Shown here one piece after another: positions 1 through 64,000 of a stretch of DNA of 64,000 nucleotides. The notes under the pieces were generated by a model. The model saw only the letters and a list, made by a program, of their open reading frames with translations. It had not been told where the DNA came from and did not search any database. A program made the translations under genes and the position numbers. The first letter of the stretch is position 1. Each line of letters starts with the position of its first letter. This DNA comes from Bombiscardovia apis (GTDB taxonomy: Bacteria; Actinomycetota; Actinomycetes; Actinomycetales; Bifidobacteriaceae), in contig NZ_AP026800.1 in the NCBI RefSeq assembly GCF_033095945.1, positions 1,860,001 through 1,924,000 of the forward strand, written 5' to 3'.

Positions 1-292
1 GACGCAGGCGGAATGCAACGTGCACACCGACGGGAGTACCGGGCTTCTTGTCGCCGATAGTACCGGTTGCGGAAGCACCAGCAGCGTTCTGGAGGTACTT
101 GGTAACGTCGAGCTTAGCAGCGTGAGCACCAAGAGTGGTGCTGAACTGATCATCGGTGTCAAAAGTTGGAGTAGCTTGTGCACCAGGAGCGGCAACCAAG
201 AAGGCTGCTGCCGAGGTGAGCACGGCTACGGAGAGTCCGAGAACCCGCTTTGCGAGGTTCACGCTCCCAGCGTTCTCATTGTGAATACGCAT
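1..292 (-). CDS. Secreted pilin-like surface protein, N-terminal part (runs off left edge)
   Basis: The reading frame is open from an ATG at 292 to the window edge, about 97 codons. GAAAGGGA lies about 8 bases upstream of the ATG and decides the start. The product opens with a basic segment and a hydrophobic stretch (about residues 17-36) ending in AQA, a good signal peptidase I site near residue 40. The mature start contains the pattern KPGTPVGVHVAFRL. This resembles the opening of Gram-positive fimbrial major subunits (SpaA/SpaH-like), which are sortase-anchored pilins used in adhesion. The sortase and LPXTG regions lie outside the window, so the pilin call is an inference. Another exported surface protein is possible. 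Confidence 0.55.
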   Translation of the reverse strand, partial: MRIHNENAGSVNLAKRVLGLSVAVLTSAAAFLVAAPGAQATPTFDTDDQFSTTLGAHAAKLDVTKYLQNAAGASATGTIGDKKPGTPVGVHVAFRLR

Positions 293-527
293 TGAATGCG
301 TCCCTTTCTCTTACATTATCTATAGCGCGGTCTAAAACCGGATTTTCCCCCATGTCCCCCACTGATAACAACAGTACTGCAATCAGCGTCGGTTAGACTC
401 CGCACAGGGACAGTATACCCATAATTTTCCTCAGAGGGCAAATAATGACACGGTTCGAGCCCTACTCACGTAAAGACTTTGTAACTACACAAGTGTGATT
501 ACGAACGAGCAAGCAACCACTCAGCGC

Positions 528-2015
528 TCAACGAGCGGATTGTCTACGGTTGCGCCAGAGGCAAGCACCGCCGAAGCAAACCAGCCAAATAAGGCCACAA
601 ATGGCGGAAACTCGGGTGTCAGCAGCTAGGAAGAGCGAGGCATACACAAACACGAAGAAAGCGATTGCTAAAGCACCAGTCCACTTATATGCCGGCATGA
701 GGAAACCATCTTCCATAAAATCGTCCGAGGCCCGATACCGGTAATGTGTGATAAGTAACAAAATATAAATAAAAATGATTACAGCACTCGAAGCCGATGC
801 AAAGAGCACAAATGCCGAAGAGAAACCAGGTAGGGTTCGCAAGATGGGCGACAGTAGAATGAGCAGACCCGAAACGATGATGGCTCTTGCCGGCACCCTA
901 CCCCGCTTAGAGATAGTGCCCAGCGAGCGCAAAGCCGGAGACTGAGCCGAGCTCGCCAGCTGGAAGAGATTGCGCCCAGCCGAGTAAAGCAGCGAGTTCA
1001 AAGCCGAGGAAGCCGCAGTAATCACAACGAAGAAGACCAGCGCAGCGGCCCAATCCAAGCCCGCGTATCTAAAGACCATCACAAATGGAGAGGTGAAAGA
1101 GCCGTCAGCTTTGGGCTGGAAGGTGCGCCAAGGCACAATCAGCATAATGGCCACCAGAGCGCCCACATAGAAAATGAGCACGCGCACGATAATCTCGTTA
1201 ATAGCCTTGGGCAAGACCTTACGCGGATTCTGCGTTTCCGAAACAGTAACGCCCACAAACTCAATCATTTCGTAAGCGAAGAAGACCATTTGGAAACTCA
1301 TAAAGAAGGAGAGCCAGCCGTTCGGTGCCAGCGAGAAACCATTGACGATGTTGTCAATGCCCGCGTGGCCAGCCGGAGAGGCAGGTTCAGAACCCGACAT
1401 GTGGACCGCAGGATAGTTGAAATGCACAGCTACCATCACAATCGCAGTCACAATCATGGCAATAATAAGCGTGATTTTAATCATCGAGAACCAAAACTCA
1501 GCCTCGCCGAACACTTTGACGGCAATGAGATTGATGGCCACCATAGCAAGGAGAAACGCTAGCTCAATAACGAAGCGCCAGGCGGAAAGATCGATGCCGA
1601 AAGTGTTGAAGAAGGTCACAAAATACGTACCCACAGCCGTTAGCTCAGACATACCAATCAAAATCAGCACAATCCAATACGACCAGCCAGCAAAGGAACC
1701 CCAGCCCTTGCCTAAATAGCGGGTAATAAAGGAGATGAACGTGTGCTGGTCAGGGTCGGCATACATAAGCTCGCCGATAGCGCGCATAAGTAGGAACATA
1801 ATAATGCCGACGGCAATGTATACAAAGACGATGGAAGGGCCAGTCAAAGCAATCGACTTGCCGGAGCCCAGGAAGAGGCCGGTGCCAATAGTGCCACCGA
1901 TAGCGATAAACTGCACATGGCGCTTGCTCAAGCCGCGCTCCATGCTGTTTTCGCTAGCTTTCAGGGCAGAGCCGGCGCTAGGTTCCTTCATATTCTCTGT
2001 ATTTACGGTACGCAT
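528..2015 (-). CDS. AAT-family amino acid permease
   Basis: This 495-residue polytopic membrane protein matches the APC superfamily, amino acid transporter (AAT) family. It begins ERGLSKRHVQFIAIGGTIGTG, the family's TM1 signature, and has about 12 hydrophobic segments. Such proteins are H+/amino-acid symporters at the cytoplasmic membrane; the substrate cannot be read from the sequence (CycA-, GabP- and ProY-like proteins share the signature). AGGAGG ends only 3 bases from the ATG at 2015, which is tight, so an internal ATG at 1991 is an alternative start. It is transcribed divergently from the next permease across about 170 bp. It is one of four AAT permeases in the first 10 kb. Confidence 0.85.
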   Translation of the reverse strand: MRTVNTENMKEPSAGSALKASENSMERGLSKRHVQFIAIGGTIGTGLFLGSGKSIALTGPSIVFVYIAVGIIMFLLMRAIGELMYADPDQHTFISFITRYLGKGWGSFAGWSYWIVLILIGMSELTAVGTYFVTFFNTFGIDLSAWRFVIELAFLLAMVAINLIAVKVFGEAEFWFSMIKITLIIAMIVTAIVMVAVHFNYPAVHMSGSEPASPAGHAGIDNIVNGFSLAPNGWLSFFMSFQMVFFAYEMIEFVGVTVSETQNPRKVLPKAINEIIVRVLIFYVGALVAIMLIVPWRTFQPKADGSFTSPFVMVFRYAGLDWAAALVFFVVITAASSALNSLLYSAGRNLFQLASSAQSPALRSLGTISKRGRVPARAIIVSGLLILLSPILRTLPGFSSAFVLFASASSAVIIFIYILLLITHYRYRASDDFMEDGFLMPAYKWTGALAIAFFVFVYASLFLAADTRVSAICGLIWLVCFGGACLWRNRRQSAR

Positions 2016-2067
2016 AGGCCTCCTATCCTAACTCGCCCGCCGGAACGAAGCAGCTTGACGGTCCACA

Positions 2068-2093
2068 AAGCGAGACAAAAAAGCGAGACAAAA
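2068..2093. repeat. Two tandem 13-bp units between divergent permeases
   Basis: AAGCGAGACAAAA occurs twice head to tail (2068-2080 and 2081-2093) in the intergenic region separating two divergently transcribed permease genes. It could be a small duplication or a pair of regulator sites. No function is established. Confidence 0.5.
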
Positions 2094-2185
2094 ATGAGCG
2101 GTTCCACCCGCTGAGATAGACTCATATCCAAAGCTCAAGCTCGCGGCACAAGCCCACAAGGCGCGCAAAGAGGGCAGCAAACGGG

Positions 2186-3682
2186 ATGAAGTGGGGAGAT
2201 ATGAGCAACGCACAGACCACAGTCGAAGCCGCGGATAAGAGCAGCGGCGGCGGAACTTTACGACGGAACCTCAAAAACCGCCACATTCAGCTCATTTCGC
2301 TCGGCGGAGCCATCGGAACCGGGCTTTTTTACGGTTCAAGCGAGTCTATTACGCTAGCCGGTCCGGCAATTCTGATTGCCTACCTTATCGGCGGAGGCGC
2401 AATATTTATGATTGTGCGAGCTCTAAGCGAGATGAGCGTTGAAGATGCCCAAGCAGGCGCTTTCTCCTACTACGCGACCCGTTATTGGTCTAAGCGGGCG
2501 GGCTTCGTCTCCGGCTGGAATTACTGGTTTAACTACATTCTGGTTTCGATGGTAGAGCTAGCGGTCGTAGGCTCTTTTGTGAACTACTGGTTCCCTGGTA
2601 TCCCCGCTTGGGTGTCTGCTGCGGCTTTTCTCGTGATTATTACTGCCACTAATCTGATGGGCGTTGCGCAGTTTGGCGAGTTTGAATTCTGGTTTGCCAT
2701 CATTAAAATAGCGGCTATTATCGCTATGATTATAGGCGGCGCAGCAGTCGTCATTATGGGACTTCCCAGCGCTGGCGGCGTGGGAGCATCGTTCGCAAAT
2801 TGGTTCAACGACGGTGGCTTTATGGCTACCGGGCTGCTGCGCAAGAGTGCGAGCGGCAACTGGACCGGACTGCTCATGGCGCTCACCGTGGTGATGTTCA
2901 GCTTCGGAGGCACTGAGCTCATAGGCATTACCGCAGGCGAAACCGCTGAACCGCGCAAAACAATACCGCGCGCTACTAACGACATTATTTGGCGAATCTT
3001 AGTCTTCTATATTGGCGCTCTCGGCATTATTATGGCCGTAGTTCCTTGGCGCTCAATTGGTCAGCCCGACGCAAACGGCGTGGTAGCGAGCCCCTTCGTG
3101 CAAATCTTCGATTCGGTTGGAGTCCACGCGGCCGCAGGCATTCTCAACTTCGTCTGTCTCACTGCCGTCATGAGCGTTTACAATTCTGCGCTGTACTCCA
3201 ACTCCCGCATGCTCTATTCACTGGCCCAGCAGGGCAACGCACCCAAGTATCTGACTCGACTTTCGCGCTCAGGTGTGCCCTATGCTGGCGTACTCACCTC
3301 GGCCGGCATCACAGTAATCGCCGTCATCGTAGTCTTTTTGTGGCCGCAGTTTGCCTTCAACTACCTTATGAGTGTGGCCACAATCGCGGCTTTACTCAAC
3401 TGGACCATCATCATGATTACCGAGATGAAGTTCCGCCGAGCCGTAGCCGCAGGAAACGGCCCCAAGGAACTCGCCGGCAAGAAGGGTCAAGAAGCGCTCG
3501 ACGCCATCATCTTCAAGCTACCCTGGCCCCGAGTCACGCCGTGGGTGGTCCTCGCCTTCATGGCCCTAGTAGTAGCACTAATGTTCTTCTCACCCTCCTA
3601 CCGCATCGCCCTCATCATAGGCCCAATCTGGCTAGCCCTGCTCCTAGCAGCCTACCAACTAGCTGCCAAGAACAAAGGCTGA
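2186..3682 (+). CDS. AAT-family amino acid permease
   Basis: This is a 498-residue APC/AAT permease with the TM1 signature RHIQLISLGGAIGTGLFYGS, about 12 membrane segments and the conserved GTELIGITAGE region near residue 240. Its role is uptake of an unidentified amino acid. The ATG at 2186 gives the longest frame. A second ATG at 2201 follows GGGGAG closely and would give MSNAQ as the N-terminus; either is possible. It diverges from the permease at 528-2015 and converges with the glycosidase at 3710-6322, with only about 27 bp between the stops and no obvious terminator hairpin. It is clearly related to, but distinct from, the LysP-like pair further right. Confidence 0.85.
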   Translation: MKWGDMSNAQTTVEAADKSSGGGTLRRNLKNRHIQLISLGGAIGTGLFYGSSESITLAGPAILIAYLIGGGAIFMIVRALSEMSVEDAQAGAFSYYATRYWSKRAGFVSGWNYWFNYILVSMVELAVVGSFVNYWFPGIPAWVSAAAFLVIITATNLMGVAQFGEFEFWFAIIKIAAIIAMIIGGAAVVIMGLPSAGGVGASFANWFNDGGFMATGLLRKSASGNWTGLLMALTVVMFSFGGTELIGITAGETAEPRKTIPRATNDIIWRILVFYIGALGIIMAVVPWRSIGQPDANGVVASPFVQIFDSVGVHAAAGILNFVCLTAVMSVYNSALYSNSRMLYSLAQQGNAPKYLTRLSRSGVPYAGVLTSAGITVIAVIVVFLWPQFAFNYLMSVATIAALLNWTIIMITEMKFRRAVAAGNGPKELAGKKGQEALDAIIFKLPWPRVTPWVVLAFMALVVALMFFSPSYRIALIIGPIWLALLLAAYQLAAKNKG

Positions 3683-3709
3683 GTTCACGCCTGATTGACA
3701 CTCCTGCTC

Positions 3710-6322
3710 CTAAAAGTCAGCAGCTACGCGCAAGCCGTAAATGTGAGGGATAGGGGCTGAAACAGACGACAGGGTAACGCGAATCCGCGGCTTTGGCGCT
3801 TGGTTCACAAGGCTCGCTGGAATACCGATGTAGTGCCAGCTGGGTGCCGAATCCTGTTGGTTACGGTCTATATCGGAAGAGTTCCACGCGGAGTCGAGAC
3901 GGAAAGCGGCTATTCGGACAGCTTGGCGTGAATACTCGGCTTCGTTCCCAGCGAGCATTTGAGATGAGTGGTCACACAAATCTGGGCATGGATCTACGAA
4001 CACTGCAAAAGCGCCAGAATCCGCCGGCTCACTCGAGTCGAACTCTTCAAGCGGACAGTCAGTTAACAACGCTATATAGTTCTTATCAGAGCGCTTATCA
4101 ACTGCTAATTCGTAAGAAAACCAGCCGCCAGTGTCAGCATCTCGGAAGGTCCGACCGCCCGCAACCAGGGAACGCGAATTAGCAGAGGCCTTCAACTTTT
4201 TGGAACGCTCAATATTATTGCCCTGATCTGGTGTCAAAGAATCGATAATGCGCATGTGCGAATCCTGCTCACACTTGGCATAGATCGCTTCCCCACCCCG
4301 GCCGTCGTCAAGGTCAAAGTAGAGCGCGTACAAGCTACGATGCAACTGATAATACGGCAGCAGAAGCAAAGGTTCACTAATTCTGCCACTTTCAGAAGTG
4401 CTGTTTACCGGGCCTCTATCGAGAGTAAAAGCAAAAGAAATAGACTGGGTTGGCGGCTCAACAGGCTGGATATGAGATTCGATATGCTCCAGCCAGTGCT
4501 CGCGCGAAAGCCCTTGCGGAAGGCAAATCTGAGCACGCTGAGCGGCCTGCGCGTTAAACTTTCCAACGCGAACTAAGATGCCACCGTATGAATAGTTGGA
4601 AGTGGCATCTGTAGGCCCCAAGACTCCAGCAAGCAGAACCGGACCGTATGCGAAAGCTATCCAGTTGGGATTATCCGGAGCCTCAATAAAACGCAAACGC
4701 GCAGGAAGCGTAAGTTGCAGCCTCATCCCCGGCATTATAGGAAAGGTTAACCAACCATCAGCCATCACATTGCTCGGCTTGACTTGACTGCCGTCTATTT
4801 CCAAGGCTATATCGTTGGACTCCACCCAGTCTGGAATAGGCAGGCGCAACAGTACCGGTTCAGACCGCTTGGTAGCAGCCGCGAAGTCCGCACACTGGCT
4901 AGTTTTAGAGAAATCTAACGCATCGATAGTAAAATGGACAACCGATTCTTGGGGCAAATGAGCTTCTTGGCGAATAAGCAGACCGTGTATATAGTCCTCG
5001 ACGGTTGACGAGACGAACTGGTTCACTACCACTGCATGATTGCGCAACAGGTATGCCGAATCCCCTAATTGAGTAAAGTTCTCAATACCGGTGCCTTGGC
5101 AGCACCAAAACTCACCAAACGGCACGCCGAATACTTTCGGATAACCGGCCTGCATGGGCTGAAAGTAAGTGGTCATGCCAGATTCTGGATCTTGGGAAGC
5201 AAGAATGGCGTTAGTAAAAGTCTGCTGATAATAATTGCTATATTTTGCCTCGCCCGTAAGCTCGAGCAGGAGTCGGGTCAACTTGAGCATGTTGTGGGCA
5301 TTGCAGGTCTCACAAGTGGAATTGTCGTTATAACCGCCGTCGGCATTGCCGTTCGTAGTTGCATCTTCCCACAGCGCGCCCGGCTGATGGAAATGCTCGG
5401 CCTGCGAGTTACTACCATTGGCGTAGGTGTGACGGTCGGCTACCAGCTCCCAAAAGTTGCGCGCAGCACGCAAATAGAGGTCATCTTCAGCGCGGCAACC
5501 CAAGACTTGATAACGAGTGACGGCACCAATTAGCTTGGGTATAGTGGCGTTCGCATGCAACCCTGGAAGGCAATCCTCACCGGCAGCCAAGACCTCAAAC
5601 AAGGGCAGCTCGTCGAAGAGCTGGGCGGCCTCCAAGTGCGTAGGCTTGCCAGTAAGTGCATACAAGCGATACAGTGCCTCGTTCATGCCACCGTATTCGA
5701 TAGCAAGCATGTCGATACCGGGATGCGCCTTATGCCAGCGAATCACAAAATCTGCGAAGTCGCCTGCGGCAGCAAGCGCACTGAGGCGAACGCTACCATA
5801 AGGCGCGCTGCCGGCAGCATCAATCAAACCTTGCAAGAGCTTATGTAAGTTGTAGAAGGGCACTATCAGGCCGTCTTTACCGCCCGGCAATGCATCCACA
5901 CGGAAGGCCGGGAGAAAACCAGCATTGGCAGGGTCTTTTTGGGCATACGCCTCTTGGGTTTGCCGTAGATTCTCAACCAATACACGCTGTATGGTTGCCA
6001 ACTTGCGTCGCTCTTGTTCGCTAGCAAAACTCGCTTGCAATGCGTGGGAAATCGCAGACAAGTAATGCCCTACAAAATGACCGGTAAAACGGGGAGGCTG
6101 GTCGGTACCATCGGGGTTGGTTTCGGCGCTATATCCCCGCTCCCAGCCTCCGTAATTCTTTACCCCTTTAGTATCTAACCCGGCCTGCTGGCGAAACTCC
6201 ACCATGAGCCGATCAGAGTCGAAACGGAACAAGTAATCAAGTTCCTTCTTTGCAGCCCGTATCCAGTACTCATCGTGTATCTCTACGCGCGATGCCCCCG
6301 CTGCTCGTAGCGCCTGTGCCAC
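3710..6322 (-). CDS. GH127/GH146-type beta-L-arabinofuranosidase (DUF1680)
   Basis: This 870-residue protein has no signal peptide. It carries the DUF1680 pattern, including GGMNEALYRLYALTG near residue 211. The zinc-cysteine site of this clan is visible: E338 and C340 in the CETC segment, and C407-C408 in FWCCQGTGIEN. In characterised GH127 enzymes one cysteine of the CC pair is the nucleophile. The CCxGTGxEN wording is closer to GH146 than to HypBA1-type GH127. The probable role is intracellular release of beta-linked L-arabinofuranose from plant oligosaccharides. It starts at a GTG with GAGGGG about 8 bases upstream. A promoter and a 14-bp dyad lie just upstream (6342-6387). No sugar transporter is adjacent. 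Confidence 0.82.
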   Translation of the reverse strand: MAQALRAAGASRVEIHDEYWIRAAKKELDYLFRFDSDRLMVEFRQQAGLDTKGVKNYGGWERGYSAETNPDGTDQPPRFTGHFVGHYLSAISHALQASFASEQERRKLATIQRVLVENLRQTQEAYAQKDPANAGFLPAFRVDALPGGKDGLIVPFYNLHKLLQGLIDAAGSAPYGSVRLSALAAAGDFADFVIRWHKAHPGIDMLAIEYGGMNEALYRLYALTGKPTHLEAAQLFDELPLFEVLAAGEDCLPGLHANATIPKLIGAVTRYQVLGCRAEDDLYLRAARNFWELVADRHTYANGSNSQAEHFHQPGALWEDATTNGNADGGYNDNSTCETCNAHNMLKLTRLLLELTGEAKYSNYYQQTFTNAILASQDPESGMTTYFQPMQAGYPKVFGVPFGEFWCCQGTGIENFTQLGDSAYLLRNHAVVVNQFVSSTVEDYIHGLLIRQEAHLPQESVVHFTIDALDFSKTSQCADFAAATKRSEPVLLRLPIPDWVESNDIALEIDGSQVKPSNVMADGWLTFPIMPGMRLQLTLPARLRFIEAPDNPNWIAFAYGPVLLAGVLGPTDATSNYSYGGILVRVGKFNAQAAQRAQICLPQGLSREHWLEHIESHIQPVEPPTQSISFAFTLDRGPVNSTSESGRISEPLLLLPYYQLHRSLYALYFDLDDGRGGEAIYAKCEQDSHMRIIDSLTPDQGNNIERSKKLKASANSRSLVAGGRTFRDADTGGWFSYELAVDKRSDKNYIALLTDCPLEEFDSSEPADSGAFAVFVDPCPDLCDHSSQMLAGNEAEYSRQAVRIAAFRLDSAWNSSDIDRNQQDSAPSWHYIGIPASLVNQAPKPRIRVTLSSVSAPIPHIYGLRVAADF

Positions 6323-6341
6323 TATTACCGCCCCTCATTGA

Positions 6342-6387
6342 GTGTGATTCCACACCTATTCTAGAAGCGGGTGCCACCAGAGTACAA
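6342..6387 (-). promoter_or_regulatory. Putative promoter and operator of the DUF1680 glycosidase
   Basis: On the minus strand TTGTAC (6387-6382) and TAGAAT (6363-6358) are separated by 18 bases. Just downstream lies the dyad GTGTGATTCCACAC (6342-6355), which would overlap the transcription start, about 20 bases before the GTG start codon. The position suits repression by a sugar-responsive regulator. This is inference from layout. Confidence 0.45.
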
Positions 6388-6452
6388 CACAAGACAAAAC
6401 CACTCAGGAGAAGACTTGAGGTCGCGTAACATGCGGAGGTCAGAAAGTAGGG

Positions 6453-6458
6453 TATAGT
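6453..6458 (+). promoter_or_regulatory. -10 element upstream of the lysine riboswitch
   Basis: TATAGT at 6453-6458 would place transcription start near 6465, just before the first conserved riboswitch helix at about 6475. No convincing -35 element sits at 16-18 bases, so the promoter may be weak or activator-dependent. Confidence 0.4.
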
Positions 6459-6474
6459 ATTGCACACATTACAA

Positions 6475-6650
6475 GTCACAGAAGAGGTCGCTGAACTCAT
6501 CAGTAACCGAGCTGAGGTACCGCGGTACCGGCGAAGCTTGGTAAAAGGGTGTTTGGCCGAAATCTTTAGATGCCGCAGAGTCTAAAGGTTGGGACTAGAT
6601 TTAATAGGTCTAGGACTGTCGCAGCGGTTTCGCTGCGGAGCGCTATGGAC
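6475..6650 (+). promoter_or_regulatory. Lysine riboswitch (L-box) aptamer
   Basis: The leader carries the L-box landmarks in order: AGAGGTCGC at the 5' side (about 6483), CAGTAACCGAG, the AAAAGG segment near 6543, the GGCCGAA motif near 6558, two arm hairpins (one with CTTTAGA pairing TCTAAAG, one with ACTAGA pairing TCTAG), then GGACTGTC (about 6613) and GGAGCGCTAT closing the structure. GTCACAG at the 5' end can pair imperfectly with CTATGGAC at the 3' end as P1. The order matches the lysine riboswitch class known from lysC and lysine-transporter leaders. The gene downstream is LysP-like, which fits independently. The call rests on motif reading, not on a covariance search. Confidence 0.8.
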
Positions 6651-6738
6651 GGTTTATGCGTGAACCTCAACCGGTGATGCTTGAGTAGCCTTGCGCCACT
6701 TTCAGCATATTCGGTTGGCGGTTAACGTCGTTTTTACG

Positions 6739-6763
6739 CTCCTTCTTACATATTGCAAGGAGG
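6739..6763 (+). promoter_or_regulatory. Shine-Dalgarno sequestering stem of the riboswitch platform
   Basis: CTCCTT (6739-6744) is perfectly complementary to AAGGAG (6757-6762), which is the ribosome binding site of the permease starting at 6771. The loop is 12 bases. No terminator with a U-run precedes the gene. This suggests that the upstream lysine aptamer acts on translation initiation by changing access to this stem. Confidence 0.6.
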
Positions 6764-6770
6764 ATGAGAT

Positions 6771-8297
6771 ATGGCCCAGCAGAAAGTCGCGGGCAATACA
6801 GCCACTGGAAGTAGTTCCGGCAATTCTGGCGGAGTGCAACGCAATCTCAAGGCCCGTCACGTCTCAATGATTGCCTTGGGCGGCTGCATCGGCACCGGTT
6901 TATTTATGACTTCTGGCTCCACTATCGCTAAGGCAGGCCCCGGTGGCGGCTTAGTAGCATACGGCGCTATGGGACTTATGGTCTATTTCCTCATGACTTC
7001 CCTAGGCGAACTCGCCACACACCTGCCCGTTTCCGGCTCGTTCGCCACTTACAATGCCCGCTTTGTAGACCCAGCACTGGGCTTCGCTATGGGTTGGAAT
7101 TACTGGTTTAACTGGGCAATCACTGTGGCGGTCGATATCTCTACTGCCGCGCTCCTGATTCAATACTGGCTACCGAGCACGCCGGGCTGGGTTTGGAGCC
7201 TGCTCGTACTCGTGGTGATTTTCCTCATCAACGCTCTAACCGTCTCAACTTTTGGAGAGACCGAATTCTGGCTCTCGCTCATTAAGGTCATCACCGTTAT
7301 CGTCTTCCTCGTTATCGGTTTCGCCATGATTTTCGGCATCATGTTCCAGCCAGCAGTAGGCCTGAAGAACTTCACCATCGAAGGCGGCCCATTCGTGGGC
7401 GGATTCCCAGCCATACTTAGCGTCTTCCTTATCGCAGGTTTCTCCTTCCAGGGCACCGAGCTCGTGGGCGTCACCGCAGGCGAATCAGACAATCCTTCCA
7501 AAGCAGTGCCCAAGGCCATCAACGAAGTATTCTGGAGGATTCTACTCTTCTACGTACTCTCCATCTTCGTAATCGCAGCACTGATTCCCTATACCTCTCC
7601 CAACCTTTTGAGCGCGGCAGACGGCGACATCGCTATGTCTCCCTTCACGCTCGTATTCCAGCGGGCAGGACTCGCCGGGGCCGCCAGTATCATGAACGCA
7701 GTGGTGCTCACATCCGTCCTCTCCGCCGCCAACTCGGGTGCCTACGCCTCAACTCGTATGCTCTACGCTTTGGCTCGTGACAACTACGCTCCCAAGATGT
7801 TTGCCCGCACCACTAGGCACGGCATTCCTCTAGCGGCTTTGCTTGCCACCACCGTTATCGCTTTGGCCACTTTTGCCACCTCGATTTTCGGCGACCAAGT
7901 ATACATGTGGCTGGTAGCTGCCTCTGGTTTGACTGGTTTCATCGCTTGGGTGGGCATAGCCCTGAGCCACTACCGCTTCCGGCGCGCGTTTGTTTTGCAG
8001 GGCCACAAGCTGAGCGAGCTTAAATACCACGCCAAGCTCTTCCCTCTTGGGCCCATTCTGGCCTTGGTCTTATGCCTTATCGTGATCGGCGGCCAGAACA
8101 TTGAAGCCTTCGTGAATTGGAACTGGCAGGAAATTGGTGTGACGTATATCAGCGTGCCTCTCGTCCTTATCCTCTTCTTCGGGTATAAGATTAAGCACCA
8201 TACCAAGCTGATTCCTCTCAACGATATTGACGTTTCATCAGCAACGGAGACAGGTGCGCAAAGCAATGAGCAAGCAGGGCAGAACGAAGGCGAGTAA
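6771..8297 (+). CDS. LysP-like lysine permease
   Basis: This 508-residue APC/AAT permease has about 12 membrane segments. It reads very close to E. coli LysP across the whole length: MTSLGELATHLPVSGSFATY, the GFSFQGTELVGVTAGES region and the C-terminal ISHYRFRR-type segment followed by FPLGP. The predicted role is proton-coupled lysine uptake. AAGGAGG ends 7 bases before the ATG and is locked in a predicted stem. The leader contains an L-box lysine riboswitch, which supports the substrate. The 3' end overlaps the start of a close paralogue, so the two are probably co-transcribed. A short acidic hydrophilic tail follows the last membrane helix. Confidence 0.88.
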   Translation: MAQQKVAGNTATGSSSGNSGGVQRNLKARHVSMIALGGCIGTGLFMTSGSTIAKAGPGGGLVAYGAMGLMVYFLMTSLGELATHLPVSGSFATYNARFVDPALGFAMGWNYWFNWAITVAVDISTAALLIQYWLPSTPGWVWSLLVLVVIFLINALTVSTFGETEFWLSLIKVITVIVFLVIGFAMIFGIMFQPAVGLKNFTIEGGPFVGGFPAILSVFLIAGFSFQGTELVGVTAGESDNPSKAVPKAINEVFWRILLFYVLSIFVIAALIPYTSPNLLSAADGDIAMSPFTLVFQRAGLAGAASIMNAVVLTSVLSAANSGAYASTRMLYALARDNYAPKMFARTTRHGIPLAALLATTVIALATFATSIFGDQVYMWLVAASGLTGFIAWVGIALSHYRFRRAFVLQGHKLSELKYHAKLFPLGPILALVLCLIVIGGQNIEAFVNWNWQEIGVTYISVPLVLILFFGYKIKHHTKLIPLNDIDVSSATETGAQSNEQAGQNEGE

Positions 8298-9870
8298 GGC
8301 TAGCAATACCAGCTCCAAGCAGAGCGGTACTGCCACTACGGCTCAAGGTAATTCCGTGCATCGCAACTTGGGTACTAGGCAAATCTCTATGATTGCCCTG
8401 GGCGGTTGCATCGGCACCGGCCTCTTCATGACTTCCGGGTCCACCATCACCAAGGCGGGCCCGGGCGGAGGCCTAGTAGCTTACACGGCAATGGGCATCA
8501 TGGTTTATTTCCTGATGACCTCCCTGGGCGAACTCGCCACCTATATGCCCGTTTCTGGCTCTTTTGCCACCTATTCGGCACGTTTCGTAGACCCAGCCCT
8601 CGGCTTTGCTATGGGCTGGGATTACTGGTTGAACTGGACGATTGCGGGCGCGGTAGACATTTCGACTGCCGCTATTTTGATTCAATATTGGCTCCCCGAT
8701 ACGCCCGGCTGGATATGGAGTCTGCTCGTTTTGGTGATTATTTTCTTCATCAACGCGCTTGCCGTCTCCGCCTTTGGAGAGACCGAATTCTGGCTCTCGC
8801 TTATTAAAGTTGCCACCATTATCGTGTTCGTAGTGGTTGGTCTCGCTATGATTTGCGGCATTATGTTTCACCCGGCTATCGGCCTAAGCAATTTTACTTA
8901 CAAGGATGGGCCGTTCGTGGGCGGGCTGCCGGCGATTATGTCAGTATTTTTGATAGCTGGCTATTCCTTCCAAGGCACCGAGGTGGTGGGCGTGACTGCG
9001 GGCGAGTCCAAAGATCCTGCCAAGGCCGTGCCCAAGGCCATCAACGAAGTATTCTGGCGAATCCTACTCTTCTACATTCTCTCTATCTTCGTAATCGCAG
9101 CCATCATTCCCTACACCTCCCCCAACTTGCTGGGCGCTTCTGATGCAGATGTTGCTATGTCTCCCTTCACGCTCGTATTCCAGCGAGCGGGGATTGCCGG
9201 GGCCGCCAGCGTCATGAACGCGGTAGTACTCACTTCCATCCTCTCCGCAGTCAATACCGGCGCCTATGCCTCCTCGCGCATGCTCTACGCTATGGCCCAA
9301 GACCATTTAGCGCCCAAGTTCCTAGCTCGCACCACTAAACACGGTATTCCTATGCCCGCGCTGATTGCCACCTTGTGTATGGAATTGGCCACTTTTGCCA
9401 CTTCGATTTTTGGGCAATCCTTCTATCTGTGGCTGGTCACTGCTACTGGCCTGACGGGCTTCATAGCTTGGATTGGCATAGCCCTGAGTCACTACCGCTT
9501 CCGCCGTGCCTTCCTGAAGCAAGGCCATAGCTTGAGTGAACTCAAATATCACACCAAGCTCTTCCCGCTCGGACCGCTGCTAGCGCTCGGCTTGTGCCTA
9601 ATTGTGATTGCCGGGCAAGATATTCCCGCCTTCGCCAGCTGGAATTGGCAAGAAATCGGAATGACTTATTTTAGCGTGGTACTCGTTTTGGTCCTCTACT
9701 TGGGCTACAAACTCAAGTATCGGACGAAAATCGTGCATTTAGAAGATATTGATCTTACTACTGGTGCGCTCAACTCTGCTCAATCCGTGCAGCGCATCAG
9801 CCCCGATAGTGCAGATGTCCAGACTGGTACTGCAACCAGCGCTACTGCCAATACCACTACTCACTACTAA
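8266..9870 (+). CDS. LysP-like lysine permease, tandem paralogue
   Basis: This protein of about 534 residues is a near duplicate of the preceding permease over the membrane core (compare VSGSFATYSARFVDPALGFA). It has its own divergent hydrophilic N-terminus and a Ser/Thr-rich tail. The frame is open from 8227, but the ATG at 8266 (MSKQGRT) is preferred because the earlier ATG lies deep inside the upstream gene. Even so it overlaps the upstream gene by 32 bases, and no strong Shine-Dalgarno is seen, so translation is probably coupled. Substrate is most likely lysine or a related cation; paralogue divergence could have changed specificity. Its 3' end overlaps the convergent LacI gene by 14 bases. 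Confidence 0.85.
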   Translation: MSKQGRTKASKASNTSSKQSGTATTAQGNSVHRNLGTRQISMIALGGCIGTGLFMTSGSTITKAGPGGGLVAYTAMGIMVYFLMTSLGELATYMPVSGSFATYSARFVDPALGFAMGWDYWLNWTIAGAVDISTAAILIQYWLPDTPGWIWSLLVLVIIFFINALAVSAFGETEFWLSLIKVATIIVFVVVGLAMICGIMFHPAIGLSNFTYKDGPFVGGLPAIMSVFLIAGYSFQGTEVVGVTAGESKDPAKAVPKAINEVFWRILLFYILSIFVIAAIIPYTSPNLLGASDADVAMSPFTLVFQRAGIAGAASVMNAVVLTSILSAVNTGAYASSRMLYAMAQDHLAPKFLARTTKHGIPMPALIATLCMELATFATSIFGQSFYLWLVTATGLTGFIAWIGIALSHYRFRRAFLKQGHSLSELKYHTKLFPLGPLLALGLCLIVIAGQDIPAFASWNWQEIGMTYFSVVLVLVLYLGYKLKYRTKIVHLEDIDLTTGALNSAQSVQRISPDSADVQTGTATSATANTTTHY

Positions 9871-11008
9871 GCAAGTCCTCTATGCTACCTTCCCAGCGAG
9901 TTGATTCACCCAGTTTGACAGACATAGGAATCAGCTCACTGCCCGGAACACTGCCGGGGCGAGCGCCGTTGAGCCCAGTGCCCTCTTGCCCTGCTTGCCT
10001 TTGAGTCGCATCTGGGGCCCGGTAAACCCTGCCCGGAATGGCCTGAAGAAGCTGGCGGGCTAGGGCGTTAGCAATACCATCGAAGTCTTGCAAGATGCTG
10101 GTGAGCTTCAACCCAGCTAAATCTGATACGTACGAACCGTCGTAAGCGATAATCTGCAAATCACCGGGAATAGCTCTGCCTCTCCGAAACGCCTCTTGCA
10201 CACAGAAAGCCGCCGCCAAATCAGGTGCCACAATCGCGTCTAGATCTGGGTAGCGCTCAAAAGCAAGGTGGGCCGCATTGCGGAACTGCTCCATCTGAGC
10301 CACATTCTCAATTTCGATATAGTCGTAATGAATGCCGGTCTGTTGCAAGCGCTGCTCGAATGCGAGATGGTAGCGAATAGGCGGGAAAGTGGTCTGACCG
10401 GCAATTTGAATATTGCCCAAAGATACGCTGCGGGGGCCGGAAGCAGTCTGGTAGAGTGTGCGCGGTCCGCCGATTTCTACGACGTGGTGGGCACCGGTGT
10501 GTGCAAACAAGCTGGCAGCTAAGTGGCCGCCTTGGGAATGGTCCGAGCCAACTGAGGGGATGGAACCGCCCAAAAAGCGATCGAACGCCACGATTGGTCG
10601 CTCGATGGAAGACCAATAGTCCGCCGGATAGACTGCGTGAGCACCCATAATAATGCCGTCCATTGCCCGCCTGCGGAGCATGTCTACGTATTGGCTCACA
10701 TCTTGGTCTACGTCGGCGGTGGAGCACAGCACGGTGCGCATACCCTGCTCATACAAGGCGCTCTGGAGAGATGCGGTGAGCGTGGCAAAGAAGGGGTGGC
10801 GGATGGTGGGAATGATAACGCCCACTAGGTCGGTCTCGTTGCGTGAGAAGTTCCGGGCCAGCTCGTTGGGTACGTAGTTGAGCCGTTTCATAGCTTGAGA
10901 GACGCGCTCGGCCATTGCAGCAGAGACGTAGCCGTTGCCATTGACCACTAGGGAGACGGTGCTTGTAGAGACACCAGCCTCTCGAGCCACATCGCGCATA
11001 CCTACCAT
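9857..11008 (-). CDS. LacI-family transcriptional regulator
   Basis: This 383-residue protein has an N-terminal LacI helix-turn-helix (MRDVAREAGVSTSTVSLVVN, residues 4-23), the hinge segment RLNYVPNELAR, and a periplasmic-binding-protein-like effector domain. GGGAGGG lies 6 bases before the ATG at 11008; the in-frame ATG at 10999 is less likely. The effector sugar is not identifiable. The C-terminal part holds a low-complexity insertion rich in Gly, Arg and Gln (about residues 325-345). A 12-bp palindrome, TCGAACGTTCGA, sits 50 bp upstream and is a plausible autoregulatory site. No sugar transporter lies beside it; the nearest glycosidase is about 3.5 kb away. Confidence 0.88.
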   Translation of the reverse strand: MVGMRDVAREAGVSTSTVSLVVNGNGYVSAAMAERVSQAMKRLNYVPNELARNFSRNETDLVGVIIPTIRHPFFATLTASLQSALYEQGMRTVLCSTADVDQDVSQYVDMLRRRAMDGIIMGAHAVYPADYWSSIERPIVAFDRFLGGSIPSVGSDHSQGGHLAASLFAHTGAHHVVEIGGPRTLYQTASGPRSVSLGNIQIAGQTTFPPIRYHLAFEQRLQQTGIHYDYIEIENVAQMEQFRNAAHLAFERYPDLDAIVAPDLAAAFCVQEAFRRGRAIPGDLQIIAYDGSYVSDLAGLKLTSILQDFDGIANALARQLLQAIPGRVYRAPDATQRQAGQEGTGLNGARPGSVPGSELIPMSVKLGESTRWEGSIEDLLSSE

Positions 11009-11058
11009 AGGAGCCCTCCCACTTGAGTTCGGACAGGGACCCTTTGGAACTTACTTCA

Positions 11059-11070
11059 TCGAACGTTCGA
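11059..11070. promoter_or_regulatory. Palindromic operator candidate for the LacI regulator
   Basis: TCGAACGTTCGA is a perfect 12-bp palindrome centred on CG, the form typical of LacI-family operators. It lies between the purA stop and the lacI-type gene, about 50 bp upstream of the regulator's start, which suggests autoregulation. Confidence 0.5.
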
Positions 11071-11082
11071 CACCCTGCGCTT

Positions 11083-12384
11083 TTAGTCTACCAGAGAGTG
11101 AATGGAAACGATTTGATCGCGCCCGGCACCTGAGCCGATGGCAGAAATGCGGCAACCCGACATATCTTCCAAACGGTGCACGTAATCTTGAGCTTTCTGG
11201 GGGAACTCCTCGAAAGACTGAGCGCCAGAAATATCTTCGGACCAGCCTGGGAACTCCTGATACACCGGCTGCGCGGAAGCAAACTCGGCTTGATCGGTTG
11301 GCATATCGCTCACCCGAGCCGTAGAGCCGTCTGCCAGCTTCACGTCGTAGCCCACGCACACGGGGATGGTTTCTAAGCCTGAGAGCACGTCGAGCTTGGT
11401 TAGGACGATGTCGGTTAAACCGTTGACCTGCGTGGCATATCGCGAGACCAAGGCATCGAACCAGCCGCAGCGGCGGGGGCGGCCCGTCGTCACACCAAAC
11501 TCGTGGCCTTGCTGGCGCAGCCATTCGCCTGCTTCGTCGTTGAGTTCTGTGGGGAAGGGGCCTTCGCCCACGCGCGTTACATAGGCCTTGGCCACGCCGA
11601 TAACGCGGTCAATCTTGGCTGGGCCCACGCCGGTGCCAGTCGAAGCACCGCCAGCCGTGCAATTGGAGGAGGTTACGAAGGGATAGGTGCCGTGGTCCAC
11701 GTCGAGCATAGTGGCCTGGCCGCCCTCAAAGAGGACCGACTTGCCGTCGTCGAGCGCTTGGTTGAGCAGGAGTGAAGTGTTGGCTACGTATGGGCGAATC
11801 TGCTCGGCAGCTTTCAGCAGGTCATCGACCGTTTCTTCCACGTCGATAGTGGGCAGTTCGTAGACTTTCTCCAGTATCAGATTCTTCTGATGAAGGGAAG
11901 CCTGCACCTTGTCTCGCAAGTGGTCTTCGTTAAAGAGGTCATGGACGCGAATGCCCACACGGTTGACTTTGTCTACATACGTGGGACCAATACCGCGGCC
12001 GGTGGTGCCGATTTTATGGGATCCTAGAAAACGCTCGGAAACCTTGTCAAGTGTGCGATGGAAGGGCGCAATCACGTGTGCCGCCTCGGAAATCTTGAGC
12101 TTGGAGCAGTCTACGCCGCGGGCTTGTAAGCCGTCAATCTCGCTCATGAGAGCTTCGGGATCGACCACCACACCGTTGCCAATAACGGGCGTAATTTGCG
12201 AATGTATAATGCCGGAGGGCAGGAGGTGGAGCGCATAAGTCTGGTCGCCCACCACGACGGTATGGCCTGCGTTATTGCCGCCATTGAAGCGAGCCACGTA
12301 GTCCATCTTGCTACCTATAAGGTCGGTAGCCTTGCCCTTGCCTTCGTCGCCCCACTGTGCGCCAATGATTACGATTCCGGGCAT
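11083..12384 (-). CDS. purA: Adenylosuccinate synthetase
   Basis: PurA catalyses GTP-dependent joining of IMP and aspartate to adenylosuccinate, the first committed step to AMP. The protein has 433 residues, the normal family length. It shows the N-terminal GTP-binding motif [11 protein letters not shown] (residues 8-18), the HTVVVG segment, GTTGRGIGP, and the C-terminal VGYD region. The frame continues upstream to 12438, but GAGGAGG ends 5 bases before the ATG at 12384 (MPGIVIIG), which matches the usual PurA start. The gene is separate from the de novo purine cluster, as is common. Confidence 0.97.
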
Positions 12385-12487
12385 TTGGTCCTCCTCTACG
12401 CTAGGCGGGCCGACGCCACGCGCCGAATCGACCGCCACCAGCAGCCTACCCTAGAGCCTAGAGAGGATTGGGGTATTACCAACATTC

Positions 12488-12516
12488 TTGATTAACGTCC
12501 GAGCAGAGACTATAAT
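12488..12516 (+). promoter_or_regulatory. Strong sigma-70-type promoter
   Basis: TTGATT (12488-12493) and TATAAT (12511-12516) are separated by exactly 17 bases on the plus strand. Both neighbouring genes are on the minus strand, so this promoter serves neither of them. Confidence 0.65.
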
Positions 12517-12522
12517 GGAAAG

Positions 12523-12586
12523 CGGATTGGGGGTTCCCGGTCGGCGGATGGGTTTTCAGCAATGCTGGAACCCATTTTCGCTTTTT
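12523..12586 (+). ncRNA. Candidate small RNA between purA and the DUF3800 gene
   Basis: A consensus promoter at 12488-12516 points rightwards. About 60-65 bases later comes a terminator: ATGGGTTTT (from 12548) pairs with the segment ending at 12575 around an AGC-AAT-GCT inner hairpin, followed by TTTT and then TTTTT (12582-12586). No open reading frame with a start site fits inside. Transcription without this terminator would run antisense into the DUF3800 gene. The predicted product is a stand-alone RNA of about 64 nt; its function is unknown. Confidence 0.5.
12548..12586 (+). terminator. Rho-independent terminator of the candidate small RNA
   Basis: The stem spans 12548-12575 (ATGGG pairing CCCAT at its base, with one bulge). 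It is followed by T-runs at 12575-12578 and 12582-12586 on the plus strand. The complementary strand has no T-run after the stem, so it works rightwards only. Confidence 0.6.
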
Positions 12587-12599
12587 ACAGTTGTTTAGG

Positions 12600-13337
12600 C
12601 TATGAAAAAATCTTCAGCCCAAACCCTTCAATTTCCCCTTCCGGCCCTTTCCTCATTTTCGGCAGCAGCATATCCCAAGCCCTATTGGCCTGTTTGGGAT
12701 AAAGATAATGGTTACCAACAGGCCTAGCAATCATGTCTGCAAACTGCAACCCTATGCTATTGGCCTGTTTGCTAATACAACAGCAATCAAACATGTCTTT
12801 AAAGCCGTCAATAGCAGAATTCGCACGAATAGTTTCCACCGCACTTAAAAGATTGTTATCTTCTTTTTTCCCGCGGCTTTCGAAAATGATTGGAATCTGA
12901 GAGCCTCTTTGCTTTCGGCTCTGCATCTCATAAAACACCCGCTCCATACCAAGCTGAGCTGCAACGTCATACGGGGTACGTTGGCCGGTCCGTAACTTAT
13001 ATACACGCTTATCAAGAAGGGTGCTGGTAATGACATATTCAGCATTAACCATAATCTCATTAAGATCATGGAAAAAATCCCTACACAATTTTGGATTATT
13101 CAGGAAAGCAAAATCGCCTTCTTTTTGTCTCATCTCTCGTTCGTGAAAGATGACTGTATCTTTACCCCAATATTTAAATTTCAGCTGAGTCATCTTGGGC
13201 AATACAAAGTCGCAATAATGTTCCTTATGAAAAATACAAAAAGCTAAGACGAACACAGGGTACGCATCGTCTACCGATTTCAGACTTTGGTCTCCTGATT
13301 CGTCTACAAAAACTATGTAATCCCCAAATTGCGGCAT
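12600..13337 (-). CDS. DUF3800 domain protein
   Basis: This 245-residue soluble protein has the DUF3800 signature: FVDESGDQS near residue 10, with acidic residues D12, E13 and D16, and a C-terminal IGLQFADMIARPV segment. The family has an RNase H-like fold with presumed metal-binding acidic residues and often occurs in mobile or phage-defence neighbourhoods; its biochemical role is not established. AGGAAGG lies about 9 bases before the ATG. It begins 32 bases after the fba stop on the same strand, so it is probably read through from fba. The gene is visibly AT-richer than purA and fba on either side, which suggests acquisition. Confidence 0.8.
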   Translation of the reverse strand: MPQFGDYIVFVDESGDQSLKSVDDAYPVFVLAFCIFHKEHYCDFVLPKMTQLKFKYWGKDTVIFHEREMRQKEGDFAFLNNPKLCRDFFHDLNEIMVNAEYVITSTLLDKRVYKLRTGQRTPYDVAAQLGMERVFYEMQSRKQRGSQIPIIFESRGKKEDNNLLSAVETIRANSAIDGFKDMFDCCCISKQANSIGLQFADMIARPVGNHYLYPKQANRAWDMLLPKMRKGPEGEIEGFGLKIFS

Positions 13338-13369
13338 TAAGTGTTACCTTCCTGTCGGTGCTGGAATGC

Positions 13370-14443
13370 CTAGCGCAGGGCGCGGCCGGCTGAGCCTAGC
13401 TGCTGACAGGCTTCTATTACTCGGGCAGCCATCGAGTTTTCGGCTTCGCGGCCCCAAGTGCGGGGGTCATACTGGCTTTTGTTGCCCACTTCGCCGTCGA
13501 TTTTGAAGACTTTGTCGTAGTTACGGAACATGTGATCGGCCACGCCGCGCGTAAAAGCGTACTGGGTGTCGGTGTCAATATTCATCTTGACTACACCGTT
13601 GCGCACTGCCTGCGCAATTTCGCTGGGCTGGGAGCCGGAGCCGCCGTGGAAGACCAGCAGGAAGGGCTTGTCTTGCGGGGCTTGAGCTGCTGCCCGAGCC
13701 GACGCTGCTGACACTTGGCCTGCACTCACTGCTTGAGCGGTGTTGTCTTGAATCTCACCAAGGAGTTCGGGGCGCAACTTGACCACGCCAGGCTTATAAG
13801 CGCCGTGCACGTTGCCAAAAGTGAAGGCAGCCATATATTTGCCCTGCTCACCCAAGCCCAGTGCTTCCACGACTTTCAGCCCATCTGCAGGGCTGGAGTA
13901 GAGCTTTTCGTTGATTTCAGCAGCCTGGCCATCTTCCTCGCCACCAACCGCACCAATTTCGAGCTCCAAAATCGTGTGGGCCGCCTGAGAATCTGCCAGC
14001 AACTCCCGGGCCGTAGCCAGATTCTGGTCGAGAGGCAGGGTCGAACCATCCCACATGTGCGACTGGAAGAGGGGGGCCTCGCCGTGCTGCACTTGCTCTT
14101 TTTCGTAGGCCAAAAGCGGGCGCACCCACTCGTCTAAGTACTGCGGGGCGCAATGGTCGGTATGGAGAGCAATGGTGATGCCCTTGTACTGCGAGATGAC
14201 TTCCGAGGCGAAGCGCGCGAAAGCGATGGACCCAGCCACGCGGTCCTGCAAGCGATGCCCGGAAAGATAAGCCGCCCCGCCCACAGACACCTGGATAATG
14301 CCGTCTGACTGCGCCTCAGCAAAGCCTTGAAGAGCAGCGTTGAGAGTCTGCGTAGAGGTCACATTGATAGCAGGATAGGCATAGGAGCCGAGCCGCGCAG
14401 CATCAAGCATACGGCCATATTCTTCAGGACTAGCAAGCGTCAT
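13370..14443 (-). CDS. fba: Class II fructose-1,6-bisphosphate aldolase
   Basis: This is a zinc-dependent aldolase interconverting fructose-1,6-bisphosphate with dihydroxyacetone phosphate and glyceraldehyde-3-phosphate. It has 357 residues, typical of the long class II type. Visible motifs are ALHTDHCAP (residues 92-100, catalytic Asp96 and zinc His97), the ELEIGAVGGEEDG segment, NVHGAYKPG with its zinc histidine, and VFHGGSGS for phosphate binding. Bifidobacteria use this step mainly in gluconeogenesis and biosynthesis, because hexoses go through the fructose-6-phosphate shunt. A terminator-like hairpin sits in the leader at 14521-14545. Confidence 0.96.
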   Translation of the reverse strand: MTLASPEEYGRMLDAARLGSYAYPAINVTSTQTLNAALQGFAEAQSDGIIQVSVGGAAYLSGHRLQDRVAGSIAFARFASEVISQYKGITIALHTDHCAPQYLDEWVRPLLAYEKEQVQHGEAPLFQSHMWDGSTLPLDQNLATARELLADSQAAHTILELEIGAVGGEEDGQAAEINEKLYSSPADGLKVVEALGLGEQGKYMAAFTFGNVHGAYKPGVVKLRPELLGEIQDNTAQAVSAGQVSAASARAAAQAPQDKPFLLVFHGGSGSQPSEIAQAVRNGVVKMNIDTDTQYAFTRGVADHMFRNYDKVFKIDGEVGNKSQYDPRTWGREAENSMAARVIEACQQLGSAGRALR

Positions 14444-14931
14444 ACCCCCATTATCCTCGCCGCACTCGATAAGTGGTGAAGAGCAGCCGTGGGGTTAATC
14501 GAGCTGAGAAATATAGAAAACCCGGCGGATGGGGACCGCCGGGCTGAGAGAAAAAGAGAAAAGGACTACAGTTATCAAGTGACCGCCAGACCACCTCGGT
14601 AATCACTCGGTTAGCTTCGCTTCCATCTGTTTGCCAACTAATTATTAGTAAAGCAATCCAACCTCTGTGAAGTGCGAGAGTTAGCTGAGAGTTTTCTGAT
14701 AATTGTGTGAAGATTGTGTAACGAAGAGCCATTAAGGCTTGCTATTCCAGGCCAAAACAAGAGAGTCAAAAACGTCAATTATTGTGGCACAGGCCCTGCC
14801 CAAGGCACCGAAGCTGGCCAATATGCGAAGCAATGGAGAAAACCGCCCAAAAATAATGCTTTCACAAATAGTTGCAAGTAGACTAAAGCGTAGGGACACA
14901 AGATTTTGTATCGGTAACAAGGAGATTGCAC
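14444..14931. other. Intergenic region between divergent fba and dcd
   Basis: This stretch of about 490 bp has no convincing gene. It holds the leader of fba with a strong hairpin (14521-14545) and the dcd leader, which ends in AAGGAG. A frame on the minus strand (14451-14732) lacks a ribosome site and runs through the hairpin, so it is not called. Confidence 0.6.
14517..14545 (-). terminator. Terminator-like hairpin in the fba leader
   Basis: CCCGGCGG (14521-14528) pairs perfectly with CCGCCGGG (14536-14543), around a 7-base loop. On the minus strand the stem is followed by TTTTC. It lies about 75 bp upstream of the fba start on the same strand, so it is either an attenuator in the fba leader or the end of a short separate transcript. 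Confidence 0.5.
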
Positions 14932-15513
14932 ATGCTGCTCAGCGACCACGACATAGTGGCGGCCTACGAGTCGGGGAACATTTCTTTAGATCCATGGACC
15001 CCCGAAATGGTGCAGCCAGCCAGCATCGACGTGCGCCTCGATAAGTTCTTCCGTTTGTTTAACAACCACCAGTACACCTACGTCGATCCTGCCGAAAACC
15101 AAGGCGACTTGACCGAGCAGTTCGAAGTACCCGCCGGTGAGCCATGGATTCTGCACCCGGGCGAGTTTGTACTCGGCTCCACTTGGGAGTACGTCAAGCT
15201 TGGCTCCAGCACCGCAGCCCGCCTCGAAGGCAAGAGCTCGCTAGGCCGACTGGGCATTCTAACCCACTCCACTGCAGGCTTCATCGACCCCGGATTCGAG
15301 GGGCACATTACCTTGGAGCTCTCCAACGTCAGTACTTTGCCGGTCAAGCTCTGGCCCGGCATGAAAATCGGCCAAATGTGCTTCTTCCAGCTCAGCTCAG
15401 CGGCCGAGCATCCGTACGGTTCTCAAGGCACCGGTTCGCACTATCAAGGCCAGCGCGGCCCAACTCCCTCGCGTTCCTACGAGAACTTCTACAGGGCGAA
15501 TATCGAAGATTAA
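14932..15513 (+). CDS. dcd: dCTP deaminase (probably dUMP-forming)
   Basis: This 193-residue trimeric nucleotide deaminase feeds dUMP and dTMP synthesis. It starts MLLSDHDI and has [10 protein letters not shown], the [13 protein letters not shown] motif, and the [13 protein letters not shown] segment followed by ITLELSN, which holds the catalytic Glu. The region around [16 protein letters not shown] reads like the actinobacterial bifunctional dCTP deaminase/dUTPase, so the product may be dUMP directly. AAGGAG ends 7 bases before the ATG at 14932; a TTG six bases earlier is not needed. Confidence 0.95.
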
Positions 15514-15645
15514 AGTCAGAGACCGGCATCGAGCGCAGTAGAATTTGTAGAGAATTCTTTATTTCAGGGTAAAACTCAGCTCCAGCATGCAGAATTGATA
15601 TGTTTAGCCATTTTATGACTAGTATCAAAGCGTCAGGAGCTGTAC

Positions 15646-17532
15646 ATGCCTAGTTCGAGTGCCTCATACAAGGTTGCCAAGCCCAACAGCGACAAGGGCA
15701 GACGCGGCTGGTTTGGGTCGCACAGCAGGCAGGTTAAGCCTAAAAAAGGGCATACACTGCGCAATGTTCTCCTGACAATATTACTTTTGCTCATCGTGAT
15801 TGCTGGGTTGTGTGGTCTTTGCGGCTACAAGTTCTACAAAGACGCCATGGCGGTGAAGTCGCATGAAGAGACTGCCCTAGGCTATGTTAAGGACTTCCAA
15901 GACGAGCAGAAGCTTATGGAAGATCCAGGAGCATTGAATCGCTCTGTTCCTAAAATTCAGGGCGAAACCGATGCAGCTAAGCGCATCGCTCACGGAACGT
16001 TGTGGAACATTGCGTCCAGCTTGCCTGTCTATGGCAACGACGTCAAGACCGTTCAAGGCATGATCGACACCGTTGACAACATGGCTCAAGACACCTTCCC
16101 CACTCTGGCCAAGACCGTTGAACAACTGGCCACCGCCAAGTTCAGCGAAGGTAACGGGCAAATCAACTTGCAACCGATTGAAGATGCGAGCGCCGGTTTC
16201 GCCGCCACGAATACGAGCATGCAAGCAGAACTCAAATCACTCAAGGAACTCCCAACACCGAAAGTCGGCAAAGTTCAAGAGGTATATACACAAGGAGTCA
16301 GCCAGTTCACTGATGTGTCAGAAAAAGTAAGTCAGCTCAATAGCACTATTCAGGTACTCCCCCAGTTCTTGGGCAGCAAGGCTCCCCGTAACTACATCAT
16401 CGTGGCGCAAACGCCCGCAGAAGCACGCTCAAGCGGTGGTCTTATCGGCTCTCTCGGCTCCATGAACGCCACCAACGGCAAGATCAATATTGGAGAGTTT
16501 CATCCGAATACAGAATTCGTCTTCCTCGGAGGAGGGGCGACCAAAGAAGAAGAGAGATTATTCTCTGTACCGCTAAAATTTAGCTTCGATATTCGCGATC
16601 TTTCAGCTTTCCCCGATATTTCTAGGGAGGCTGAGCTCATCAACGATCGTTGGCAGCGCTCTCCCTATGCGGGTCCAGTAGATGGCGTTATGATGATTGA
16701 CCCTGTGTACATTCAAGAAATCATCAAGATTAGTGGCAACGTCAAAACCAGTACAGGCGTTGAACTAACCGGTGAAAACACTGCGCAATTCTTCATGAAC
16801 GACATATACAAGACCGTGCCTGTGTCTATGCAAGACGAAGTATTCGCAGATGTGGCCTCGCAAGCCATGAACAATGCGCTTTCTGATATGAACATCAAGA
16901 AACTGCTGCAAATGGCCAAAATTATGCAGCCTATGGCCGAACAGCGGCATTTGTACACGTACACTTTCCACGAGGAGGAGGCAAAAAACTTCCAAGGCGC
17001 AGGGCTGGCAAAGAATGCTCCCGAAAGCGAGGAAAACCCAGAAATAGGCATATACCTCAACCAGAATAATCCTTCCAAATTAGACTGGTATATACAACGC
17101 AAGACTGATATAACCCGCACCAGCTGCAATCAAGATGGCTCACAAAGCTACCACGTCACTTTCACCATGACGAACACCATTCCAAAAGAAGACTTGTACA
17201 GCGGCAATGCATATATTCTAGGCGGTGTCAATAACGTCAGCTTCCCAGGAACTGCGGTAGAAAGAATGCTATTCTACGGTCCAGCCGGTGGGTCCGTCAC
17301 CAACATTAGCTATACCGGTGACGCATCCACAATGACGAAAGATTCCCTTGACGGCAAGGCTTTGTGGACTAATGTCGCATCAGTAGCACCAGGCAAATCA
17401 GTGACATACGAATATGACCTTACTACCTCACCAAAGGCAAAAGCTGATTTGAAGCTTGACCAAACCCCCATGGGCCGAGAAGATTTAGGTGTAACTTACG
17501 ACTACGACGCTTGCCCAGTTCAGCAGAAGTAA
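15646..17532 (+). CDS. DUF4012 membrane-anchored protein
   Basis: This 628-residue protein has a basic N-terminal tail, one membrane helix at about residues 41-63, and a large extracellular part with the DUF4012 pattern (IIVAQTPAEARSSGGLIGS near residue 250). The family is found in actinobacteria close to polysaccharide or cell-envelope loci; its activity is unknown. AGGAG precedes the ATG by about 7 bases. It sits at the left border of the polysaccharide locus, converging on the GT2 gene with about 45 bp between the stops. A role in surface polymer display or attachment is a guess from position. Confidence 0.85.
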   Translation: MPSSSASYKVAKPNSDKGRRGWFGSHSRQVKPKKGHTLRNVLLTILLLLIVIAGLCGLCGYKFYKDAMAVKSHEETALGYVKDFQDEQKLMEDPGALNRSVPKIQGETDAAKRIAHGTLWNIASSLPVYGNDVKTVQGMIDTVDNMAQDTFPTLAKTVEQLATAKFSEGNGQINLQPIEDASAGFAATNTSMQAELKSLKELPTPKVGKVQEVYTQGVSQFTDVSEKVSQLNSTIQVLPQFLGSKAPRNYIIVAQTPAEARSSGGLIGSLGSMNATNGKINIGEFHPNTEFVFLGGGATKEEERLFSVPLKFSFDIRDLSAFPDISREAELINDRWQRSPYAGPVDGVMMIDPVYIQEIIKISGNVKTSTGVELTGENTAQFFMNDIYKTVPVSMQDEVFADVASQAMNNALSDMNIKKLLQMAKIMQPMAEQRHLYTYTFHEEEAKNFQGAGLAKNAPESEENPEIGIYLNQNNPSKLDWYIQRKTDITRTSCNQDGSQSYHVTFTMTNTIPKEDLYSGNAYILGGVNNVSFPGTAVERMLFYGPAGGSVTNISYTGDASTMTKDSLDGKALWTNVASVAPGKSVTYEYDLTTSPKAKADLKLDQTPMGREDLGVTYDYDACPVQQK

Positions 17533-17578
17533 GTAGTCCGCAAGATACTGGAGTTCGGTGTAGCATTATAATTTTTAT

Positions 17579-18586
17579 TTAGAGTTCGGTTTCGATACAA
17601 TAACGAGGCCGGTGTTTCACTTCTAAATATATTTTGCCTACATACTCGCCGACGATTCCCAACGAAAGCATTATAAAACCGCCAATCATCCACACCGAGC
17701 ACATCAATGAACCCCAACCTGCTATAGCTTTACCTGCAAACAGAGATACAAGTACATACACAAACATCAGAAAACCAACAAGAACTGAAACAGAGCCCGC
17801 AAATGTAACAAAGGATAAGGGCCTCGTTGAGAATGATGTGATGCCTTGGACGGCAAAAGCAATCATCTTTTTCAGTGGATACTTTGAGTCTCCTGCTACT
17901 CTTTCTCCCCGCTCGTAATACACCTTGCTTGTTCTGAATCCCAGCATAGGCACAATACCACGCAAGAAAAGATTAACCTCTTGGTATTCCGACAGGGCCT
18001 CAAGCGCAACACGGCTCATCAAACGATAATCCGCATGATTGGGAACAGTCTCTGCTCCCATCCAGGAGAATACCTTATAGAAAATCTCAGCACTTGTCTT
18101 CTTAAACCAAGTATCTTTCTTTCGAGCCGAACGAACGCCAAAAACGATTTCATCACCTTTGACATAATGCTCAATAAATTTTTCTACAATACCAACGTCA
18201 TCTTGCAAATCTGCATCCATAGAAATAGCTGCATCGCATCCTTCCTTCAAGGCACACATTAAACCGGCATATAGCGCATTCTGGTGTCCTCTGTTGTGAG
18301 CTAGCCTTACGCCGCCAAAAAGCTTTTCATTCCCCTCATGAAGTTTATGAATAATAGACCAAGTCTGATCTTTTGAACCGTCATCCACAAAAATAATTCG
18401 GCTATCCCGGCTAATTGCCGTTTTCTGCACAAGTTGCTGATATTTTACTTCCAAAACATTAGCTGTGTGAACAAGAACCGCCTCTTCATTGCAACACGGA
18501 ACCACGAAAAAGATTTTAGGAGGATGAGTAGCAGATACTGTCTTACTATGCAGAAAATCACCCCGAGAAACACTGTCAGTTGCCAA
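17579..18586 (-). CDS. GT2 polyprenyl-phosphate glycosyltransferase (GtrB/DPM1-like)
   Basis: This 335-residue protein has a cytosolic GT-A domain and two C-terminal membrane helices (about 235-320), the layout of bactoprenol glucosyltransferases. Motifs are FVVPCCNEE near residue 27, IIFVDDGSKDQTW near 63, and ISMDADLQDD near 120 (the DxD-type site). It would move a sugar from a nucleotide donor onto undecaprenyl phosphate at the inner leaflet, supplying a GT-C enzyme that acts outside. Two GT-C-like membrane proteins are nearby (19250-21232 and 30200-31564). The start codon is TTG at 18586 after GGGGGGAAG. Confidence 0.88.
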   Translation of the reverse strand: MATDSVSRGDFLHSKTVSATHPPKIFFVVPCCNEEAVLVHTANVLEVKYQQLVQKTAISRDSRIIFVDDGSKDQTWSIIHKLHEGNEKLFGGVRLAHNRGHQNALYAGLMCALKEGCDAAISMDADLQDDVGIVEKFIEHYVKGDEIVFGVRSARKKDTWFKKTSAEIFYKVFSWMGAETVPNHADYRLMSRVALEALSEYQEVNLFLRGIVPMLGFRTSKVYYERGERVAGDSKYPLKKMIAFAVQGITSFSTRPLSFVTFAGSVSVLVGFLMFVYVLVSLFAGKAIAGWGSLMCSVWMIGGFIMLSLGIVGEYVGKIYLEVKHRPRYCIETEL

Positions 18587-19249
18587 ATTCTTCCCCCCTA
18601 TACCCCGTAACTACAAAACTTCGACTATATACAGTACTTTTAAACACCGCAAAATAAGCACAGCTAGCTGTGCGACCCCCTCAACTATAACATCTTACAC
18701 ACAACAAAAAATGGTAGTGCAGAGGAAAACTTGGGCATATTTGTTGTGTCTCTATATTTTAAGATATCAGGTTTTGCTATTGTGGGTATTGCTTGGGCCG
18801 CATGGATACGAGGGAGTGTTTGATGCGCGTTATGTTGTACTAGGCGTGTAATTGTCGTTATCTGTTTTTCGGCTTACCCGCGTCATGAGAATCTCCAATA
18901 ACTGTTTCTTACTAACACCATTTGAGCCCTGAAACTATTGTTATGATTCTTATAAGCGCTGGGGCAGTTTCATTAACAGGATTAATATTCAAAAAAGCAA
19001 AGAGAACCGGTCACAGCCCTTACACTCATGCTCCTCAGAGAAAACAGAGATGCACTGAGCCAAAACACATAAAAGTCGCGTCTACGTCTCAGACCACACT
19101 GATGCATAGGCCCTAGAACTTTCCCTACTCAGTTAAGTCTCCCTCCGGACTTCTTTCAGAAAGGTGCAGGGCCATATCAAATCCAGTGAACTTCTACTTT
19201 CAAAGACGAGATGGTAGCTTTTTAAACATTTGTAGGAGAGATGAAACGG
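18587..19249. other. AT-rich intergenic stretch
   Basis: These about 660 bp contain no convincing gene. The only frame of note (18922-19116, plus strand, TTG start) has one hydrophobic segment but no ribosome site, and is probably a remnant or chance. A 16-bp palindrome lies at 18658-18673. The stretch may be the scar of lost polysaccharide genes. Confidence 0.5.
18658..18673. repeat. 16-bp perfect palindrome
   Basis: GCACAGCTAGCTGTGC lies about 72 bp upstream of the GtrB-like gene. With no spacer it is more likely a protein-binding site than an RNA hairpin. No regulator is identified. Confidence 0.5.
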
Positions 19250-21232
19250 TTACCTTTTGTCCTTCTCCATTGTGGAAATATAGTTGTCAAATCTGTTTTT
19301 GTACATATCCGGATCGTCTGGGTATATTTTGTCAAAATACGCCTCTACCGCTTTAACATCATCAACGGTATAAGGCGATATTTTCTCATACACATATACC
19401 TCATAATTATCATCAAAGTAGAATGTTTTCTTTTTCGTATAGTGCTTTCCTACATAGCCCGATTTGTCTTGAACTAGGGTATTTAAACCAACAACTACCT
19501 GCTCGTTCTCTGGAGACATGTGTATAGATACCGGCGAAGATGCAACTACGTACTGAGCATCGAAGAATGCAGGGTTAAACCCGTCACGCGAGTCAACATT
19601 GGCAGACGTAGTCGAAAACGACTGATTCAGTCCTTCCAACATCGAGTACGACGAAGGCAGCCCCTCATTCAAGTTTGAACTTGCTGCGGCAAAGTAAATT
19701 AAATCTTTCCCGCCAGTTTGTTCGTATAAATAATTAGTAAACTTGCCTTTTTCTCCAACATCCCCTTGCACGTATGGAGTTTGCACCGGGAAGCCTATTA
19801 ATTTTTCTACATGGACATTTGTTGGGATAATTGTAAACCCTGTGAGAAGCCCGAAAATTGCAGCTGCACCAATGAGAGATTGAGTAAGCCGTCTAGCTAC
19901 TTTTTGGGGAAAGACTGCTATTGCCAGAAAAATCGGCAAAAATACAGCGATATCAATAAACGGGATGACGATATACCAATGCTGAGGACTGAGATCTTGC
20001 ACTCTCCAAAAAATTAGAAGAGCAATCGCTCCTCCTATATAAGATGCAGGAATAAGTATGAGAACGTCTTTACGCATATTCTTCCCAAGCAAAACATCCT
20101 TGTTACGATAAGCAAATACGATGAGGAACACCACCGCTACCCATGAAGCAAAGAGCCATGCCCAGCCCAAAAGATCACCAATATTCAACCATTTTTCTAC
20201 ATGTGAATACGCATTATATGCACTATACGCACTAGAGAAGTTCCCGAATAGCGATCTCTTGACAAAACCAGGGAAAAATATTAATAGTGGCAATAACGCA
20301 GCTATACATATTATTACCGCTACGATTAGAACATTCTTAGCTAATGCTATTCGCTCGTTTTTTGCAGCACTAATCAGTTTCGCTACCCAATATACAATTG
20401 CAGAGACTGTGAGACCGATTACAGCAAAAATATACCATCGTCTAATTAGAAAAGTGCCCGCTACGCCCAAGCCTATACCCACTGCACCTTTGCGCCGCAG
20501 AGGCAACTCTTTATCGAAGATAGCAGCAATTATACAAAATAGAAGAAGCTCACCAACACAGTCTAGATACCCATTAAACAGGGGACGTAAAAAAGTAGTC
20601 ATCGATACAAGTACTAAGTACATCAATGCCAACGACGACCTGCTCACATTTTTTGAGTCCACACTAACTGACTCAACTTTTGTAGCTAGAAACGACGCAA
20701 AGACTAAAGCCGAAGGAATCGCTACTAGCACGAATTCTATAAAAAAAGTTCCTTTCCACGTAGGGAAAAGCATTACCGGAAAAGACATAACCCAGCAAAG
20801 CAGTTTATTGTAATCCGTAAGATTAACAGTATCCAAAGCCCATAAAACGGTATTTTTGGGCTGCTGTTTCAACAAATCGTTAAAAGATAGAGTCGATGAC
20901 CAGTATGCAGCCCTATCCCACGTGGGAACAAAGTTGTATCGGTTGAAATACCAGCCCGCCGCTAGAACAGCAACTGCAGTTATAATAAATAGCAAGACTT
21001 TTTCTCTGAGCGAGCACTCTTTTAAACGTGTCCAAGTCGACGTCGGTCGCAAAATCCAGAATAACAACAAGCCAAAGATGAACAACCCAAAAAAGCTTAT
21101 TGCTATCGAACGCGTAAATGGGATAATCAGTAACTCTAGCCAAAAACAGCCTAAACAAAATAATCCGCGGTAGCTGTTGATCAGAGAACCGAAATATCTC
21201 TTTATCTGAGCGCTACCTATTATCTTTACCAT
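19250..21232 (-). CDS. Large polytopic membrane protein, GT-C glycosyltransferase-like
   Basis: This 660-residue protein has about 11 hydrophobic segments and a soluble C-terminal part of about 180 residues. The first extracytoplasmic loop has PTWDRAAYW after the third membrane segment; an acidic residue at this place is the catalytic hallmark of GT-C enzymes (the PMT/ArnT/GT39 type). It would take sugar from a polyprenyl-phosphate carrier, such as the product of the GtrB-like enzyme next door, and modify a surface glycan outside the membrane. No family name can be given with certainty. The ATG at 21232 lacks a strong ribosome site. Confidence 0.6.
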   Translation of the reverse strand: MVKIIGSAQIKRYFGSLINSYRGLFCLGCFWLELLIIPFTRSIAISFFGLFIFGLLLFWILRPTSTWTRLKECSLREKVLLFIITAVAVLAAGWYFNRYNFVPTWDRAAYWSSTLSFNDLLKQQPKNTVLWALDTVNLTDYNKLLCWVMSFPVMLFPTWKGTFFIEFVLVAIPSALVFASFLATKVESVSVDSKNVSRSSLALMYLVLVSMTTFLRPLFNGYLDCVGELLLFCIIAAIFDKELPLRRKGAVGIGLGVAGTFLIRRWYIFAVIGLTVSAIVYWVAKLISAAKNERIALAKNVLIVAVIICIAALLPLLIFFPGFVKRSLFGNFSSAYSAYNAYSHVEKWLNIGDLLGWAWLFASWVAVVFLIVFAYRNKDVLLGKNMRKDVLILIPASYIGGAIALLIFWRVQDLSPQHWYIVIPFIDIAVFLPIFLAIAVFPQKVARRLTQSLIGAAAIFGLLTGFTIIPTNVHVEKLIGFPVQTPYVQGDVGEKGKFTNYLYEQTGGKDLIYFAAASSNLNEGLPSSYSMLEGLNQSFSTTSANVDSRDGFNPAFFDAQYVVASSPVSIHMSPENEQVVVGLNTLVQDKSGYVGKHYTKKKTFYFDDNYEVYVYEKISPYTVDDVKAVEAYFDKIYPDDPDMYKNRFDNYISTMEKDKR

Positions 21233-21458
21233 CTGAATATATTTCCCGTCATGAGCTGTGATTCAGCGATTGCTTCTTTATGATACATCACGCCGTGAGC
21301 TGATTCACGATTTCTACTTTTCTAGGTATTCACCCTTCCCAAACAGATTCGCAAAAAACCAATACTTCTCGCCATTATCTTGGGTTTCATCCATATATCA
21401 TTGTAAACTTTGATTTAGAATTCGACAGCTTAGGCGGATTAAGGCTATTAACAAACTG

Positions 21459-22608
21459 ATGATAGAAACAGAAACAACTCAAGTAAAAAGCTGTTATATG
21501 CGCCAAGTAAGAAATTCAAACTTTGAGATTCTTCGACTCATCGCGATGTTTCTTATTTTACTGTTTCATTTTCCCTGGGACGAGACCCGTATTGTAATCA
21601 CATCAAGCCCTGCTAAAGGTGCAATTCTATCTGTTTTAGTTGCTTTTCTTTCCAACTGGGGCAAAGTTGGCGATGCTTTATTCTTTATGCTGAGCAGCTG
21701 GTTCTTATGCGAGGAACAGCAAAATCTCAAAAAGAACTTGCACAGAGCATGGGTACTAGAGATCCAAATTCTATTCTATTCTATTCTTACTGTATCGTCG
21801 CCGTTTACTATCTTGTGCTGCACGTTCCGTACCATGGGGTTCAATGGATTCCTGACCTTTCCCTTTCGTAACTGGGATCTGGTGGTATGTCACAAGCTAT
21901 GGTCTCTTCCTCTTCATCTCACCTTTCCTCACTACAGCGTTACGTAAAATGGGGCCCAAACTTCACATGCTCCTTGCCTGCGGGTTGTTTATGCTTTACG
22001 GCTTCACCTCTGTACGAGCATCTGTGCTCGACATGCCAAACTGCGTCTTTGCGTTCATATACATATATATTCTCATGTCGTATATTCGGTGGTATATACC
22101 AGCTCTACTTAAATCACGCAAAACTGCTTTCGGACTTATCATATTCGGTGTCACTTTTGGATATGCATACCAATGGGTACTTACCAAGATTGCATTAACA
22201 GATTGGTGGCTCTTCCACACGCGCAACGCCACCTCACTAGCAATCAGCCTCGGACTTATCATACTGGCCATCAACAGACCAGAAACACATTCACGTATCG
22301 TCAACAAGCTAGCCTCGGCAACACTCGGTGTTTTCCTAATTCAAATTAGCTCTTTAGGCGCACAGTACTCTCTCTTAACTAAAAATGCGTCCTTGGGGGA
22401 GGGGGTACGACTATTCGTCCTAAACTTTCTATTAGCTCTCATCTTTTTTATAGCTTGCCTGACCTTTGACTTACTTAGGCAGCTGTTTTTTGCCTTTACA
22501 GTTGATAAGATTGAAGGCAAACTCTTCGAATGGTTCTACAGGAATATGCGAAAATTTGCTATATCGTATTCCGCGAGACACTTCGACTCAACGAGAGCGT
22601 TGAACTAA
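21459..22608 (+). pseudogene. Acyltransferase-3 gene, copy 1, disrupted by two frameshifts
   Basis: The N-terminal frame (21459-21947) and C-terminal frame (21949-22608) together match the intact copies that follow, from RNSNFEILRLIAMF to the VDKIEGKLFEWFYRN end. Comparison with copies 2 and 3 locates two breaks. One is an extra ATTCT unit in a run of four (21768-21787), where three would keep the frame. The other is a missing T in the CTTTCCC run at about 21857-21863. The net shift matches the offset between the two frames. The family (PF01757) transfers acyl groups to surface sugars. The gene is likely inactive unless both changes are reversed. Confidence 0.8.
21768..21787 (+). repeat. Pentanucleotide run, ATTCT x 4, at a frameshift
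   Basis: Four perfect ATTCT units lie inside the disrupted acyltransferase copy 1. Alignment with copies 2 and 3 shows that three units would keep the reading frame. Such a run could change length by slipped-strand mispairing. Confidence 0.7.
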
Positions 22609-22705
22609 ACAATAGTCACGAAAAGTGCACAGCATCTTTAAAAAGCAGTGATGGCCAATGTAACTGACGTGGAAATAAAGAGTTACACTTATTTCTTTGA
22701 TAAAG

Positions 22706-22720
22706 GGGGTCCGCATCGTA
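22706..22720 (+). repeat. Shared upstream element of acyltransferase copies 2 and 3
   Basis: GGGGTCCGCATCGTA occurs here and again at 24069-24083, each about 58 bases before the start of an acyltransferase gene. Each is followed by TGTA and, nearer the gene, by CTTGGAGT and ATAATCT. The duplication therefore included the upstream region. Confidence 0.65.
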
Positions 22721-22777
22721 CTGTAAATTTGCAGCATAAGTGGTACTAGCTTAGGGGCTTGGAGTGCGAATAATCTT

Positions 22778-23938
22778 ATGGTAGCAAGTGTAGTCCAGAC
22801 AGAAAACTCCACTAATCCAAAACGCCGTGTGCGGAATTCGAACTTTGAAGCCCTGCGTCTTTTTGCCATGTTTCTTATAGTTCTCTTCCATTTCCACTGG
22901 GACAAAGCTAATATAGTGTCCACATCTAGCCCGTTCAAAAACACAATACTCGCCGGCTTAGTTACTCTGTTCTCAAACTGGGGCAACGTTGGAGATGCGT
23001 TGTTCTTCATGCTAAGTAGTTGGTTCTTGTGCGAAGAAAAACAAAGCATAAAAAAGAACTTATACAGAGCCTGGATTTTGGAACTTCAGATATTATTTTA
23101 TTCCGGCTGTAGCATTGCATTTTACTATCTTGTATTGCATATTCCCTACCATGGAACCGAATGGATTCCTGCCCTTTTCCCCTTTGCGACTGGCAGCTGG
23201 TGGTATGTTACCAGCTATGGCCTCTTCCTACTTATATCCCCATTCCTCACAATAGGACTAAAAAGAATGGGCCCCAGACTCCATGCGATTCTCGCTTGCG
23301 GGCTGCTTATACTCTACGGCTTTACCTCAGCAGCCGTATTCTCACTCGATATGACAGGAAGCGTATTCATCTTTACATATGTATATATCCTTATGTCCTA
23401 TATTCGATGGTACATACCGACACTTCTCGAATCCCGCAAAGCTGGAACTGTACTTATAATATTCGGTTTAGTTCTCGGATATACTAGTCAATGGACACTG
23501 GCCAAAATCGTGCCTATAAATTGGTGGCTCTTCCACATGCGCAATGCTACCTCTTTAGCAATCAGTCTCGGACTTATCGTACTGGCCATCAACAGACCGG
23601 CAACCCACTCACGCATCATCAATAAACTTGCCTCAACTACGCTCAGCATCTTCCTACTTCAAGTAAGCGTATTTGGAACATGTTATAGTCATTTCACTTA
23701 TAGTAACGCCTTAGGAGACGCCCGAGGCGTTCGACTATTCCTTCTAGACTTTCTACTAGCTATCATTTTCTTCGTCGCCTGCGTAAGTTTTGATTTACTG
23801 AGACAGCTATTTTTTGCCCTCACTGTCGATAAAGCGGAAGGCAAACTCTTCGAATGGATTTACCGCAATCTACGCAGTCTGTTCTACGCAATCACGCATG
23901 CAACAGTCACCCTAAACAAAGCGGTACAAAGTCATTAA
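22778..23938 (+). CDS. Acyltransferase family 3 membrane protein, copy 2
   Basis: This 386-residue protein of PF01757 (OafA/WecH-like) has about 10 membrane helices. It opens with RNSNFEALRLFAMFLIVLFH, containing the conserved Arg and His of the active site. It would O-acetylate or otherwise acylate sugars of the surface polysaccharide using cytoplasmic acyl-CoA. It is intact and aligns end to end with copies 1 and 3. The start ATG at 22778 corresponds to the position of the copy 3 start; no strong Shine-Dalgarno is visible for either. Confidence 0.88.
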   Translation: MVASVVQTENSTNPKRRVRNSNFEALRLFAMFLIVLFHFHWDKANIVSTSSPFKNTILAGLVTLFSNWGNVGDALFFMLSSWFLCEEKQSIKKNLYRAWILELQILFYSGCSIAFYYLVLHIPYHGTEWIPALFPFATGSWWYVTSYGLFLLISPFLTIGLKRMGPRLHAILACGLLILYGFTSAAVFSLDMTGSVFIFTYVYILMSYIRWYIPTLLESRKAGTVLIIFGLVLGYTSQWTLAKIVPINWWLFHMRNATSLAISLGLIVLAINRPATHSRIINKLASTTLSIFLLQVSVFGTCYSHFTYSNALGDARGVRLFLLDFLLAIIFFVACVSFDLLRQLFFALTVDKAEGKLFEWIYRNLRSLFYAITHATVTLNKAVQSH

Positions 23939-24068
23939 CAAATCGGACCATGAACAAAGCGTGTATCCCGCACTACCTAGCCCTGGTGATAATAAACGAC
24001 ATCTTCCTCATCTATTCATAACTATGAAGCCCACTATTAAGTAATGAGTAAGCACTCCAATCAAGTCA

Positions 24069-24083
24069 GGGGTCCGCATCGTA
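24069..24083 (+). repeat. Shared upstream element, second occurrence
   Basis: This is an exact second copy of GGGGTCCGCATCGTA (the first is at 22706-22720), again about 58 bases before an acyltransferase start codon. Confidence 0.65.
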
Positions 24084-24140
24084 TTGTACACTTTAGGATA
24101 TTCGTATGCGATCTTAAGAGCTTGGAGTTCAGATAATCTC

Positions 24141-25301
24141 ATGGCAAACGCAAGCGTAGCTCAAACGAAGAGCTACTCTAAACGTCGTATGCGGAATTCA
24201 AATTTTGAAGTCTTGCGTATCGTTTCCATGTTTCTTATCACTCTCTTCCACTTTCCTTGGGACAACGTTAATATTGCAGTCGGGTCAGATCCGCTCAGCA
24301 GCACAATAATTTCTAACACAGCTGCTTTTCTAACAAACTGGGGATCATTCGGGAATACCTTGTTCTTCATACTAAGTAGCTGGTTCTTATGCGAGGAACA
24401 GCAAAGTCTTAAAAAGAACTTGCACAGAGTCTGGCTCATGGAACTGCAGTTAATATTTTATGCTTGGTGTATCGTCGCGTTTGACTATTTCATTCTGCAC
24501 ATTCCATACCATGGCACAGAATGGATACACGTCCTTTTCCCCTTTGCGACCGGAGGTTGGTGGTATGTAACAGGCTACGGTCTTTTCCTATTTGTGGCCC
24601 CCTTCCTCACCTTAGGACTTCGTAAAATTGGCCCCAAAAACCATTTATTACTTGCTTCCTCGTTGCTTCTTATTTACGGGTTTACGCCTTCGCGAACTTT
24701 CATTATCGACATGCCTGCCTGTGCGCTTGTATTTGTCTATCTATACACGATAATGTCCTACATCCGCTGGTACATACCGGAACTTCTCGAATCTCGCAAA
24801 GCTGCGATTATTCTCATCATATTTGGTGTAGTTTTTGGCTTTGTTTACCAAGGGCTACTTAGCAAAATCATATCGGTCGACTGGTGGCTCTTCCACACGC
24901 GCAACGCCACCTCACTTGCAATCAGCCTCGGACTTATCATACTAGCTATAAACAGACCCGAAACACATTCACGTATCGTCAACAAGCTAGCTTCAGCTAC
25001 ACTCGGTGTCTTCTTGATACAAGTAAGCTCGTTGGGAAAAAGGTATTCCGTCTTCACTAGCAGCAGCGCCTTGGGGAACGCAATTGGCGCACGTTTACTC
25101 CTTCTAGACTTGCTCCTAGCTGTCGTCTTTTTCGTAGTATGTATAGCCTTTGATTTGCTACGACAGGTAATTTTTACTTTCACCGTCGATAAAGTTGAAG
25201 CCAAGCCATTTACTTGGCTATACCAAAATATCCGAAAACTCTTCTACACGACTTCACACAAAATAATTTTACTCAATAAAACAATAGAGAGTGAAAAGTA
25301 A
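24141..25301 (+). CDS. Acyltransferase family 3 membrane protein, copy 3
   Basis: This OafA/WecH-like protein has 386 residues from the ATG at 24141, chosen because it matches the copy 2 start. The frame runs on upstream to 24084, but that extension has no counterpart in copy 2. It has RNSNFEVLRIVSMFLITLFH at the start and about 10 membrane helices. A block around residues 247-300 is almost identical to broken copy 1 (52 of 53 residues from DWWLFH to SSLG), more alike than the rest of the two proteins. The likely role is O-acylation of the polysaccharide. Copy 4 starts only 2 bases after its stop. Confidence 0.88.
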   Translation: MANASVAQTKSYSKRRMRNSNFEVLRIVSMFLITLFHFPWDNVNIAVGSDPLSSTIISNTAAFLTNWGSFGNTLFFILSSWFLCEEQQSLKKNLHRVWLMELQLIFYAWCIVAFDYFILHIPYHGTEWIHVLFPFATGGWWYVTGYGLFLFVAPFLTLGLRKIGPKNHLLLASSLLLIYGFTPSRTFIIDMPACALVFVYLYTIMSYIRWYIPELLESRKAAIILIIFGVVFGFVYQGLLSKIISVDWWLFHTRNATSLAISLGLIILAINRPETHSRIVNKLASATLGVFLIQVSSLGKRYSVFTSSSALGNAIGARLLLLDLLLAVVFFVVCIAFDLLRQVIFTFTVDKVEAKPFTWLYQNIRKLFYTTSHKIILLNKTIESEK

Positions 25302-25303
25302 CC

Positions 25304-26497
25304 ATGACGAGTACTATCTCCCCAAAAATGCATAAGCCAAAAATGTACCAGTGGCGGAATTCCAACCTCGAAGCGCTTCGTTTATTCTCAATGCTCCTAA
25401 TCTTGTTCTTCAACTTCCCCTGGGATAGCAACAATATCATTGCTGCTTCTACTCCACTGAAAAGCCATATTCTTTCAAGCACTCTCACTTTTCTCAGCAA
25501 TTGGGGATACATTGGCTCTGATTTGTTCATTGTTTTAACTTGCTGGTTTTTATGTGAACAACCGCAAAGTATCAAAACAAACTTACATCGTGCATGGATT
25601 TTGGAATTTGAGCTGCTGTTCTACTCATACCTTACCGCAGTCGTATATCATGTTGCGTTAAGCGCTTCATACACTTATACGACGTATGACTGGCTCATAA
25701 TGCTCTTCCCATTTTCTATGACAGAGTGGTGGTATACAACTAGCTATATGCTATTCCTCTTCCTCGTCCCATTCCTTACCGTAGGCCTGCGTAAAATAGG
25801 TCCTAAATTCCACGGCATACTCGCAGCCGGTCTAATAGTTGTCTATGGTTTCCTGCCATCTAAACCATTCGTCTATGATATGGATATACCGAATAACAGT
25901 TTCACTGTCCGTCTTTTTTTGTACATCTACATCACAGTATCGTTTGCCCGCTGGTATTTACCGAACCTCTTAAAATCGCGCAAATTTGGCGCGTTCCTAA
26001 TAGTTGGAGGCCTAGCTTTCGGACTAATTGCTCAGTTGATTATGCGCATACTTGCCTATGATCTATTTGGCAAATGGTGGCTTTTTTACCCCAAAAATAT
26101 TCCTACTCTGGCAGTTAGTCTTGGCTTGGTCATCTTTGCCGGTACTTTCCCTGAGACACACTCGCGCATCGTTAATAGACTGGCATCAGCCACACTGGCG
26201 GTCTACCTCCTGTTCCAAGGCGGCCTAGGTGGGCATTTTGCGGCTTATACGCTTGGCTCCTTCTGGGGTGGCTCTAATGGAGCGCGGCTGCTGCTTATCA
26301 ATATTGCATTAGCCGTAGCAATCTATGCTGCTTGCCTGCTTATAGACCTATTACGTCAACTTGTTTTCACAGTAACCATTGACAAAGTTGAGACCCCCCT
26401 ATTTGAATGGGCATACAGCCTTGTGAAGAAGACACTCAATAGAATTATGAACTCGATTATGCGAACCTTCGGTAAGCGGACTGAAGTTAGCGAATAG
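25304..26497 (+). CDS. Acyltransferase family 3 membrane protein, copy 4 (divergent)
   Basis: This is a 397-residue member of the same tandem family, recognisable by WRNSNLEALRLFSMLLILFF and the closing VDKVETPLFEWAYSL. It is more diverged than copies 1-3 and carries Asn where they have His in the LFHF motif, so activity may differ. The start ATG follows the copy 3 stop by 2 bases, which points to co-translation. Predicted location is the cytoplasmic membrane, with about 10 helices. Confidence 0.85.
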   Translation: MTSTISPKMHKPKMYQWRNSNLEALRLFSMLLILFFNFPWDSNNIIAASTPLKSHILSSTLTFLSNWGYIGSDLFIVLTCWFLCEQPQSIKTNLHRAWILEFELLFYSYLTAVVYHVALSASYTYTTYDWLIMLFPFSMTEWWYTTSYMLFLFLVPFLTVGLRKIGPKFHGILAAGLIVVYGFLPSKPFVYDMDIPNNSFTVRLFLYIYITVSFARWYLPNLLKSRKFGAFLIVGGLAFGLIAQLIMRILAYDLFGKWWLFYPKNIPTLAVSLGLVIFAGTFPETHSRIVNRLASATLAVYLLFQGGLGGHFAAYTLGSFWGGSNGARLLLINIALAVAIYAACLLIDLLRQLVFTVTIDKVETPLFEWAYSLVKKTLNRIMNSIMRTFGKRTEVSE

Positions 26498-26559
26498 CTA
26501 CTATGACAGTGAGTTCTTTATACCGTAACTCGCGGTCTACAAGTATAAACTAGCAAAGA

Positions 26560-27405
26560 CTACTTTTGCCCTCTAGAAACTATCGAGTAGAAATGGTGAC
26601 CTACTCGCTCTTCCTCAGGCGGGAGCTTCATATAGTTACCGTAAATACGCTGCAAAATCGCATCAGCATTGTCTGGAATACGCACTTGTAAACCTTCAAA
26701 AGTTGCCAGTTTACCTTCGCCAAAGTCGCTTTTTTTATCGATAACCTTACAACTGTTATCGTCATTCCAAATCTTGCAAGAGACATACTCTGCTTGCTCA
26801 TACTCCTCGACAGTAGCCCGTTTGCAGAGTTCTCGCCAGTAATAAGCAGGACTTTTCATCATTGCAGCTCGTACCTTCTTCAAGATACGTTTAAGTTGGC
26901 CTGCACTCCGGTCGAACGAATCGGAATTTAAAGCATGCACGTATTTCATCGTCAGAGAATACGTATCCTCGTTCTCTTTCAATGCCTCATCTTGATTGCC
27001 TCGAAGCCCATCAAGCGGATAGATGTCAATAAACGTACCCATCTGAGGTATTTCGTCGCCGTACTCCCCAATCTGTTTGTACCTCGTATCGCTAACACGA
27101 GTAATCAAAAACGGGATCAGATTGTCTTCTGATGGATGAAGCGCCACTAAAGAGCCAGTATCGTGCCGAGCGTTATCAAAATACTGAAGCAACTTGTTGT
27201 AATCAGGCCTAGGCATCCAAATATCTAAATCATCGTCCCAAGGGATAAAGCCTTGGTGACGCACCACTCCGATTAGTGACCCATACGCAACATAGTAATG
27301 CAGCTCCTGACTATTGCATATCTCAATAAACTTCTTGAAAATATCTAGTGTGGCTACCTGAATCTCACCACTTGTCAACTCTTGCTTTCGATCTACCATC
27401 TGCAT
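26560..27405 (-). CDS. LicD-family phosphocholine transferase
   Basis: This 281-residue cytosolic protein has the LicD nucleotidyltransferase-fold signature: AYGSLIGVVRHQGFIPWDDD at about residues 40-59, continuing to LDIWMPR. The GS and paired Asp residues are the metal and nucleotide site. LicD proteins move phosphocholine from CDP-choline to glycan repeat units; some relatives move other phospho-alcohols. The ATG directly abuts the Wzx stop, so the two are translationally coupled. A LicB-like transporter and LicC-LicA fusion lie on the same strand about 6-8 kb upstream, which supports phosphocholine as the group moved. Confidence 0.85.
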   Translation of the reverse strand: MQMVDRKQELTSGEIQVATLDIFKKFIEICNSQELHYYVAYGSLIGVVRHQGFIPWDDDLDIWMPRPDYNKLLQYFDNARHDTGSLVALHPSEDNLIPFLITRVSDTRYKQIGEYGDEIPQMGTFIDIYPLDGLRGNQDEALKENEDTYSLTMKYVHALNSDSFDRSAGQLKRILKKVRAAMMKSPAYYWRELCKRATVEEYEQAEYVSCKIWNDDNSCKVIDKKSDFGEGKLATFEGLQVRIPDNADAILQRIYGNYMKLPPEEERVGHHFYSIVSRGQK

Positions 27406-28833
27406 TTATCCTTTACTAGCAGTTTCCGACTTGCTAATATGCAGCTGTCGAATCAGTGCTTTTGCATTCTTGGAGAAACAGGCAATAAACAGTGCGTAAG
27501 CCAAAATGTAAACAACAATAGCAATTAGAGATGGAAGTAATCGAGCAACAGCAATAAATACTATTGTTAAAACCAGCTCGCCTAATGATAAGGCGCTTTT
27601 CTTCAGGTTGAACAGGCTTGTGATATAAGCCTCCGAAAGTATACTCCTTAAAGCGATGACGAGAGTAACGCCACAGAGTACAGCAGTTATAGAATGCAGA
27701 AGATAAACGCCAATAAGAGTTAGTATAAAACTCACGAAAGTGGACATCACATTGATTTTTAGCATAGTTCGCTCACGCCGCGTTACATTGAAAATAGTGA
27801 CGCACAGTATGCTCATCTTGCTGTCGAATATGCACACGGGGAGTAACAAAATGAGGTAGGGGAAACTATCCGCATAACTGGGCAGCCATAGCCCTAGCAG
27901 CCACACAAGAGGGAAATATAATACATAAATAAGTGGGAACAACAGACTCATGATATTTTGCGCTGTGGCAAAGAAAGACTTGATATCTTTCTCGTTGCTT
28001 TGTCTCAGAGCGGGGAACAGTACTATACTTGCCTGTTCCACAAAAGCTAGGAAGAAATTCACCAGCGAAATAATTAAAGAAAGCTTTCCGAATTTTTCAA
28101 TGCCCCACACCATATCGATGAAAAACCTGGCAATACCCAGTATGAGCATACTCGCAATATTGGCTAGCATAAGGTTGACGCCAACTTTTATACTGCTCCA
28201 GCCTTGCCTAGCTGCAGTCTTAAACCCAAGCCAAGGTGCCCCAACAAAATCCCTCAGATTCCATATACAATAAATCAGCTGGACGATAGTGGATACCGTG
28301 TATGCGAAGACGTATGGGCGGAAGGAATGGACACCAATAGCCATAAATACGACAAGTGGTATAAGGAACGAAACACGCTCAACCACCACAGAGTATGATG
28401 ACTTTTTCGTCTCATTCATACTTTGCAGCACATTCGACATGTAAGTTCCAGCATTCTGAAGCACCAGATAAATGCTGGTCTGGAGAATAACGAAAGTCCT
28501 ATCGGGTCCGGGATTCATAATGAAGCCAAGAGCCGCAATGACCACAGACATAATAGTCTGGTATGTCACTCCGAAAGTGAACTGAGCCTTCACCGAGGCT
28601 TTGTCCATTTTATCCCTGGGAATGCCGCCCATCTTCAAGTACACGCCAGAGCTAAGTCCAAAATGGAAGAACCCTACGTAAGAGATATAAAACAAGTAGA
28701 GTTGCCAATATCCGAACTGCTCAATGTGAAGCAACTTAGGTATAACCAAGGCTTGCAGGATGCTTAGGAACATACTGATGCCTTGAGCGAAAAATGCAAT
28801 CGCCATATTGGAAAGAAGAGACTTACGATTCAT
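27406..28833 (-). CDS. Wzx-type repeat-unit flippase
   Basis: This 475-residue protein has about 14 hydrophobic segments and the opening MNRKSLLSNMAIAFFAQGIS, as in the polysaccharide transporter branch of the MOP superfamily. It would flip the lipid-linked repeat unit to the outer face of the membrane. The frame extends to a TTG at 28842, but the ATG at 28833 is preferred: it overlaps the stop of the small upstream gene by one base (TGATG), a classic coupling arrangement. It is followed immediately by the LicD gene. Confidence 0.87.
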   Translation of the reverse strand: MNRKSLLSNMAIAFFAQGISMFLSILQALVIPKLLHIEQFGYWQLYLFYISYVGFFHFGLSSGVYLKMGGIPRDKMDKASVKAQFTFGVTYQTIMSVVIAALGFIMNPGPDRTFVILQTSIYLVLQNAGTYMSNVLQSMNETKKSSYSVVVERVSFLIPLVVFMAIGVHSFRPYVFAYTVSTIVQLIYCIWNLRDFVGAPWLGFKTAARQGWSSIKVGVNLMLANIASMLILGIARFFIDMVWGIEKFGKLSLIISLVNFFLAFVEQASIVLFPALRQSNEKDIKSFFATAQNIMSLLFPLIYVLYFPLVWLLGLWLPSYADSFPYLILLLPVCIFDSKMSILCVTIFNVTRRERTMLKINVMSTFVSFILTLIGVYLLHSITAVLCGVTLVIALRSILSEAYITSLFNLKKSALSLGELVLTIVFIAVARLLPSLIAIVVYILAYALFIACFSKNAKALIRQLHISKSETASKG

Positions 28834-29060
28834 CACGAACAAAAGATCATATAAGCACTTTGTGCTTCGCTGATCTTCTCCAAGTCTCTCGCTGATACGA
28901 CAAGGCCGCCAAATGCCAAAACTGCTGCTAAGCCACTAACTAGGGAGAGTGCAGCATCCACTAGTGGCATTGAAATACCAATCATGCTAAAACTCAACGC
29001 AAGAACACTCACCCATTTTTGCTTATAGGGAGCAGCGAAAGTAGCTTGTTTGGTCTTCAA
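28833..29060 (-). CDS. Small two-helix membrane protein coupled to Wzx
   Basis: This protein of about 75 residues has two hydrophobic segments (WVSVLALSFSMIG and the AALSLVSGLAAVLAFGG region) and a short charged tail. The frame extends to 29105, but the TTG at 29060 has GAGGGGGAG 6 bases upstream and is the best start. Its stop overlaps the Wzx ATG by one base, which argues that it is a real translated gene. No family is recognised. It may assist the flippase; that is a guess from position. Confidence 0.55.
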   Translation of the reverse strand: MKTKQATFAAPYKQKWVSVLALSFSMIGISMPLVDAALSLVSGLAAVLAFGGLVVSARDLEKISEAQSAYMIFCS

Positions 29061-29234
29061 TGATTGCTCCCCCTCAGCAACGCTCAATAAGGCAGTACAA
29101 CTCACACTTTACAAGGCAATCTAGCCTTCTGCCTTATCTGACAATTACAAACATAATATCTGCGCATATCCTGAACACGCAGCTTTGTAATCTATCTCAT
29201 TCAAACGAAGCGCAAATACTAAAAGTTTTCCCTT

Positions 29235-30089
29235 TTACAGTTCAGTAAGCACGATTTTTTCAGATCGAATTTGATTCGTCAGATATGAAATCATTCTTCG
29301 CCTTGCGTCTGCTTGTACATAATTCACACTTGAGTGTTCATCGTGTATGACTTGCAACGACGGAGTGTAACGAATCGTATACCCCTTCCGTTGACAACGG
29401 ATAAACAGAAGATCCTCTTCCATGTATAGGAACGTTCTCGGATCAAACGCTACCTGCTCCTGTTCTACAAACCGCGGGCCAAAAACGATAAAAGCGCCAT
29501 GAAGCACTACATTTTCATAATCACGATTGTATTCACTCTCAGTCTTGTCAGGAGTAATTTTATCGATGAACCGCTGATAAATAGTATCGAACCCTTTGAA
29601 GTTACATACGATATAAGCAAACTTTACAAGTTCATGCTTTACAATAACTTGCTTAAGTTTCTTCTTGCTTATTCCCTCAAAATGTTGTGGGTTGCTATGT
29701 TTACCTGTTTTTTCAGAGATAATATCAGGACCACAAACATCGACAGTTTCCATGACTGCTTGCAACTTAGGAATGAAATCCTTTTGCTCTATGACAATAT
29801 CGTTGTTGACAGTAACCACGATATCTGCATTGAGTTTTTCCTTTGCAAAGGTATAGCCAACGTTGTTTCCCCGTGCAAAACCCAAATTCTGTTCGTTCAA
29901 GAGTACATGCACATTGCTGACTGTCTTATATTTCGTATGGAGAAGCTTCCCGCTTCCATTGGTGGATCCGTTGTCGACAACGATGATTTCACAACTTTTA
30001 GCATTCTTCAAACTCAGTATCGATTCAACGCAATCAACGGTATCGTCGTAAGTAAAAAAATGTAGTACTACAAAAGCGATTTTATTCAT
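29235..30089 (-). CDS. GT2 glycosyltransferase
   Basis: This protein of about 284 residues has a single GT-A domain and no membrane helix. Motifs are CEIIVVDNGSTNGSGK near residue 38, NEQNLGFARGNNVG near 70 and IVVTVNNDI (the DxD-equivalent) near 95. This pattern resembles rhamnosyltransferase-type GT2 enzymes that extend repeat units on the inner membrane face. The ATG at 30089 follows GAGGG by 5 bases and is preferred over the GTG codons upstream. It is co-directional with the Wzx-LicD block. Confidence 0.85.
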   Translation of the reverse strand: MNKIAFVVLHFFTYDDTVDCVESILSLKNAKSCEIIVVDNGSTNGSGKLLHTKYKTVSNVHVLLNEQNLGFARGNNVGYTFAKEKLNADIVVTVNNDIVIEQKDFIPKLQAVMETVDVCGPDIISEKTGKHSNPQHFEGISKKKLKQVIVKHELVKFAYIVCNFKGFDTIYQRFIDKITPDKTESEYNRDYENVVLHGAFIVFGPRFVEQEQVAFDPRTFLYMEEDLLFIRCQRKGYTIRYTPSLQVIHDEHSSVNYVQADARRRMISYLTNQIRSEKIVLTEL

Positions 30090-30199
30090 AACTACCCTCA
30101 CCACTCTACAAACCGTTCAAACTTTCCAAGTATAACCATAGGGACTTGCATGGTCATTACTCATATCAAACATCAATTGAAAAGCTTAGCGGGATTTCT

Positions 30200-31564
30200 T
30201 TAATGTGTGAACGCGAAATAGACCAGATTAATGAAAGCGGGTATAACGATAATCCATCTGGTTAATGTATTACGATTCTCCGACACAAACGTCATGAGTG
30301 CCATAATTACCAACACAGAGGAAACAAAAAGGGTACGGGTGCCTGAAATATCGATGGTGGGGGAAAACGACATGATTGCAGCAGCAGCAGCAGCTCCAAG
30401 CCAAGAAAATAAAACTAAGCCCTTCTGTTTCGATAAGAGAACCGAGCTCAAAACAATGCACACAAAAAGGGAAAACCAAAAAAGATAAGACCCCACGTGG
30501 CGTAAGAAGCCATCTTGTAGAGAATTAAAGGAAAAAAGAACAGTTTCAAGACCGACAGTCCTTGAATACCCGATGATAATTAGACTGGTCACAGCCCATA
30601 TCGTTGAAATATTTAGTACTCTGCTTTCAACAGGACTATTCATCTCAACAAGCTCAGATGGTTGAACAGTATCACAGCGGCGTTGTACATATGCAATAAG
30701 CATCAATATCACAACAACATATACAAGCACTAAGAAAGATGTTGTGAACTGATTGAACTGCCACTTCATGCCGTATCGAAGCTTCTGGAATATAGACATG
30801 TGTCCAAATTCAGGGAACCACCGAGCAGTCTCGTTTGGAGTTCGACTCTTATTGCCCGGTGAAACTAGTTCACTTAGCACAGCAACAAGGGAGAACGCAG
30901 TAAAGGCAATCAGTCCGCGCGGAACCTTCTTATGCTGGCGAACCAGCTGAATTACGGTAAGCGCACTGAAACCTACTAAGCATGGGCCGATCTGCTCCAC
31001 GCCTAGAGAACCCAAAATAGCACATATCACACAAAGAACTGTGTGCTTAGGTGTTTCTCCACGATACAAATCTGCAAGATATGTGCCAGCAAACAAAGCA
31101 AGAGCTCCAGGCCATAAGTAAAACAAAGCACCTGCCATCCAGAAAGACGAAAGGTATATTACATTTGGAGCAATCAGCCAAAATGCAGCATAGGTGAGCA
31201 CAACGGTCTCGGTAGTGAAATAGTTAAAGGTGATTCGAATAAGCGAATACACAAGCAGCGCAAGCATAAAAATGTTAACAATTCGCCACACTAGCATCGG
31301 CAGGGGGTAGAAAATAGCAACGGCAGTTTCAGAGAAGATTCGCCCTGACCACTCCATATAACGCGTTTGAACCCAAGAAAATACATTATACTGTTTCATG
31401 CGGTCTGTAAAATCAATATCATCCGCAAAGCGTTCAATTCTGCAAGTCGCTAAAAATGTCAAAAGGCTGCACACGAGCCATGCTGAAGCCCTTTGCAATC
31501 TTACTTTTTCTTCAAGTATCCGCCCGACAGAGAACATCCTTCTTACCCCACTTTGTAAATCCAT
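30200..31564 (-). CDS. Polytopic membrane protein, DUF6056/GtrII-like
   Basis: This protein of about 454 residues has about 10-11 membrane helices. The first loop holds FADDIDFTDRMKQY followed by WSGRIFSE. An acidic pair after the first helix and a W-GR pattern are typical of DUF6056/GtrII-type proteins, which are thought to be GT-C glycosyltransferases acting outside the membrane on polysaccharide. The ATG at 31564 follows AAGGGG by 5 bases. It could be the partner of the GtrB-like enzyme at 17579-18586. Exact activity is unknown. Confidence 0.6.
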   Translation of the reverse strand: MDLQSGVRRMFSVGRILEEKVRLQRASAWLVCSLLTFLATCRIERFADDIDFTDRMKQYNVFSWVQTRYMEWSGRIFSETAVAIFYPLPMLVWRIVNIFMLALLVYSLIRITFNYFTTETVVLTYAAFWLIAPNVIYLSSFWMAGALFYLWPGALALFAGTYLADLYRGETPKHTVLCVICAILGSLGVEQIGPCLVGFSALTVIQLVRQHKKVPRGLIAFTAFSLVAVLSELVSPGNKSRTPNETARWFPEFGHMSIFQKLRYGMKWQFNQFTTSFLVLVYVVVILMLIAYVQRRCDTVQPSELVEMNSPVESRVLNISTIWAVTSLIIIGYSRTVGLETVLFSFNSLQDGFLRHVGSYLFWFSLFVCIVLSSVLLSKQKGLVLFSWLGAAAAAAIMSFSPTIDISGTRTLFVSSVLVIMALMTFVSENRNTLTRWIIVIPAFINLVYFAFTH

Positions 31565-31862
31565 ATTCACCCCTTCACAGCCTCATCTCACAGTGTCCGC
31601 TCATCCGTGAAAGTCGTATAGCCTCAGCGATTATACCAACCAACACCGAAAAGGAATGACATAATTGGGTGAACTGGATCGTATGGGCCTTTTGCAATGA
31701 CAGATAGTTTTGACACTGCCCATTGCACTCATAAGTCCTTCACTGTTTCAGACCACCGCCAAAACATGCTAACGCGGTCGGCATCAGTATGAACCTGCAA
31801 GCAAGCTGAAATACTGCTGCGCTAGCAAAAACCATGCGAGGAAGTTGAATAAAAAAGACAAG
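31565..31862. other. Intergenic stretch, possible degraded coding
   Basis: About 300 bp separate the GT4 stop from the DUF6056-like start. On the minus strand there are short sensible-looking fragments interrupted by stops (for example ADRVSMFWRWSETVKDL near 31740-31790), which may be remnants of a lost gene or mobile element. No family is recognised. Confidence 0.35.
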
Positions 31863-33014
31863 CTAATATTCACGCGGCTTGCCCTGTGCTCCTTCGACAA
31901 CGCGCTTATAGTAGTCAGCTATTTGAGGAAAAATAGGCTTAGCAAAAACAGTTGACACAGCGCTAGCGTATTCGCCAACACTATCTGCTTCTTCTGGATT
32001 CTTCATAAGAAATTCGACCTTCTCCGCAAGATTCGAAGGAGATCCTACACGGTATAAGAAACCGTTTTTACCTTCCTTGATCAGCTCTTTAGTGAAACCG
32101 GCATCTGCACCAATTAATACATTGCCATAATACATAGCCTCAATGCTGACTCGACCGAAAGCCTCATTCCTAGAGCATACAAGCGCAATGTCGGATTGCT
32201 GGCGAATCATAGTCAAATCATCCTGCTGCCCAAGGTATCTCACGTTTTTTGTCTGCAAATATGGAGCAATATATGATACGTCGCCTGACCCACATAGAGT
32301 AAGTCGCACATTGTATCCTTTTTGTTCTAGCTCTTGAACCGCTTGAATGGCATCCAACTGGCCTTTTTCGGGAGACAAAGCGCCCACCATGAGTAATCGG
32401 CAAACACCATCTTCCATGAATTGCCGCGATTTATGGTATTTACTGTCGCGGGAAACTTTGTCTAAAATTGTCGTAGTAGTTTTGAAGGTGAAACGTCCGT
32501 TATAGGCTTTTTCAACAGCCGGAGATATAAAAATAGCGGAAGATGCTTGGGCTAACCGCTGAGCCTTGCCCTTATTAAAGTGTTCGATTTTATGGTCACT
32601 CTCCATAAATTCTCGAATATGCCAAACGTGTGGCAAACCGTTCTCGACAGCGAGCACTGCCCCATACAAAGTTGCGAAAGAATTCGAATGGACAATATCG
32701 ATATTATGTGATTTAAGTTTGGCGCTCAACCGCTTTCTAGATATCGTATTGCACACAACAGCGTAAGCAATCTGCAAGAAATCGAGAATTCTTTTCTTGA
32801 ATGGTCTCTTTCGTAGATGACGTACCGGAACTGAGTAATATCCAATCCATACCGTGCAACCTACATCTTCGAACGCTTGCTGAAGAGACTTATTCGGAAA
32901 AGGCAATACCACGTAGAACTGGTCTTCGGAGTCTGTTGCATCCTTGAGCCAATCCAGCAATGCTAAGTTGGCACCTGTAGCATACGGCTGATGGCAACAA
33001 ATCAATATCTTCAA
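31863..33014 (-). CDS. GT4-family glycosyltransferase
   Basis: This 383-residue GT-B fold protein opens with ILICCHQPYATGANLALLDW. The C-terminal Rossmann domain has LLMVGALSPEKGQLDAIQAV and the EAFGRVSIEAMYYG segment, which contains the E-x7-E donor-sugar motif. It is a cytosolic retaining glycosyltransferase that would add one sugar to the lipid-linked repeat unit. The start is TTG at 33014 with AGGAG 8 bases upstream. It lies in the minus-strand run of locus genes, downstream of the choline-module genes. Confidence 0.87.
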   Translation of the reverse strand: MKILICCHQPYATGANLALLDWLKDATDSEDQFYVVLPFPNKSLQQAFEDVGCTVWIGYYSVPVRHLRKRPFKKRILDFLQIAYAVVCNTISRKRLSAKLKSHNIDIVHSNSFATLYGAVLAVENGLPHVWHIREFMESDHKIEHFNKGKAQRLAQASSAIFISPAVEKAYNGRFTFKTTTTILDKVSRDSKYHKSRQFMEDGVCRLLMVGALSPEKGQLDAIQAVQELEQKGYNVRLTLCGSGDVSYIAPYLQTKNVRYLGQQDDLTMIRQQSDIALVCSRNEAFGRVSIEAMYYGNVLIGADAGFTKELIKEGKNGFLYRVGSPSNLAEKVEFLMKNPEEADSVGEYASAVSTVFAKPIFPQIADYYKRVVEGAQGKPREY

Positions 33015-33155
33015 CTATTTTTCTCCTGAATGCATCCTACGTGCTTTTCCTATCTCTAACGTCTATTCTACCTAGGACCAGCAACACAGTAACGCACGCA
33101 GGGACTGCATTCCGTGCACAACCGGCTCAAAAGTAGACCCGCAAGGTAGGCGTAG

Positions 33156-34103
33156 TCAGTTTTCGCAATCTGATTTGTGATGTAGAAGGTCTTTCCAGTT
33201 GCTGGAAGCGCCGATTGAACCGCACAGCACGATAAAGCAGCAAACTACCGTTATTGCATTTGGAACTGTCCCTTGCAAGACCAAACCAAAAATCACAGCC
33301 CAAGCAGAATAGGAAATATTCAAAGCCATTGCAGGAGCAGCTCCGATTGCATCTATCGCCTTGTAATAGAACAAATACGAAGCCGCGCCAGCCAAAGCAG
33401 CGAGCGCCACTATTAACGTGGCGAGAGATGGCACTGCAACTGCTGCGAAAGGCAAGGCCTTAAACAGTGGGAGCACCAGCCCTAGGTAGGCCAGTGCAGA
33501 TACCGTTTCACGAATTTGTATCGCTGTCTCATTATCAACATCCCCGGCACGCATACCCCAATCGCAGAGCACTGCTTCAGAACCCCACCCCAATACGGTC
33601 AGCGATGCTCCAGCTATGCCCCAGAAGACACTGCCCTGCTGGGAAGAAGGCGCTGAGAACCATCCCATGGCCATAACAGCAAGAACGGCGGTTGCCAGTG
33701 AGGCAAGCTGTTGTACGCTCATGCGCTCCTTAAGCAAGATAAAAGCCAGAAGAGCGCCGAACGCCGGATATAGAGACGAAATGATAGCGGTATAACCAGG
33801 ACCAATATTGTTAATAGCTACAACATAGCCGGTCATGCCAAGTGGCCCGCCCAGTAGCGCTCCGACAGCTACCACAAAACCACTTCGTGTTTTGAGCCCC
33901 TTCCAAGTGTCCGATAACCGGTGTTTGAACCCCATATATGAAAAGAGCCAAATGGCGCAAGCCGCATCATGCACAAAAGCCGCAACGATAGCTGCAAAGG
34001 CAAGAGAACCAACTGTTGAATCGTAGGGGCTCATTAACATCGATATACCAAGAACCACTGTGTCTAAGCCCCAAAGTGCCCCGCTAAGAATCCCGAACCG
34101 CAC
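33156..34103 (-). CDS. DMT-family transporter, LicB-like (choline uptake)
   Basis: This 315-residue protein has about 10 membrane helices in two EamA halves, like LicB of Haemophilus and Streptococcus. LicB is the choline permease of the phosphocholine pathway. Sequence alone gives only the DMT superfamily; the choline assignment rests on the LicC-LicA fusion gene, which ends a single base upstream of the GTG start at 34103. That spacing implies a two-gene operon with coupled translation. Confidence 0.75.
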   Translation of the reverse strand: MRFGILSGALWGLDTVVLGISMLMSPYDSTVGSLAFAAIVAAFVHDAACAIWLFSYMGFKHRLSDTWKGLKTRSGFVVAVGALLGGPLGMTGYVVAINNIGPGYTAIISSLYPAFGALLAFILLKERMSVQQLASLATAVLAVMAMGWFSAPSSQQGSVFWGIAGASLTVLGWGSEAVLCDWGMRAGDVDNETAIQIRETVSALAYLGLVLPLFKALPFAAVAVPSLATLIVALAALAGAASYLFYYKAIDAIGAAPAMALNISYSAWAVIFGLVLQGTVPNAITVVCCFIVLCGSIGASSNWKDLLHHKSDCEN

Positions 34104-34104
34104 G

Positions 34105-35871
34105 TCAGGATTCCTTGTATAGTTCTAGCGTCGAATCAAGGAAGTGCTGCGCATATTCGTAGTATGTGTAAAGCCACTCACCGACTGGAGCGCCCTCCGA
34201 TTCTTTATACAAAGCCCACAAGTACCAACACCATCCTGCCAGCTGCACATGGGCGAGGTTATGCCGCCTCTCGTCTGCAGTCGGAGTACGGCAAAAATAA
34301 GCCTTCAAAGCAACATCTATCTCTTGGTCATTGAGTCGGCAGCACACGCAGAAGGTGCCAAAATCGTTGGCATAGTCTCCCATTCCTGCATATTCCCAAT
34401 CGATTAGTGAATATTTTCCTGTGTCGTCAATCAAGAAGTTCAAATCGAAGAAATCATTATGGCACAAGCACTGCGGTGCACTATCAGCCATGACAAAATG
34501 CTCTAGCTGGTCCACTTTCTGCGCCATTTCAGCATAACCAGTTATCTGAATTGGCCCGCGTTCAAGTAAGAGACGCTCATAGCGTTTAGCTTCATCATAG
34601 AAGTTGAACACATGGTCTATTTGAGCACCACATTCATGTAACGTTCGTGCCATGCTCATAGCTTGGGTGATTTGGGCATTGTCATGAGGATCGAGATTCT
34701 TGCAATCAGGGATAAATTTCGAAATCTTCCAACCCTTAACTGGGTCTTCGTGAACAAAAGTGTCGTCAAGGCCGAGCTTCTGGGCGACGGTCTGTGCTTT
34801 CACCTCACCGGCACGATCAACTAGTTTCTCGGTGCCCACTCCAGGATGACGATAAACATATTCGCTTTCCCCGATTGAGAAATGGCAAGACAGGTTCGTA
34901 AGCCCCTGCTTAAGTGGATACACATCGTGAATCTCGTCTTTGCTGCAGTCTAAGACCGTCACAATATTGTCAAAAATCTCAGAATCAACATTCTGGAGAA
35001 AATGCGGGTCGAATCCTCGAAGTTCGTCTAGCGAATCAAACTCATTGATAACTCCGGCCTCGTACGGCCTCATATCCATCTCGAACTCATTGACGTGCTC
35101 TATGTAGATGCTTTCCCAAAGTTTGTCAGCCGTTTCGGGCAAATCATATTCATCGCCCAAAATAGAAACGAACTTGCGCGAAAACGCACTGTCAAAGTAC
35201 ACATGGCCAAGCATGTACCAACTATCAGCACCGCCAATAGTCACACCGGTAATTTTATTATCAATACCGGTTGAAATACACCATTCTTTTGTGGGACCAT
35301 CCGCATACTGAGCAGCGTAATATGCTTTCCACACATATTCTTCGAAAGGATTGCTCGTAAAGTAGTCATCGCTTGAACAAATGTATGTATTGCTTAGCTT
35401 GTCTTTCACTTTCCATAGTGAGCTATTATTGTTGCGGACCGCATAGTCGTCATTGACCACAATCTTAATGCCGTATTTTTCTTGGAGGTAAAAGAATAGC
35501 TCCTTTTTATAGCCAACCACCACACTAATATCTTCGATTCCAGCACTTTGCAACTGCTCAATCTGTCGCTCAATAAGCACATCTCCACGCACACAGAGCA
35601 AGCCTTTAGGCTTCTCGTACGAAATTGGGGCGAATCGTGACGAAAGACCGGCGGCCATAATGACAGCATTGCGCACTTTATACGGTTGCAGAGCTGCAAT
35701 ACCAGCGCGAGTAATAGTGCGCTCCGAGATGTAGCCACAAGCCTGTAGCTCTTTAATCGTTGAGTTCACACTTCCGAGAGACAATTTGGTGTGATTTGCC
35801 AATGTACGCTGCGTACTATTGGGTATCCTGTACAGTTCTGTAAGTACAAGAAACTGTTTCTTATTCAACAT
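34105..35871 (-). CDS. Fused HTH - CTP:phosphocholine cytidylyltransferase - choline kinase
   Basis: This 588-residue protein has three parts. Residues 1-65 form a MarR-like winged helix-turn-helix. Residues 66-300 form a LicC-type nucleotidyltransferase with MAAGLSSRF (72-80), EKPKGLL (86-92) and SSDDYF (166-171). Residues 310-588 form a LicA-type choline kinase with HND (471-473), N478 and IDWEYAG (490-496). All key residues are present, so the protein should phosphorylate choline and convert it to CDP-choline. The HTH suggests it also binds DNA. ATG at 35871 follows GGGGA, and a 12-bp inverted repeat lies just upstream. It forms an operon with the LicB-like transporter. Confidence 0.85.
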   Translation of the reverse strand: MLNKKQFLVLTELYRIPNSTQRTLANHTKLSLGSVNSTIKELQACGYISERTITRAGIAALQPYKVRNAVIMAAGLSSRFAPISYEKPKGLLCVRGDVLIERQIEQLQSAGIEDISVVVGYKKELFFYLQEKYGIKIVVNDDYAVRNNNSSLWKVKDKLSNTYICSSDDYFTSNPFEEYVWKAYYAAQYADGPTKEWCISTGIDNKITGVTIGGADSWYMLGHVYFDSAFSRKFVSILGDEYDLPETADKLWESIYIEHVNEFEMDMRPYEAGVINEFDSLDELRGFDPHFLQNVDSEIFDNIVTVLDCSKDEIHDVYPLKQGLTNLSCHFSIGESEYVYRHPGVGTEKLVDRAGEVKAQTVAQKLGLDDTFVHEDPVKGWKISKFIPDCKNLDPHDNAQITQAMSMARTLHECGAQIDHVFNFYDEAKRYERLLLERGPIQITGYAEMAQKVDQLEHFVMADSAPQCLCHNDFFDLNFLIDDTGKYSLIDWEYAGMGDYANDFGTFCVCCRLNDQEIDVALKAYFCRTPTADERRHNLAHVQLAGWCWYLWALYKESEGAPVGEWLYTYYEYAQHFLDSTLELYKES

Positions 35872-35881
35872 TTATGTCCCC

Positions 35882-35926
35882 AGCATGTTCAAATCTGCGA
35901 TTAAAGTCCAACTCTTTGAACATGCT
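35882..35926 (-). promoter_or_regulatory. 12-bp perfect inverted repeat upstream of the HTH-LicC-LicA gene
   Basis: AGCATGTTCAAA (35882-35893) and TTTGAACATGCT (35915-35926) are perfect complements with a 21-base spacer. The nearer arm ends 10 bases before the start codon and touches the GGGGA ribosome site. It could be an operator, possibly for the HTH domain of the gene's own product, or an mRNA hairpin controlling translation. Confidence 0.6.
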
Positions 35927-36035
35927 ATACCGGAAAGCCCGCCCTAGCAAATGTCTTTACAACAGGCACGCAAGCCATAAGACACCATAAAATGCGCCGT
36001 AGCATCAAAACGGCTGAAAATGCGACACTAAACCA

Positions 36036-36101
36036 AAAGTGCAACGCTCTTGAGTCTCGCCAGTAATTACTAACCAGCAAGAAAGAAGGGCGTTGCACTT
36101 T
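36036..36101. repeat. 12-bp inverted repeat, terminator or insertion-sequence relic
   Basis: AAAGTGCAACGC (36036-36047) and GCGTTGCACTTT (36090-36101) flank 42 bases. It lies just after the Wzy stop on the minus strand, where the second arm is followed by a short T-run, so it may act as a long-loop terminator. The GTTGCACTT wording also recalls ends of IS30-type elements, so it may be a remnant. No transposase is present. Confidence 0.45.
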
Positions 36102-36110
36102 CCTAGCAAC

Positions 36111-37475
36111 TCACATTTCTACAGCATTGCTTGAACTAACTTCATGCCTTTTACTCTTCAAAAAGGGTAACTTCGAACAAACGCTCGCAAGCTTTTCTCT
36201 GATTTTTCGTTCTGTTTCCGTATCTTCCCTTTTGAAAAGAAGTCGCAACAGAATATACATAAAGATGACTTCCCAAAGCATAATGTCGCCGAAGAAGACA
36301 TTCTGGAAGGACTCAAAGAAGACCAGTGGAACAAAGCAGCAATACTGCGTTGCGAGGAAAAGACTAGGCGACTTCTGCATTCGCTTGGTCAGATACCAGC
36401 AAATTGCAATCATAGCTGCGATAGGAATAAAGCAGAAAACGCCGTAGTCATAGAAGTACTCATAGAAGCCAGTGTTCACTGTAGCCGCGCCCGTCGAATA
36501 CACCCTAAGGGCACTCGGAGCATCAGCATCGAGTCCCAATAAATTGTCCAACTGGCAGAAGCCGAAGTAGAAACCTCTAAACGAGTAAAGTCCCCAGAAA
36601 TCATGTGCCTGAATTCCGGTTTTCAATGTCAGGTTGAGATTATTAAACGACAGAGGGAAATAACCGTAGTAAACCGATAAGACCTCAGCACCAAACTGCG
36701 GTCCAGTATAAGCAATGTAGCCCTCATACGGTCCGTTATTCCCCACATAGCGCATTCTTGCATTAGTTAGCATCGCCATGGCAACGACAGCAGCAATTGA
36801 GAACAACACTCCGCCAGATATGGCAAGTTTCCCCTTAACACTGAGCGCAGTCTTGCTTTTACGCCTCGACCAAAGTACTAAGATTACGAAGGTTGCCACC
36901 TGAACAAGTGTCATAAGAACAGAAATTCGCATGCTTCTCGTCACAACAGGAATTGCCAGGAGAACGATAACCCACGCAATAAATGATTTCTTTTTTGTAA
37001 CGAAATAAGCAACTATATCGACGATGACAAAAACGAATAAATTTCGTGTAATAAAAGCTATAAGTGGAGCAGAGTACGTATGGATGTCAATGTTAACAAA
37101 CGCAGGGACAATAGAACCAGAACCAAGATAACTCTCAAAGAAAAACAGTAGAACATACCCGATGTTCATCGCATGCAAAGCACCAACCCTTGCACTACGA
37201 GCATCGGGAAACAGGCTAGCATCTATTCTCACCTTATCGGCAACTGTGAAATTATATATAATCAGCGCAATGTTTAGATAGATAAAGATCAGATAGAAGT
37301 TGTTGTTAATTGCAGTATCAACGTGCCGTGACCAGTTGAGCTGCCACAACCACATCGGCAAATAGATGCCAAGAATGACGAATAGATTCAGCCCAAGGAC
37401 TCTTCGCTTTATAAAAATCGAATACAGTGCCGTTACCAAGTAAACCAGTAGTGTACCAGCGAACAAATACTGCAT
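36111..37475 (-). CDS. Wzy-type repeat-unit polymerase
   Basis: This 454-residue protein has about 12 membrane helices and a long extracellular loop in the second half (about residues 240-340, with TNARMRYVGNNGPYEGYIAY). This is the layout of oligosaccharide repeat-unit polymerases. It would link flipped repeat units into the polymer on the outer membrane face. AAAGG precedes the ATG by about 7 bases. It stands at the upstream end of the minus-strand gene run. Polymerases of this class have little sequence conservation, so the call depends on topology and context. Confidence 0.75.
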   Translation of the reverse strand: MQYLFAGTLLVYLVTALYSIFIKRRVLGLNLFVILGIYLPMWLWQLNWSRHVDTAINNNFYLIFIYLNIALIIYNFTVADKVRIDASLFPDARSARVGALHAMNIGYVLLFFFESYLGSGSIVPAFVNIDIHTYSAPLIAFITRNLFVFVIVDIVAYFVTKKKSFIAWVIVLLAIPVVTRSMRISVLMTLVQVATFVILVLWSRRKSKTALSVKGKLAISGGVLFSIAAVVAMAMLTNARMRYVGNNGPYEGYIAYTGPQFGAEVLSVYYGYFPLSFNNLNLTLKTGIQAHDFWGLYSFRGFYFGFCQLDNLLGLDADAPSALRVYSTGAATVNTGFYEYFYDYGVFCFIPIAAMIAICWYLTKRMQKSPSLFLATQYCCFVPLVFFESFQNVFFGDIMLWEVIFMYILLRLLFKREDTETERKIREKLASVCSKLPFLKSKRHEVSSSNAVEM

Positions 37476-37898
37476 GGCCCCGCCTTTCTAACTATTCGTC
37501 CAGTACATAGCGACCTGCTTTTTACCGCATTTAAGAATAATTAAATCTGTTCTTGCACACCACTTAGTCAGGTATCTACAAGCCTAACTTATGATACAAC
37601 AACCAATTATCTCTTTGATTATAAGCGTTATTGGTCATTAGGGCTGACTGCACAATGGATTGAGAACTATTCGCTTGCTATTAGACTGTCAACCATAGCC
37701 AATCTTCACGCACAACCTATACAATTACTCTTCCGCCATAGTCCACCCCGCAGAGGTTAAACTCGAAGGTGCGAGCAAAATGCTACTCTTTAGCTAGTAT
37801 GCATGTGGATGAGTCTTTACAGCGAACAACTTCGGGAGCAACTCAATGAACTTCGGCGGTTTAATAACGATACTTGAATACGTGAGAAGTCTTGCAGC
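37476..37898. other. Intergenic region between divergent Wzy and GT2 genes
   Basis: About 420 AT-rich bp contain no gene. It must hold the promoters for the minus-strand locus genes and the plus-strand GT2. A TGCTACTCT string near 37782 is shared with the arm of the large hairpin at 38979-39030. Nothing else is recognised. Confidence 0.5.
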
Positions 37899-38768
37899 AT
37901 GACAGTTTCAGTAATCATCCCTACTCTTAATGCCGGAGAACAAATTACCGAGCTCCTTGAAACTCTTTCTGCTCAAGATTTGCGCCCTGACGAAATTCTA
38001 GTTGTAGATTCACAATCCGACGACGATACCGTCAAAAGAGTATCGGCTTTTGAAAACGTTAAGTTAATCAGCATCGAGCGGTCAACTTTCAACCACGGTG
38101 GCACCAGAGATATGGCTTTTAAACAAGCCCATGGCGACTATGTGCTTTTCTTGACCCAAGATGCGCTCCCCAAAAATCGAAGTTACATAAGAAATCTTCT
38201 TGCACCTTTTAGCAACCCCAAAGTTGGAATGGCCTCGGGTCGCCAAATTGCACGGGCAGATGCAAGACCATTTGAAAAACTAGTTCGTCAATTTAATTAT
38301 CCAGATCAATCGTTTACCCGTTCTAAGGCGGACCTGCCGAAATTGGGTATTAAAACATTTTTTGCCTCCGATGTCTGCTCCGCATATCGCACAACTAGCT
38401 ATATGGCGGTCGGCGGTTTTGGCAAAGCAGTCGACACTAATGAAGATATGCTAATTGCCGCAAAGATGATTAACTCAGGTTATGACATAGCTTATGTAGC
38501 AGATGCTGAGGTAATCCATTCTCACAATTTATCGTTCAAACAACAATATAAGCGAAACTATGCGGTAGGCAAGTTTATGGAAACCCACAAAACAGCATTT
38601 TTGGGAGCCGACAAGGGTTTGAATAACGAGGGTATCCAACTAGTCAAATATGTAATGAAGAATTTACTCCGCGAGAGACATTATCTTTCTGCTTATTCAT
38701 TCTCACTAGATTGCGTCGCGAGAATAGCTGGCAATAAAGCAGGGGTAAGATCCGCCAAACGGCTGTAA
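37899..38768 (+). CDS. GT2 glycosyltransferase, rhamnosyltransferase-like
   Basis: This 289-residue GT-A protein has SVIIPTLNAG at the start, DEILVVDSQSDDDT near residue 31, FNHGGTRDMAFKQA near 65 and FLTQDALP (the DxD-type site) near 85. The NHGGTRD plus TQDA combination is typical of dTDP-rhamnose-dependent transferases such as WbbL and RfbN, so rhamnose is the likely sugar. No rhamnose-nucleotide synthesis genes lie in the window. The ATG at 37899 has no strong Shine-Dalgarno. It is co-directional with the priming transferase, separated by a G-run and a large hairpin. Confidence 0.85.
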   Translation: MTVSVIIPTLNAGEQITELLETLSAQDLRPDEILVVDSQSDDDTVKRVSAFENVKLISIERSTFNHGGTRDMAFKQAHGDYVLFLTQDALPKNRSYIRNLLAPFSNPKVGMASGRQIARADARPFEKLVRQFNYPDQSFTRSKADLPKLGIKTFFASDVCSAYRTTSYMAVGGFGKAVDTNEDMLIAAKMINSGYDIAYVADAEVIHSHNLSFKQQYKRNYAVGKFMETHKTAFLGADKGLNNEGIQLVKYVMKNLLRERHYLSAYSFSLDCVARIAGNKAGVRSAKRL

Positions 38769-38810
38769 ATAGCGCCAGATAAGCAGATGCACTCTCAATC
38801 CTCTACTCTT

Positions 38811-38821
38811 GGGGGGGGGGG
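38811..38821 (+). repeat. Homopolymer run of 11 G
   Basis: Eleven consecutive G bases lie between the rhamnosyltransferase-like gene and the priming transferase, about 240 bp upstream of the latter. It is in no gene. Runs of this length are prone to slippage and can alter spacing within regulatory regions. Confidence 0.85.
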
Positions 38822-38978
38822 CATTATTGTTGAAGCAAGATGGCAGAAAGTTGGGGGAAACTGAAACCTGATGGCTTGTTGTACAAGTGGCATGGCTAAT
38901 CCTAGCCTTCTTGAATTCAGAACAAGTCGACAAAGCGAATGCTTGTAGTAGAACTGCACTAGTGAATATGCTTACAAA

Positions 38979-39030
38979 GTTGCTACTCTATTACTTTGCT
39001 CTCGTATGGGCAAAGTAATAGAGTAGCAAC
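38979..39030 (+). repeat. 21-bp perfect inverted repeat abutting the priming transferase
   Basis: Two 21-base arms (38979-38999 and 39010-39030) are perfect complements with a 10-base spacer. The first arm begins GTTGCTACTC and the second ends GAGTAGCAAC, directly touching an ATG at 39031. In RNA this would be a very stable hairpin, with no T-run after it. It most likely controls expression of the priming transferase, or is a mobile-element remnant. Confidence 0.75.
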
Positions 39031-39057
39031 ATGGTTGAAGAGCGGGAAAGGTGTCTG

Positions 39058-40701
39058 ATGAGGCAAAAGACAGTCAATGGTCTTTCATCGTTGCAAGGCG
39101 CAGACTCATCACATATCCAGGATGAGTTTATTCCTCAGCCCGACACTGCAAGCACAGATTCTCAAACGAAAATGTTCCGCTTTAGCAACCAGATATTTGA
39201 TCAAGAGGATAATCTACATCCTGCATTACAACAGCTCAAAAAGACACCCACGTGGAGATATGCATACATTGGCAGCTTAGTTGCTATTGATGTAGTGGTC
39301 ATGCTGGTAGCAATTATTCTTTGTGTTGCTATCAATCTTTCTGCCTATGACACGCTCGCGCAGCGCATGCCAACTTTCCTTTTTGCTATTCTTCAATGCA
39401 GCATTTGGGTCATTTGTCTACTTTTATGTGGGGCTTACCATCGGCATGTCATGTCAGAAGGATACGAGCTTTACACGAAAATTATCAATGCCGCCGTCCT
39501 CACTATCGCAGTTACAAGCTGCCTAGTATACATGCTCGGCCTCGATTTGCCCCGCACCTCTGTAATTGCAACACCAATTGTGGCTTGCGCGTTAGAGCTT
39601 GTGAGCCGCTGGAGAATGCGTCGTATTCTACATAAGTGGCGCCTTCGAGGACAATGCCAGTACCGAGCTGTGATTATGGGCTCTCCCGAAGGTATTGATG
39701 CCATGGTGGACAAGCTATATAAAAGTGATGCCAGCGGATACCGCCCTATCGCTGTTTGCCCTATTGCACTTGACCCTAAACGAAATGATGGTAGTGTCAT
39801 CGCTGTCCCATACCACGGGCAATCCCCAACAGATACCGGCTATGATTTGCCCGTTATTGCTTACAATTCTCACTTACCCCGAACTGCTGAAAGCCTGGGC
39901 ACGCAAATCGTCATTGTGGCAGATGTTATCGACCGAGACAATGAAATAATGCACACGCTCCCGCTTGCTGTGGAATCGCTGGGCATTGAGCTTGCTGTCT
40001 CGATTTCAGTCGCCGACATCGGTACTCACCGCATTGACTTAGACTACTCAGGCAACCAGCCTATTATGATTGCAAGTTTGCCTCAGTATTCCTTTACTAC
40101 TCGTTTTATTAAACGTGCTGTGGATATTATCGGGTCCGCAATTGCTCTTATTATCGCTGGACCGTTAGTTATCTTACCTGCGGCGATTGCTATAAAGCTT
40201 GAAGACCATGGACAGGTCATATATAAGCAAAAACGTATTGGCCGTAATGAAGTACCATTTAACTGTTATAAATTGCGCTCGATGAAAGTCAACGCTGCTG
40301 CGATGGATGCTAAGTTAGCTGAATCAACAGGACAGCAACTTGGTGCTCTCTTTAAAGTCAAAGACGACCCACGCGTCACCAAGGTGGGTAAAATCATCCG
40401 CAAGTATTCGATTGACGAAGTCCCCCAATTCTGGAACGTTCTCAAGGGTGATATGTCATTGGTTGGCCCCCGACCTCAGCGTCAGTATGAGGTAGATGCT
40501 TACGGCCCCCTTTACTCCACTCGACTGCTTGTGCGCCCAGGCATTACTGGCCCTTGGCAAATTTCAGGTCGATCAGATCTATCGCAAGAAGAGGCAGAGC
40601 AGTTGGATGTCTCTTACATCCAGCGTTGGTCGATAACAGGAGACTTGGCCATTCTTGCTAAGACCTTTGAAGCCGTCATTACGCATAAGGGCTCTTATTA
40701 A
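39058..40701 (+). CDS. Undecaprenyl-phosphate sugar-1-phosphate transferase (priming enzyme)
   Basis: This protein of about 547 residues has four to five N-terminal membrane helices, a CoA-binding-like middle domain, another helix, and the C-terminal bacterial sugar transferase domain. The last has YKQKRIGRNEVPFNCYKLRS, the IDEVPQFWNVLKGDMSLVGP segment and GITGPWQISGR, the signature of WcaJ/CpsD-type enzymes. It starts polysaccharide synthesis by placing the first sugar phosphate on undecaprenyl phosphate. GGAAAGG lies 6 bases before the ATG at 39058; the ATG at 39031 abuts a hairpin and has no ribosome site. It closes the locus on the right. Confidence 0.92.
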   Translation: MRQKTVNGLSSLQGADSSHIQDEFIPQPDTASTDSQTKMFRFSNQIFDQEDNLHPALQQLKKTPTWRYAYIGSLVAIDVVVMLVAIILCVAINLSAYDTLAQRMPTFLFAILQCSIWVICLLLCGAYHRHVMSEGYELYTKIINAAVLTIAVTSCLVYMLGLDLPRTSVIATPIVACALELVSRWRMRRILHKWRLRGQCQYRAVIMGSPEGIDAMVDKLYKSDASGYRPIAVCPIALDPKRNDGSVIAVPYHGQSPTDTGYDLPVIAYNSHLPRTAESLGTQIVIVADVIDRDNEIMHTLPLAVESLGIELAVSISVADIGTHRIDLDYSGNQPIMIASLPQYSFTTRFIKRAVDIIGSAIALIIAGPLVILPAAIAIKLEDHGQVIYKQKRIGRNEVPFNCYKLRSMKVNAAAMDAKLAESTGQQLGALFKVKDDPRVTKVGKIIRKYSIDEVPQFWNVLKGDMSLVGPRPQRQYEVDAYGPLYSTRLLVRPGITGPWQISGRSDLSQEEAEQLDVSYIQRWSITGDLAILAKTFEAVITHKGSY

Positions 40702-40731
40702 ACTCTTCTAGCTTTCTTAGCGCCTCTCTAT

Positions 40732-40762
40732 TTGACTTCGAGTGGACTTGAAGTTGTAAGAA
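40732..40762 (+). promoter_or_regulatory. MerR-type promoter with 19-bp spacer
   Basis: TTGACT (40732-40737) and TAAGAA (40757-40762) are separated by 19 bases, the overlong spacing activated by MerR-family regulators. The spacer region holds the dyad ACTTCGAGTG / GACTTGAAGT (40735-40754), which matches at 8 of 10 positions. Similar sites are known for AdhR-like MerR regulators of aldehyde or electrophile stress. The regulator gene is not in the window. Confidence 0.65.
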
Positions 40763-40830
40763 TGGGGTGATGGTTTAGCTCGTGGGTCTCTTCTTTTGGT
40801 GGGGAGCAGCTGGGCCGGGTGGAGGTTGTG

Positions 40831-41478
40831 ATGAGTCGGATACTTGTACTGGGAGCCTATGGGCAGATTGCTCAGCTTGTACGCGAGCGCATAATTAACG
40901 AAAGCGATGCTTTTCTGACCGAATACTTGCGTCGGGCGCAACGGTTAAGCGCAATTGACCCCTCGCGAGAGCATATCGTTGAGGGAGATGTCAACGACTA
41001 CGATGCCTTGCTTGAATCTATGCAGGGGCAAGACGTCGTGTACGCAAATCTGGGTGGTGAGTTTGAACCCATGGCAGCAAATATCGTCAAAGCTATGGCC
41101 GAGTCTGGAGTCAAGCGGCTTATTTGGGTTACCGGTCTGGGTTTGTATCACGAAGTTCCCGGCACGTTTGGCAAGTGGGTAGAGGAAAGCATCGGCAGCG
41201 AGATTATGGACGACACTCGGCGGGCCGCTCAAATCATTGAGAATGCCGACTTAGATAGCACCATCATTCGCGCTGCTTATATGGATAACGAACCAGACCG
41301 CGACTATGAACTCACACAGAAGGGCGAACCTTTTAGGGGCACTACCGTCTCGCGCGCGGCCATCGCAGATCTGATTGTGGACATTCTCAAGAATCCAAGC
41401 CGGCATAGTGGCGAAAGCCTAGGCATTGCCCGTCCCGGAACCGAGGGTGACCACTTGATTTGGAAACCACAGCGCTAA
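40831..41478 (+). CDS. NAD(P)-dependent oxidoreductase, NmrA/SDR type
   Basis: This 215-residue Rossmann-fold protein has the nucleotide-binding motif LVLGAYGQIA at the N-terminus and lies in the atypical SDR group (NmrA/YwnB-like). It has the VTGLGLYHEVPG segment but no clear YxxxK pair, so it may act as a sensor or on a small quinone or aldehyde. The ATG at 40831 has GGAGG 5 bases upstream. It sits behind a MerR-type promoter and is followed by the CMD-cupin gene, suggesting a shared stress regulon. Confidence 0.85.
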   Translation: MSRILVLGAYGQIAQLVRERIINESDAFLTEYLRRAQRLSAIDPSREHIVEGDVNDYDALLESMQGQDVVYANLGGEFEPMAANIVKAMAESGVKRLIWVTGLGLYHEVPGTFGKWVEESIGSEIMDDTRRAAQIIENADLDSTIIRAAYMDNEPDRDYELTQKGEPFRGTTVSRAAIADLIVDILKNPSRHSGESLGIARPGTEGDHLIWKPQR

Positions 41479-41573
41479 TAGGCACCGCAAGACGGTCGCT
41501 ACCGCTCGACAGCGTCCTAGCCACTTTTGCGCTTTACAAACAACACTGTATTCAAATAACAAAGGAGATAACT

Positions 41574-42329
41574 ATGGCTATTAAACAGACGGCTGGGCGT
41601 GATCAGCTTGGGGAGTTTGCACCACTGTTTGCTCATCTGAATGACGATGTGCTCTTTGGGGAAGTTTGGTCTCGGGAGGAGGAGCTTTCGGCTCACGATC
41701 GCTCGCTCATTACTTGCGCTGGGCTGATGTCGATGGGCCTCTTCCCCCAGCTCAAGAGTCACATGGGCATTGCGAAAACCAACGGGGTGACGCGCTCCGA
41801 AATGGTTGAGCTTATTACTCACCTTTCCTTCTACGCCGGCTGGCCCAAAGCTTGGTCCGCTTTCGGGCTCGCAAAAGAAGTATATGGCGAAAATACCGAA
41901 GCCAGCAGCGGCAGCCCTGCAGCCGAAGATTCTACTCCCGAGCACGGCCCTTATCCTTTGGGCAGTCCGGCTGACGGCCCCAACTTCACTGGCCACGCTT
42001 GGCTGCACATGCTTACTGAGCCAGATGCTGAATGCTCGGCCGGCAACGTAACCTTTGAGTCCGGCTGCGTCAACCGCTGGCACACCCATCCCCACGGGCA
42101 ACTCCTGCTGGTGACCGCTGGCCACGGCTGGGAGCAAGAAGAAGGCAAGGAGCCACGCGAATTGAAGCCCGGCGATGTTGTCTTCTGCCCGCCGAATGTG
42201 CGCCACTGGCACGGCGCTTCGCAAGCCAGTTCTATGACTCATGTGGCCGTAACTCCAGCCTACAAAGGTGAGGCGCCAGTCACTTGGGAGGACTTCCCCG
42301 ATGCCACTGAAGTCGTTAAGCTAGGCTGA
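41574..42329 (+). CDS. Carboxymuconolactone decarboxylase - cupin fusion protein
   Basis: This 251-residue protein has two domains. The first (about 15-105) is CMD/AhpD-like, with TRSEMVELITHLSFYAGWPK but no CxxC redox pair. The second (about 130-245) is a cupin with the metal site WHTHPHGQLLL and the second box GDVVFCPPNVRHWH. This fusion occurs widely and is thought to handle reactive small molecules; its substrate is unknown. AAAGGAG ends 6 bases before the ATG at 41574. Frame open upstream to 41460 is ignored. It is probably in an operon with the NmrA-like gene. Confidence 0.88.
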   Translation: MAIKQTAGRDQLGEFAPLFAHLNDDVLFGEVWSREEELSAHDRSLITCAGLMSMGLFPQLKSHMGIAKTNGVTRSEMVELITHLSFYAGWPKAWSAFGLAKEVYGENTEASSGSPAAEDSTPEHGPYPLGSPADGPNFTGHAWLHMLTEPDAECSAGNVTFESGCVNRWHTHPHGQLLLVTAGHGWEQEEGKEPRELKPGDVVFCPPNVRHWHGASQASSMTHVAVTPAYKGEAPVTWEDFPDATEVVKLG

Positions 42330-42351
42330 TTGAGTAAGGCAAAAGACCATG

Positions 42352-42380
42352 CGGGCAGGAGTCTGGTTGACTCCTGCCCG
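42352..42380. terminator. 12-bp perfect hairpin before the rRNA methyltransferase gene
   Basis: CGGGCAGGAGTC (42352-42363) pairs perfectly with GACTCCTGCCCG (42369-42380) around a 5-base loop. It sits 22 bp after the CMD-cupin stop and 14 bp before the methyltransferase ATG. There is no T-run after it on the plus strand, so it is either a U-less terminator or a translational control element. Confidence 0.45.
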
Positions 42381-42393
42381 TAAGATAGACAGT

Positions 42394-43392
42394 ATGGCAC
42401 AGAAGAAAGGCCCAACCAAAGGTTCGGGCGGCAAGCATCGTTTAAAGTTACGCGGCAAGGGGCCCACGCCCAAGGCCGAGGACCGCGTGTATCACAAGGC
42501 ATACAAGGCTAAGCAGGAGAATCTCAAGCGGCAGGCAGCAGACCCCCGTTTGGCAGCTCGGCGGAGGGCAGAGCGCTTCACCGGCGACACCACTGATTTA
42601 GTGTTGGGGCGTAATGCCGTGTTGGAAGCCCTGCGCGTGGGCGTTCCCTCAAGTCAGCTCTACATTGGCACCCGCATTGAGCACGACGACCGCACCCGCG
42701 AAATCATCCGCTTGGCAGGCCAGGCAGGTCTCAACATCTTAGAGGCAGACCGCCTTGAGCTCAACCATATTGCTCACTCCAGCAACCACCAGGGCGTGGC
42801 GCTCAAGGTGCAACCCTACGAGTATTCCTCGCTGGCTAAGCTAGCTGAGAAGGCCGAGAAACACGCTGCGGCTGTAACCTCGGTGGGTGGATCTACTGCG
42901 GTCAGCGCCCGCCCCCTCTTCATCGCCCTCGATGGCGTGACCGACCCGCAAAATCTGGGCGCAGTCATCCGCTCGGCAGCCGCTTTCGGGGCTTCTGGCG
43001 TTATCCTGCCCGAGCGCAGGTCTGCATCAGTTACAGCGGCCGCTTGGAAGGTCTCGGCAGGTGCGGCAGCCCACTTGCCTGTGGCGCGCGTTGTGAACTT
43101 AACGAAGGCTATCGAAGGTCTACGCGAACGCGGCTACTACGCAGTCGGTCTCGACGGCGGCGGTAATGCGATGGTAGGCGAAACCGGCTTTGAAACCGAT
43201 CCGCTTATCGTAGTGCTCGGCTCAGAGGGCAAGGGCTTGAGCCGCTTGGTGCGCGAGGCTTGCGACGCTATCGCCGGCATCCCCATCTCTAGCTCCGTTG
43301 AATCGCTCAATGCCTCGGTCGCAGCCGGTATCTCCTTGTATGCCGTTGCTACAGCCCGGCGCAAGACAGGCGAGGCGCAGGCAGCCGCCTAA
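42394..43392 (+). CDS. rlmB: 23S rRNA 2'-O-methyltransferase, RlmB/TrmH (SPOUT) family
   Basis: This 332-residue protein has a basic N-terminal extension (residues 1-60), then a substrate-binding domain starting LVLGRNAVLEALR. The SPOUT catalytic domain has DGVTDPQNLGAVIRSAAAFG, the VVLGSEGKGLSRLV motif and the SSVESLNASVAAGI segment. These are the three TrmH motifs that form the trefoil knot and bind S-adenosylmethionine. It would 2'-O-methylate a guanosine in 23S rRNA, though TrmH-family members can use tRNA. The ATG at 42394 (MAQKKG) is preferred; the frame upstream runs through a hairpin. No strong Shine-Dalgarno is seen. Confidence 0.9.
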   Translation: MAQKKGPTKGSGGKHRLKLRGKGPTPKAEDRVYHKAYKAKQENLKRQAADPRLAARRRAERFTGDTTDLVLGRNAVLEALRVGVPSSQLYIGTRIEHDDRTREIIRLAGQAGLNILEADRLELNHIAHSSNHQGVALKVQPYEYSSLAKLAEKAEKHAAAVTSVGGSTAVSARPLFIALDGVTDPQNLGAVIRSAAAFGASGVILPERRSASVTAAAWKVSAGAAAHLPVARVVNLTKAIEGLRERGYYAVGLDGGGNAMVGETGFETDPLIVVLGSEGKGLSRLVREACDAIAGIPISSSVESLNASVAAGISLYAVATARRKTGEAQAAA

Positions 43393-43425
43393 CTCAGGCC
43401 AGCAGCGCAAAGCAGCAAACGCAGG

Positions 43426-43468
43426 AAGAGGGTCTTGGAAGCCAATAAATGGCAGCCAAGGCCCTCTT
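43426..43468. terminator. Bidirectional terminator hairpin
   Basis: AAGAGGGTCTTGG (43426-43438) pairs with CCAAGGCCCTCTT (43456-43468), with one G-T wobble, between the convergent rlmB and DUF4032 genes. The A/T ends suit termination in both directions. Confidence 0.65.
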
Positions 43469-43511
43469 GCCGTATTTATGAGCAGAATATGCCGGCTTCT
43501 CTAATCCAAGC

Positions 43512-45026
43512 TCAGGAGGACCAGACCGAATCGTCTTGGTCGTCTCGGTAGTAGTCGTCCACATCGTCCGAGTCAGCAGAGTCATCGCGCCGGGCGTCGC
43601 CACTGCCTTCCCCACTGTCGCCAAGAGCCTTATTCCAGCGCTGATCATCGTCAACTACTGCCGAGTCAGCCTCGTCGTTAATGGTCTTCATATCAGCTGC
43701 AGAAAGCTTGTATTCCGGCAGCGATCCGTCGATATAATCGCGTACTGCTACGGCCATCGAAACGTCATGACCGGCTTTTTCTGCTAAGAGCCAGCGGCGG
43801 GTGAGTACTTCGTGGAAGAACTGGGCCGGTTCAATCTGACTGCGATATTCTGCTGGAATCATGCGTACCGTGGGCTCAAATACTTCTCGCATCCAGTCGG
43901 TAGCCACGATTTCCAAATCCTCGCCCTGCCGCCAAGTGGAAGTGCGGTACACGTCTAAGTCGTTGAGCAAGCGCCGGGCTTGGTTCTCCTGCACGTCCAA
44001 TCCAGTTAAGCGCAGCAGCTTACGGGAAGCGTAGCCAGCATCGACCACGCGCGGGCGCACCAAAACGCGGTTGCCGTCCTCGTCTGTCTTCATTTCGAGC
44101 TCGTCTACATCAAAGCCCAAATCGTTGAGCTTATTCACGCGCTTTTCAATCTTCCACATCTCGTCGGGGCTGAAGGATTCCGCATCTGTGAGCGCAGACC
44201 AGAGCGAATGATAGCGCTCAGCCAAACGATTACCGACTTCTACCTCGTCTACGTCAGAAGAGAGTAGATTGCCTGAGTTCAAATCCATCAGTTCGCCAAT
44301 AATATTGGTGTGAGCCAAGTCAATATCGTATTCGCGCTGCCCGTCGGTGAGCGTAGGATAGAGGGCACCGGTCTCAGCGTCGACCAGGAAGGCCGCGAAA
44401 GAATCTGCATCGCGCAAGAACAAGACGTTAGACAGGGACACATCGCCCCAATAGAAGCCGCCTAGGTGCAAGCGCACTAGGAGCACTGCTAGGGCATCTA
44501 TGAGACGCTCAGCGGTGTCTGGGCGCAGGTTGCGGGCGAAGAGCGCGCGGTAGGGCAGTGAGAACTTGAGATGCTTGGTCACCAATATGGCTTCGAGCGG
44601 CTCTCCGGCGCTATCCCGGCGGCCGGTTACCACGGCAATGGCCTGAACGGTAGGCAGGTTCAGCTTTTCGAGCTTGCGCAGGAGCTCATATTCGTGCTCG
44701 GCCACTTGCTGGGTGATTTCCTTCATGGCGTAGACTTCACTGCCAACGTGCACGAAGCGCACTACGTGGCGGGAAATACCTCGCGGCAGGTTGGCTAGCA
44801 GCTCTTGAGGCCAGGTGGCAAGCGGCTTCTCCCAAGGTAGGGTGAACATTTTGGGATTTGAGCTAGCCGCAGTGATGCGCAAAGCCTCGGGAGCCCTGTC
44901 GTAAGCAGAATCTGCGGGCGACTGAACGGAAGTAGCTTGCATAGTACGAGGATCCATTTGAGCCAAACTCCTCTGTTGCGCTGCTGCACGCGCAGGTTGA
45001 AACACAGTTGTATTCACCTTGTTCAT
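43512..45026 (-). CDS. DUF4032 protein with kinase-like fold
   Basis: This protein of about 504 residues has a region recalling the lipopolysaccharide-kinase/RIO-like fold, with RLHLGGFYWGDVSLSNVLF (a degenerate HxD-x4-N loop) followed by FLVDAETGALYP as a DFG-like segment. The second half is the DUF4032 domain. The last 50 residues are very acidic, rich in Asp and Ser. The ATG at 45026 follows AGGA; the frame runs on to 45074 without a ribosome site. Such proteins are common in actinobacteria, with no known substrate. Confidence 0.8.
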   Translation of the reverse strand: MNKVNTTVFQPARAAAQQRSLAQMDPRTMQATSVQSPADSAYDRAPEALRITAASSNPKMFTLPWEKPLATWPQELLANLPRGISRHVVRFVHVGSEVYAMKEITQQVAEHEYELLRKLEKLNLPTVQAIAVVTGRRDSAGEPLEAILVTKHLKFSLPYRALFARNLRPDTAERLIDALAVLLVRLHLGGFYWGDVSLSNVLFLRDADSFAAFLVDAETGALYPTLTDGQREYDIDLAHTNIIGELMDLNSGNLLSSDVDEVEVGNRLAERYHSLWSALTDAESFSPDEMWKIEKRVNKLNDLGFDVDELEMKTDEDGNRVLVRPRVVDAGYASRKLLRLTGLDVQENQARRLLNDLDVYRTSTWRQGEDLEIVATDWMREVFEPTVRMIPAEYRSQIEPAQFFHEVLTRRWLLAEKAGHDVSMAVAVRDYIDGSLPEYKLSAADMKTINDEADSAVVDDDQRWNKALGDSGEGSGDARRDDSADSDDVDDYYRDDQDDSVWSS

Positions 45027-45085
45027 AGTTCCTAATCTAATTGCTGCCCATCCCAGCGGCAGTATTGGTTGCACCTATAAACAAT

Positions 45086-45116
45086 GTGGCCTCGTGCAGC
45101 TAGTGCACAAGGCCAC
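45086..45116 (-). terminator. Terminator of the sugar ABC ATPase gene
   Basis: GTGGCCTCGTGCA (45086-45098) pairs with TGCACAAGGCCAC (45104-45116), with one mismatch, around a 5-base loop. It lies about 90 bp after the ATPase stop on the minus strand and is followed by a T-rich stretch in that direction. Confidence 0.55.
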
Positions 45117-45202
45117 TGACGCGGGCTTCATTCACTACTATGCCCGCAAACTAGCTGGGGGCCAGCAGTCGCGAAACGCTAACCCCGAAACGCTAGTGTC
45201 TA

Positions 45203-46330
45203 CTAGTTCAAGCGCAGCTCAGTCGATGGAGAGAAGAGGTGCATCTTAGCTGGGTCAATGTGAATCTTGACCACGTCACCAACCTTGGGCAGCTGACGAG
45301 GGCTGACACGAATCGTCGTCAGCTTATTCTGGTCAGACATAACCGTTGCCTTCTGGGCAGGGCTATCGTCGGTCATGATGTTGCCGTAAATGTAACCGTC
45401 GGAGCCCAAATCCTCAACGTTAGCTACCGAAAGCGAGAAGGCATCGGAATCGCCTTCGCCGGCGAGAGTTGCATCTTCAGGGCGGAACCCGACTACGATG
45501 CGACCGTTGTCTTCGGCGGTGAGCTTGTCGACAGCTTCGCGAGGCAAGCTAATCGTGTCTTCACCAATCTTGGCCTGACCGTTGACGACCGGGTGGATGT
45601 TGATGTTCATCGAAGGCGAGCCAATGAAGCCGGCCACGAACACGTTCGCAGGCTTGTCGTAGAGCTCGGTCGGTGCGCCAACCTGCTGAAGAATACCCAG
45701 CTTGATGACGGCGATACGATCGCCCATAGTCAGAGCCTCAGTCTGATCGTGGGTCACGTACAGGGTGGTGACGCCCAACTGACGCTGGAGGGCGGCAATC
45801 TGCGTACGGGTCTGCACACGCAGCTTAGCGTCCAAGTTGGAGAGCGGCTCATCCATCAGGAAGACCTTGGGCTGACGAACGATAGCGCGGCCCATCGCCA
45901 CACGCTGACGCTGACCACCAGAAAGAGCCTTGGGCTTGCGGTCTAGGAACTCAGTCAAATCCAAAATCTCAGCGGCCTTCTCAACGCGCTTGCGGATTTC
46001 GTCCTTAGGAGTGCCGGCAATCTTCAGCGCAAAGCCCATGTTGTCGGCCACAGTCATGTGGGGATAGAGGGCGTAGTTCTGGAAGACCATTGCAATATCG
46101 CGGTCCTTGGGCTGCATGGTCGTGACATCCTTGCCACCAATCATGATGCGGCCCTTGTTGACCTCTTCCAAGCCTGCCAGCATGCGCAGCGTCGTTGACT
46201 TACCGCAGCCAGAAGGTCCAACGAGAACTAGGAATTCACCGTCTTTGATTTCCATGCTCAAATCGTCTACCGAAGGCTCCGTATTGCCCGGGTAGATACG
46301 AGTTACATGGTCGAATACCACTTCTGCCAT
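45203..46330 (-). CDS. Carbohydrate ABC transporter ATP-binding protein (UgpC/MsmK type)
   Basis: This 375-residue ATPase has Walker [10 protein letters not shown] (38-46), the ABC signature LSGGQ (136-140), Walker B ending MDE (159-161), and a C-terminal TOBE-like regulatory domain. It is the energising subunit for carbohydrate importers and would sit on the inner face of the membrane. No permease or binding protein gene is beside it. Such orphan ATPases (MsmK) are shared by many sugar importers, which suits a bifidobacterium with many importers lacking their own ATPase. It lies downstream of the beta-galactosidase on the same strand, separated by about 215 bp with three inverted repeats. 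Confidence 0.93.
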
Positions 46331-46346
46331 TTTGTTTATCCTTTCA

Positions 46347-46389
46347 TCGGCAGGTACGTGCCGAACGATCCGTAGTGAAGGGTTTCACT
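46347..46389 (-). promoter_or_regulatory. Two short dyads in the ABC ATPase leader
   Basis: TCGGCA/TGCCGA (46347-46352 and 46359-46364) and AGTGAA/TTCACT (46374-46379 and 46384-46389) lie 17-60 bp upstream of the ATPase start. They may be operators for a sugar-responsive repressor or short leader hairpins. Confidence 0.35.
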
Positions 46390-46488
46390 GTGGTACCGCC
46401 TCGAAACCTAGCCACCAGTGGCAGGCCGCGTAACGGTTCTTTAATTATGCGGTTAAGAGAAAACTCTCCCTTGAGCCAATCTCAGTAT

Positions 46489-46529
46489 ACACCCTGAAAC
46501 TATGAGCATTCGCCGTAATTTCAGGGTGT
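46489..46529 (-). terminator. 11-bp inverted repeat after the beta-galactosidase
   Basis: ACACCCTGAAA (46489-46499) and TTTCAGGGTGT (46519-46529) are perfect complements with a 19-base loop, just after the beta-galactosidase stop. There is no T-run, so it may be a weak terminator or a site regulating the ATPase gene. Confidence 0.4.
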
Positions 46530-46545
46530 GTTGAGCGATGAGAGG

Positions 46546-48636
<2,091 letters not shown>

Positions 48637-48742
48637 TTAATCACTACGCTGTGTCTCTTGTTACTTACTTGCAGAACACACTTACCAATTTAGCAGCAGC
48701 CGCTGGCTTTTATATGTTCGCGCAAGGGGTCACAATAGAAGT

Positions 48743-50887
48743 ATGAGTAAAGTAGACGCGCTGAATTTGCAGGCCGGCGATGTAGTAGGAGGCTATACCC
48801 TCGTAGCGCCCCTAGGCGGTGGAGCTATGGGTTCAGTCTGGCGGGCCCGAGACGATGGCGGACAAGACTACGCCATAAAAATATTGAGGGATTCCTTAGC
48901 CGACGACCAAGAAAACGGTCCAGCCTCAGAACGGGAGCGCGCGGAACAAATTTCGGCCCGAGAACGCCTTCGCAGAGAAGCTTTAGCCCTACGACGCATC
49001 AACCATCCAGGTGTCTGCCAAATCGTGGACATGGAGCTAGACGACTCCCTAGCCTTCATTGTGACCGAACTTATAGAGGGTCTCAACCTTCGCGACGATG
49101 TAGCGAAAAACGGCAGATACACTGGCGACGACTTGGAACGGTTGGCGCAAAAGTTAGTCGATGCAGTGCAGGCAGTACACGCCGCGGGCATTGTGCACCG
49201 AGATATTAAGCCTACTAACGTCATGATTTCTGCTTCAGGCCCGATTTTAGTTGACTTTGGTATAGCTATGGGCGAGGGTGAAAGCCACGTGACCCGCACC
49301 GGGCTCGTAATGGGCACGCCCGGTTTCATAGCACCGGAAATTATAGATGGCGACGAGTCGGATGAGCGTTCGGACTGGTGGAGTACTGCTGCTGTGCTGG
49401 CGTATGCAGCTTGCGGCAAACCAGTTTTTGGGGCCAAGCCCATGATGGCTGTCTTGGAACGGGCAGCTTCGGGCAGCGCCGACTTGCGAGGCCTACCTCC
49501 GCGCACTATGGCCGCATTCAGGGCCGCTTTGAGCCCCAAATGCCAAGATCGCCCTGACCCGCAGAATCTCTTAGACGCTATTGCTACTGACGCGCTAGAC
49601 GCTTCCGCTTGGCAGGCAGCCGACGAGGAAGATGGGGATGATTCCGGCGCTCTCGGCGATGCCGCGTCCGTCGAAAGTGAGGCTTCCACCGAGGTGGTGC
49701 GCCCTTTTGGCATAAGCTCTTCGGCTGATTCCGGCTCGGACCAGCCCACCCAAGCGTTTGCAAGCCGAGAAGCCTACCGCTCCAACCCTCGGCTGGCTTG
49801 GAATCAGGCTCCTACGCAGGTTGTAGAGCAGGACGAGCGTCAAGGCGGCGCTCATACCTCGGTTATGCCTACTCACACGCGCGTGATGCCCACCAATACT
49901 GACTACGAAAGCACCGCATCGGATTATGGCGACAAGCAGGACTACGAGGGAGCAGAGGGCCAGACTAGGGCGCTGCCGGACTCTTGGGGGCAGCCGTCGA
50001 CGCAAACCCAACCCTTAGAAACTGCTAGAAACCTTCGAGTACCGCTCGCAGGTAGCGACCAGAGCTTGAGTCCCGACGACACTATGCCTGCCGCCGTTCC
50101 CCTCGAAGCCCAGCCCGGCATGGCGGTTTACACTCCCCCACCGCAAGCATTTATGCGCCGCCAAGCCTATCTGTCACGAGGGAAAGTGGTGCTCACCTTC
50201 ATCGGCCTAGTGCTGGCAGCGCTCGCGAGTTTTCTGCCGCTTGCATCCCTGCTCATAGCTGGCGTAGTCCTTTGGGCCTTATGTGCTTCCGGCTTGAGTC
50301 GAGGTGGGCAAATTGCCCGCGAACTCAAGCGCGGCGGCGGGCGCAAAACCAGCGATACAGCCCTAAGTTTGGCGGCGATACCTTGGCAGATTGGCAAGAG
50401 CTTCGTGATGGCTCTGCCCCGCCTCGTAGCCATGCTACTTATATGTGCTCTCGCGATGCCTTTAGGCGGTTGGGCCTTAGGACTACCGCTTGCTACTGGC
50501 TCCATCACACTTGCCGGCCTCACCCTGCGCTTGCCACTATTAGCTGGGTCGGCTTGGTCTATATCCGGCCTACTGGCAGCTGCTTGTATGCTCTTTAGCT
50601 GGCTACTAGCTATCTGCTCTGGCCGAAAGCCCCAAGATACTTATACTGCGAGCGCACCGAGTATCCAAGATTGGCGACTTGCTGTGCTTTTAGGCGCAGG
50701 AGGACTCGCCGGGTGGGTCCCACAAGAAGAGGAAGGGTCTGAATCGGGCGTATCTCAGCACAATCGCAGACGCCTTCTGGTACTGGGAGCCGTGTGGCTA
50801 CTATTATTTGCGCTTATAGCAGTATTCATCGTTCGGCAAACCCCCATGGATTGGTCACCGTTACCAATCGCCAGGCCACTTCCGTAA
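48743..50887 (+). CDS. Serine/threonine protein kinase, PknB-like
   Basis: This 714-residue protein has a Hanks-type kinase domain at about residues 18-275: glycine loop GGGAMG (25-30), Lys46, HRDIKPTN (152-159), DFG (171-173) and APE (197-199). All catalytic residues are present. Next comes a hydrophilic linker of about 190 residues rich in Thr, Gln and Asp, a likely phosphorylation target. The C-terminal third has about five hydrophobic segments, so the kinase is multi-pass rather than carrying PASTA repeats. No Shine-Dalgarno is visible; translation may be leaderless or weak. Confidence 0.88.
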   Translation: MSKVDALNLQAGDVVGGYTLVAPLGGGAMGSVWRARDDGGQDYAIKILRDSLADDQENGPASERERAEQISARERLRREALALRRINHPGVCQIVDMELDDSLAFIVTELIEGLNLRDDVAKNGRYTGDDLERLAQKLVDAVQAVHAAGIVHRDIKPTNVMISASGPILVDFGIAMGEGESHVTRTGLVMGTPGFIAPEIIDGDESDERSDWWSTAAVLAYAACGKPVFGAKPMMAVLERAASGSADLRGLPPRTMAAFRAALSPKCQDRPDPQNLLDAIATDALDASAWQAADEEDGDDSGALGDAASVESEASTEVVRPFGISSSADSGSDQPTQAFASREAYRSNPRLAWNQAPTQVVEQDERQGGAHTSVMPTHTRVMPTNTDYESTASDYGDKQDYEGAEGQTRALPDSWGQPSTQTQPLETARNLRVPLAGSDQSLSPDDTMPAAVPLEAQPGMAVYTPPPQAFMRRQAYLSRGKVVLTFIGLVLAALASFLPLASLLIAGVVLWALCASGLSRGGQIARELKRGGGRKTSDTALSLAAIPWQIGKSFVMALPRLVAMLLICALAMPLGGWALGLPLATGSITLAGLTLRLPLLAGSAWSISGLLAAACMLFSWLLAICSGRKPQDTYTASAPSIQDWRLAVLLGAGGLAGWVPQEEEGSESGVSQHNRRRLLVLGAVWLLLFALIAVFIVRQTPMDWSPLPIARPLP

Positions 50888-50970
50888 GAAAATTCCCAGT
50901 CCGTGCGCAATTGGCGTAAACTTCACCCTCATTCGCTACACTAAGTGACAACTTCGGTGAAAGGATTGTA

Positions 50971-51957
50971 ATGTCCAAACAGCACTCTGATAGGGCCCAA
51001 CGAGAGCAAGCAGTACGCCCCAACGCGGGCAGTAAGCGAGCGCAAAAAGAAGCTCAAGAGCGTGAGCATCAGGCCCAGATGGAGCGTGAGGGCCGCCAGC
51101 AGACCCTAATCGGAGTTATCGCAGCGCTTGTCATCATTGCCCTCATAGCCGTTGGTGGCTTCTTCTATTGGAAGTCTCACCGCCCCGACCCTCAGGAGTC
51201 GCCCTCCTCCATGCAGCAGGCGTACGATGCTGTCCAGCAGGTAAAAATCAAGCCTACGGGTGCCAATAAGCAAGGCGGCTTCTTAATTTCCAAAGATGGA
51301 CTCGATAAGCCTGTAGCGGGCGCGCCTACGGTCGAAGTGTATATGGACTTTATGTGCCCAGGCTGCGCTTCACTCAACCGCACGCTTGACCCCACGCTCA
51401 ACAAGATGCTGGATGCGGGCCAGCTCAACCTTGATATTTATCCAATGAGCTTCATGGATCGCCTCACCACCGACGAATATTCGGCGCGCGCAGGCTCGGC
51501 AGGCATCTACATATTGGAACACGACAGCAAGCACTTCATGGCTTACATGTCTAACCTATTTGCCAAGGATTTCCAGCCCGATGAAAGCAAATACAAGCCC
51601 GTCTCTGATGATCAGATTAAAGAGCAAATGCTGAAGGCTGGTGTAAGCGAGCAGGTGGCCAATGAGGCGCTCAAGGGCCAGTACAAGGAGTGGCTAACTA
51701 AGATGAACAAGTACACGCCTATGCGTGAGGAATTATGGAACACCACAGGTCAGAATAAGGGTTCTATGACTACACCCACCATGCGTATCAACAACCACTT
51801 CTGGGCCGTTACCACGCCATCTAGCGCCAACATGGACGATGTAACAGGATTCCTTAAAGCAATCGGCCTTCCGGCAGACCAAGTTGGGCAGGCTGGCAAA
51901 ATGCCTTCCATCGGCGATTCAGGAGCCCCAATTGCGCTCACAGCGAGTTCCAAGTAG
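50971..51957 (+). CDS. DsbA-like thioredoxin-fold membrane-anchored protein
   Basis: This 328-residue protein has a charged cytosolic N-terminus (1-44), one membrane helix (45-66) and an extracellular thioredoxin domain of the DsbA/BdbD-like type. The active site is CPGC (129-132) in DFMCPGCASL, and TTPTMRIN supplies the cis-proline. It would oxidise or isomerise disulfides in exported proteins, the common role of such proteins in actinobacteria. AAAGGA ends 5 bases before the ATG. It follows the kinase gene by about 80 bp on the same strand. Confidence 0.9.
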   Translation: MSKQHSDRAQREQAVRPNAGSKRAQKEAQEREHQAQMEREGRQQTLIGVIAALVIIALIAVGGFFYWKSHRPDPQESPSSMQQAYDAVQQVKIKPTGANKQGGFLISKDGLDKPVAGAPTVEVYMDFMCPGCASLNRTLDPTLNKMLDAGQLNLDIYPMSFMDRLTTDEYSARAGSAGIYILEHDSKHFMAYMSNLFAKDFQPDESKYKPVSDDQIKEQMLKAGVSEQVANEALKGQYKEWLTKMNKYTPMREELWNTTGQNKGSMTTPTMRINNHFWAVTTPSSANMDDVTGFLKAIGLPADQVGQAGKMPSIGDSGAPIALTASSK

Positions 51958-52155
51958 ACACTTGAGCAAATAGGGATTTGTATGCTATTGTTGGCGACTT
52001 CGCCTGCTCACAGTTTGACCCATCAAACATGCTAGGCGGGGTTGCCACACACTGGCATCCCAATTTATAATTAAAGATAGTGATGCTGTCTGATCGGTAA
52101 CTATGATCGTTCGGCCCCGGGGGACGGAAGACGCATTTTATTTTCTAGCTAAATG

Positions 52156-52183
52156 TTGGCACGTCGGCACGAGAAAATAGTAT
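52156..52183 (+). promoter_or_regulatory. Putative promoter of tRNA-Thr
   Basis: TTGGCA (52156-52161) and TAGTAT (52178-52183) are separated by 16 bases, with predicted transcription start about 40 bases before the tRNA. The rest of the roughly 270-bp gap to the left shows no gene. Confidence 0.4.
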
Positions 52184-52228
52184 GCTTAGCGTATACATAA
52201 AGTGCGCTGGATAATTCTGCGCTCATTC

Positions 52229-52302
52229 GCCTCCTTAGCTCAGTTGGCCAGAGCAGCCGCCTTGTAAGCGGCAGGTCGTCAGTTCGAATCTGACAGGAGG
52301 CT
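52229..52302 (+). tRNA. tRNA-Thr (anticodon TGT)
   Basis: The 74-base sequence folds as a cloverleaf. Acceptor GCCTCCT (52229) pairs with AGGAGGC (52295-52301). The D-arm holds TAGCTCAGTTGG. The anticodon stem GCCGC/GCGGC encloses CTTGTAA with TGT at positions 34-36. The T-arm is GTCAG-TTCGAAT-CTGAC. CCA is not encoded. Confidence 0.97.
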
Positions 52303-52426
52303 CGCATGGAGTTTCCGATATATGCCCGTTCTTCCTATGGACGCATACGGAACTTCCAGCAAGTCACACAGGTATCCCTCATAGGGACGCTAGTACTTAT
52401 ATAGACTTCTCTCGAGTAAGATTCTG

Positions 52427-52532
52427 GAGGCTCCGGCCTCTGGAGGGCGAACGGAGCGCTTTCCCCAACCAGCTCCGTTCGTTTGCAGGGGCGGGAATAT
52501 CCCCTTCAATCCCGCCCCTGAATTCTTTTTTT
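52427..52532 (+). ncRNA. Three-hairpin structured transcript end downstream of tRNA-Thr
   Basis: Three stems follow each other. GAGGC-TCCG-GCCTC spans 52427-52440. CGAACGGAGC pairs GCTCCGTTCG across 52448-52481. CAGGGGCGGGA pairs TCCCGCCCCTG across 52486-52520 and is followed by CTTTTTTT (to 52532). The last is a clear terminator. The first two are more than a tRNA terminator needs, so this may be a small RNA processed from the tRNA transcript or made separately. No clear promoter is seen close by. Confidence 0.4.
52486..52532 (+). terminator. Strong rho-independent terminator
   Basis: An 11-bp GC-rich stem (52486-52496 with 52510-52520) with a 13-base loop is followed by a run of seven T at 52526-52532. 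It ends transcription from tRNA-Thr before the Rpf-like gene. Confidence 0.85.
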
Positions 52533-52641
52533 CATCACTTTTATTGCAATTGTGCATGTTTGCCACCGCTTGGCGGATTTGGGCACATGGCAGCGCCTCC
52601 TCCGCTACAGTCTTATATGACGCTAACGAGGAGGAGTACCA

Positions 52642-54156
52642 ATGAGCAGACGGTGGACACCGCAGCAATTCATTATTCGGCGCCGTATTCGCGTCGTAGC
52701 TTGCGCTGTTGTAGTAGCACTTTCTATGATTGCCTCTTTTGCTTTCACCGCCCGCAAGTCGGTAGCGCTCACCGTCAATGGCGAGACCCGGCAGGTCACT
52801 ACCTATGCTTCAAGCGTAGATGCCCTCCTCAAGCAGGAAGGCATCACCAAAAAATCTCACGACTTAGTCGAAACGTCTGCCAACGGGCAGTTAGCCAACC
52901 ACGGAACTGTAACCGTACAGTCCGCCTATCAGACCACCATCAATATCGATGGCCAAGAAGTGCCCTTCTGGACGACAGCCAGCTCGGTAGATCAGCTGCT
53001 CGAATTCTTTGAGGTTAACCGCCTCAACGCTGCCAAGGTGAAGGTAGACGTAAAGAACGTATACAACCAGCTCACCGGCGGTCTTGCCATCAACCAAGCA
53101 GGCCCAGTCACCGTTGTAGCCGATGGCAAAGAATCTGTAGCGCCCAACGGTAAGCTCCCAGCAGCTTCTATCCTCGATTCCAAGGGTATTGTGCTTGGCA
53201 AGGATGACCGCGTTTCAGTGGAAAAAGCCGATGACCAAACCGTATTGCGCGTCCAGCGAGTTACGCAAGGCCAGACCACGCAGCTAGTCGCTATACCCTT
53301 CGGCACCCGCACAGTAGTTGATACCTCACTAGCCCCAGGGCAAACGGTAATCCGCCAGCAAGGCCAGAACGGGCAAAAGACACAAACGTATCAAACCACG
53401 TTTGTGGACGGCGAAGCTGAATCCTCGACGCTAGTACATGAAGAGACCAGCAGCCAGCCCATTGACCAAGTTATTGCAGTTGGGCCAGATAAGGTAGCGG
53501 TCGAATCCAAGCCGAGCGCGGAAAAAACCGCAGCCAATCAAGAAGCCGCAGAAAAGGCGAAGGCTGACAAGGCTAAAGCAGACAAAGAACAGGCGGATAA
53601 GTCCAAGGAAGAAGAAGCAGCAAAGGCGAGCGAGGCAGCACAACCCACTGCAACGCCGTCGCAAACCCCGGATTCAAGCCCTGCGCCATCGCAAACGCAA
53701 GCTCCAGCACCGGCTCCAGTTGCGCCTGTGCAGCCAGTAACGCCCGCTCCAGCTCCAGCTCCAGCTCCAGCTCCAGCCCCAGCCCCAGCCCCTGCACCTG
53801 CACCGGCTCCTGCCCCTGAACCAACAGGAAGACTATGGCACCCCACCGTTGCCCAGGCGCAAACATACGCAGGTGCGGCAGCTGCTCAGCGCGGCTGGAC
53901 TGGCGCAGATTTCAATGCTCTCATTACACTTTGGAACCACGAATCCAGCTGGAGATGGAATGCTGAAAACCGAAGTTCAGGAGCTTACGGCATCCCACAA
54001 TCTTTACCGGGCAGCAAAATGGCAACATTCGGCGAAAATTGGCGAGATGATGGCGCTGTGCAAATCGACTGGGGCTTGGATTACATCGCATCAGTTTATG
54101 GATCGCCAAGCCGGGCATTAGAAAAGTTTTATAGTCGCAATCCTCACTGGTACTAA
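52642..54156 (+). CDS. RpfB-like cell-wall muralytic protein (DUF348-G5-lysozyme-like)
   Basis: This 504-residue exported protein has an N-terminal membrane/signal helix (about 16-36), DUF348 repeats (about 40-170), and a G5 domain (about 195-275, with RVQRVTQGQTTQLVAIPFGT). Next are an Ala/Lys/Glu-rich charged linker (about 285-330), a Pro-Ala repeat (about 345-395) and a lysozyme-like domain. The catalytic Glu is in WNHESSW (about residue 434), and the domain ends FYSRNPHWY. It should cleave peptidoglycan during growth or resuscitation. GAGGAGG precedes the ATG. The Pro-Ala linker is coded by hexanucleotide repeats. Confidence 0.9.
   Translation: MSRRWTPQQFIIRRRIRVVACAVVVALSMIASFAFTARKSVALTVNGETRQVTTYASSVDALLKQEGITKKSHDLVETSANGQLANHGTVTVQSAYQTTINIDGQEVPFWTTASSVDQLLEFFEVNRLNAAKVKVDVKNVYNQLTGGLAINQAGPVTVVADGKESVAPNGKLPAASILDSKGIVLGKDDRVSVEKADDQTVLRVQRVTQGQTTQLVAIPFGTRTVVDTSLAPGQTVIRQQGQNGQKTQTYQTTFVDGEAESSTLVHEETSSQPIDQVIAVGPDKVAVESKPSAEKTAANQEAAEKAKADKAKADKEQADKSKEEEAAKASEAAQPTATPSQTPDSSPAPSQTQAPAPAPVAPVQPVTPAPAPAPAPAPAPAPAPAPAPAPAPEPTGRLWHPTVAQAQTYAGAAAAQRGWTGADFNALITLWNHESSWRWNAENRSSGAYGIPQSLPGSKMATFGENWRDDGAVQIDWGLDYIASVYGSPSRALEKFYSRNPHWY
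53746..53787 (+). repeat. Hexanucleotide repeat coding the Pro-Ala linker
   Basis: GCTCCA is repeated five times (53746-53775), followed by two GCCCCA units, inside the Rpf-like gene. Each unit adds Ala-Pro, so changes in copy number keep the frame and vary the length of the wall-spanning linker. Confidence 0.8.
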
Positions 54157-54172
54157 AGCAAGCACGACGGTA

Positions 54173-55135
54173 ATGACAGATACTACACACGCAACCGGCA
54201 CCCCAGAGCAAGAAGCCCTCGCATCCCATGAAGGCAGCCAGCTGCTCGGCGCCGCGGATATACGTCTCTTGGCCCAAGAAGCGGGCGTGAGCCCAACTAA
54301 AAAGTTGGGGCAAAACTTCGTTATAGACCCAGGCACGGTCCGCCGTATAGTACGGGCTGCAAACTTAGGGCCTCAAGCCCAAGTTATCGAGGTAGGGCCA
54401 GGCCTGGGCTCACTGACATTGGGGCTTCTGGAAGCTGGAGCGAGCGTCAGCGCCGTAGAAATCGACCCTCGCTTGGCGGCCTTCCTGCCCAGCACTGTTG
54501 ATTCATACATGCCCCAGGCCGCTGACCGCTTGGAAGTCTTAGGGCAAGATGCTCTAACGGTGACTCCCCGGAGCTCGGCCAAGTTAGCCGCAGCTAGCGA
54601 ACTCACCCTCGTTTCTAACCTGCCCTACAACGTAGCTACCCCCATCATTTTGACCTTGCTTGAGCGCTTCACAACCCTCAACTCCTTCTTAGTCATGGTA
54701 CAGAAAGAGGTTGCCGACCGCCTCGTAGCCCGCCCTGGCAGCAAAATTTACGGGGTGCCTTCCGCCAAACTCGCTTGGTACGGTCGGGCTAGTCTCGCGG
54801 GCAACATTGGGCGCAATGTCTTCTGGCCGGCCCCAAACGTTGATTCTGCCCTCGTCTCCTTCACGAGGCAGGCAGACGGGCAACTTACACAAGGCGCTCA
54901 GCGTGAGCAGGTCTTCCGATTAATCGATGCCGCCTTCGCCCAGCGCCGTAAAACCTTGCGAGCTGCCCTCCACGGCGTGGTGGATGACGAAGCGTTTGCC
55001 CAAGCTGGCATCGATTCAAAACGCAGAGGCGAGACACTGACCATCCAAGAATTTGCACGACTGGCCGAGTGCTCAGAGTCACCAGCGCAGGCTAAAGTAG
55101 GGAGCAGCCAAGTACTAAAAGGGGTTGAGCTATGA
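54173..55135 (+). CDS. ksgA: 16S rRNA (adenine-N6,N6)-dimethyltransferase
   Basis: KsgA/RsmA dimethylates two adjacent adenosines near the 3' end of 16S rRNA during 30S maturation. The protein has 320 residues. It shows LGQNFVIDPGTVRRIV, the S-adenosylmethionine motif EVGPGLGSLT (73-82), the acidic residue in AVEIDPRL, and motif IV SNLPYNVATP. It has a longer N-terminal extension (about 28 residues) than E. coli KsgA. Its TGA overlaps the next ATG (ATGA at 55132-55135), so the LytR_C gene is coupled. Confidence 0.95.
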   Translation: MTDTTHATGTPEQEALASHEGSQLLGAADIRLLAQEAGVSPTKKLGQNFVIDPGTVRRIVRAANLGPQAQVIEVGPGLGSLTLGLLEAGASVSAVEIDPRLAAFLPSTVDSYMPQAADRLEVLGQDALTVTPRSSAKLAAASELTLVSNLPYNVATPIILTLLERFTTLNSFLVMVQKEVADRLVARPGSKIYGVPSAKLAWYGRASLAGNIGRNVFWPAPNVDSALVSFTRQADGQLTQGAQREQVFRLIDAAFAQRRKTLRAALHGVVDDEAFAQAGIDSKRRGETLTIQEFARLAECSESPAQAKVGSSQVLKGVEL

Positions 55136-55737
55136 CGTTTCCCGATGCCCTCGACGAGCGTGAAGCCCGCCGCCAGTTCGTTCGTCGCCGTCAAAAGATG
55201 GTGTTTACTATCGCCATCAGCACCTTGGCAGTCATCCTCGTGGTTGCTCTAGTTTTCACCCTTAGTGCTGTAAGGCATTCTAAGAAGCAGACGCAGCAAA
55301 CGAAGCCTAACTATGGCATTGCTGCACCCTGCGCTCCAGCTAACGCCACGGTGCTCAACCATCCAGAAGTCCGCGTGCGCGTACTCAACGGCACCAACAA
55401 GACTGGCTTGGGTAGTGCAGTGATGAAAACACTGCGAAACCGAGGTTTTAACATGCAGGGTGCCGGCGATTTTGCTACCAAAACGGAGCTAGCTCGTACC
55501 GAAATCCGCTTCGGGGCCAACGGCATCTCCCAAGGCTACACGGTTGCAGGGCAGTTCAGCGATGCCATCATGCGCATGGATGACCGGCAAGATGACCTCG
55601 TAGACGTGGTCATTGGTGCCACGTTCAATGACTTAGTCAAGGAAAAGCAGGTCGTCGGCGTGGGCAAGCCCATCGAATCCTTCAAGGAATGTGTGGCAGA
55701 TCCTAAGACGATGAAGGATCTGCCCAAGTTCGAGTAG
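55132..55737 (+). CDS. LytR_C domain membrane protein
   Basis: This 201-residue protein has a short charged N-terminus, one membrane helix (about 23-45) and an extracellular LytR_C domain with VRVLNGTNKTGLGSAVMKTLRNRGF (quoted here in two parts: VRVLNGTNKTGLGS then AVMKTLRNRGF). This domain often follows LCP catalytic domains that attach glycopolymers to peptidoglycan, but it stands alone here. The function is unknown, perhaps wall binding. The start overlaps ksgA by 4 bases. Confidence 0.85.
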   Translation: MTFPDALDEREARRQFVRRRQKMVFTIAISTLAVILVVALVFTLSAVRHSKKQTQQTKPNYGIAAPCAPANATVLNHPEVRVRVLNGTNKTGLGSAVMKTLRNRGFNMQGAGDFATKTELARTEIRFGANGISQGYTVAGQFSDAIMRMDDRQDDLVDVVIGATFNDLVKEKQVVGVGKPIESFKECVADPKTMKDLPKFE

Positions 55738-55739
55738 CT

Positions 55740-57152
55740 TTACTGCTGCTGAGCCCACCAAGATTCAAGCTCCGCGCGAGCCACCTGCTCGTCAACCGGG
55801 CCCTGATCTAGGCGATAGTCCAGCATATGCTTGTAGGCTTTGCCAACCATTGGGCCGGGTGCAAGACCTAGGATTTCCATGATTTGCTGACCGTCCAAAT
55901 CGGGGCGGATAGCGTCCAAGTCTTCCCTTTGTTTGAGCTCTCGCACCCTATCTTCCAGCTCATCCATAGCTGCGGAAAATACCTGCGCCTTACGCTGGTT
56001 GCGAGTGGTGGCATCTGCCCGGGTCAGGCGATTCAAACGTTCAAAGAGCGAACCCGTTTCCTTGGCATAGCGCCGCACAGCCGCATCGGACCACCGCTCA
56101 TCTACATATCCGTGGAAGCGCAAGTGCATGGCAATCAAATCGCACACATCTTCGATAAGATGGTGGTCAAAGCGCAGAGCTTTCAGTCGCTTGCGAGCCA
56201 TTTTGGCACCGACCACATCGTGATGGTGGAAACTCACCTTGCCGCCAGACTCAAAACGCCGGGTGGCAGGCTTGCCTATATCGTGTAAGAGGGCCGCCAG
56301 TCGCAAGGTCAAGTCTGGAGCAGGCACAGGGCCGTCTGGGCCGGTTTCTAAAGCCACAGCGCGATCTAAGACCATCAGCGAGTGTTCATAGACGTCCTTG
56401 TGCCTGTGGTGCTCGTCAATCTCCAGCTGCAGGGCTGGTACCTCAGGCAAGACGTAGTCAGCTAAGCCCGAGTCCACCAACGATTCGACACCCTCGTGCG
56501 GGTGCTCACTGAGCAAGAGTTTGGTCAGTTCATCGCGCACACGCTCTGCTGAAACGATGGTGATACGCTCGGTCATGTCGCTTAGCGCTTCCGCGGTCTC
56601 TGGGGCAATACGGAAGCCCAACTGAGCCACGAAACGCACTGCTCGCATCATACGCAAGGGATCATCGTCGAATGACTGGCGCGGATCTACCGGAGTGCGC
56701 AGAACTTGCTTGGCTAGGTCATTCGTACCGCCGAAGGGGTCCACAAACTCCAAATCTGGCACCCGCAAAGCCATGGCATTAACGGTAAAGTCCCGGCGAG
56801 AAAGATCACCTTCGAGGCTGTCGCCATAGTTTACTTCGGGCTTGCGAGAGTCTGGCTCATAAGTATCGGAGCGGTAAGTAGTAACTTCTACCTTCACCTC
56901 AGTGCCATCTGGACGGCGGCGCAATGCTCCGAGCGTACCGAATTTGCGGCCCATATCCCAAAAACCTTGCCCCCACTTGTGAAGGATTGGTTCAAACTCT
57001 TCCGGGCGCGCAGAAGTACAGAAATCCAAGTCGTGAGAAGGGCGGCGTAAGAGAAGGTCACGTACTGGCCCCCCAACTAGAGCCAACTCGTAGCCTTGGT
57101 CTGCGAACAAATGCCCCAGCTCTATCGCCTCAGGCCAAACCTCAAAGTCCAC
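55740..57152 (-). CDS. cca: CCA tRNA nucleotidyltransferase with HD domain
   Basis: This protein of about 470 residues adds or repairs the 3' CCA of tRNAs. It has the class II head motif ELALVGGPVRDLLL with the DLDFCTS acidic pair, the RRDFTVNAMA motif, the PLRMMRAVRF segment, and a following HD domain (EHSLMVLDR and AALLHDIGKPATR). The frame extends to 57191, but the GTG at 57152 has AAAGGG 5 bases upstream and is the better start. It is the usual neighbour of the Nudix, DUF6049 and MurJ genes near the bifidobacterial origin region, and diverges from the Nudix gene. Confidence 0.93.
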   Translation of the reverse strand: MDFEVWPEAIELGHLFADQGYELALVGGPVRDLLLRRPSHDLDFCTSARPEEFEPILHKWGQGFWDMGRKFGTLGALRRRPDGTEVKVEVTTYRSDTYEPDSRKPEVNYGDSLEGDLSRRDFTVNAMALRVPDLEFVDPFGGTNDLAKQVLRTPVDPRQSFDDDPLRMMRAVRFVAQLGFRIAPETAEALSDMTERITIVSAERVRDELTKLLLSEHPHEGVESLVDSGLADYVLPEVPALQLEIDEHHRHKDVYEHSLMVLDRAVALETGPDGPVPAPDLTLRLAALLHDIGKPATRRFESGGKVSFHHHDVVGAKMARKRLKALRFDHHLIEDVCDLIAMHLRFHGYVDERWSDAAVRRYAKETGSLFERLNRLTRADATTRNQRKAQVFSAAMDELEDRVRELKQREDLDAIRPDLDGQQIMEILGLAPGPMVGKAYKHMLDYRLDQGPVDEQVARAELESWWAQQQ

Positions 57153-57247
57153 AATCACCCTTTCCGCGTATACTTGAAACCACGCCAACAACCGCAGCGT
57201 GAGTAGTGTATGTGTCTACCAGCTTACCGTCACCCCACCTGCACATT

Positions 57248-57261
57248 ACTTTACGTAAAGT
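57248..57261. promoter_or_regulatory. 14-bp palindrome between divergent cca and Nudix genes
   Basis: ACTTTACGTAAAGT is a perfect palindrome ending 6 bases before the Nudix start codon. It is a candidate operator for the divergent promoter region. Confidence 0.5.
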
Positions 57262-57267
57262 GGAAGT

Positions 57268-58098
57268 ATGACTACGCCTACCGATCTTGCGCGCATGATG
57301 TCGCGCCACGCCAAGGGTCGGGGCAACCATGCCAACTCGCAGGAAGAAACCGACCGCCTCTTGCACACTGTAGGCGAAGATGTGGATTCCGCGCTTGAAT
57401 ATATGTCTGAGGGGCCCGGCCAAAGCCGAAAGCCGGAAAGCACCTCAGCAGAAGAGGGCATAGACCTGGAAGCAAGCGCAGACGAGGTTGAAGCGGAAGG
57501 CCCCCAAACCGGCCAACTCATTAGCGTCAGCATCCGCGAGCCTTCCGCCGAAAACAACACAGACGCAGACGCAGACGCAGACATGCCCACTCCAGCTGTA
57601 ATGCCTCAACACAAGCAGGAAACCGGCCCTACGTCGTTTGCCTCACTTGAAACGCAAGACCTACCGGTCGTGCGCGAATACTCTGCTGGCGGCCTCATAT
57701 TTGATGATTCTCACCGGGTTGCCATCATTGCCCGCCACTCGCGCTCAGGGCATTTGGAATGGTGCCTGCCCAAGGGTCATATCGAAAAAGGCGAAACGCC
57801 GGAGCAAACAGCAGTACGCGAAGTACACGAAGAGACAGGAATCCTAGGCGAGGTAGTCGACTCCATCGCCACGATTGACTATTGGTTTACCGGCACGAAT
57901 CAGCGCGTCCACAAGCTCGTGCACCACTTCGTTTTGCAGCAAACTGGCGGTGACCTGACAGTTGAAGGTGACCCTGACCATGAGGCCGAGAATGCCATTT
58001 GGGTCAAATTTGAGGATCTGGCAGATGTACTCTCCTACCCTAACGAACGCAAAATCGCATGGCTTTACGCCAAGAAAACGAAGAATACGGATGACTGA
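57268..58098 (+). CDS. Nudix hydrolase with long acidic N-terminal region
   Basis: This 276-residue protein has a C-terminal Nudix domain (about 133-270) with the complete Nudix box from G170 to I192: GHIEKGET followed by REVHEETGI. The metal-binding Glu residues are in place. The first 130 residues are hydrophilic and acidic, including a short Asp-Ala repeat, with no known fold. Substrates of this family are nucleoside diphosphates linked to another group; which one is unknown. There is no strong Shine-Dalgarno. It overlaps the DUF6049 gene by 8 bases, starting a three-gene run that ends in the MurJ fusion. Confidence 0.9.
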   Translation: MTTPTDLARMMSRHAKGRGNHANSQEETDRLLHTVGEDVDSALEYMSEGPGQSRKPESTSAEEGIDLEASADEVEAEGPQTGQLISVSIREPSAENNTDADADADMPTPAVMPQHKQETGPTSFASLETQDLPVVREYSAGGLIFDDSHRVAIIARHSRSGHLEWCLPKGHIEKGETPEQTAVREVHEETGILGEVVDSIATIDYWFTGTNQRVHKLVHHFVLQQTGGDLTVEGDPDHEAENAIWVKFEDLADVLSYPNERKIAWLYAKKTKNTDD

Positions 58099-60568
58099 TA
58101 GCCACAGCCAAGCAGTTACGAGCTACCAGCAGATAGGCAGCGCCCCGCAAAGAGTAGGGCTGCGGGCGTATTTTGGCATACACACCAGCACGTGCACCAG
58201 TGCAATTCTAGGTTTTCTTCTATGTCTGTGCAGCGTGTTTGTGGGATTACCGCAGACGCATGCAAACCCAGCCTCAGGCGATGGTGTCTACCCTGCTGCC
58301 GATGCGCACAAGAGCGCTAGCGGTCGCAATCGTGACCAGTCAGGCATCAAACTCACCCTACGCTCCTCCACCGCGGTAGTCTCAAAAACTTCCGGATACA
58401 CCGTCAAAGTAGCAATTACCAACACTTCGGACCAGGCCAGCGGTGCGGGCACCTTAAGCGTCGACACCAACGCCCTCTACACGTTTAGCTCACGCATCGA
58501 TATGCAGGATTGGGCCGATGGCGGCTCCCATATCCCCACGCCCAACCATTTAGTCAGCCAACACGTAGATTCTATACAACCAGGCCAAAGCCTAGAAGTC
58601 ACGGCGAGCGCGGCCGCCGACCAAGAGCAACTCGCAGCCATGAATACTTGGGGCCCCAAGCCGCTGCTCTTAACATACTCCAACGATAAAGCTACAGATT
58701 CTGGCAAACCCTTACTGGGCGAAGCTACCACCTTCCTCACCCGCTCGTCCGATGGATTGACTACCGCTCAAACTCCGCCCATGTCGATAAGCATGCTGCT
58801 TCCATTGGCCTCGACTGGCTGGAGCCTTGATCAAGACAAGGTAAAGCAGTTGATGACTGGTCAGCAAAACAACAAGCAAAGCAGCAAGTCAGAAAAAGAG
58901 AGCACCGAGAATCACAGCCAGCAAACTCCTTCAGCTTCAGCTAGTAATTCGCAAAGCGCTTCGCGCTGCCAGCCCACGCAATGTACGGTCGATTCACAGC
59001 AAGACAACAGCCAGAGCAAGAACTCACGGGCAGAAATTGCCACTCAGACCCAAAAAGTCGTGAACTTGAGCCAGTCGGCCATCAAACAGCAGGAGCATCA
59101 AATCCAGCTTTTGGAGCACCATAACAAGCTCAATACCTTGGCTGACCCCTTATACGTCGGGTACTTTAACAGTCACGTGCGCGTTGACGCGGGTATGCAG
59201 CCGGGAGCGTTCGACATGAGCACGTATTCCAATCAGGATGCAGCTCATTACAATTCAGCAGGCGTTGAAGACGAGGATTGGAACGCGCAAACCGCCAGTC
59301 ACGAATTGCAAGATAGCCTCGGCGACAATACAGATACGAAGCCGGTCTATGCTTTACAAGGCCACACAAGTTGGTCGCTTGACTCGCTGACTCAAGCCAG
59401 AAAACAGGGCTACACCACAGCAGTAGCTCCCTTAGGGCTCGACGCTGACTCCGGCACATCCGCCCACACCAGCAAGTACACCGTGCCCACAGATGCTGGA
59501 GAAATCACAGTATTATCGGCTCAGCAGGAATTGAGTACACTCGCCCAGGGCGAGCCTACCTCTGCCAAGGCCGCTTCCGAGCAGTCCACAGCTGGCCAAG
59601 TGGCGCGTTTCATGGCCCAGAGCGCTTTTTACCAGATGGAGCAACCCTACGCTGAACGAGCCCTTCTCGTGTGCTTTGGCAACAATCAAGACACTGGTGC
59701 AGCCAGCATGCTCATGGACGCAGTGGAGGCAGCTTCTTGGCTGCAATTAGACAATCTAGACACCCTGGCCAAGGCTCAACCCTACGCCAAAGGCGACCAA
59801 GCACGCGAGCTTATTGCTCAAGAGAGCAAGAACGGCAGCGACAAGTCGAAAGCTGGCAGCTTGGACGGCACGCTAGATTCACTGACCGCCAGTCGCAAAG
59901 ATATAGAACGATTCGGAACGGCCATGCTCGCCAAGCCCAAACAGACCAATTCTTCCCCATCTGCTTCCTCTGGTAAGTCCGATGCACAAGCTTTGGCCCG
60001 GCAAGATGCCACCGACACTGCGCGGCGCTCTGATGACCCCCGGGAATGGTTGCAGTCAGTCACGCAAGTCCACGATACACTCGCTTTGCATGCTCTTTCT
60101 TGTGCCGACAAGGCCGGTGGCTTGGCAGACGCGGCCCGCACCCTCGCCGACCAACTGCTCAACGGAGTGCAAATTAAGCCGAGCGAATCGGTCACCATCG
60201 TGAGCGAAACAGCTAAAATGCCCGTCACTCTAAGCAATAGCCACCCTTATCCTGTAGCCGTGCGGGTGAGTTCCAAGACTGATTCTATGGAAATTGTAAC
60301 AACGCGCACCGCCTATGCAGTGATTCCAGCAAATTCAGAAACGCAGGTCACCTTCACAATTCGTGTGGCAACGGCAGGGCAGGCAGACGCAGAAATCGCA
60401 CTGGTAGACCAAGATGGAGTCCCCTTCGGACAAACCCGATCCACCCACATCACTTCAAACCTGCGCCTGAGCGACATGAGCGGCCTACTTATTGTAGTCT
60501 TAGCCTTGCTGTTTGGCGCTCTAGGCCTCTGGCGGCAATTTACCCGTAAGAAGGATCCTGACGAATGA
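58091..60568 (+). CDS. DUF6049 exported membrane-anchored protein
   Basis: This protein of about 825 residues has an N-terminal signal segment (AILGFLLCLCSVFVGLPQ, about residues 38-55) and a C-terminal membrane helix (LIVVLALLFGALGLW) followed by basic residues. The large outside part includes a Ser/Gln/Asn-rich stretch. The family is found beside MurJ across actinobacteria and is of unknown function; a link to cell-wall assembly is inferred from that constant neighbourhood. The ATG at 58091 overlaps the Nudix stop; the frame upstream lies inside the Nudix gene. Its stop overlaps a possible ATG of the MurJ gene at 60565. Confidence 0.82.
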   Translation: MTDSHSQAVTSYQQIGSAPQRVGLRAYFGIHTSTCTSAILGFLLCLCSVFVGLPQTHANPASGDGVYPAADAHKSASGRNRDQSGIKLTLRSSTAVVSKTSGYTVKVAITNTSDQASGAGTLSVDTNALYTFSSRIDMQDWADGGSHIPTPNHLVSQHVDSIQPGQSLEVTASAAADQEQLAAMNTWGPKPLLLTYSNDKATDSGKPLLGEATTFLTRSSDGLTTAQTPPMSISMLLPLASTGWSLDQDKVKQLMTGQQNNKQSSKSEKESTENHSQQTPSASASNSQSASRCQPTQCTVDSQQDNSQSKNSRAEIATQTQKVVNLSQSAIKQQEHQIQLLEHHNKLNTLADPLYVGYFNSHVRVDAGMQPGAFDMSTYSNQDAAHYNSAGVEDEDWNAQTASHELQDSLGDNTDTKPVYALQGHTSWSLDSLTQARKQGYTTAVAPLGLDADSGTSAHTSKYTVPTDAGEITVLSAQQELSTLAQGEPTSAKAASEQSTAGQVARFMAQSAFYQMEQPYAERALLVCFGNNQDTGAASMLMDAVEAASWLQLDNLDTLAKAQPYAKGDQARELIAQESKNGSDKSKAGSLDGTLDSLTASRKDIERFGTAMLAKPKQTNSSPSASSGKSDAQALARQDATDTARRSDDPREWLQSVTQVHDTLALHALSCADKAGGLADAARTLADQLLNGVQIKPSESVTIVSETAKMPVTLSNSHPYPVAVRVSSKTDSMEIVTTRTAYAVIPANSETQVTFTIRVATAGQADAEIALVDQDGVPFGQTRSTHITSNLRLSDMSGLLIVVLALLFGALGLWRQFTRKKDPDE

Positions 60569-60636
60569 GGCTGAGCCGGAACGCGAGGACAGAGGCAGGG
60601 ACTACAGTAGAAACGGGCAATCAGGAGGAGGGGCAG

Positions 60637-63600
60637 ATGACTTCTCAGAGCTCCTTGGCGGCGTCGCGCACGGCAGATAGCGCAAGCAACTCGCAGGATT
60701 CAGCTAATTCCGTAGGCCGCAATTCGATTATTATGGCCTCCGGCACAGCTGCCTCGCGCATAACTGGTCAAATTCGCACGATTCTCCTTGCCGCAGCTAT
60801 TGGGACAACTGGCATTGCAGCAGATGCTTACCAGACCGGTGCCATGATTCCGCAGGTCATGTTCACACTCATTTCCGGCGGCATTTTTAATGCAGTTTTG
60901 GTGCCACAAATCGTGCGTACCCTCAAGGAAGAAGATGCCGAAGACCGCTTAAACAAGCTGATTACCGCTTCGGTAGCCTTGCTGGCAGCCTTGACTTTTG
61001 TGCTCATGCTCGGCACTTCCGTTTTGACATCCATATACCTTAATTCCAAGTGGAACTCAGCCCAGCGCGCCTTGGCCAACGCATTCACACTCTGGTGCAT
61101 GCCGCAGGTCTTCTTCTATGGCCTCTACACTGTCTTAGGCCAGATTTTGGCCGCGAAAGGACGATTTACCGCCTACGCTTGGTCATCTGTAGGTGCCAAC
61201 GTTATCTCCTGCGCGGGCTTCCTCGTATTTATCGCCATGTTTGGCAACGCACAAAAGCAGCCCATGGATTTCTGGTCCAATAGCAAAGTCGGCCTCACAG
61301 CTGGCGCTTGGACCTTAGGCGTTGCTTTCCAAGCTCTTATCCTCTTCATACCGCTCATTCGCTCGGGCTTCGTATACCGCCCGCGTTGGGGTCTCAAAGG
61401 TATTGGGCTGCGCTCTATGGGCCCGGTCGCGGCCTGGAGCCTAGGAGTTGTGGTCATCGATCAGCTGGCGAATATCGTCAACGCCCGCATTACCAACGGC
61501 GCTCCCCTGGAGGGCAATCCCTTCGACATAGCAGGCAATGGCTCTTACCAAAACGCCTATACTCTCTACATGCTCCCCTACTCGCTGATTGCGGTCTCTG
61601 TTTCAACCGCCATCTTCCCCCAGCTTTCCCAGGCTATAGCCGAGGGACGCATAGGTGATGCGCGAAGCTCTTTGAGCCGGGCTCTGCGCAACGTCGGTCT
61701 CATGATGTGCTTCTTTAGCGTGGTCATGCTCGTTATTCCAGTCCCTATCATTCGAGCCCTACTTCCCTCGGTCAACGTCCACGAAGCCGTGCTGATTTCC
61801 GGACCACTTTTGGGCTTAACGGTGGGCCTTGCTGCGGTCTCAGCATTCTTGCTTATTCAGCGCACCTTCTACGCGTTTGAAGACGGCAAGCAGCCCTTCA
61901 TTTTTGCCGCAATTTCCAACACTATTCAAGTGGTTATTGTGTTGGTTGCTGTCCGCTTGGCTCCTCCTCAGTATTGGACAGCTTTCGTTGGGCTCTCTAT
62001 GGCTCTGAGCAACATCATCTCCTTCCCGCTTCTAGTACACATGCTCCGGGGGCGCTTTGAAGGCTCGCTTGACGGCAAGCGGATAGCTGGCGTATACGGC
62101 AAAGCCTTACTCGCAGCATTGATTTCGGGAGCTGCAGCCCTCCTGCTGAAGACTCCAGTCACACGCTTAGTGGGGGCTCAGATTAGCGAGCGACACGGCC
62201 ACATGTCTTGGGTTCAGGCCGTAATCATTTGCATCGTTATAACTGCCGTGGTGACTGTCATCTATTGCTTGGTCTTGTATGCTTTGCATACTGAAGAACT
62301 CACAGACTTCCTTGGGGCTCTGGCCCGACGGCTTGGTTTAGCGGAGCGTTTCGGACTTCCTGCGTCTCGAACCGGTTCGATATTGGATGAGGCGGGCCTA
62401 GCAGTCAAGGCTCAAACCCAACCAGCGCAAATCGCCCAGCAAGCAGGTCGAGTGGTTCGCTCCTACACCGAACCCGCCGGCAGCGATGAGATGGAAGGTG
62501 CGCTCGAACAAATAGAAAACGCTGCCATTGCAGATGCCGGCAGCATGAATCCGCGTGCTTTCAACCAGCCGCTTCGTATTCCTCCCAAGTATCCACCTCG
62601 CCCGAGAGTCAGCCGCCCGACCTCGCTAAGGCCAGCAAATCAACTGGAATCCGGCTCACTACCTGCCAGTTTCCAATCAGGCTTCCCAACAGAGACCGAC
62701 GGCGCGCAGTCATCTACTACTAGCAAAGCCCCAGTGAGCCAACTTGAGACAGACTCAGTCAGTCAGAATCCAGCGATTATGAAGCCACAACTTTACGATA
62801 TTTTGCTTGGGCGTTATCAACTTACCACGATGCTCAAGCGAGAACCAGGCTTAAGCGCTTGGGAAGTGAACGATCAGGTACTGGGCCGCCGCAGCCAGCT
62901 CTTCATCGTCCGCGATGCCGATGTTATCGGAACGGTTAATATAGCCGCATCTGCGCTAGCCCTATCTTCACACCAGCAATGCACACCCGTCTACCAGTTA
63001 CACACCCGGGACGGCATCTCTTTAATTGTGACCGCTCTCGATGCCGGTAGTTCCTTACGCAGCTTTATCGAAGACGCTTCCATCCCAGCGCCCAGCTACA
63101 AAGCGATCCGCACCATCATTGCGCAGAGCGCCCAAGCACTCGCGACATTGCGTAAGCTGGGATTGACTCATTTACGCATTTCCCCAAGTTTGATTCGCTT
63201 AGTTCCCGCTGGAATCACCCTTGCCGATGCTCCTGTTTTCCCTGTTATCGAGCCTTGGCAGGTTGGCCCTGGAGTTGATAGGAGTGGAAGCGAAGAAATG
63301 GTAGTGCGCCAGCTTTCTGGAGTACTCTACGCCTTGCTCACAAACTCTATGCCACAGTTCGGTACTCAGCCGCTTACGCTCGATGCGCTGCCGCAAGATA
63401 CCCCAGAGGAGTTCCGCATTATTTGCTCGCGGGGACTTGAGCTGGAATCGCCGCAGGGGCGCACACCTATTCCACTGGTCACATTGGCTGAGTTAACCGC
63501 ACTCTTAAGCCCTTGGACACCGCCGGAAGAGCTCACAGACGCAGATATAGCGTGGCCTAAGCCCGGGGGCGAAGCGTCCATACAATCCGCACTCATCACT

Positions 63601-64000
63601 CCGGTTTCCGACCGTAAACTACTACCTTTCCCTGAGGCAATTCGTTTATCTGCACAGGCAGCAAATCACCAAGCTGAGCCAAGGTGGGGCACGAATCAGC
63701 TACTCTTCCCCGAGCGCAGTGAAGTGGAATTGCTCAAGCCCAGCGACACCGACACCGACCTCTTCTCCATTTTCGACGAGCGCCGAATACAAAAACGTCA
63801 ACCTCACCAAGCTCAACCGGGGCGGGCACAAGGGATCAGCCAACCTACTCAGGCCGTAGATGTTAGCGCGATTCGCAGGCCTGAGCTCCGCGCTACTGCA
63901 GGCGAAGGGCAAAAGCTGGCTCTGCCTCTCGCAGGTTCTCAGTCGGCAGAGGCGCAAGCCGGGCAGGACGTCAAACAGACAGGGCAGTCAGATCGCACTC
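60637..64000 (+). CDS. murJ: MurJ lipid II flippase fused to pseudokinase region (runs off right edge)
   Basis: The frame is open from an ATG at 60637 to the edge, about 1121 codons. AGGAGGAGGGG lies 3 bases before that ATG; an in-frame ATG at 60565 overlaps the DUF6049 stop. Residues 25-560 are a MurJ/MviN transporter with 14 or so helices (ITGQIRTILLAAAIG and the later AISNTIQVVIVL region), which flips lipid II for peptidoglycan synthesis. A linker and a kinase-like domain follow (about 720-970), with LTHLRISPSLI in place of the HRD loop and no DFG, so it is a pseudokinase. This architecture matches mycobacterial MviN. The C-terminus is missing. Confidence 0.9.
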   Translation, partial: MTSQSSLAASRTADSASNSQDSANSVGRNSIIMASGTAASRITGQIRTILLAAAIGTTGIAADAYQTGAMIPQVMFTLISGGIFNAVLVPQIVRTLKEEDAEDRLNKLITASVALLAALTFVLMLGTSVLTSIYLNSKWNSAQRALANAFTLWCMPQVFFYGLYTVLGQILAAKGRFTAYAWSSVGANVISCAGFLVFIAMFGNAQKQPMDFWSNSKVGLTAGAWTLGVAFQALILFIPLIRSGFVYRPRWGLKGIGLRSMGPVAAWSLGVVVIDQLANIVNARITNGAPLEGNPFDIAGNGSYQNAYTLYMLPYSLIAVSVSTAIFPQLSQAIAEGRIGDARSSLSRALRNVGLMMCFFSVVMLVIPVPIIRALLPSVNVHEAVLISGPLLGLTVGLAAVSAFLLIQRTFYAFEDGKQPFIFAAISNTIQVVIVLVAVRLAPPQYWTAFVGLSMALSNIISFPLLVHMLRGRFEGSLDGKRIAGVYGKALLAALISGAAALLLKTPVTRLVGAQISERHGHMSWVQAVIICIVITAVVTVIYCLVLYALHTEELTDFLGALARRLGLAERFGLPASRTGSILDEAGLAVKAQTQPAQIAQQAGRVVRSYTEPAGSDEMEGALEQIENAAIADAGSMNPRAFNQPLRIPPKYPPRPRVSRPTSLRPANQLESGSLPASFQSGFPTETDGAQSSTTSKAPVSQLETDSVSQNPAIMKPQLYDILLGRYQLTTMLKREPGLSAWEVNDQVLGRRSQLFIVRDADVIGTVNIAASALALSSHQQCTPVYQLHTRDGISLIVTALDAGSSLRSFIEDASIPAPSYKAIRTIIAQSAQALATLRKLGLTHLRISPSLIRLVPAGITLADAPVFPVIEPWQVGPGVDRSGSEEMVVRQLSGVLYALLTNSMPQFGTQPLTLDALPQDTPEEFRIICSRGLELESPQGRTPIPLVTLAELTALLSPWTPPEELTDADIAWPKPGGEASIQSALITPVSDRKLLPFPEAIRLSAQAANHQAEPRWGTNQLLFPERSEVELLKPSDTDTDLFSIFDERRIQKRQPHQAQPGRAQGISQPTQAVDVSAIRRPELRATAGEGQKLALPLAGSQSAEAQAGQDVKQTGQSDRT

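Follow-up and report, generated by a model that had tools for sequence, protein, structure and literature searches.

The locus described here raises the question of whether Bombiscardovia apis has a complete system for placing phosphocholine on a surface polysaccharide and, if so, how that system would be controlled. The window (the whole stretch of DNA analysed, 64,000 nucleotides) contains a low-GC polysaccharide locus in which LicD, a LicB-type importer and a fusion protein containing LicC and LicA are all encoded on the minus strand. Judged from the sequence, we consider it fairly probable that these genes form a choline-branch lic module, which would decorate an exopolysaccharide and be autoregulated by a NadR-like regulator-enzyme.

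Locus and fusion protein

The initial annotation had placed open reading frames for LicD, a transporter and a fused protein on one strand, and all three are present, each on the minus strand. LicD (26560..27405, 281 amino acid residues) is a predicted phosphocholine transferase with a GSLIGVVRHQGFIPWDDDLDI stretch in its translation, and it is the sole match to PF04991 in the B. apis genome (134 bits, cut-off 22.6). It is directly abutted by the gene for a Wzx-type flippase of 478 residues (27406..28842, minus strand), which scores 25.6 bits for PF01943 (Polysacc_synt, cut-off 28.2) and has no solved relative at E 0.001. Three further genes on the minus strand encode a GT2 glycosyltransferase (29235..30104, PF00535, 51.3 bits), a DUF6056 protein that may be a polymerase (30200..31570, PF19528, 81.4 bits) and a GT4 glycosyltransferase (31863..33014, PF00534, 104.6 bits). 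On the other side of the fusion gene lies a membrane protein (36111..37475, minus strand) with no Pfam match and no solved relative at E 1; its position suggests a possible Wzy. A second GT2 glycosyltransferase (37899..38768, PF00535, 82.4 bits) and a priming sugar transferase (39031..40701, Bac_transf, PF02397, 216.9 bits) are encoded on the plus strand. As regards the surroundings of Wzx, Wzy and glycosyltransferase genes described earlier, the glycosyltransferases stand, while the Wzx score is below the cut-off and the candidates for Wzy are the DUF6056 protein and the protein lacking a Pfam match.

The transporter (33156..34103, minus strand, 315 residues) is encoded 1 bp after the fusion gene. 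It belongs to the EamA family of Pfam, and its closest solved relative is pneumococcal LicB (7b0k, E 3.3e-29, residues 2-295). The protein is predicted to be a LicB-type choline importer.

The fusion gene (34105..35871, minus strand) had been described as LicC-LicA. Both of these domains are confirmed, but the chain begins with a winged helix-turn-helix (HTH) that had been overlooked, and the architecture is therefore HTH-LicC-LicA. The HTH spans about residues 1-60 (35692..35871, motif SLGSVN), with PF12802 and PF13412 above cut-off (MarR_2 31.2 bits, cut-off 27), and residues 1-60 were modelled at pLDDT >90. The LicC domain (CTP:phosphocholine cytidylyltransferase, about residues 66-290, 35002..35676) matches 1jyk (E 1.7e-39, residues 68-288), and the LicA domain (choline kinase, about residues 300-588, 34105..34974) matches 4r77 (E 3.9e-23, residues 307-574). 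Fold comparison of the model gave a TM(target) of 0.87 with 4r77 for the LicA part and 0.86 for the LicC part. HTH, nucleotidyltransferase and kinase are thus found in a single chain by Pfam, model and fold match. In NCBIfam, the kinase part matches GntI best, at 88 bits far under the 357-bit cut-off.

Active-site residues

The motifs of the two enzymes had been called intact, which is correct for catalysis. The equivalents of LicA Thr29, Asp176, Asn181, Asp194 and Glu196 are all kept in the fusion, and T325, D473, N478, D491 and E493, together with the tryptophan pair W549/W552, are found in all 71 relatives compared, a set that includes some near copies. The choline contacts are another matter. 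Five of the eight contact residues of LicA, as listed in PMC4364537, are identical, while Tyr268 is replaced by Trp, Val178 by Phe and the charge-pairing Glu213 by Cys.

In Spn-LicC, Asp105 and Asp192 form the choline end of the site (PMC6697681). In our own numbering of the 1jyk alignment they correspond to Ser166 and Glu253 of the fusion, which are invariant in the 29 aligned sequences, and D168, W197 and E277 of the LicC domain are also kept. Position 197 is Trp in all 57 rows linked to LicB, the window fusion being one with Trp, and Tyr in all four rows (three genomes) linked to EutH, of the ethanolamine permease family. The 16 rows linked to neither have Trp in 11, Tyr in 2 and other residues in 3. 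This suggests a sequence rule by which choline and ethanolamine branches may be told apart.

Occurrence in related genomes

A search of bifidobacterial genomes for the fused protein gave a long match in 15 of 189 family genomes (Bifidobacteriaceae; one cut by a contig end) and weak partial matches in five others. All 15 carriers have LicD, which occurs in 45 of the 189 genomes (Fisher p 6e-11, kinship uncorrected). Chance reading frames or a partial module can be ruled out because the fusion and LicD are conserved across these genomes. Choline-binding repeats (PF01473) are absent from the B. apis genome and present in 9 of the 189, none of them among the 15 carriers, and choline-binding proteins were rejected as readers of a phosphocholine mark.

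Among 39 named loci, a LicB-like reading frame lies beside the fusion in 37 (34 at an identity of at least 35%), and LicD lies in the fetched flank in 29. Fusion identity is 46-71% across the named Gardnerella, Coriobacteriia and Actinomyces loci; related loci are common in Coriobacteriia, and each of the four named Gardnerella loci has fusion, LicB and LicD. The fusion-LicB core is stable, and the LicD proteins of these loci come from several clades. The window LicD falls into a clade of seven rows, of which the three with known context (the window included) all stand beside a fusion gene, in a tree whose rows carry no donor labels. In a quick tree of the fusion, the bee rows are placed beside Collinsella and apart from Gardnerella. 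Since a single Bifidobacteriaceae clade is not rejected (p-AU 0.318), two separate gains are not claimed.

The dyad upstream of the fusion gene

A conserved dyad, new here and absent from the initial annotation, lies 10 bp before the fusion ATG (35882..35926, no strand assigned). It reads AGCATGTTCAAA-N21-TTTGAACATGCT, with perfect 12-bp arms, and the dyad search gave one match in the window and none in 100 shuffles. An exact core GTTCA-N24/25-TGAAC occurs in 31 of 45 fusion upstreams, that of the window included, and none of the 45 has it at gaps of 20-23 or 26-30; by chance, about 0.0005 exact cores are expected per upstream. In 15 new loci, for which the criterion was fixed in writing before examination, the core was found in nine and missing in six. 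Some upstreams hold two dyads, which overlap in loci L012 and L014.

In the 760 kb covered by the named loci, the form YGTTCA-N24/25-TGAACR has 37 sites, 34 before the fusion and three before a distant LicB-like gene; in two loci with the LicB-like gene at a distance, that gene also has a site in front of it. Five gap-23 sites occur in the named loci, three of them being copies of a single Collinsella sequence located far from the fusion. Over the whole B. apis genome a looser core is not enriched (8 sites, control 7), while the stricter form TGTTCA-N24/25-TGAACA has three sites (control 0). Two of these lie inside open reading frames and are taken as chance rather than as extra regulon members. 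A promoter scan was uninformative (21 found, 26.3 expected).

The core also follows the DNA-binding domain. At a match of at least 9 of 10 bases it precedes 49 of 52 homologs with an SLG-VN-type helix motif (three rows have the motif and lack the core) and 0 of 11 without it, the motif expression having been built after the alignment was seen and widened once, which shifted L029 into the motif group. In independent pairs at this threshold, a mean of 5.6 of 6 point in the same direction and none in the opposite one (median p 0.031); with exact sites only, 2.9 do so and none is opposite (median p 0.25, not significant). This loss of the core together with the HTH motif suggests that the dyad is probably an operator for the fused HTH.

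Proposed function and alternatives

Phosphocholine decoration, as proposed at the outset, is the best-supported reading of the locus: LicB-like, LicC, LicA and LicD components are all there, with LicB adjoining the fusion as counted above. The host implication and the novelty attached to it fared less well and are discussed below. The product would be an exopolysaccharide bearing phosphocholine on its repeat unit. LicB would bring choline in, the LicA domain would phosphorylate it and the LicC domain would convert the product to CDP-choline. LicD could then attach phosphocholine to one of the sugars of the lipid-linked unit, which the neighbouring flippase would export afterwards. The fusion may also be the regulator of its own pathway, its winged HTH binding two GTTCA half-sites 24-25 bp apart before its own gene and so controlling the fusion-LicB operon, and LicB also where it stands apart. 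It would probably act by repression, which substrate or product would lift. Points against the overall reading are the altered pocket residues of LicA and LicC, the GntI match of the kinase part and the absence of choline-binding repeats and, for the regulatory part, the new loci and motif-bearing rows that lack the core and the looser core's lack of enrichment across the genome.

The same module could act on another small amine, ethanolamine or a methylated ethanolamine, and the altered pocket residues of both LicA and LicC speak for this. In addition, EutH replaces LicB in three genomes whose fusions are 51-54% identical, and Mf1, of the LicD family, accepts CDP-ethanolamine and also transfers phosphoethanolamine (PMC11982090). 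However, the transporter here is of the LicB type, LicC position 197 is Trp as in the LicB-linked rows, and EutH (PF04346) has no match in the B. apis genome, the control search giving matches in 2 of 14 genomes; we regard this alternative as unlikely. Mf1 also bears on a second possibility, that CDP-choline is used for phosphatidylcholine or a glycolipid, since the one NCBIfam match of LicD is the Mf1 model, a diacylglycerol cholinephosphotransferase (98 bits, cut-off 225), and the LicCA of Treponema denticola occurs with CPT (PMC8590670). Such a lipid product is distinctly improbable: LicD abuts a flippase-like gene within a polysaccharide locus, and Lic-1 enzymes track with carbohydrate-linked phosphocholine (PMC10434233). 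A PntC-like nucleotidyltransferase for phosphonate (AEP) tailoring is scarcely credible, even though PntC closely resembles LicC and loci of either kind occur in A. rimae (PMC6697681). It would leave the fused kinase with no role, and it is disfavoured by the lack of a PEP mutase (PF13714) match in the B. apis genome, the control search giving matches in 11 of 14 genomes.

Instead of being an operator of the fused HTH, the dyad could be a general promoter element or could form a stem-loop in the RNA of the 5' leader. Its position is indeed that of a leader or promoter region, and some dyads keep symmetric outer bases. Across the family, however, the symmetry fades outside the core, and a structure of this kind would sit poorly with the paired and overlapping dyads, with the missing core where the HTH motif is missing, and with the core before LicB-like genes standing apart. 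Rfam likewise gave nothing at gathering score for window positions 26000-38000, and a riboswitch was rejected. We consider this alternative quite unlikely.

Comparison with known systems

The HTH-LicC-LicA loci of Gardnerella, Coriobacteriia and Actinomyces resemble that of B. apis in that LicB adjoins in most and the same dyad is found in many. NadR combines an HTH, a nucleotidyltransferase and a kinase in one repressor. The fusion has the same three kinds of part per polypeptide and different substrates; the comparison is only one of working principle. With slightly less confidence than for the locus itself, we lean towards regarding HTH-LicC-LicA proteins as widespread actinobacterial trifunctional regulator-enzymes. 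They would sense choline (ethanolamine in the EutH-linked branch) and use the GTTCA-N24/25-TGAAC operator to set the level of import and of CDP-alcohol synthesis that serves surface decoration. In bee-gut and vaginal Bifidobacteriaceae, polysaccharide phosphocholine could in this way be tuned to choline supply.

The lic1 locus of Haemophilus influenzae is phase variable by repeats, whereas the present locus has a fused HTH together with a conserved dyad. With this conserved operator-like site and a DNA-binding domain built into the enzyme, phosphocholine could be regulated by a route other than phase variation. The four activities for glycan-linked phosphocholine (licABCD in lic1; PMC10434233) are also those predicted here. 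The pneumococcal lic1/lic2 loci comprise licA, licB and licC, and licD1, licD2 and tacF (PMC4364537), with the four activities predicted here and, as here, a LicD gene accompanied by a flippase gene. They differ in having separate genes and a teichoic acid acceptor; the present locus is of exopolysaccharide type, has one HTH-LicC-LicA protein and carries an operator-like dyad, and a search for choline-binding repeats found none. The T. denticola LicCA likewise holds LicC and LicA in one chain and, unlike the role proposed here, feeds phosphatidylcholine through CPT (PMC8590670).

Prior descriptions and host

The initial annotation was aware of no description of the module for the genus. Among open-licence papers, none was found that describes it in Bifidobacterium. 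However, a 2010 paper had noted LicD in Gardnerella (PMC2928729), the Coriobacteriia A. rimae and O. uli were described in 2019 as having lic genes near their pnt loci (PMC6697681), and the LicCA fusion is known in T. denticola (PMC8590670).

RlmB, encoded near the locus, is closest to that of Bombiscardovia nodaiensis (88%) and Bifidobacterium xylocopae (86%), both carpenter-bee isolates (PMC10433979). The present organism is probably also a bee-gut bacterium. C-reactive protein and the PAF receptor, by which its phosphocholine was expected to be recognised, are vertebrate proteins, and the host implication is therefore weak here. To our knowledge, most known cases of phosphocholine decoration are in bacteria with vertebrate hosts, and finding a complete module in Bifidobacteriaceae that probably live in the bee gut places the trait in hosts that lack the vertebrate receptors for phosphocholine. 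Other selection, by phage, antimicrobial peptides, adhesion or pollen choline, should therefore be considered. Recognition by the two vertebrate proteins may matter for Gardnerella, which has the module.

Structure of the fusion protein and its locus

The fusion gene, at 34105-35871 on the minus strand, codes for a protein with three parts. Residues 68-288 align with pneumococcal LicC (E 1.7e-39) and residues 307-574 with LicA (E 3.9e-23), and the first 60 residues at the N-terminus form a winged helix-turn-helix (HTH) according to a domain search and the structural model. The AlphaFold2 model was calculated from an alignment of 29 sequences and has a mean pLDDT of 88.5; when it is compared with the PDB, the structures of LicC and LicA rank first. 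The initial annotation had proposed a LicC-LicA fusion, and both domains are indeed found, but the winged HTH was not mentioned there. The adjacent transporter (33156-34103, minus strand) has pneumococcal LicB as its nearest solved protein (E 3.3e-29). LicD (26560-27405, minus strand) matches PF04991 with 134 bits and is the sole match to this family in the genome, a single contig of 1,937,113 bp. All the named reading frames are present on the minus strand exactly where they had been placed.

The locus contains a priming sugar transferase, two GT2 and one GT4 glycosyltransferases. The proposed setting among Wzx, Wzy and glycosyltransferase genes is correct for the last of these, but the match to Wzx is weak, and two proteins are candidates for the polymerase. 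The GC content is 41-47% over 18-40 kb and 51-59% in the flanks, except for 47% at 16-18 kb. Four acyltransferase genes of the Acyl_transf_3 type are located in tandem on the plus strand (21459-26497). The first of them is split into two reading frames (21459-21947 and 21949-22608), each with a weak partial match, and is therefore probably a pseudogene.

The finding of these genes is real and ordinary in kind. In a survey of 26 species, which does not contain the word Bifidobacterium, carbohydrate-linked phosphocholine went together with the Lic-1 genes (PMC10434233). LicD was noted in Gardnerella in 2010 (PMC2928729), A. rimae and O. uli were reported in 2019 to have lic genes (PMC6697681), and T. 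denticola has a LicCA fusion (PMC8590670). What is new is the regulator fused to the enzymes, together with the operator-like dyad ahead of it; helix-turn-helix does not occur in any of the open-licence papers that match at least four of the terms for such a protein.

Operator-like dyad and its association with the HTH

The dyad is a perfect 12-bp inverted repeat, AGCATGTTCAAA-N21-TTTGAACATGCT, located at 35882-35926, 10 bp ahead of the fusion ATG. None of 100 shuffled versions of the window contained the pattern, and when the upstream region was shuffled 3000 times an arm of at least 12 appeared once. Of 45 non-redundant upstream regions of the fusion, several of them from close relatives and the window's included, 31 have the exact core GTTCA-N24/25-TGAAC, against a chance expectation of about 0.0005 per upstream. 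Seven further upstreams have the core with one mismatch at gap 25 and seven lack it; no exact core with a gap of 20-23 or 26-30 was found in the 45. Of 98 half-sites, 96 have T or C directly ahead of GTTCA, a base that the scan did not use.

It was predicted beforehand that more than 50% of new loci would have the exact core. An even draw of 396 genomes over the phylum gave long fusion matches in 17 besides the window's own (the full tally of 316 is mostly weak domain matches). Of 17 loci examined from this draw, ten have the exact core, in 12 sites with a gap of always 24 or 25. After removal of two copies (L107 of L039, L109 of L020) the count is 9 of 15, with two near-identical loci, L104 and L105, among the 15.

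The helix motif [ST][ILV]G.[VLA]N is found in 52 of 63 non-redundant homologs; this expression was made after inspection of the alignment and widened once, which moved L029, a locus with an exact site, into the group with the motif. If matches at 9 or more of 10 bases are counted, the dyad precedes 49 of the 52 (42 exactly) and none of the 11 homologs without the motif. In some of these 11 the HTH has clearly degenerated, and in three only the helix is changed (GLATVN, GVATVN). On a tree that left out the residues of the HTH, six independent contrasts gave a mean of 5.6 in the same direction and never the opposite one (median p 0.031); for exact sites alone the mean was 2.9, with 0 opposite (p 0.25). 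The three loci with the motif and no dyad are L022, L031 and L113. In L022 the fusion lies downstream of LicB as a second copy and may have no promoter of its own.

Several fusions of the Olsenella group and Varibaculum (L016, L018-L021, L028) have full domain length with neither HTH motif nor dyad, as if the regulation had decayed and the enzyme had been kept. In L020 and L021 this fusion is a second copy.

The half-sites lie about 30 bp apart and the HTH is joined to an enzyme body, which suggests that a dimer would span the promoter. NadR is an analogous regulator-enzyme. By this analogy, DNA binding would change when the enzyme domains sense substrate or product, and choline import and activation would thus follow choline supply. 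Whether this would be repression or activation, and by which effector, is a guess.

A scan for YGTTCA-N24/25-TGAACR over 39 loci of named genomes (759,995 bases) gave 37 sites. Of these, 34 precede the fusion, nine being assigned by eye as the stop-to-stop reading frame starts upstream of the site, and three precede a separate, distant LicB-like gene (L012, L014). In G534 and G459, genomes with the same family code, extra sites precede solute-binding-protein genes near the fusion and EutH genes. The stricter TGTTCA/TGAACA form is present in 22 of 29 fusion-bearing genomes and three times in the window's genome (control 0), two of these within reading frames; the looser core is there at background (8 versus 7 in the control). 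A second TGTTCA-N25-TGAACA match at 25524-25560 lies inside an acyltransferase reading frame and is taken as chance.

Distribution and host

Three of 27 genomes in the genus group match the fusion: it is full in the window's genome and in B. xylocopae, and the third match is kinase-only (23%). The search for the fused protein that the initial annotation had suggested gave long matches in 15 of 189 family genomes (one cut by the contig end) and five weak ones. LicD is present in all 15, versus 45 of the 189 overall (Fisher p 6e-11, uncorrected for relatedness). The 39 loci of named genomes span Bifidobacterium, Gardnerella, Collinsella, Olsenella, Atopobium, Actinomyces/Schaalia and Eggerthellaceae among others. 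A LicB-like reading frame lies beside the fusion in 37 of them (at least 35% identity in 34), and LicD is matched within the fetched flank in 29. LicB is the constant neighbour, and the LicD proteins are spread over several clades; the window's LicD groups with the proteins from B. xylocopae and Bifidobacterium sp. ESL0682, each encoded in one locus with a fusion. In Bifidobacterium sp. ESL0784 two fusion genes stand in tandem (L007, 9995-13730), and both have a separate dyad, one matching at 10 and the other at 9 of the 10 bases.

The nearest named relatives of RlmB, encoded near the locus, are from Bombiscardovia nodaiensis (88%), Bifidobacterium xylocopae (86%) and B. actinocoloniiforme (85%). 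B. nodaiensis, with which Bombiscardovia apis was described, and B. xylocopae are from carpenter bees (PMC10433979), and B. actinocoloniiforme is from a bumblebee (PMC5540593). The host is presumably a Bombiscardovia-like species of the bee gut. C-reactive protein and the PAF receptor are vertebrate readers of phosphocholine and would then be unlikely to be the relevant ones; the argument from the host is weak.

Choline or another substrate

The choline kinase motifs had been regarded as intact. This is true of the catalytic residues but not of the choline pocket, where the charge-pairing Glu of LicA is replaced by Cys. In 71 relatives, near copies among them, neither the catalytic residues of the kinase nor two tryptophans of the pocket vary, and the charge-pairing site is Cys in 53, Ser in 15, Thr in 2 and Gln in 1. 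At the LicC choline site, two Asp are replaced by Ser and Glu in the fusion (our alignment numbering), and in three genomes EutH, of the ethanolamine permease family, occupies the position of LicB. Position 197 of the LicC domain, Trp136 of Spn-LicC by our numbering, is Trp in 57 of 57 LicB-linked rows and Tyr in 4 of 4 EutH-linked rows (3 genomes); in 16 rows linked to neither it is Trp in 11, Tyr in 2 and another residue in 3, some rows being copies of one genome. An aromatic box has been described, and the A. rimae AEP enzyme is reported to have it too (PMC6697681). The window's fusion has Trp at position 197 and a LicB partner, and searches of its genome gave no match to EutH or to PEP mutase, the marker of the phosphonate (AEP) route; on these sequence grounds choline is favoured as the substrate.

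The EutH-linked branch of HTH-LicC-LicA proteins (L150, L151, L153), with Tyr at position 197, is possibly a CDP-ethanolamine version of the pathway. L150 and L151 also have a shorter paralog, to which Pfam assigns an HTH and a nucleotidyltransferase in L150 and which is a BLAST match in L151, and in both the dyad lies ahead of solute-binding-protein genes.
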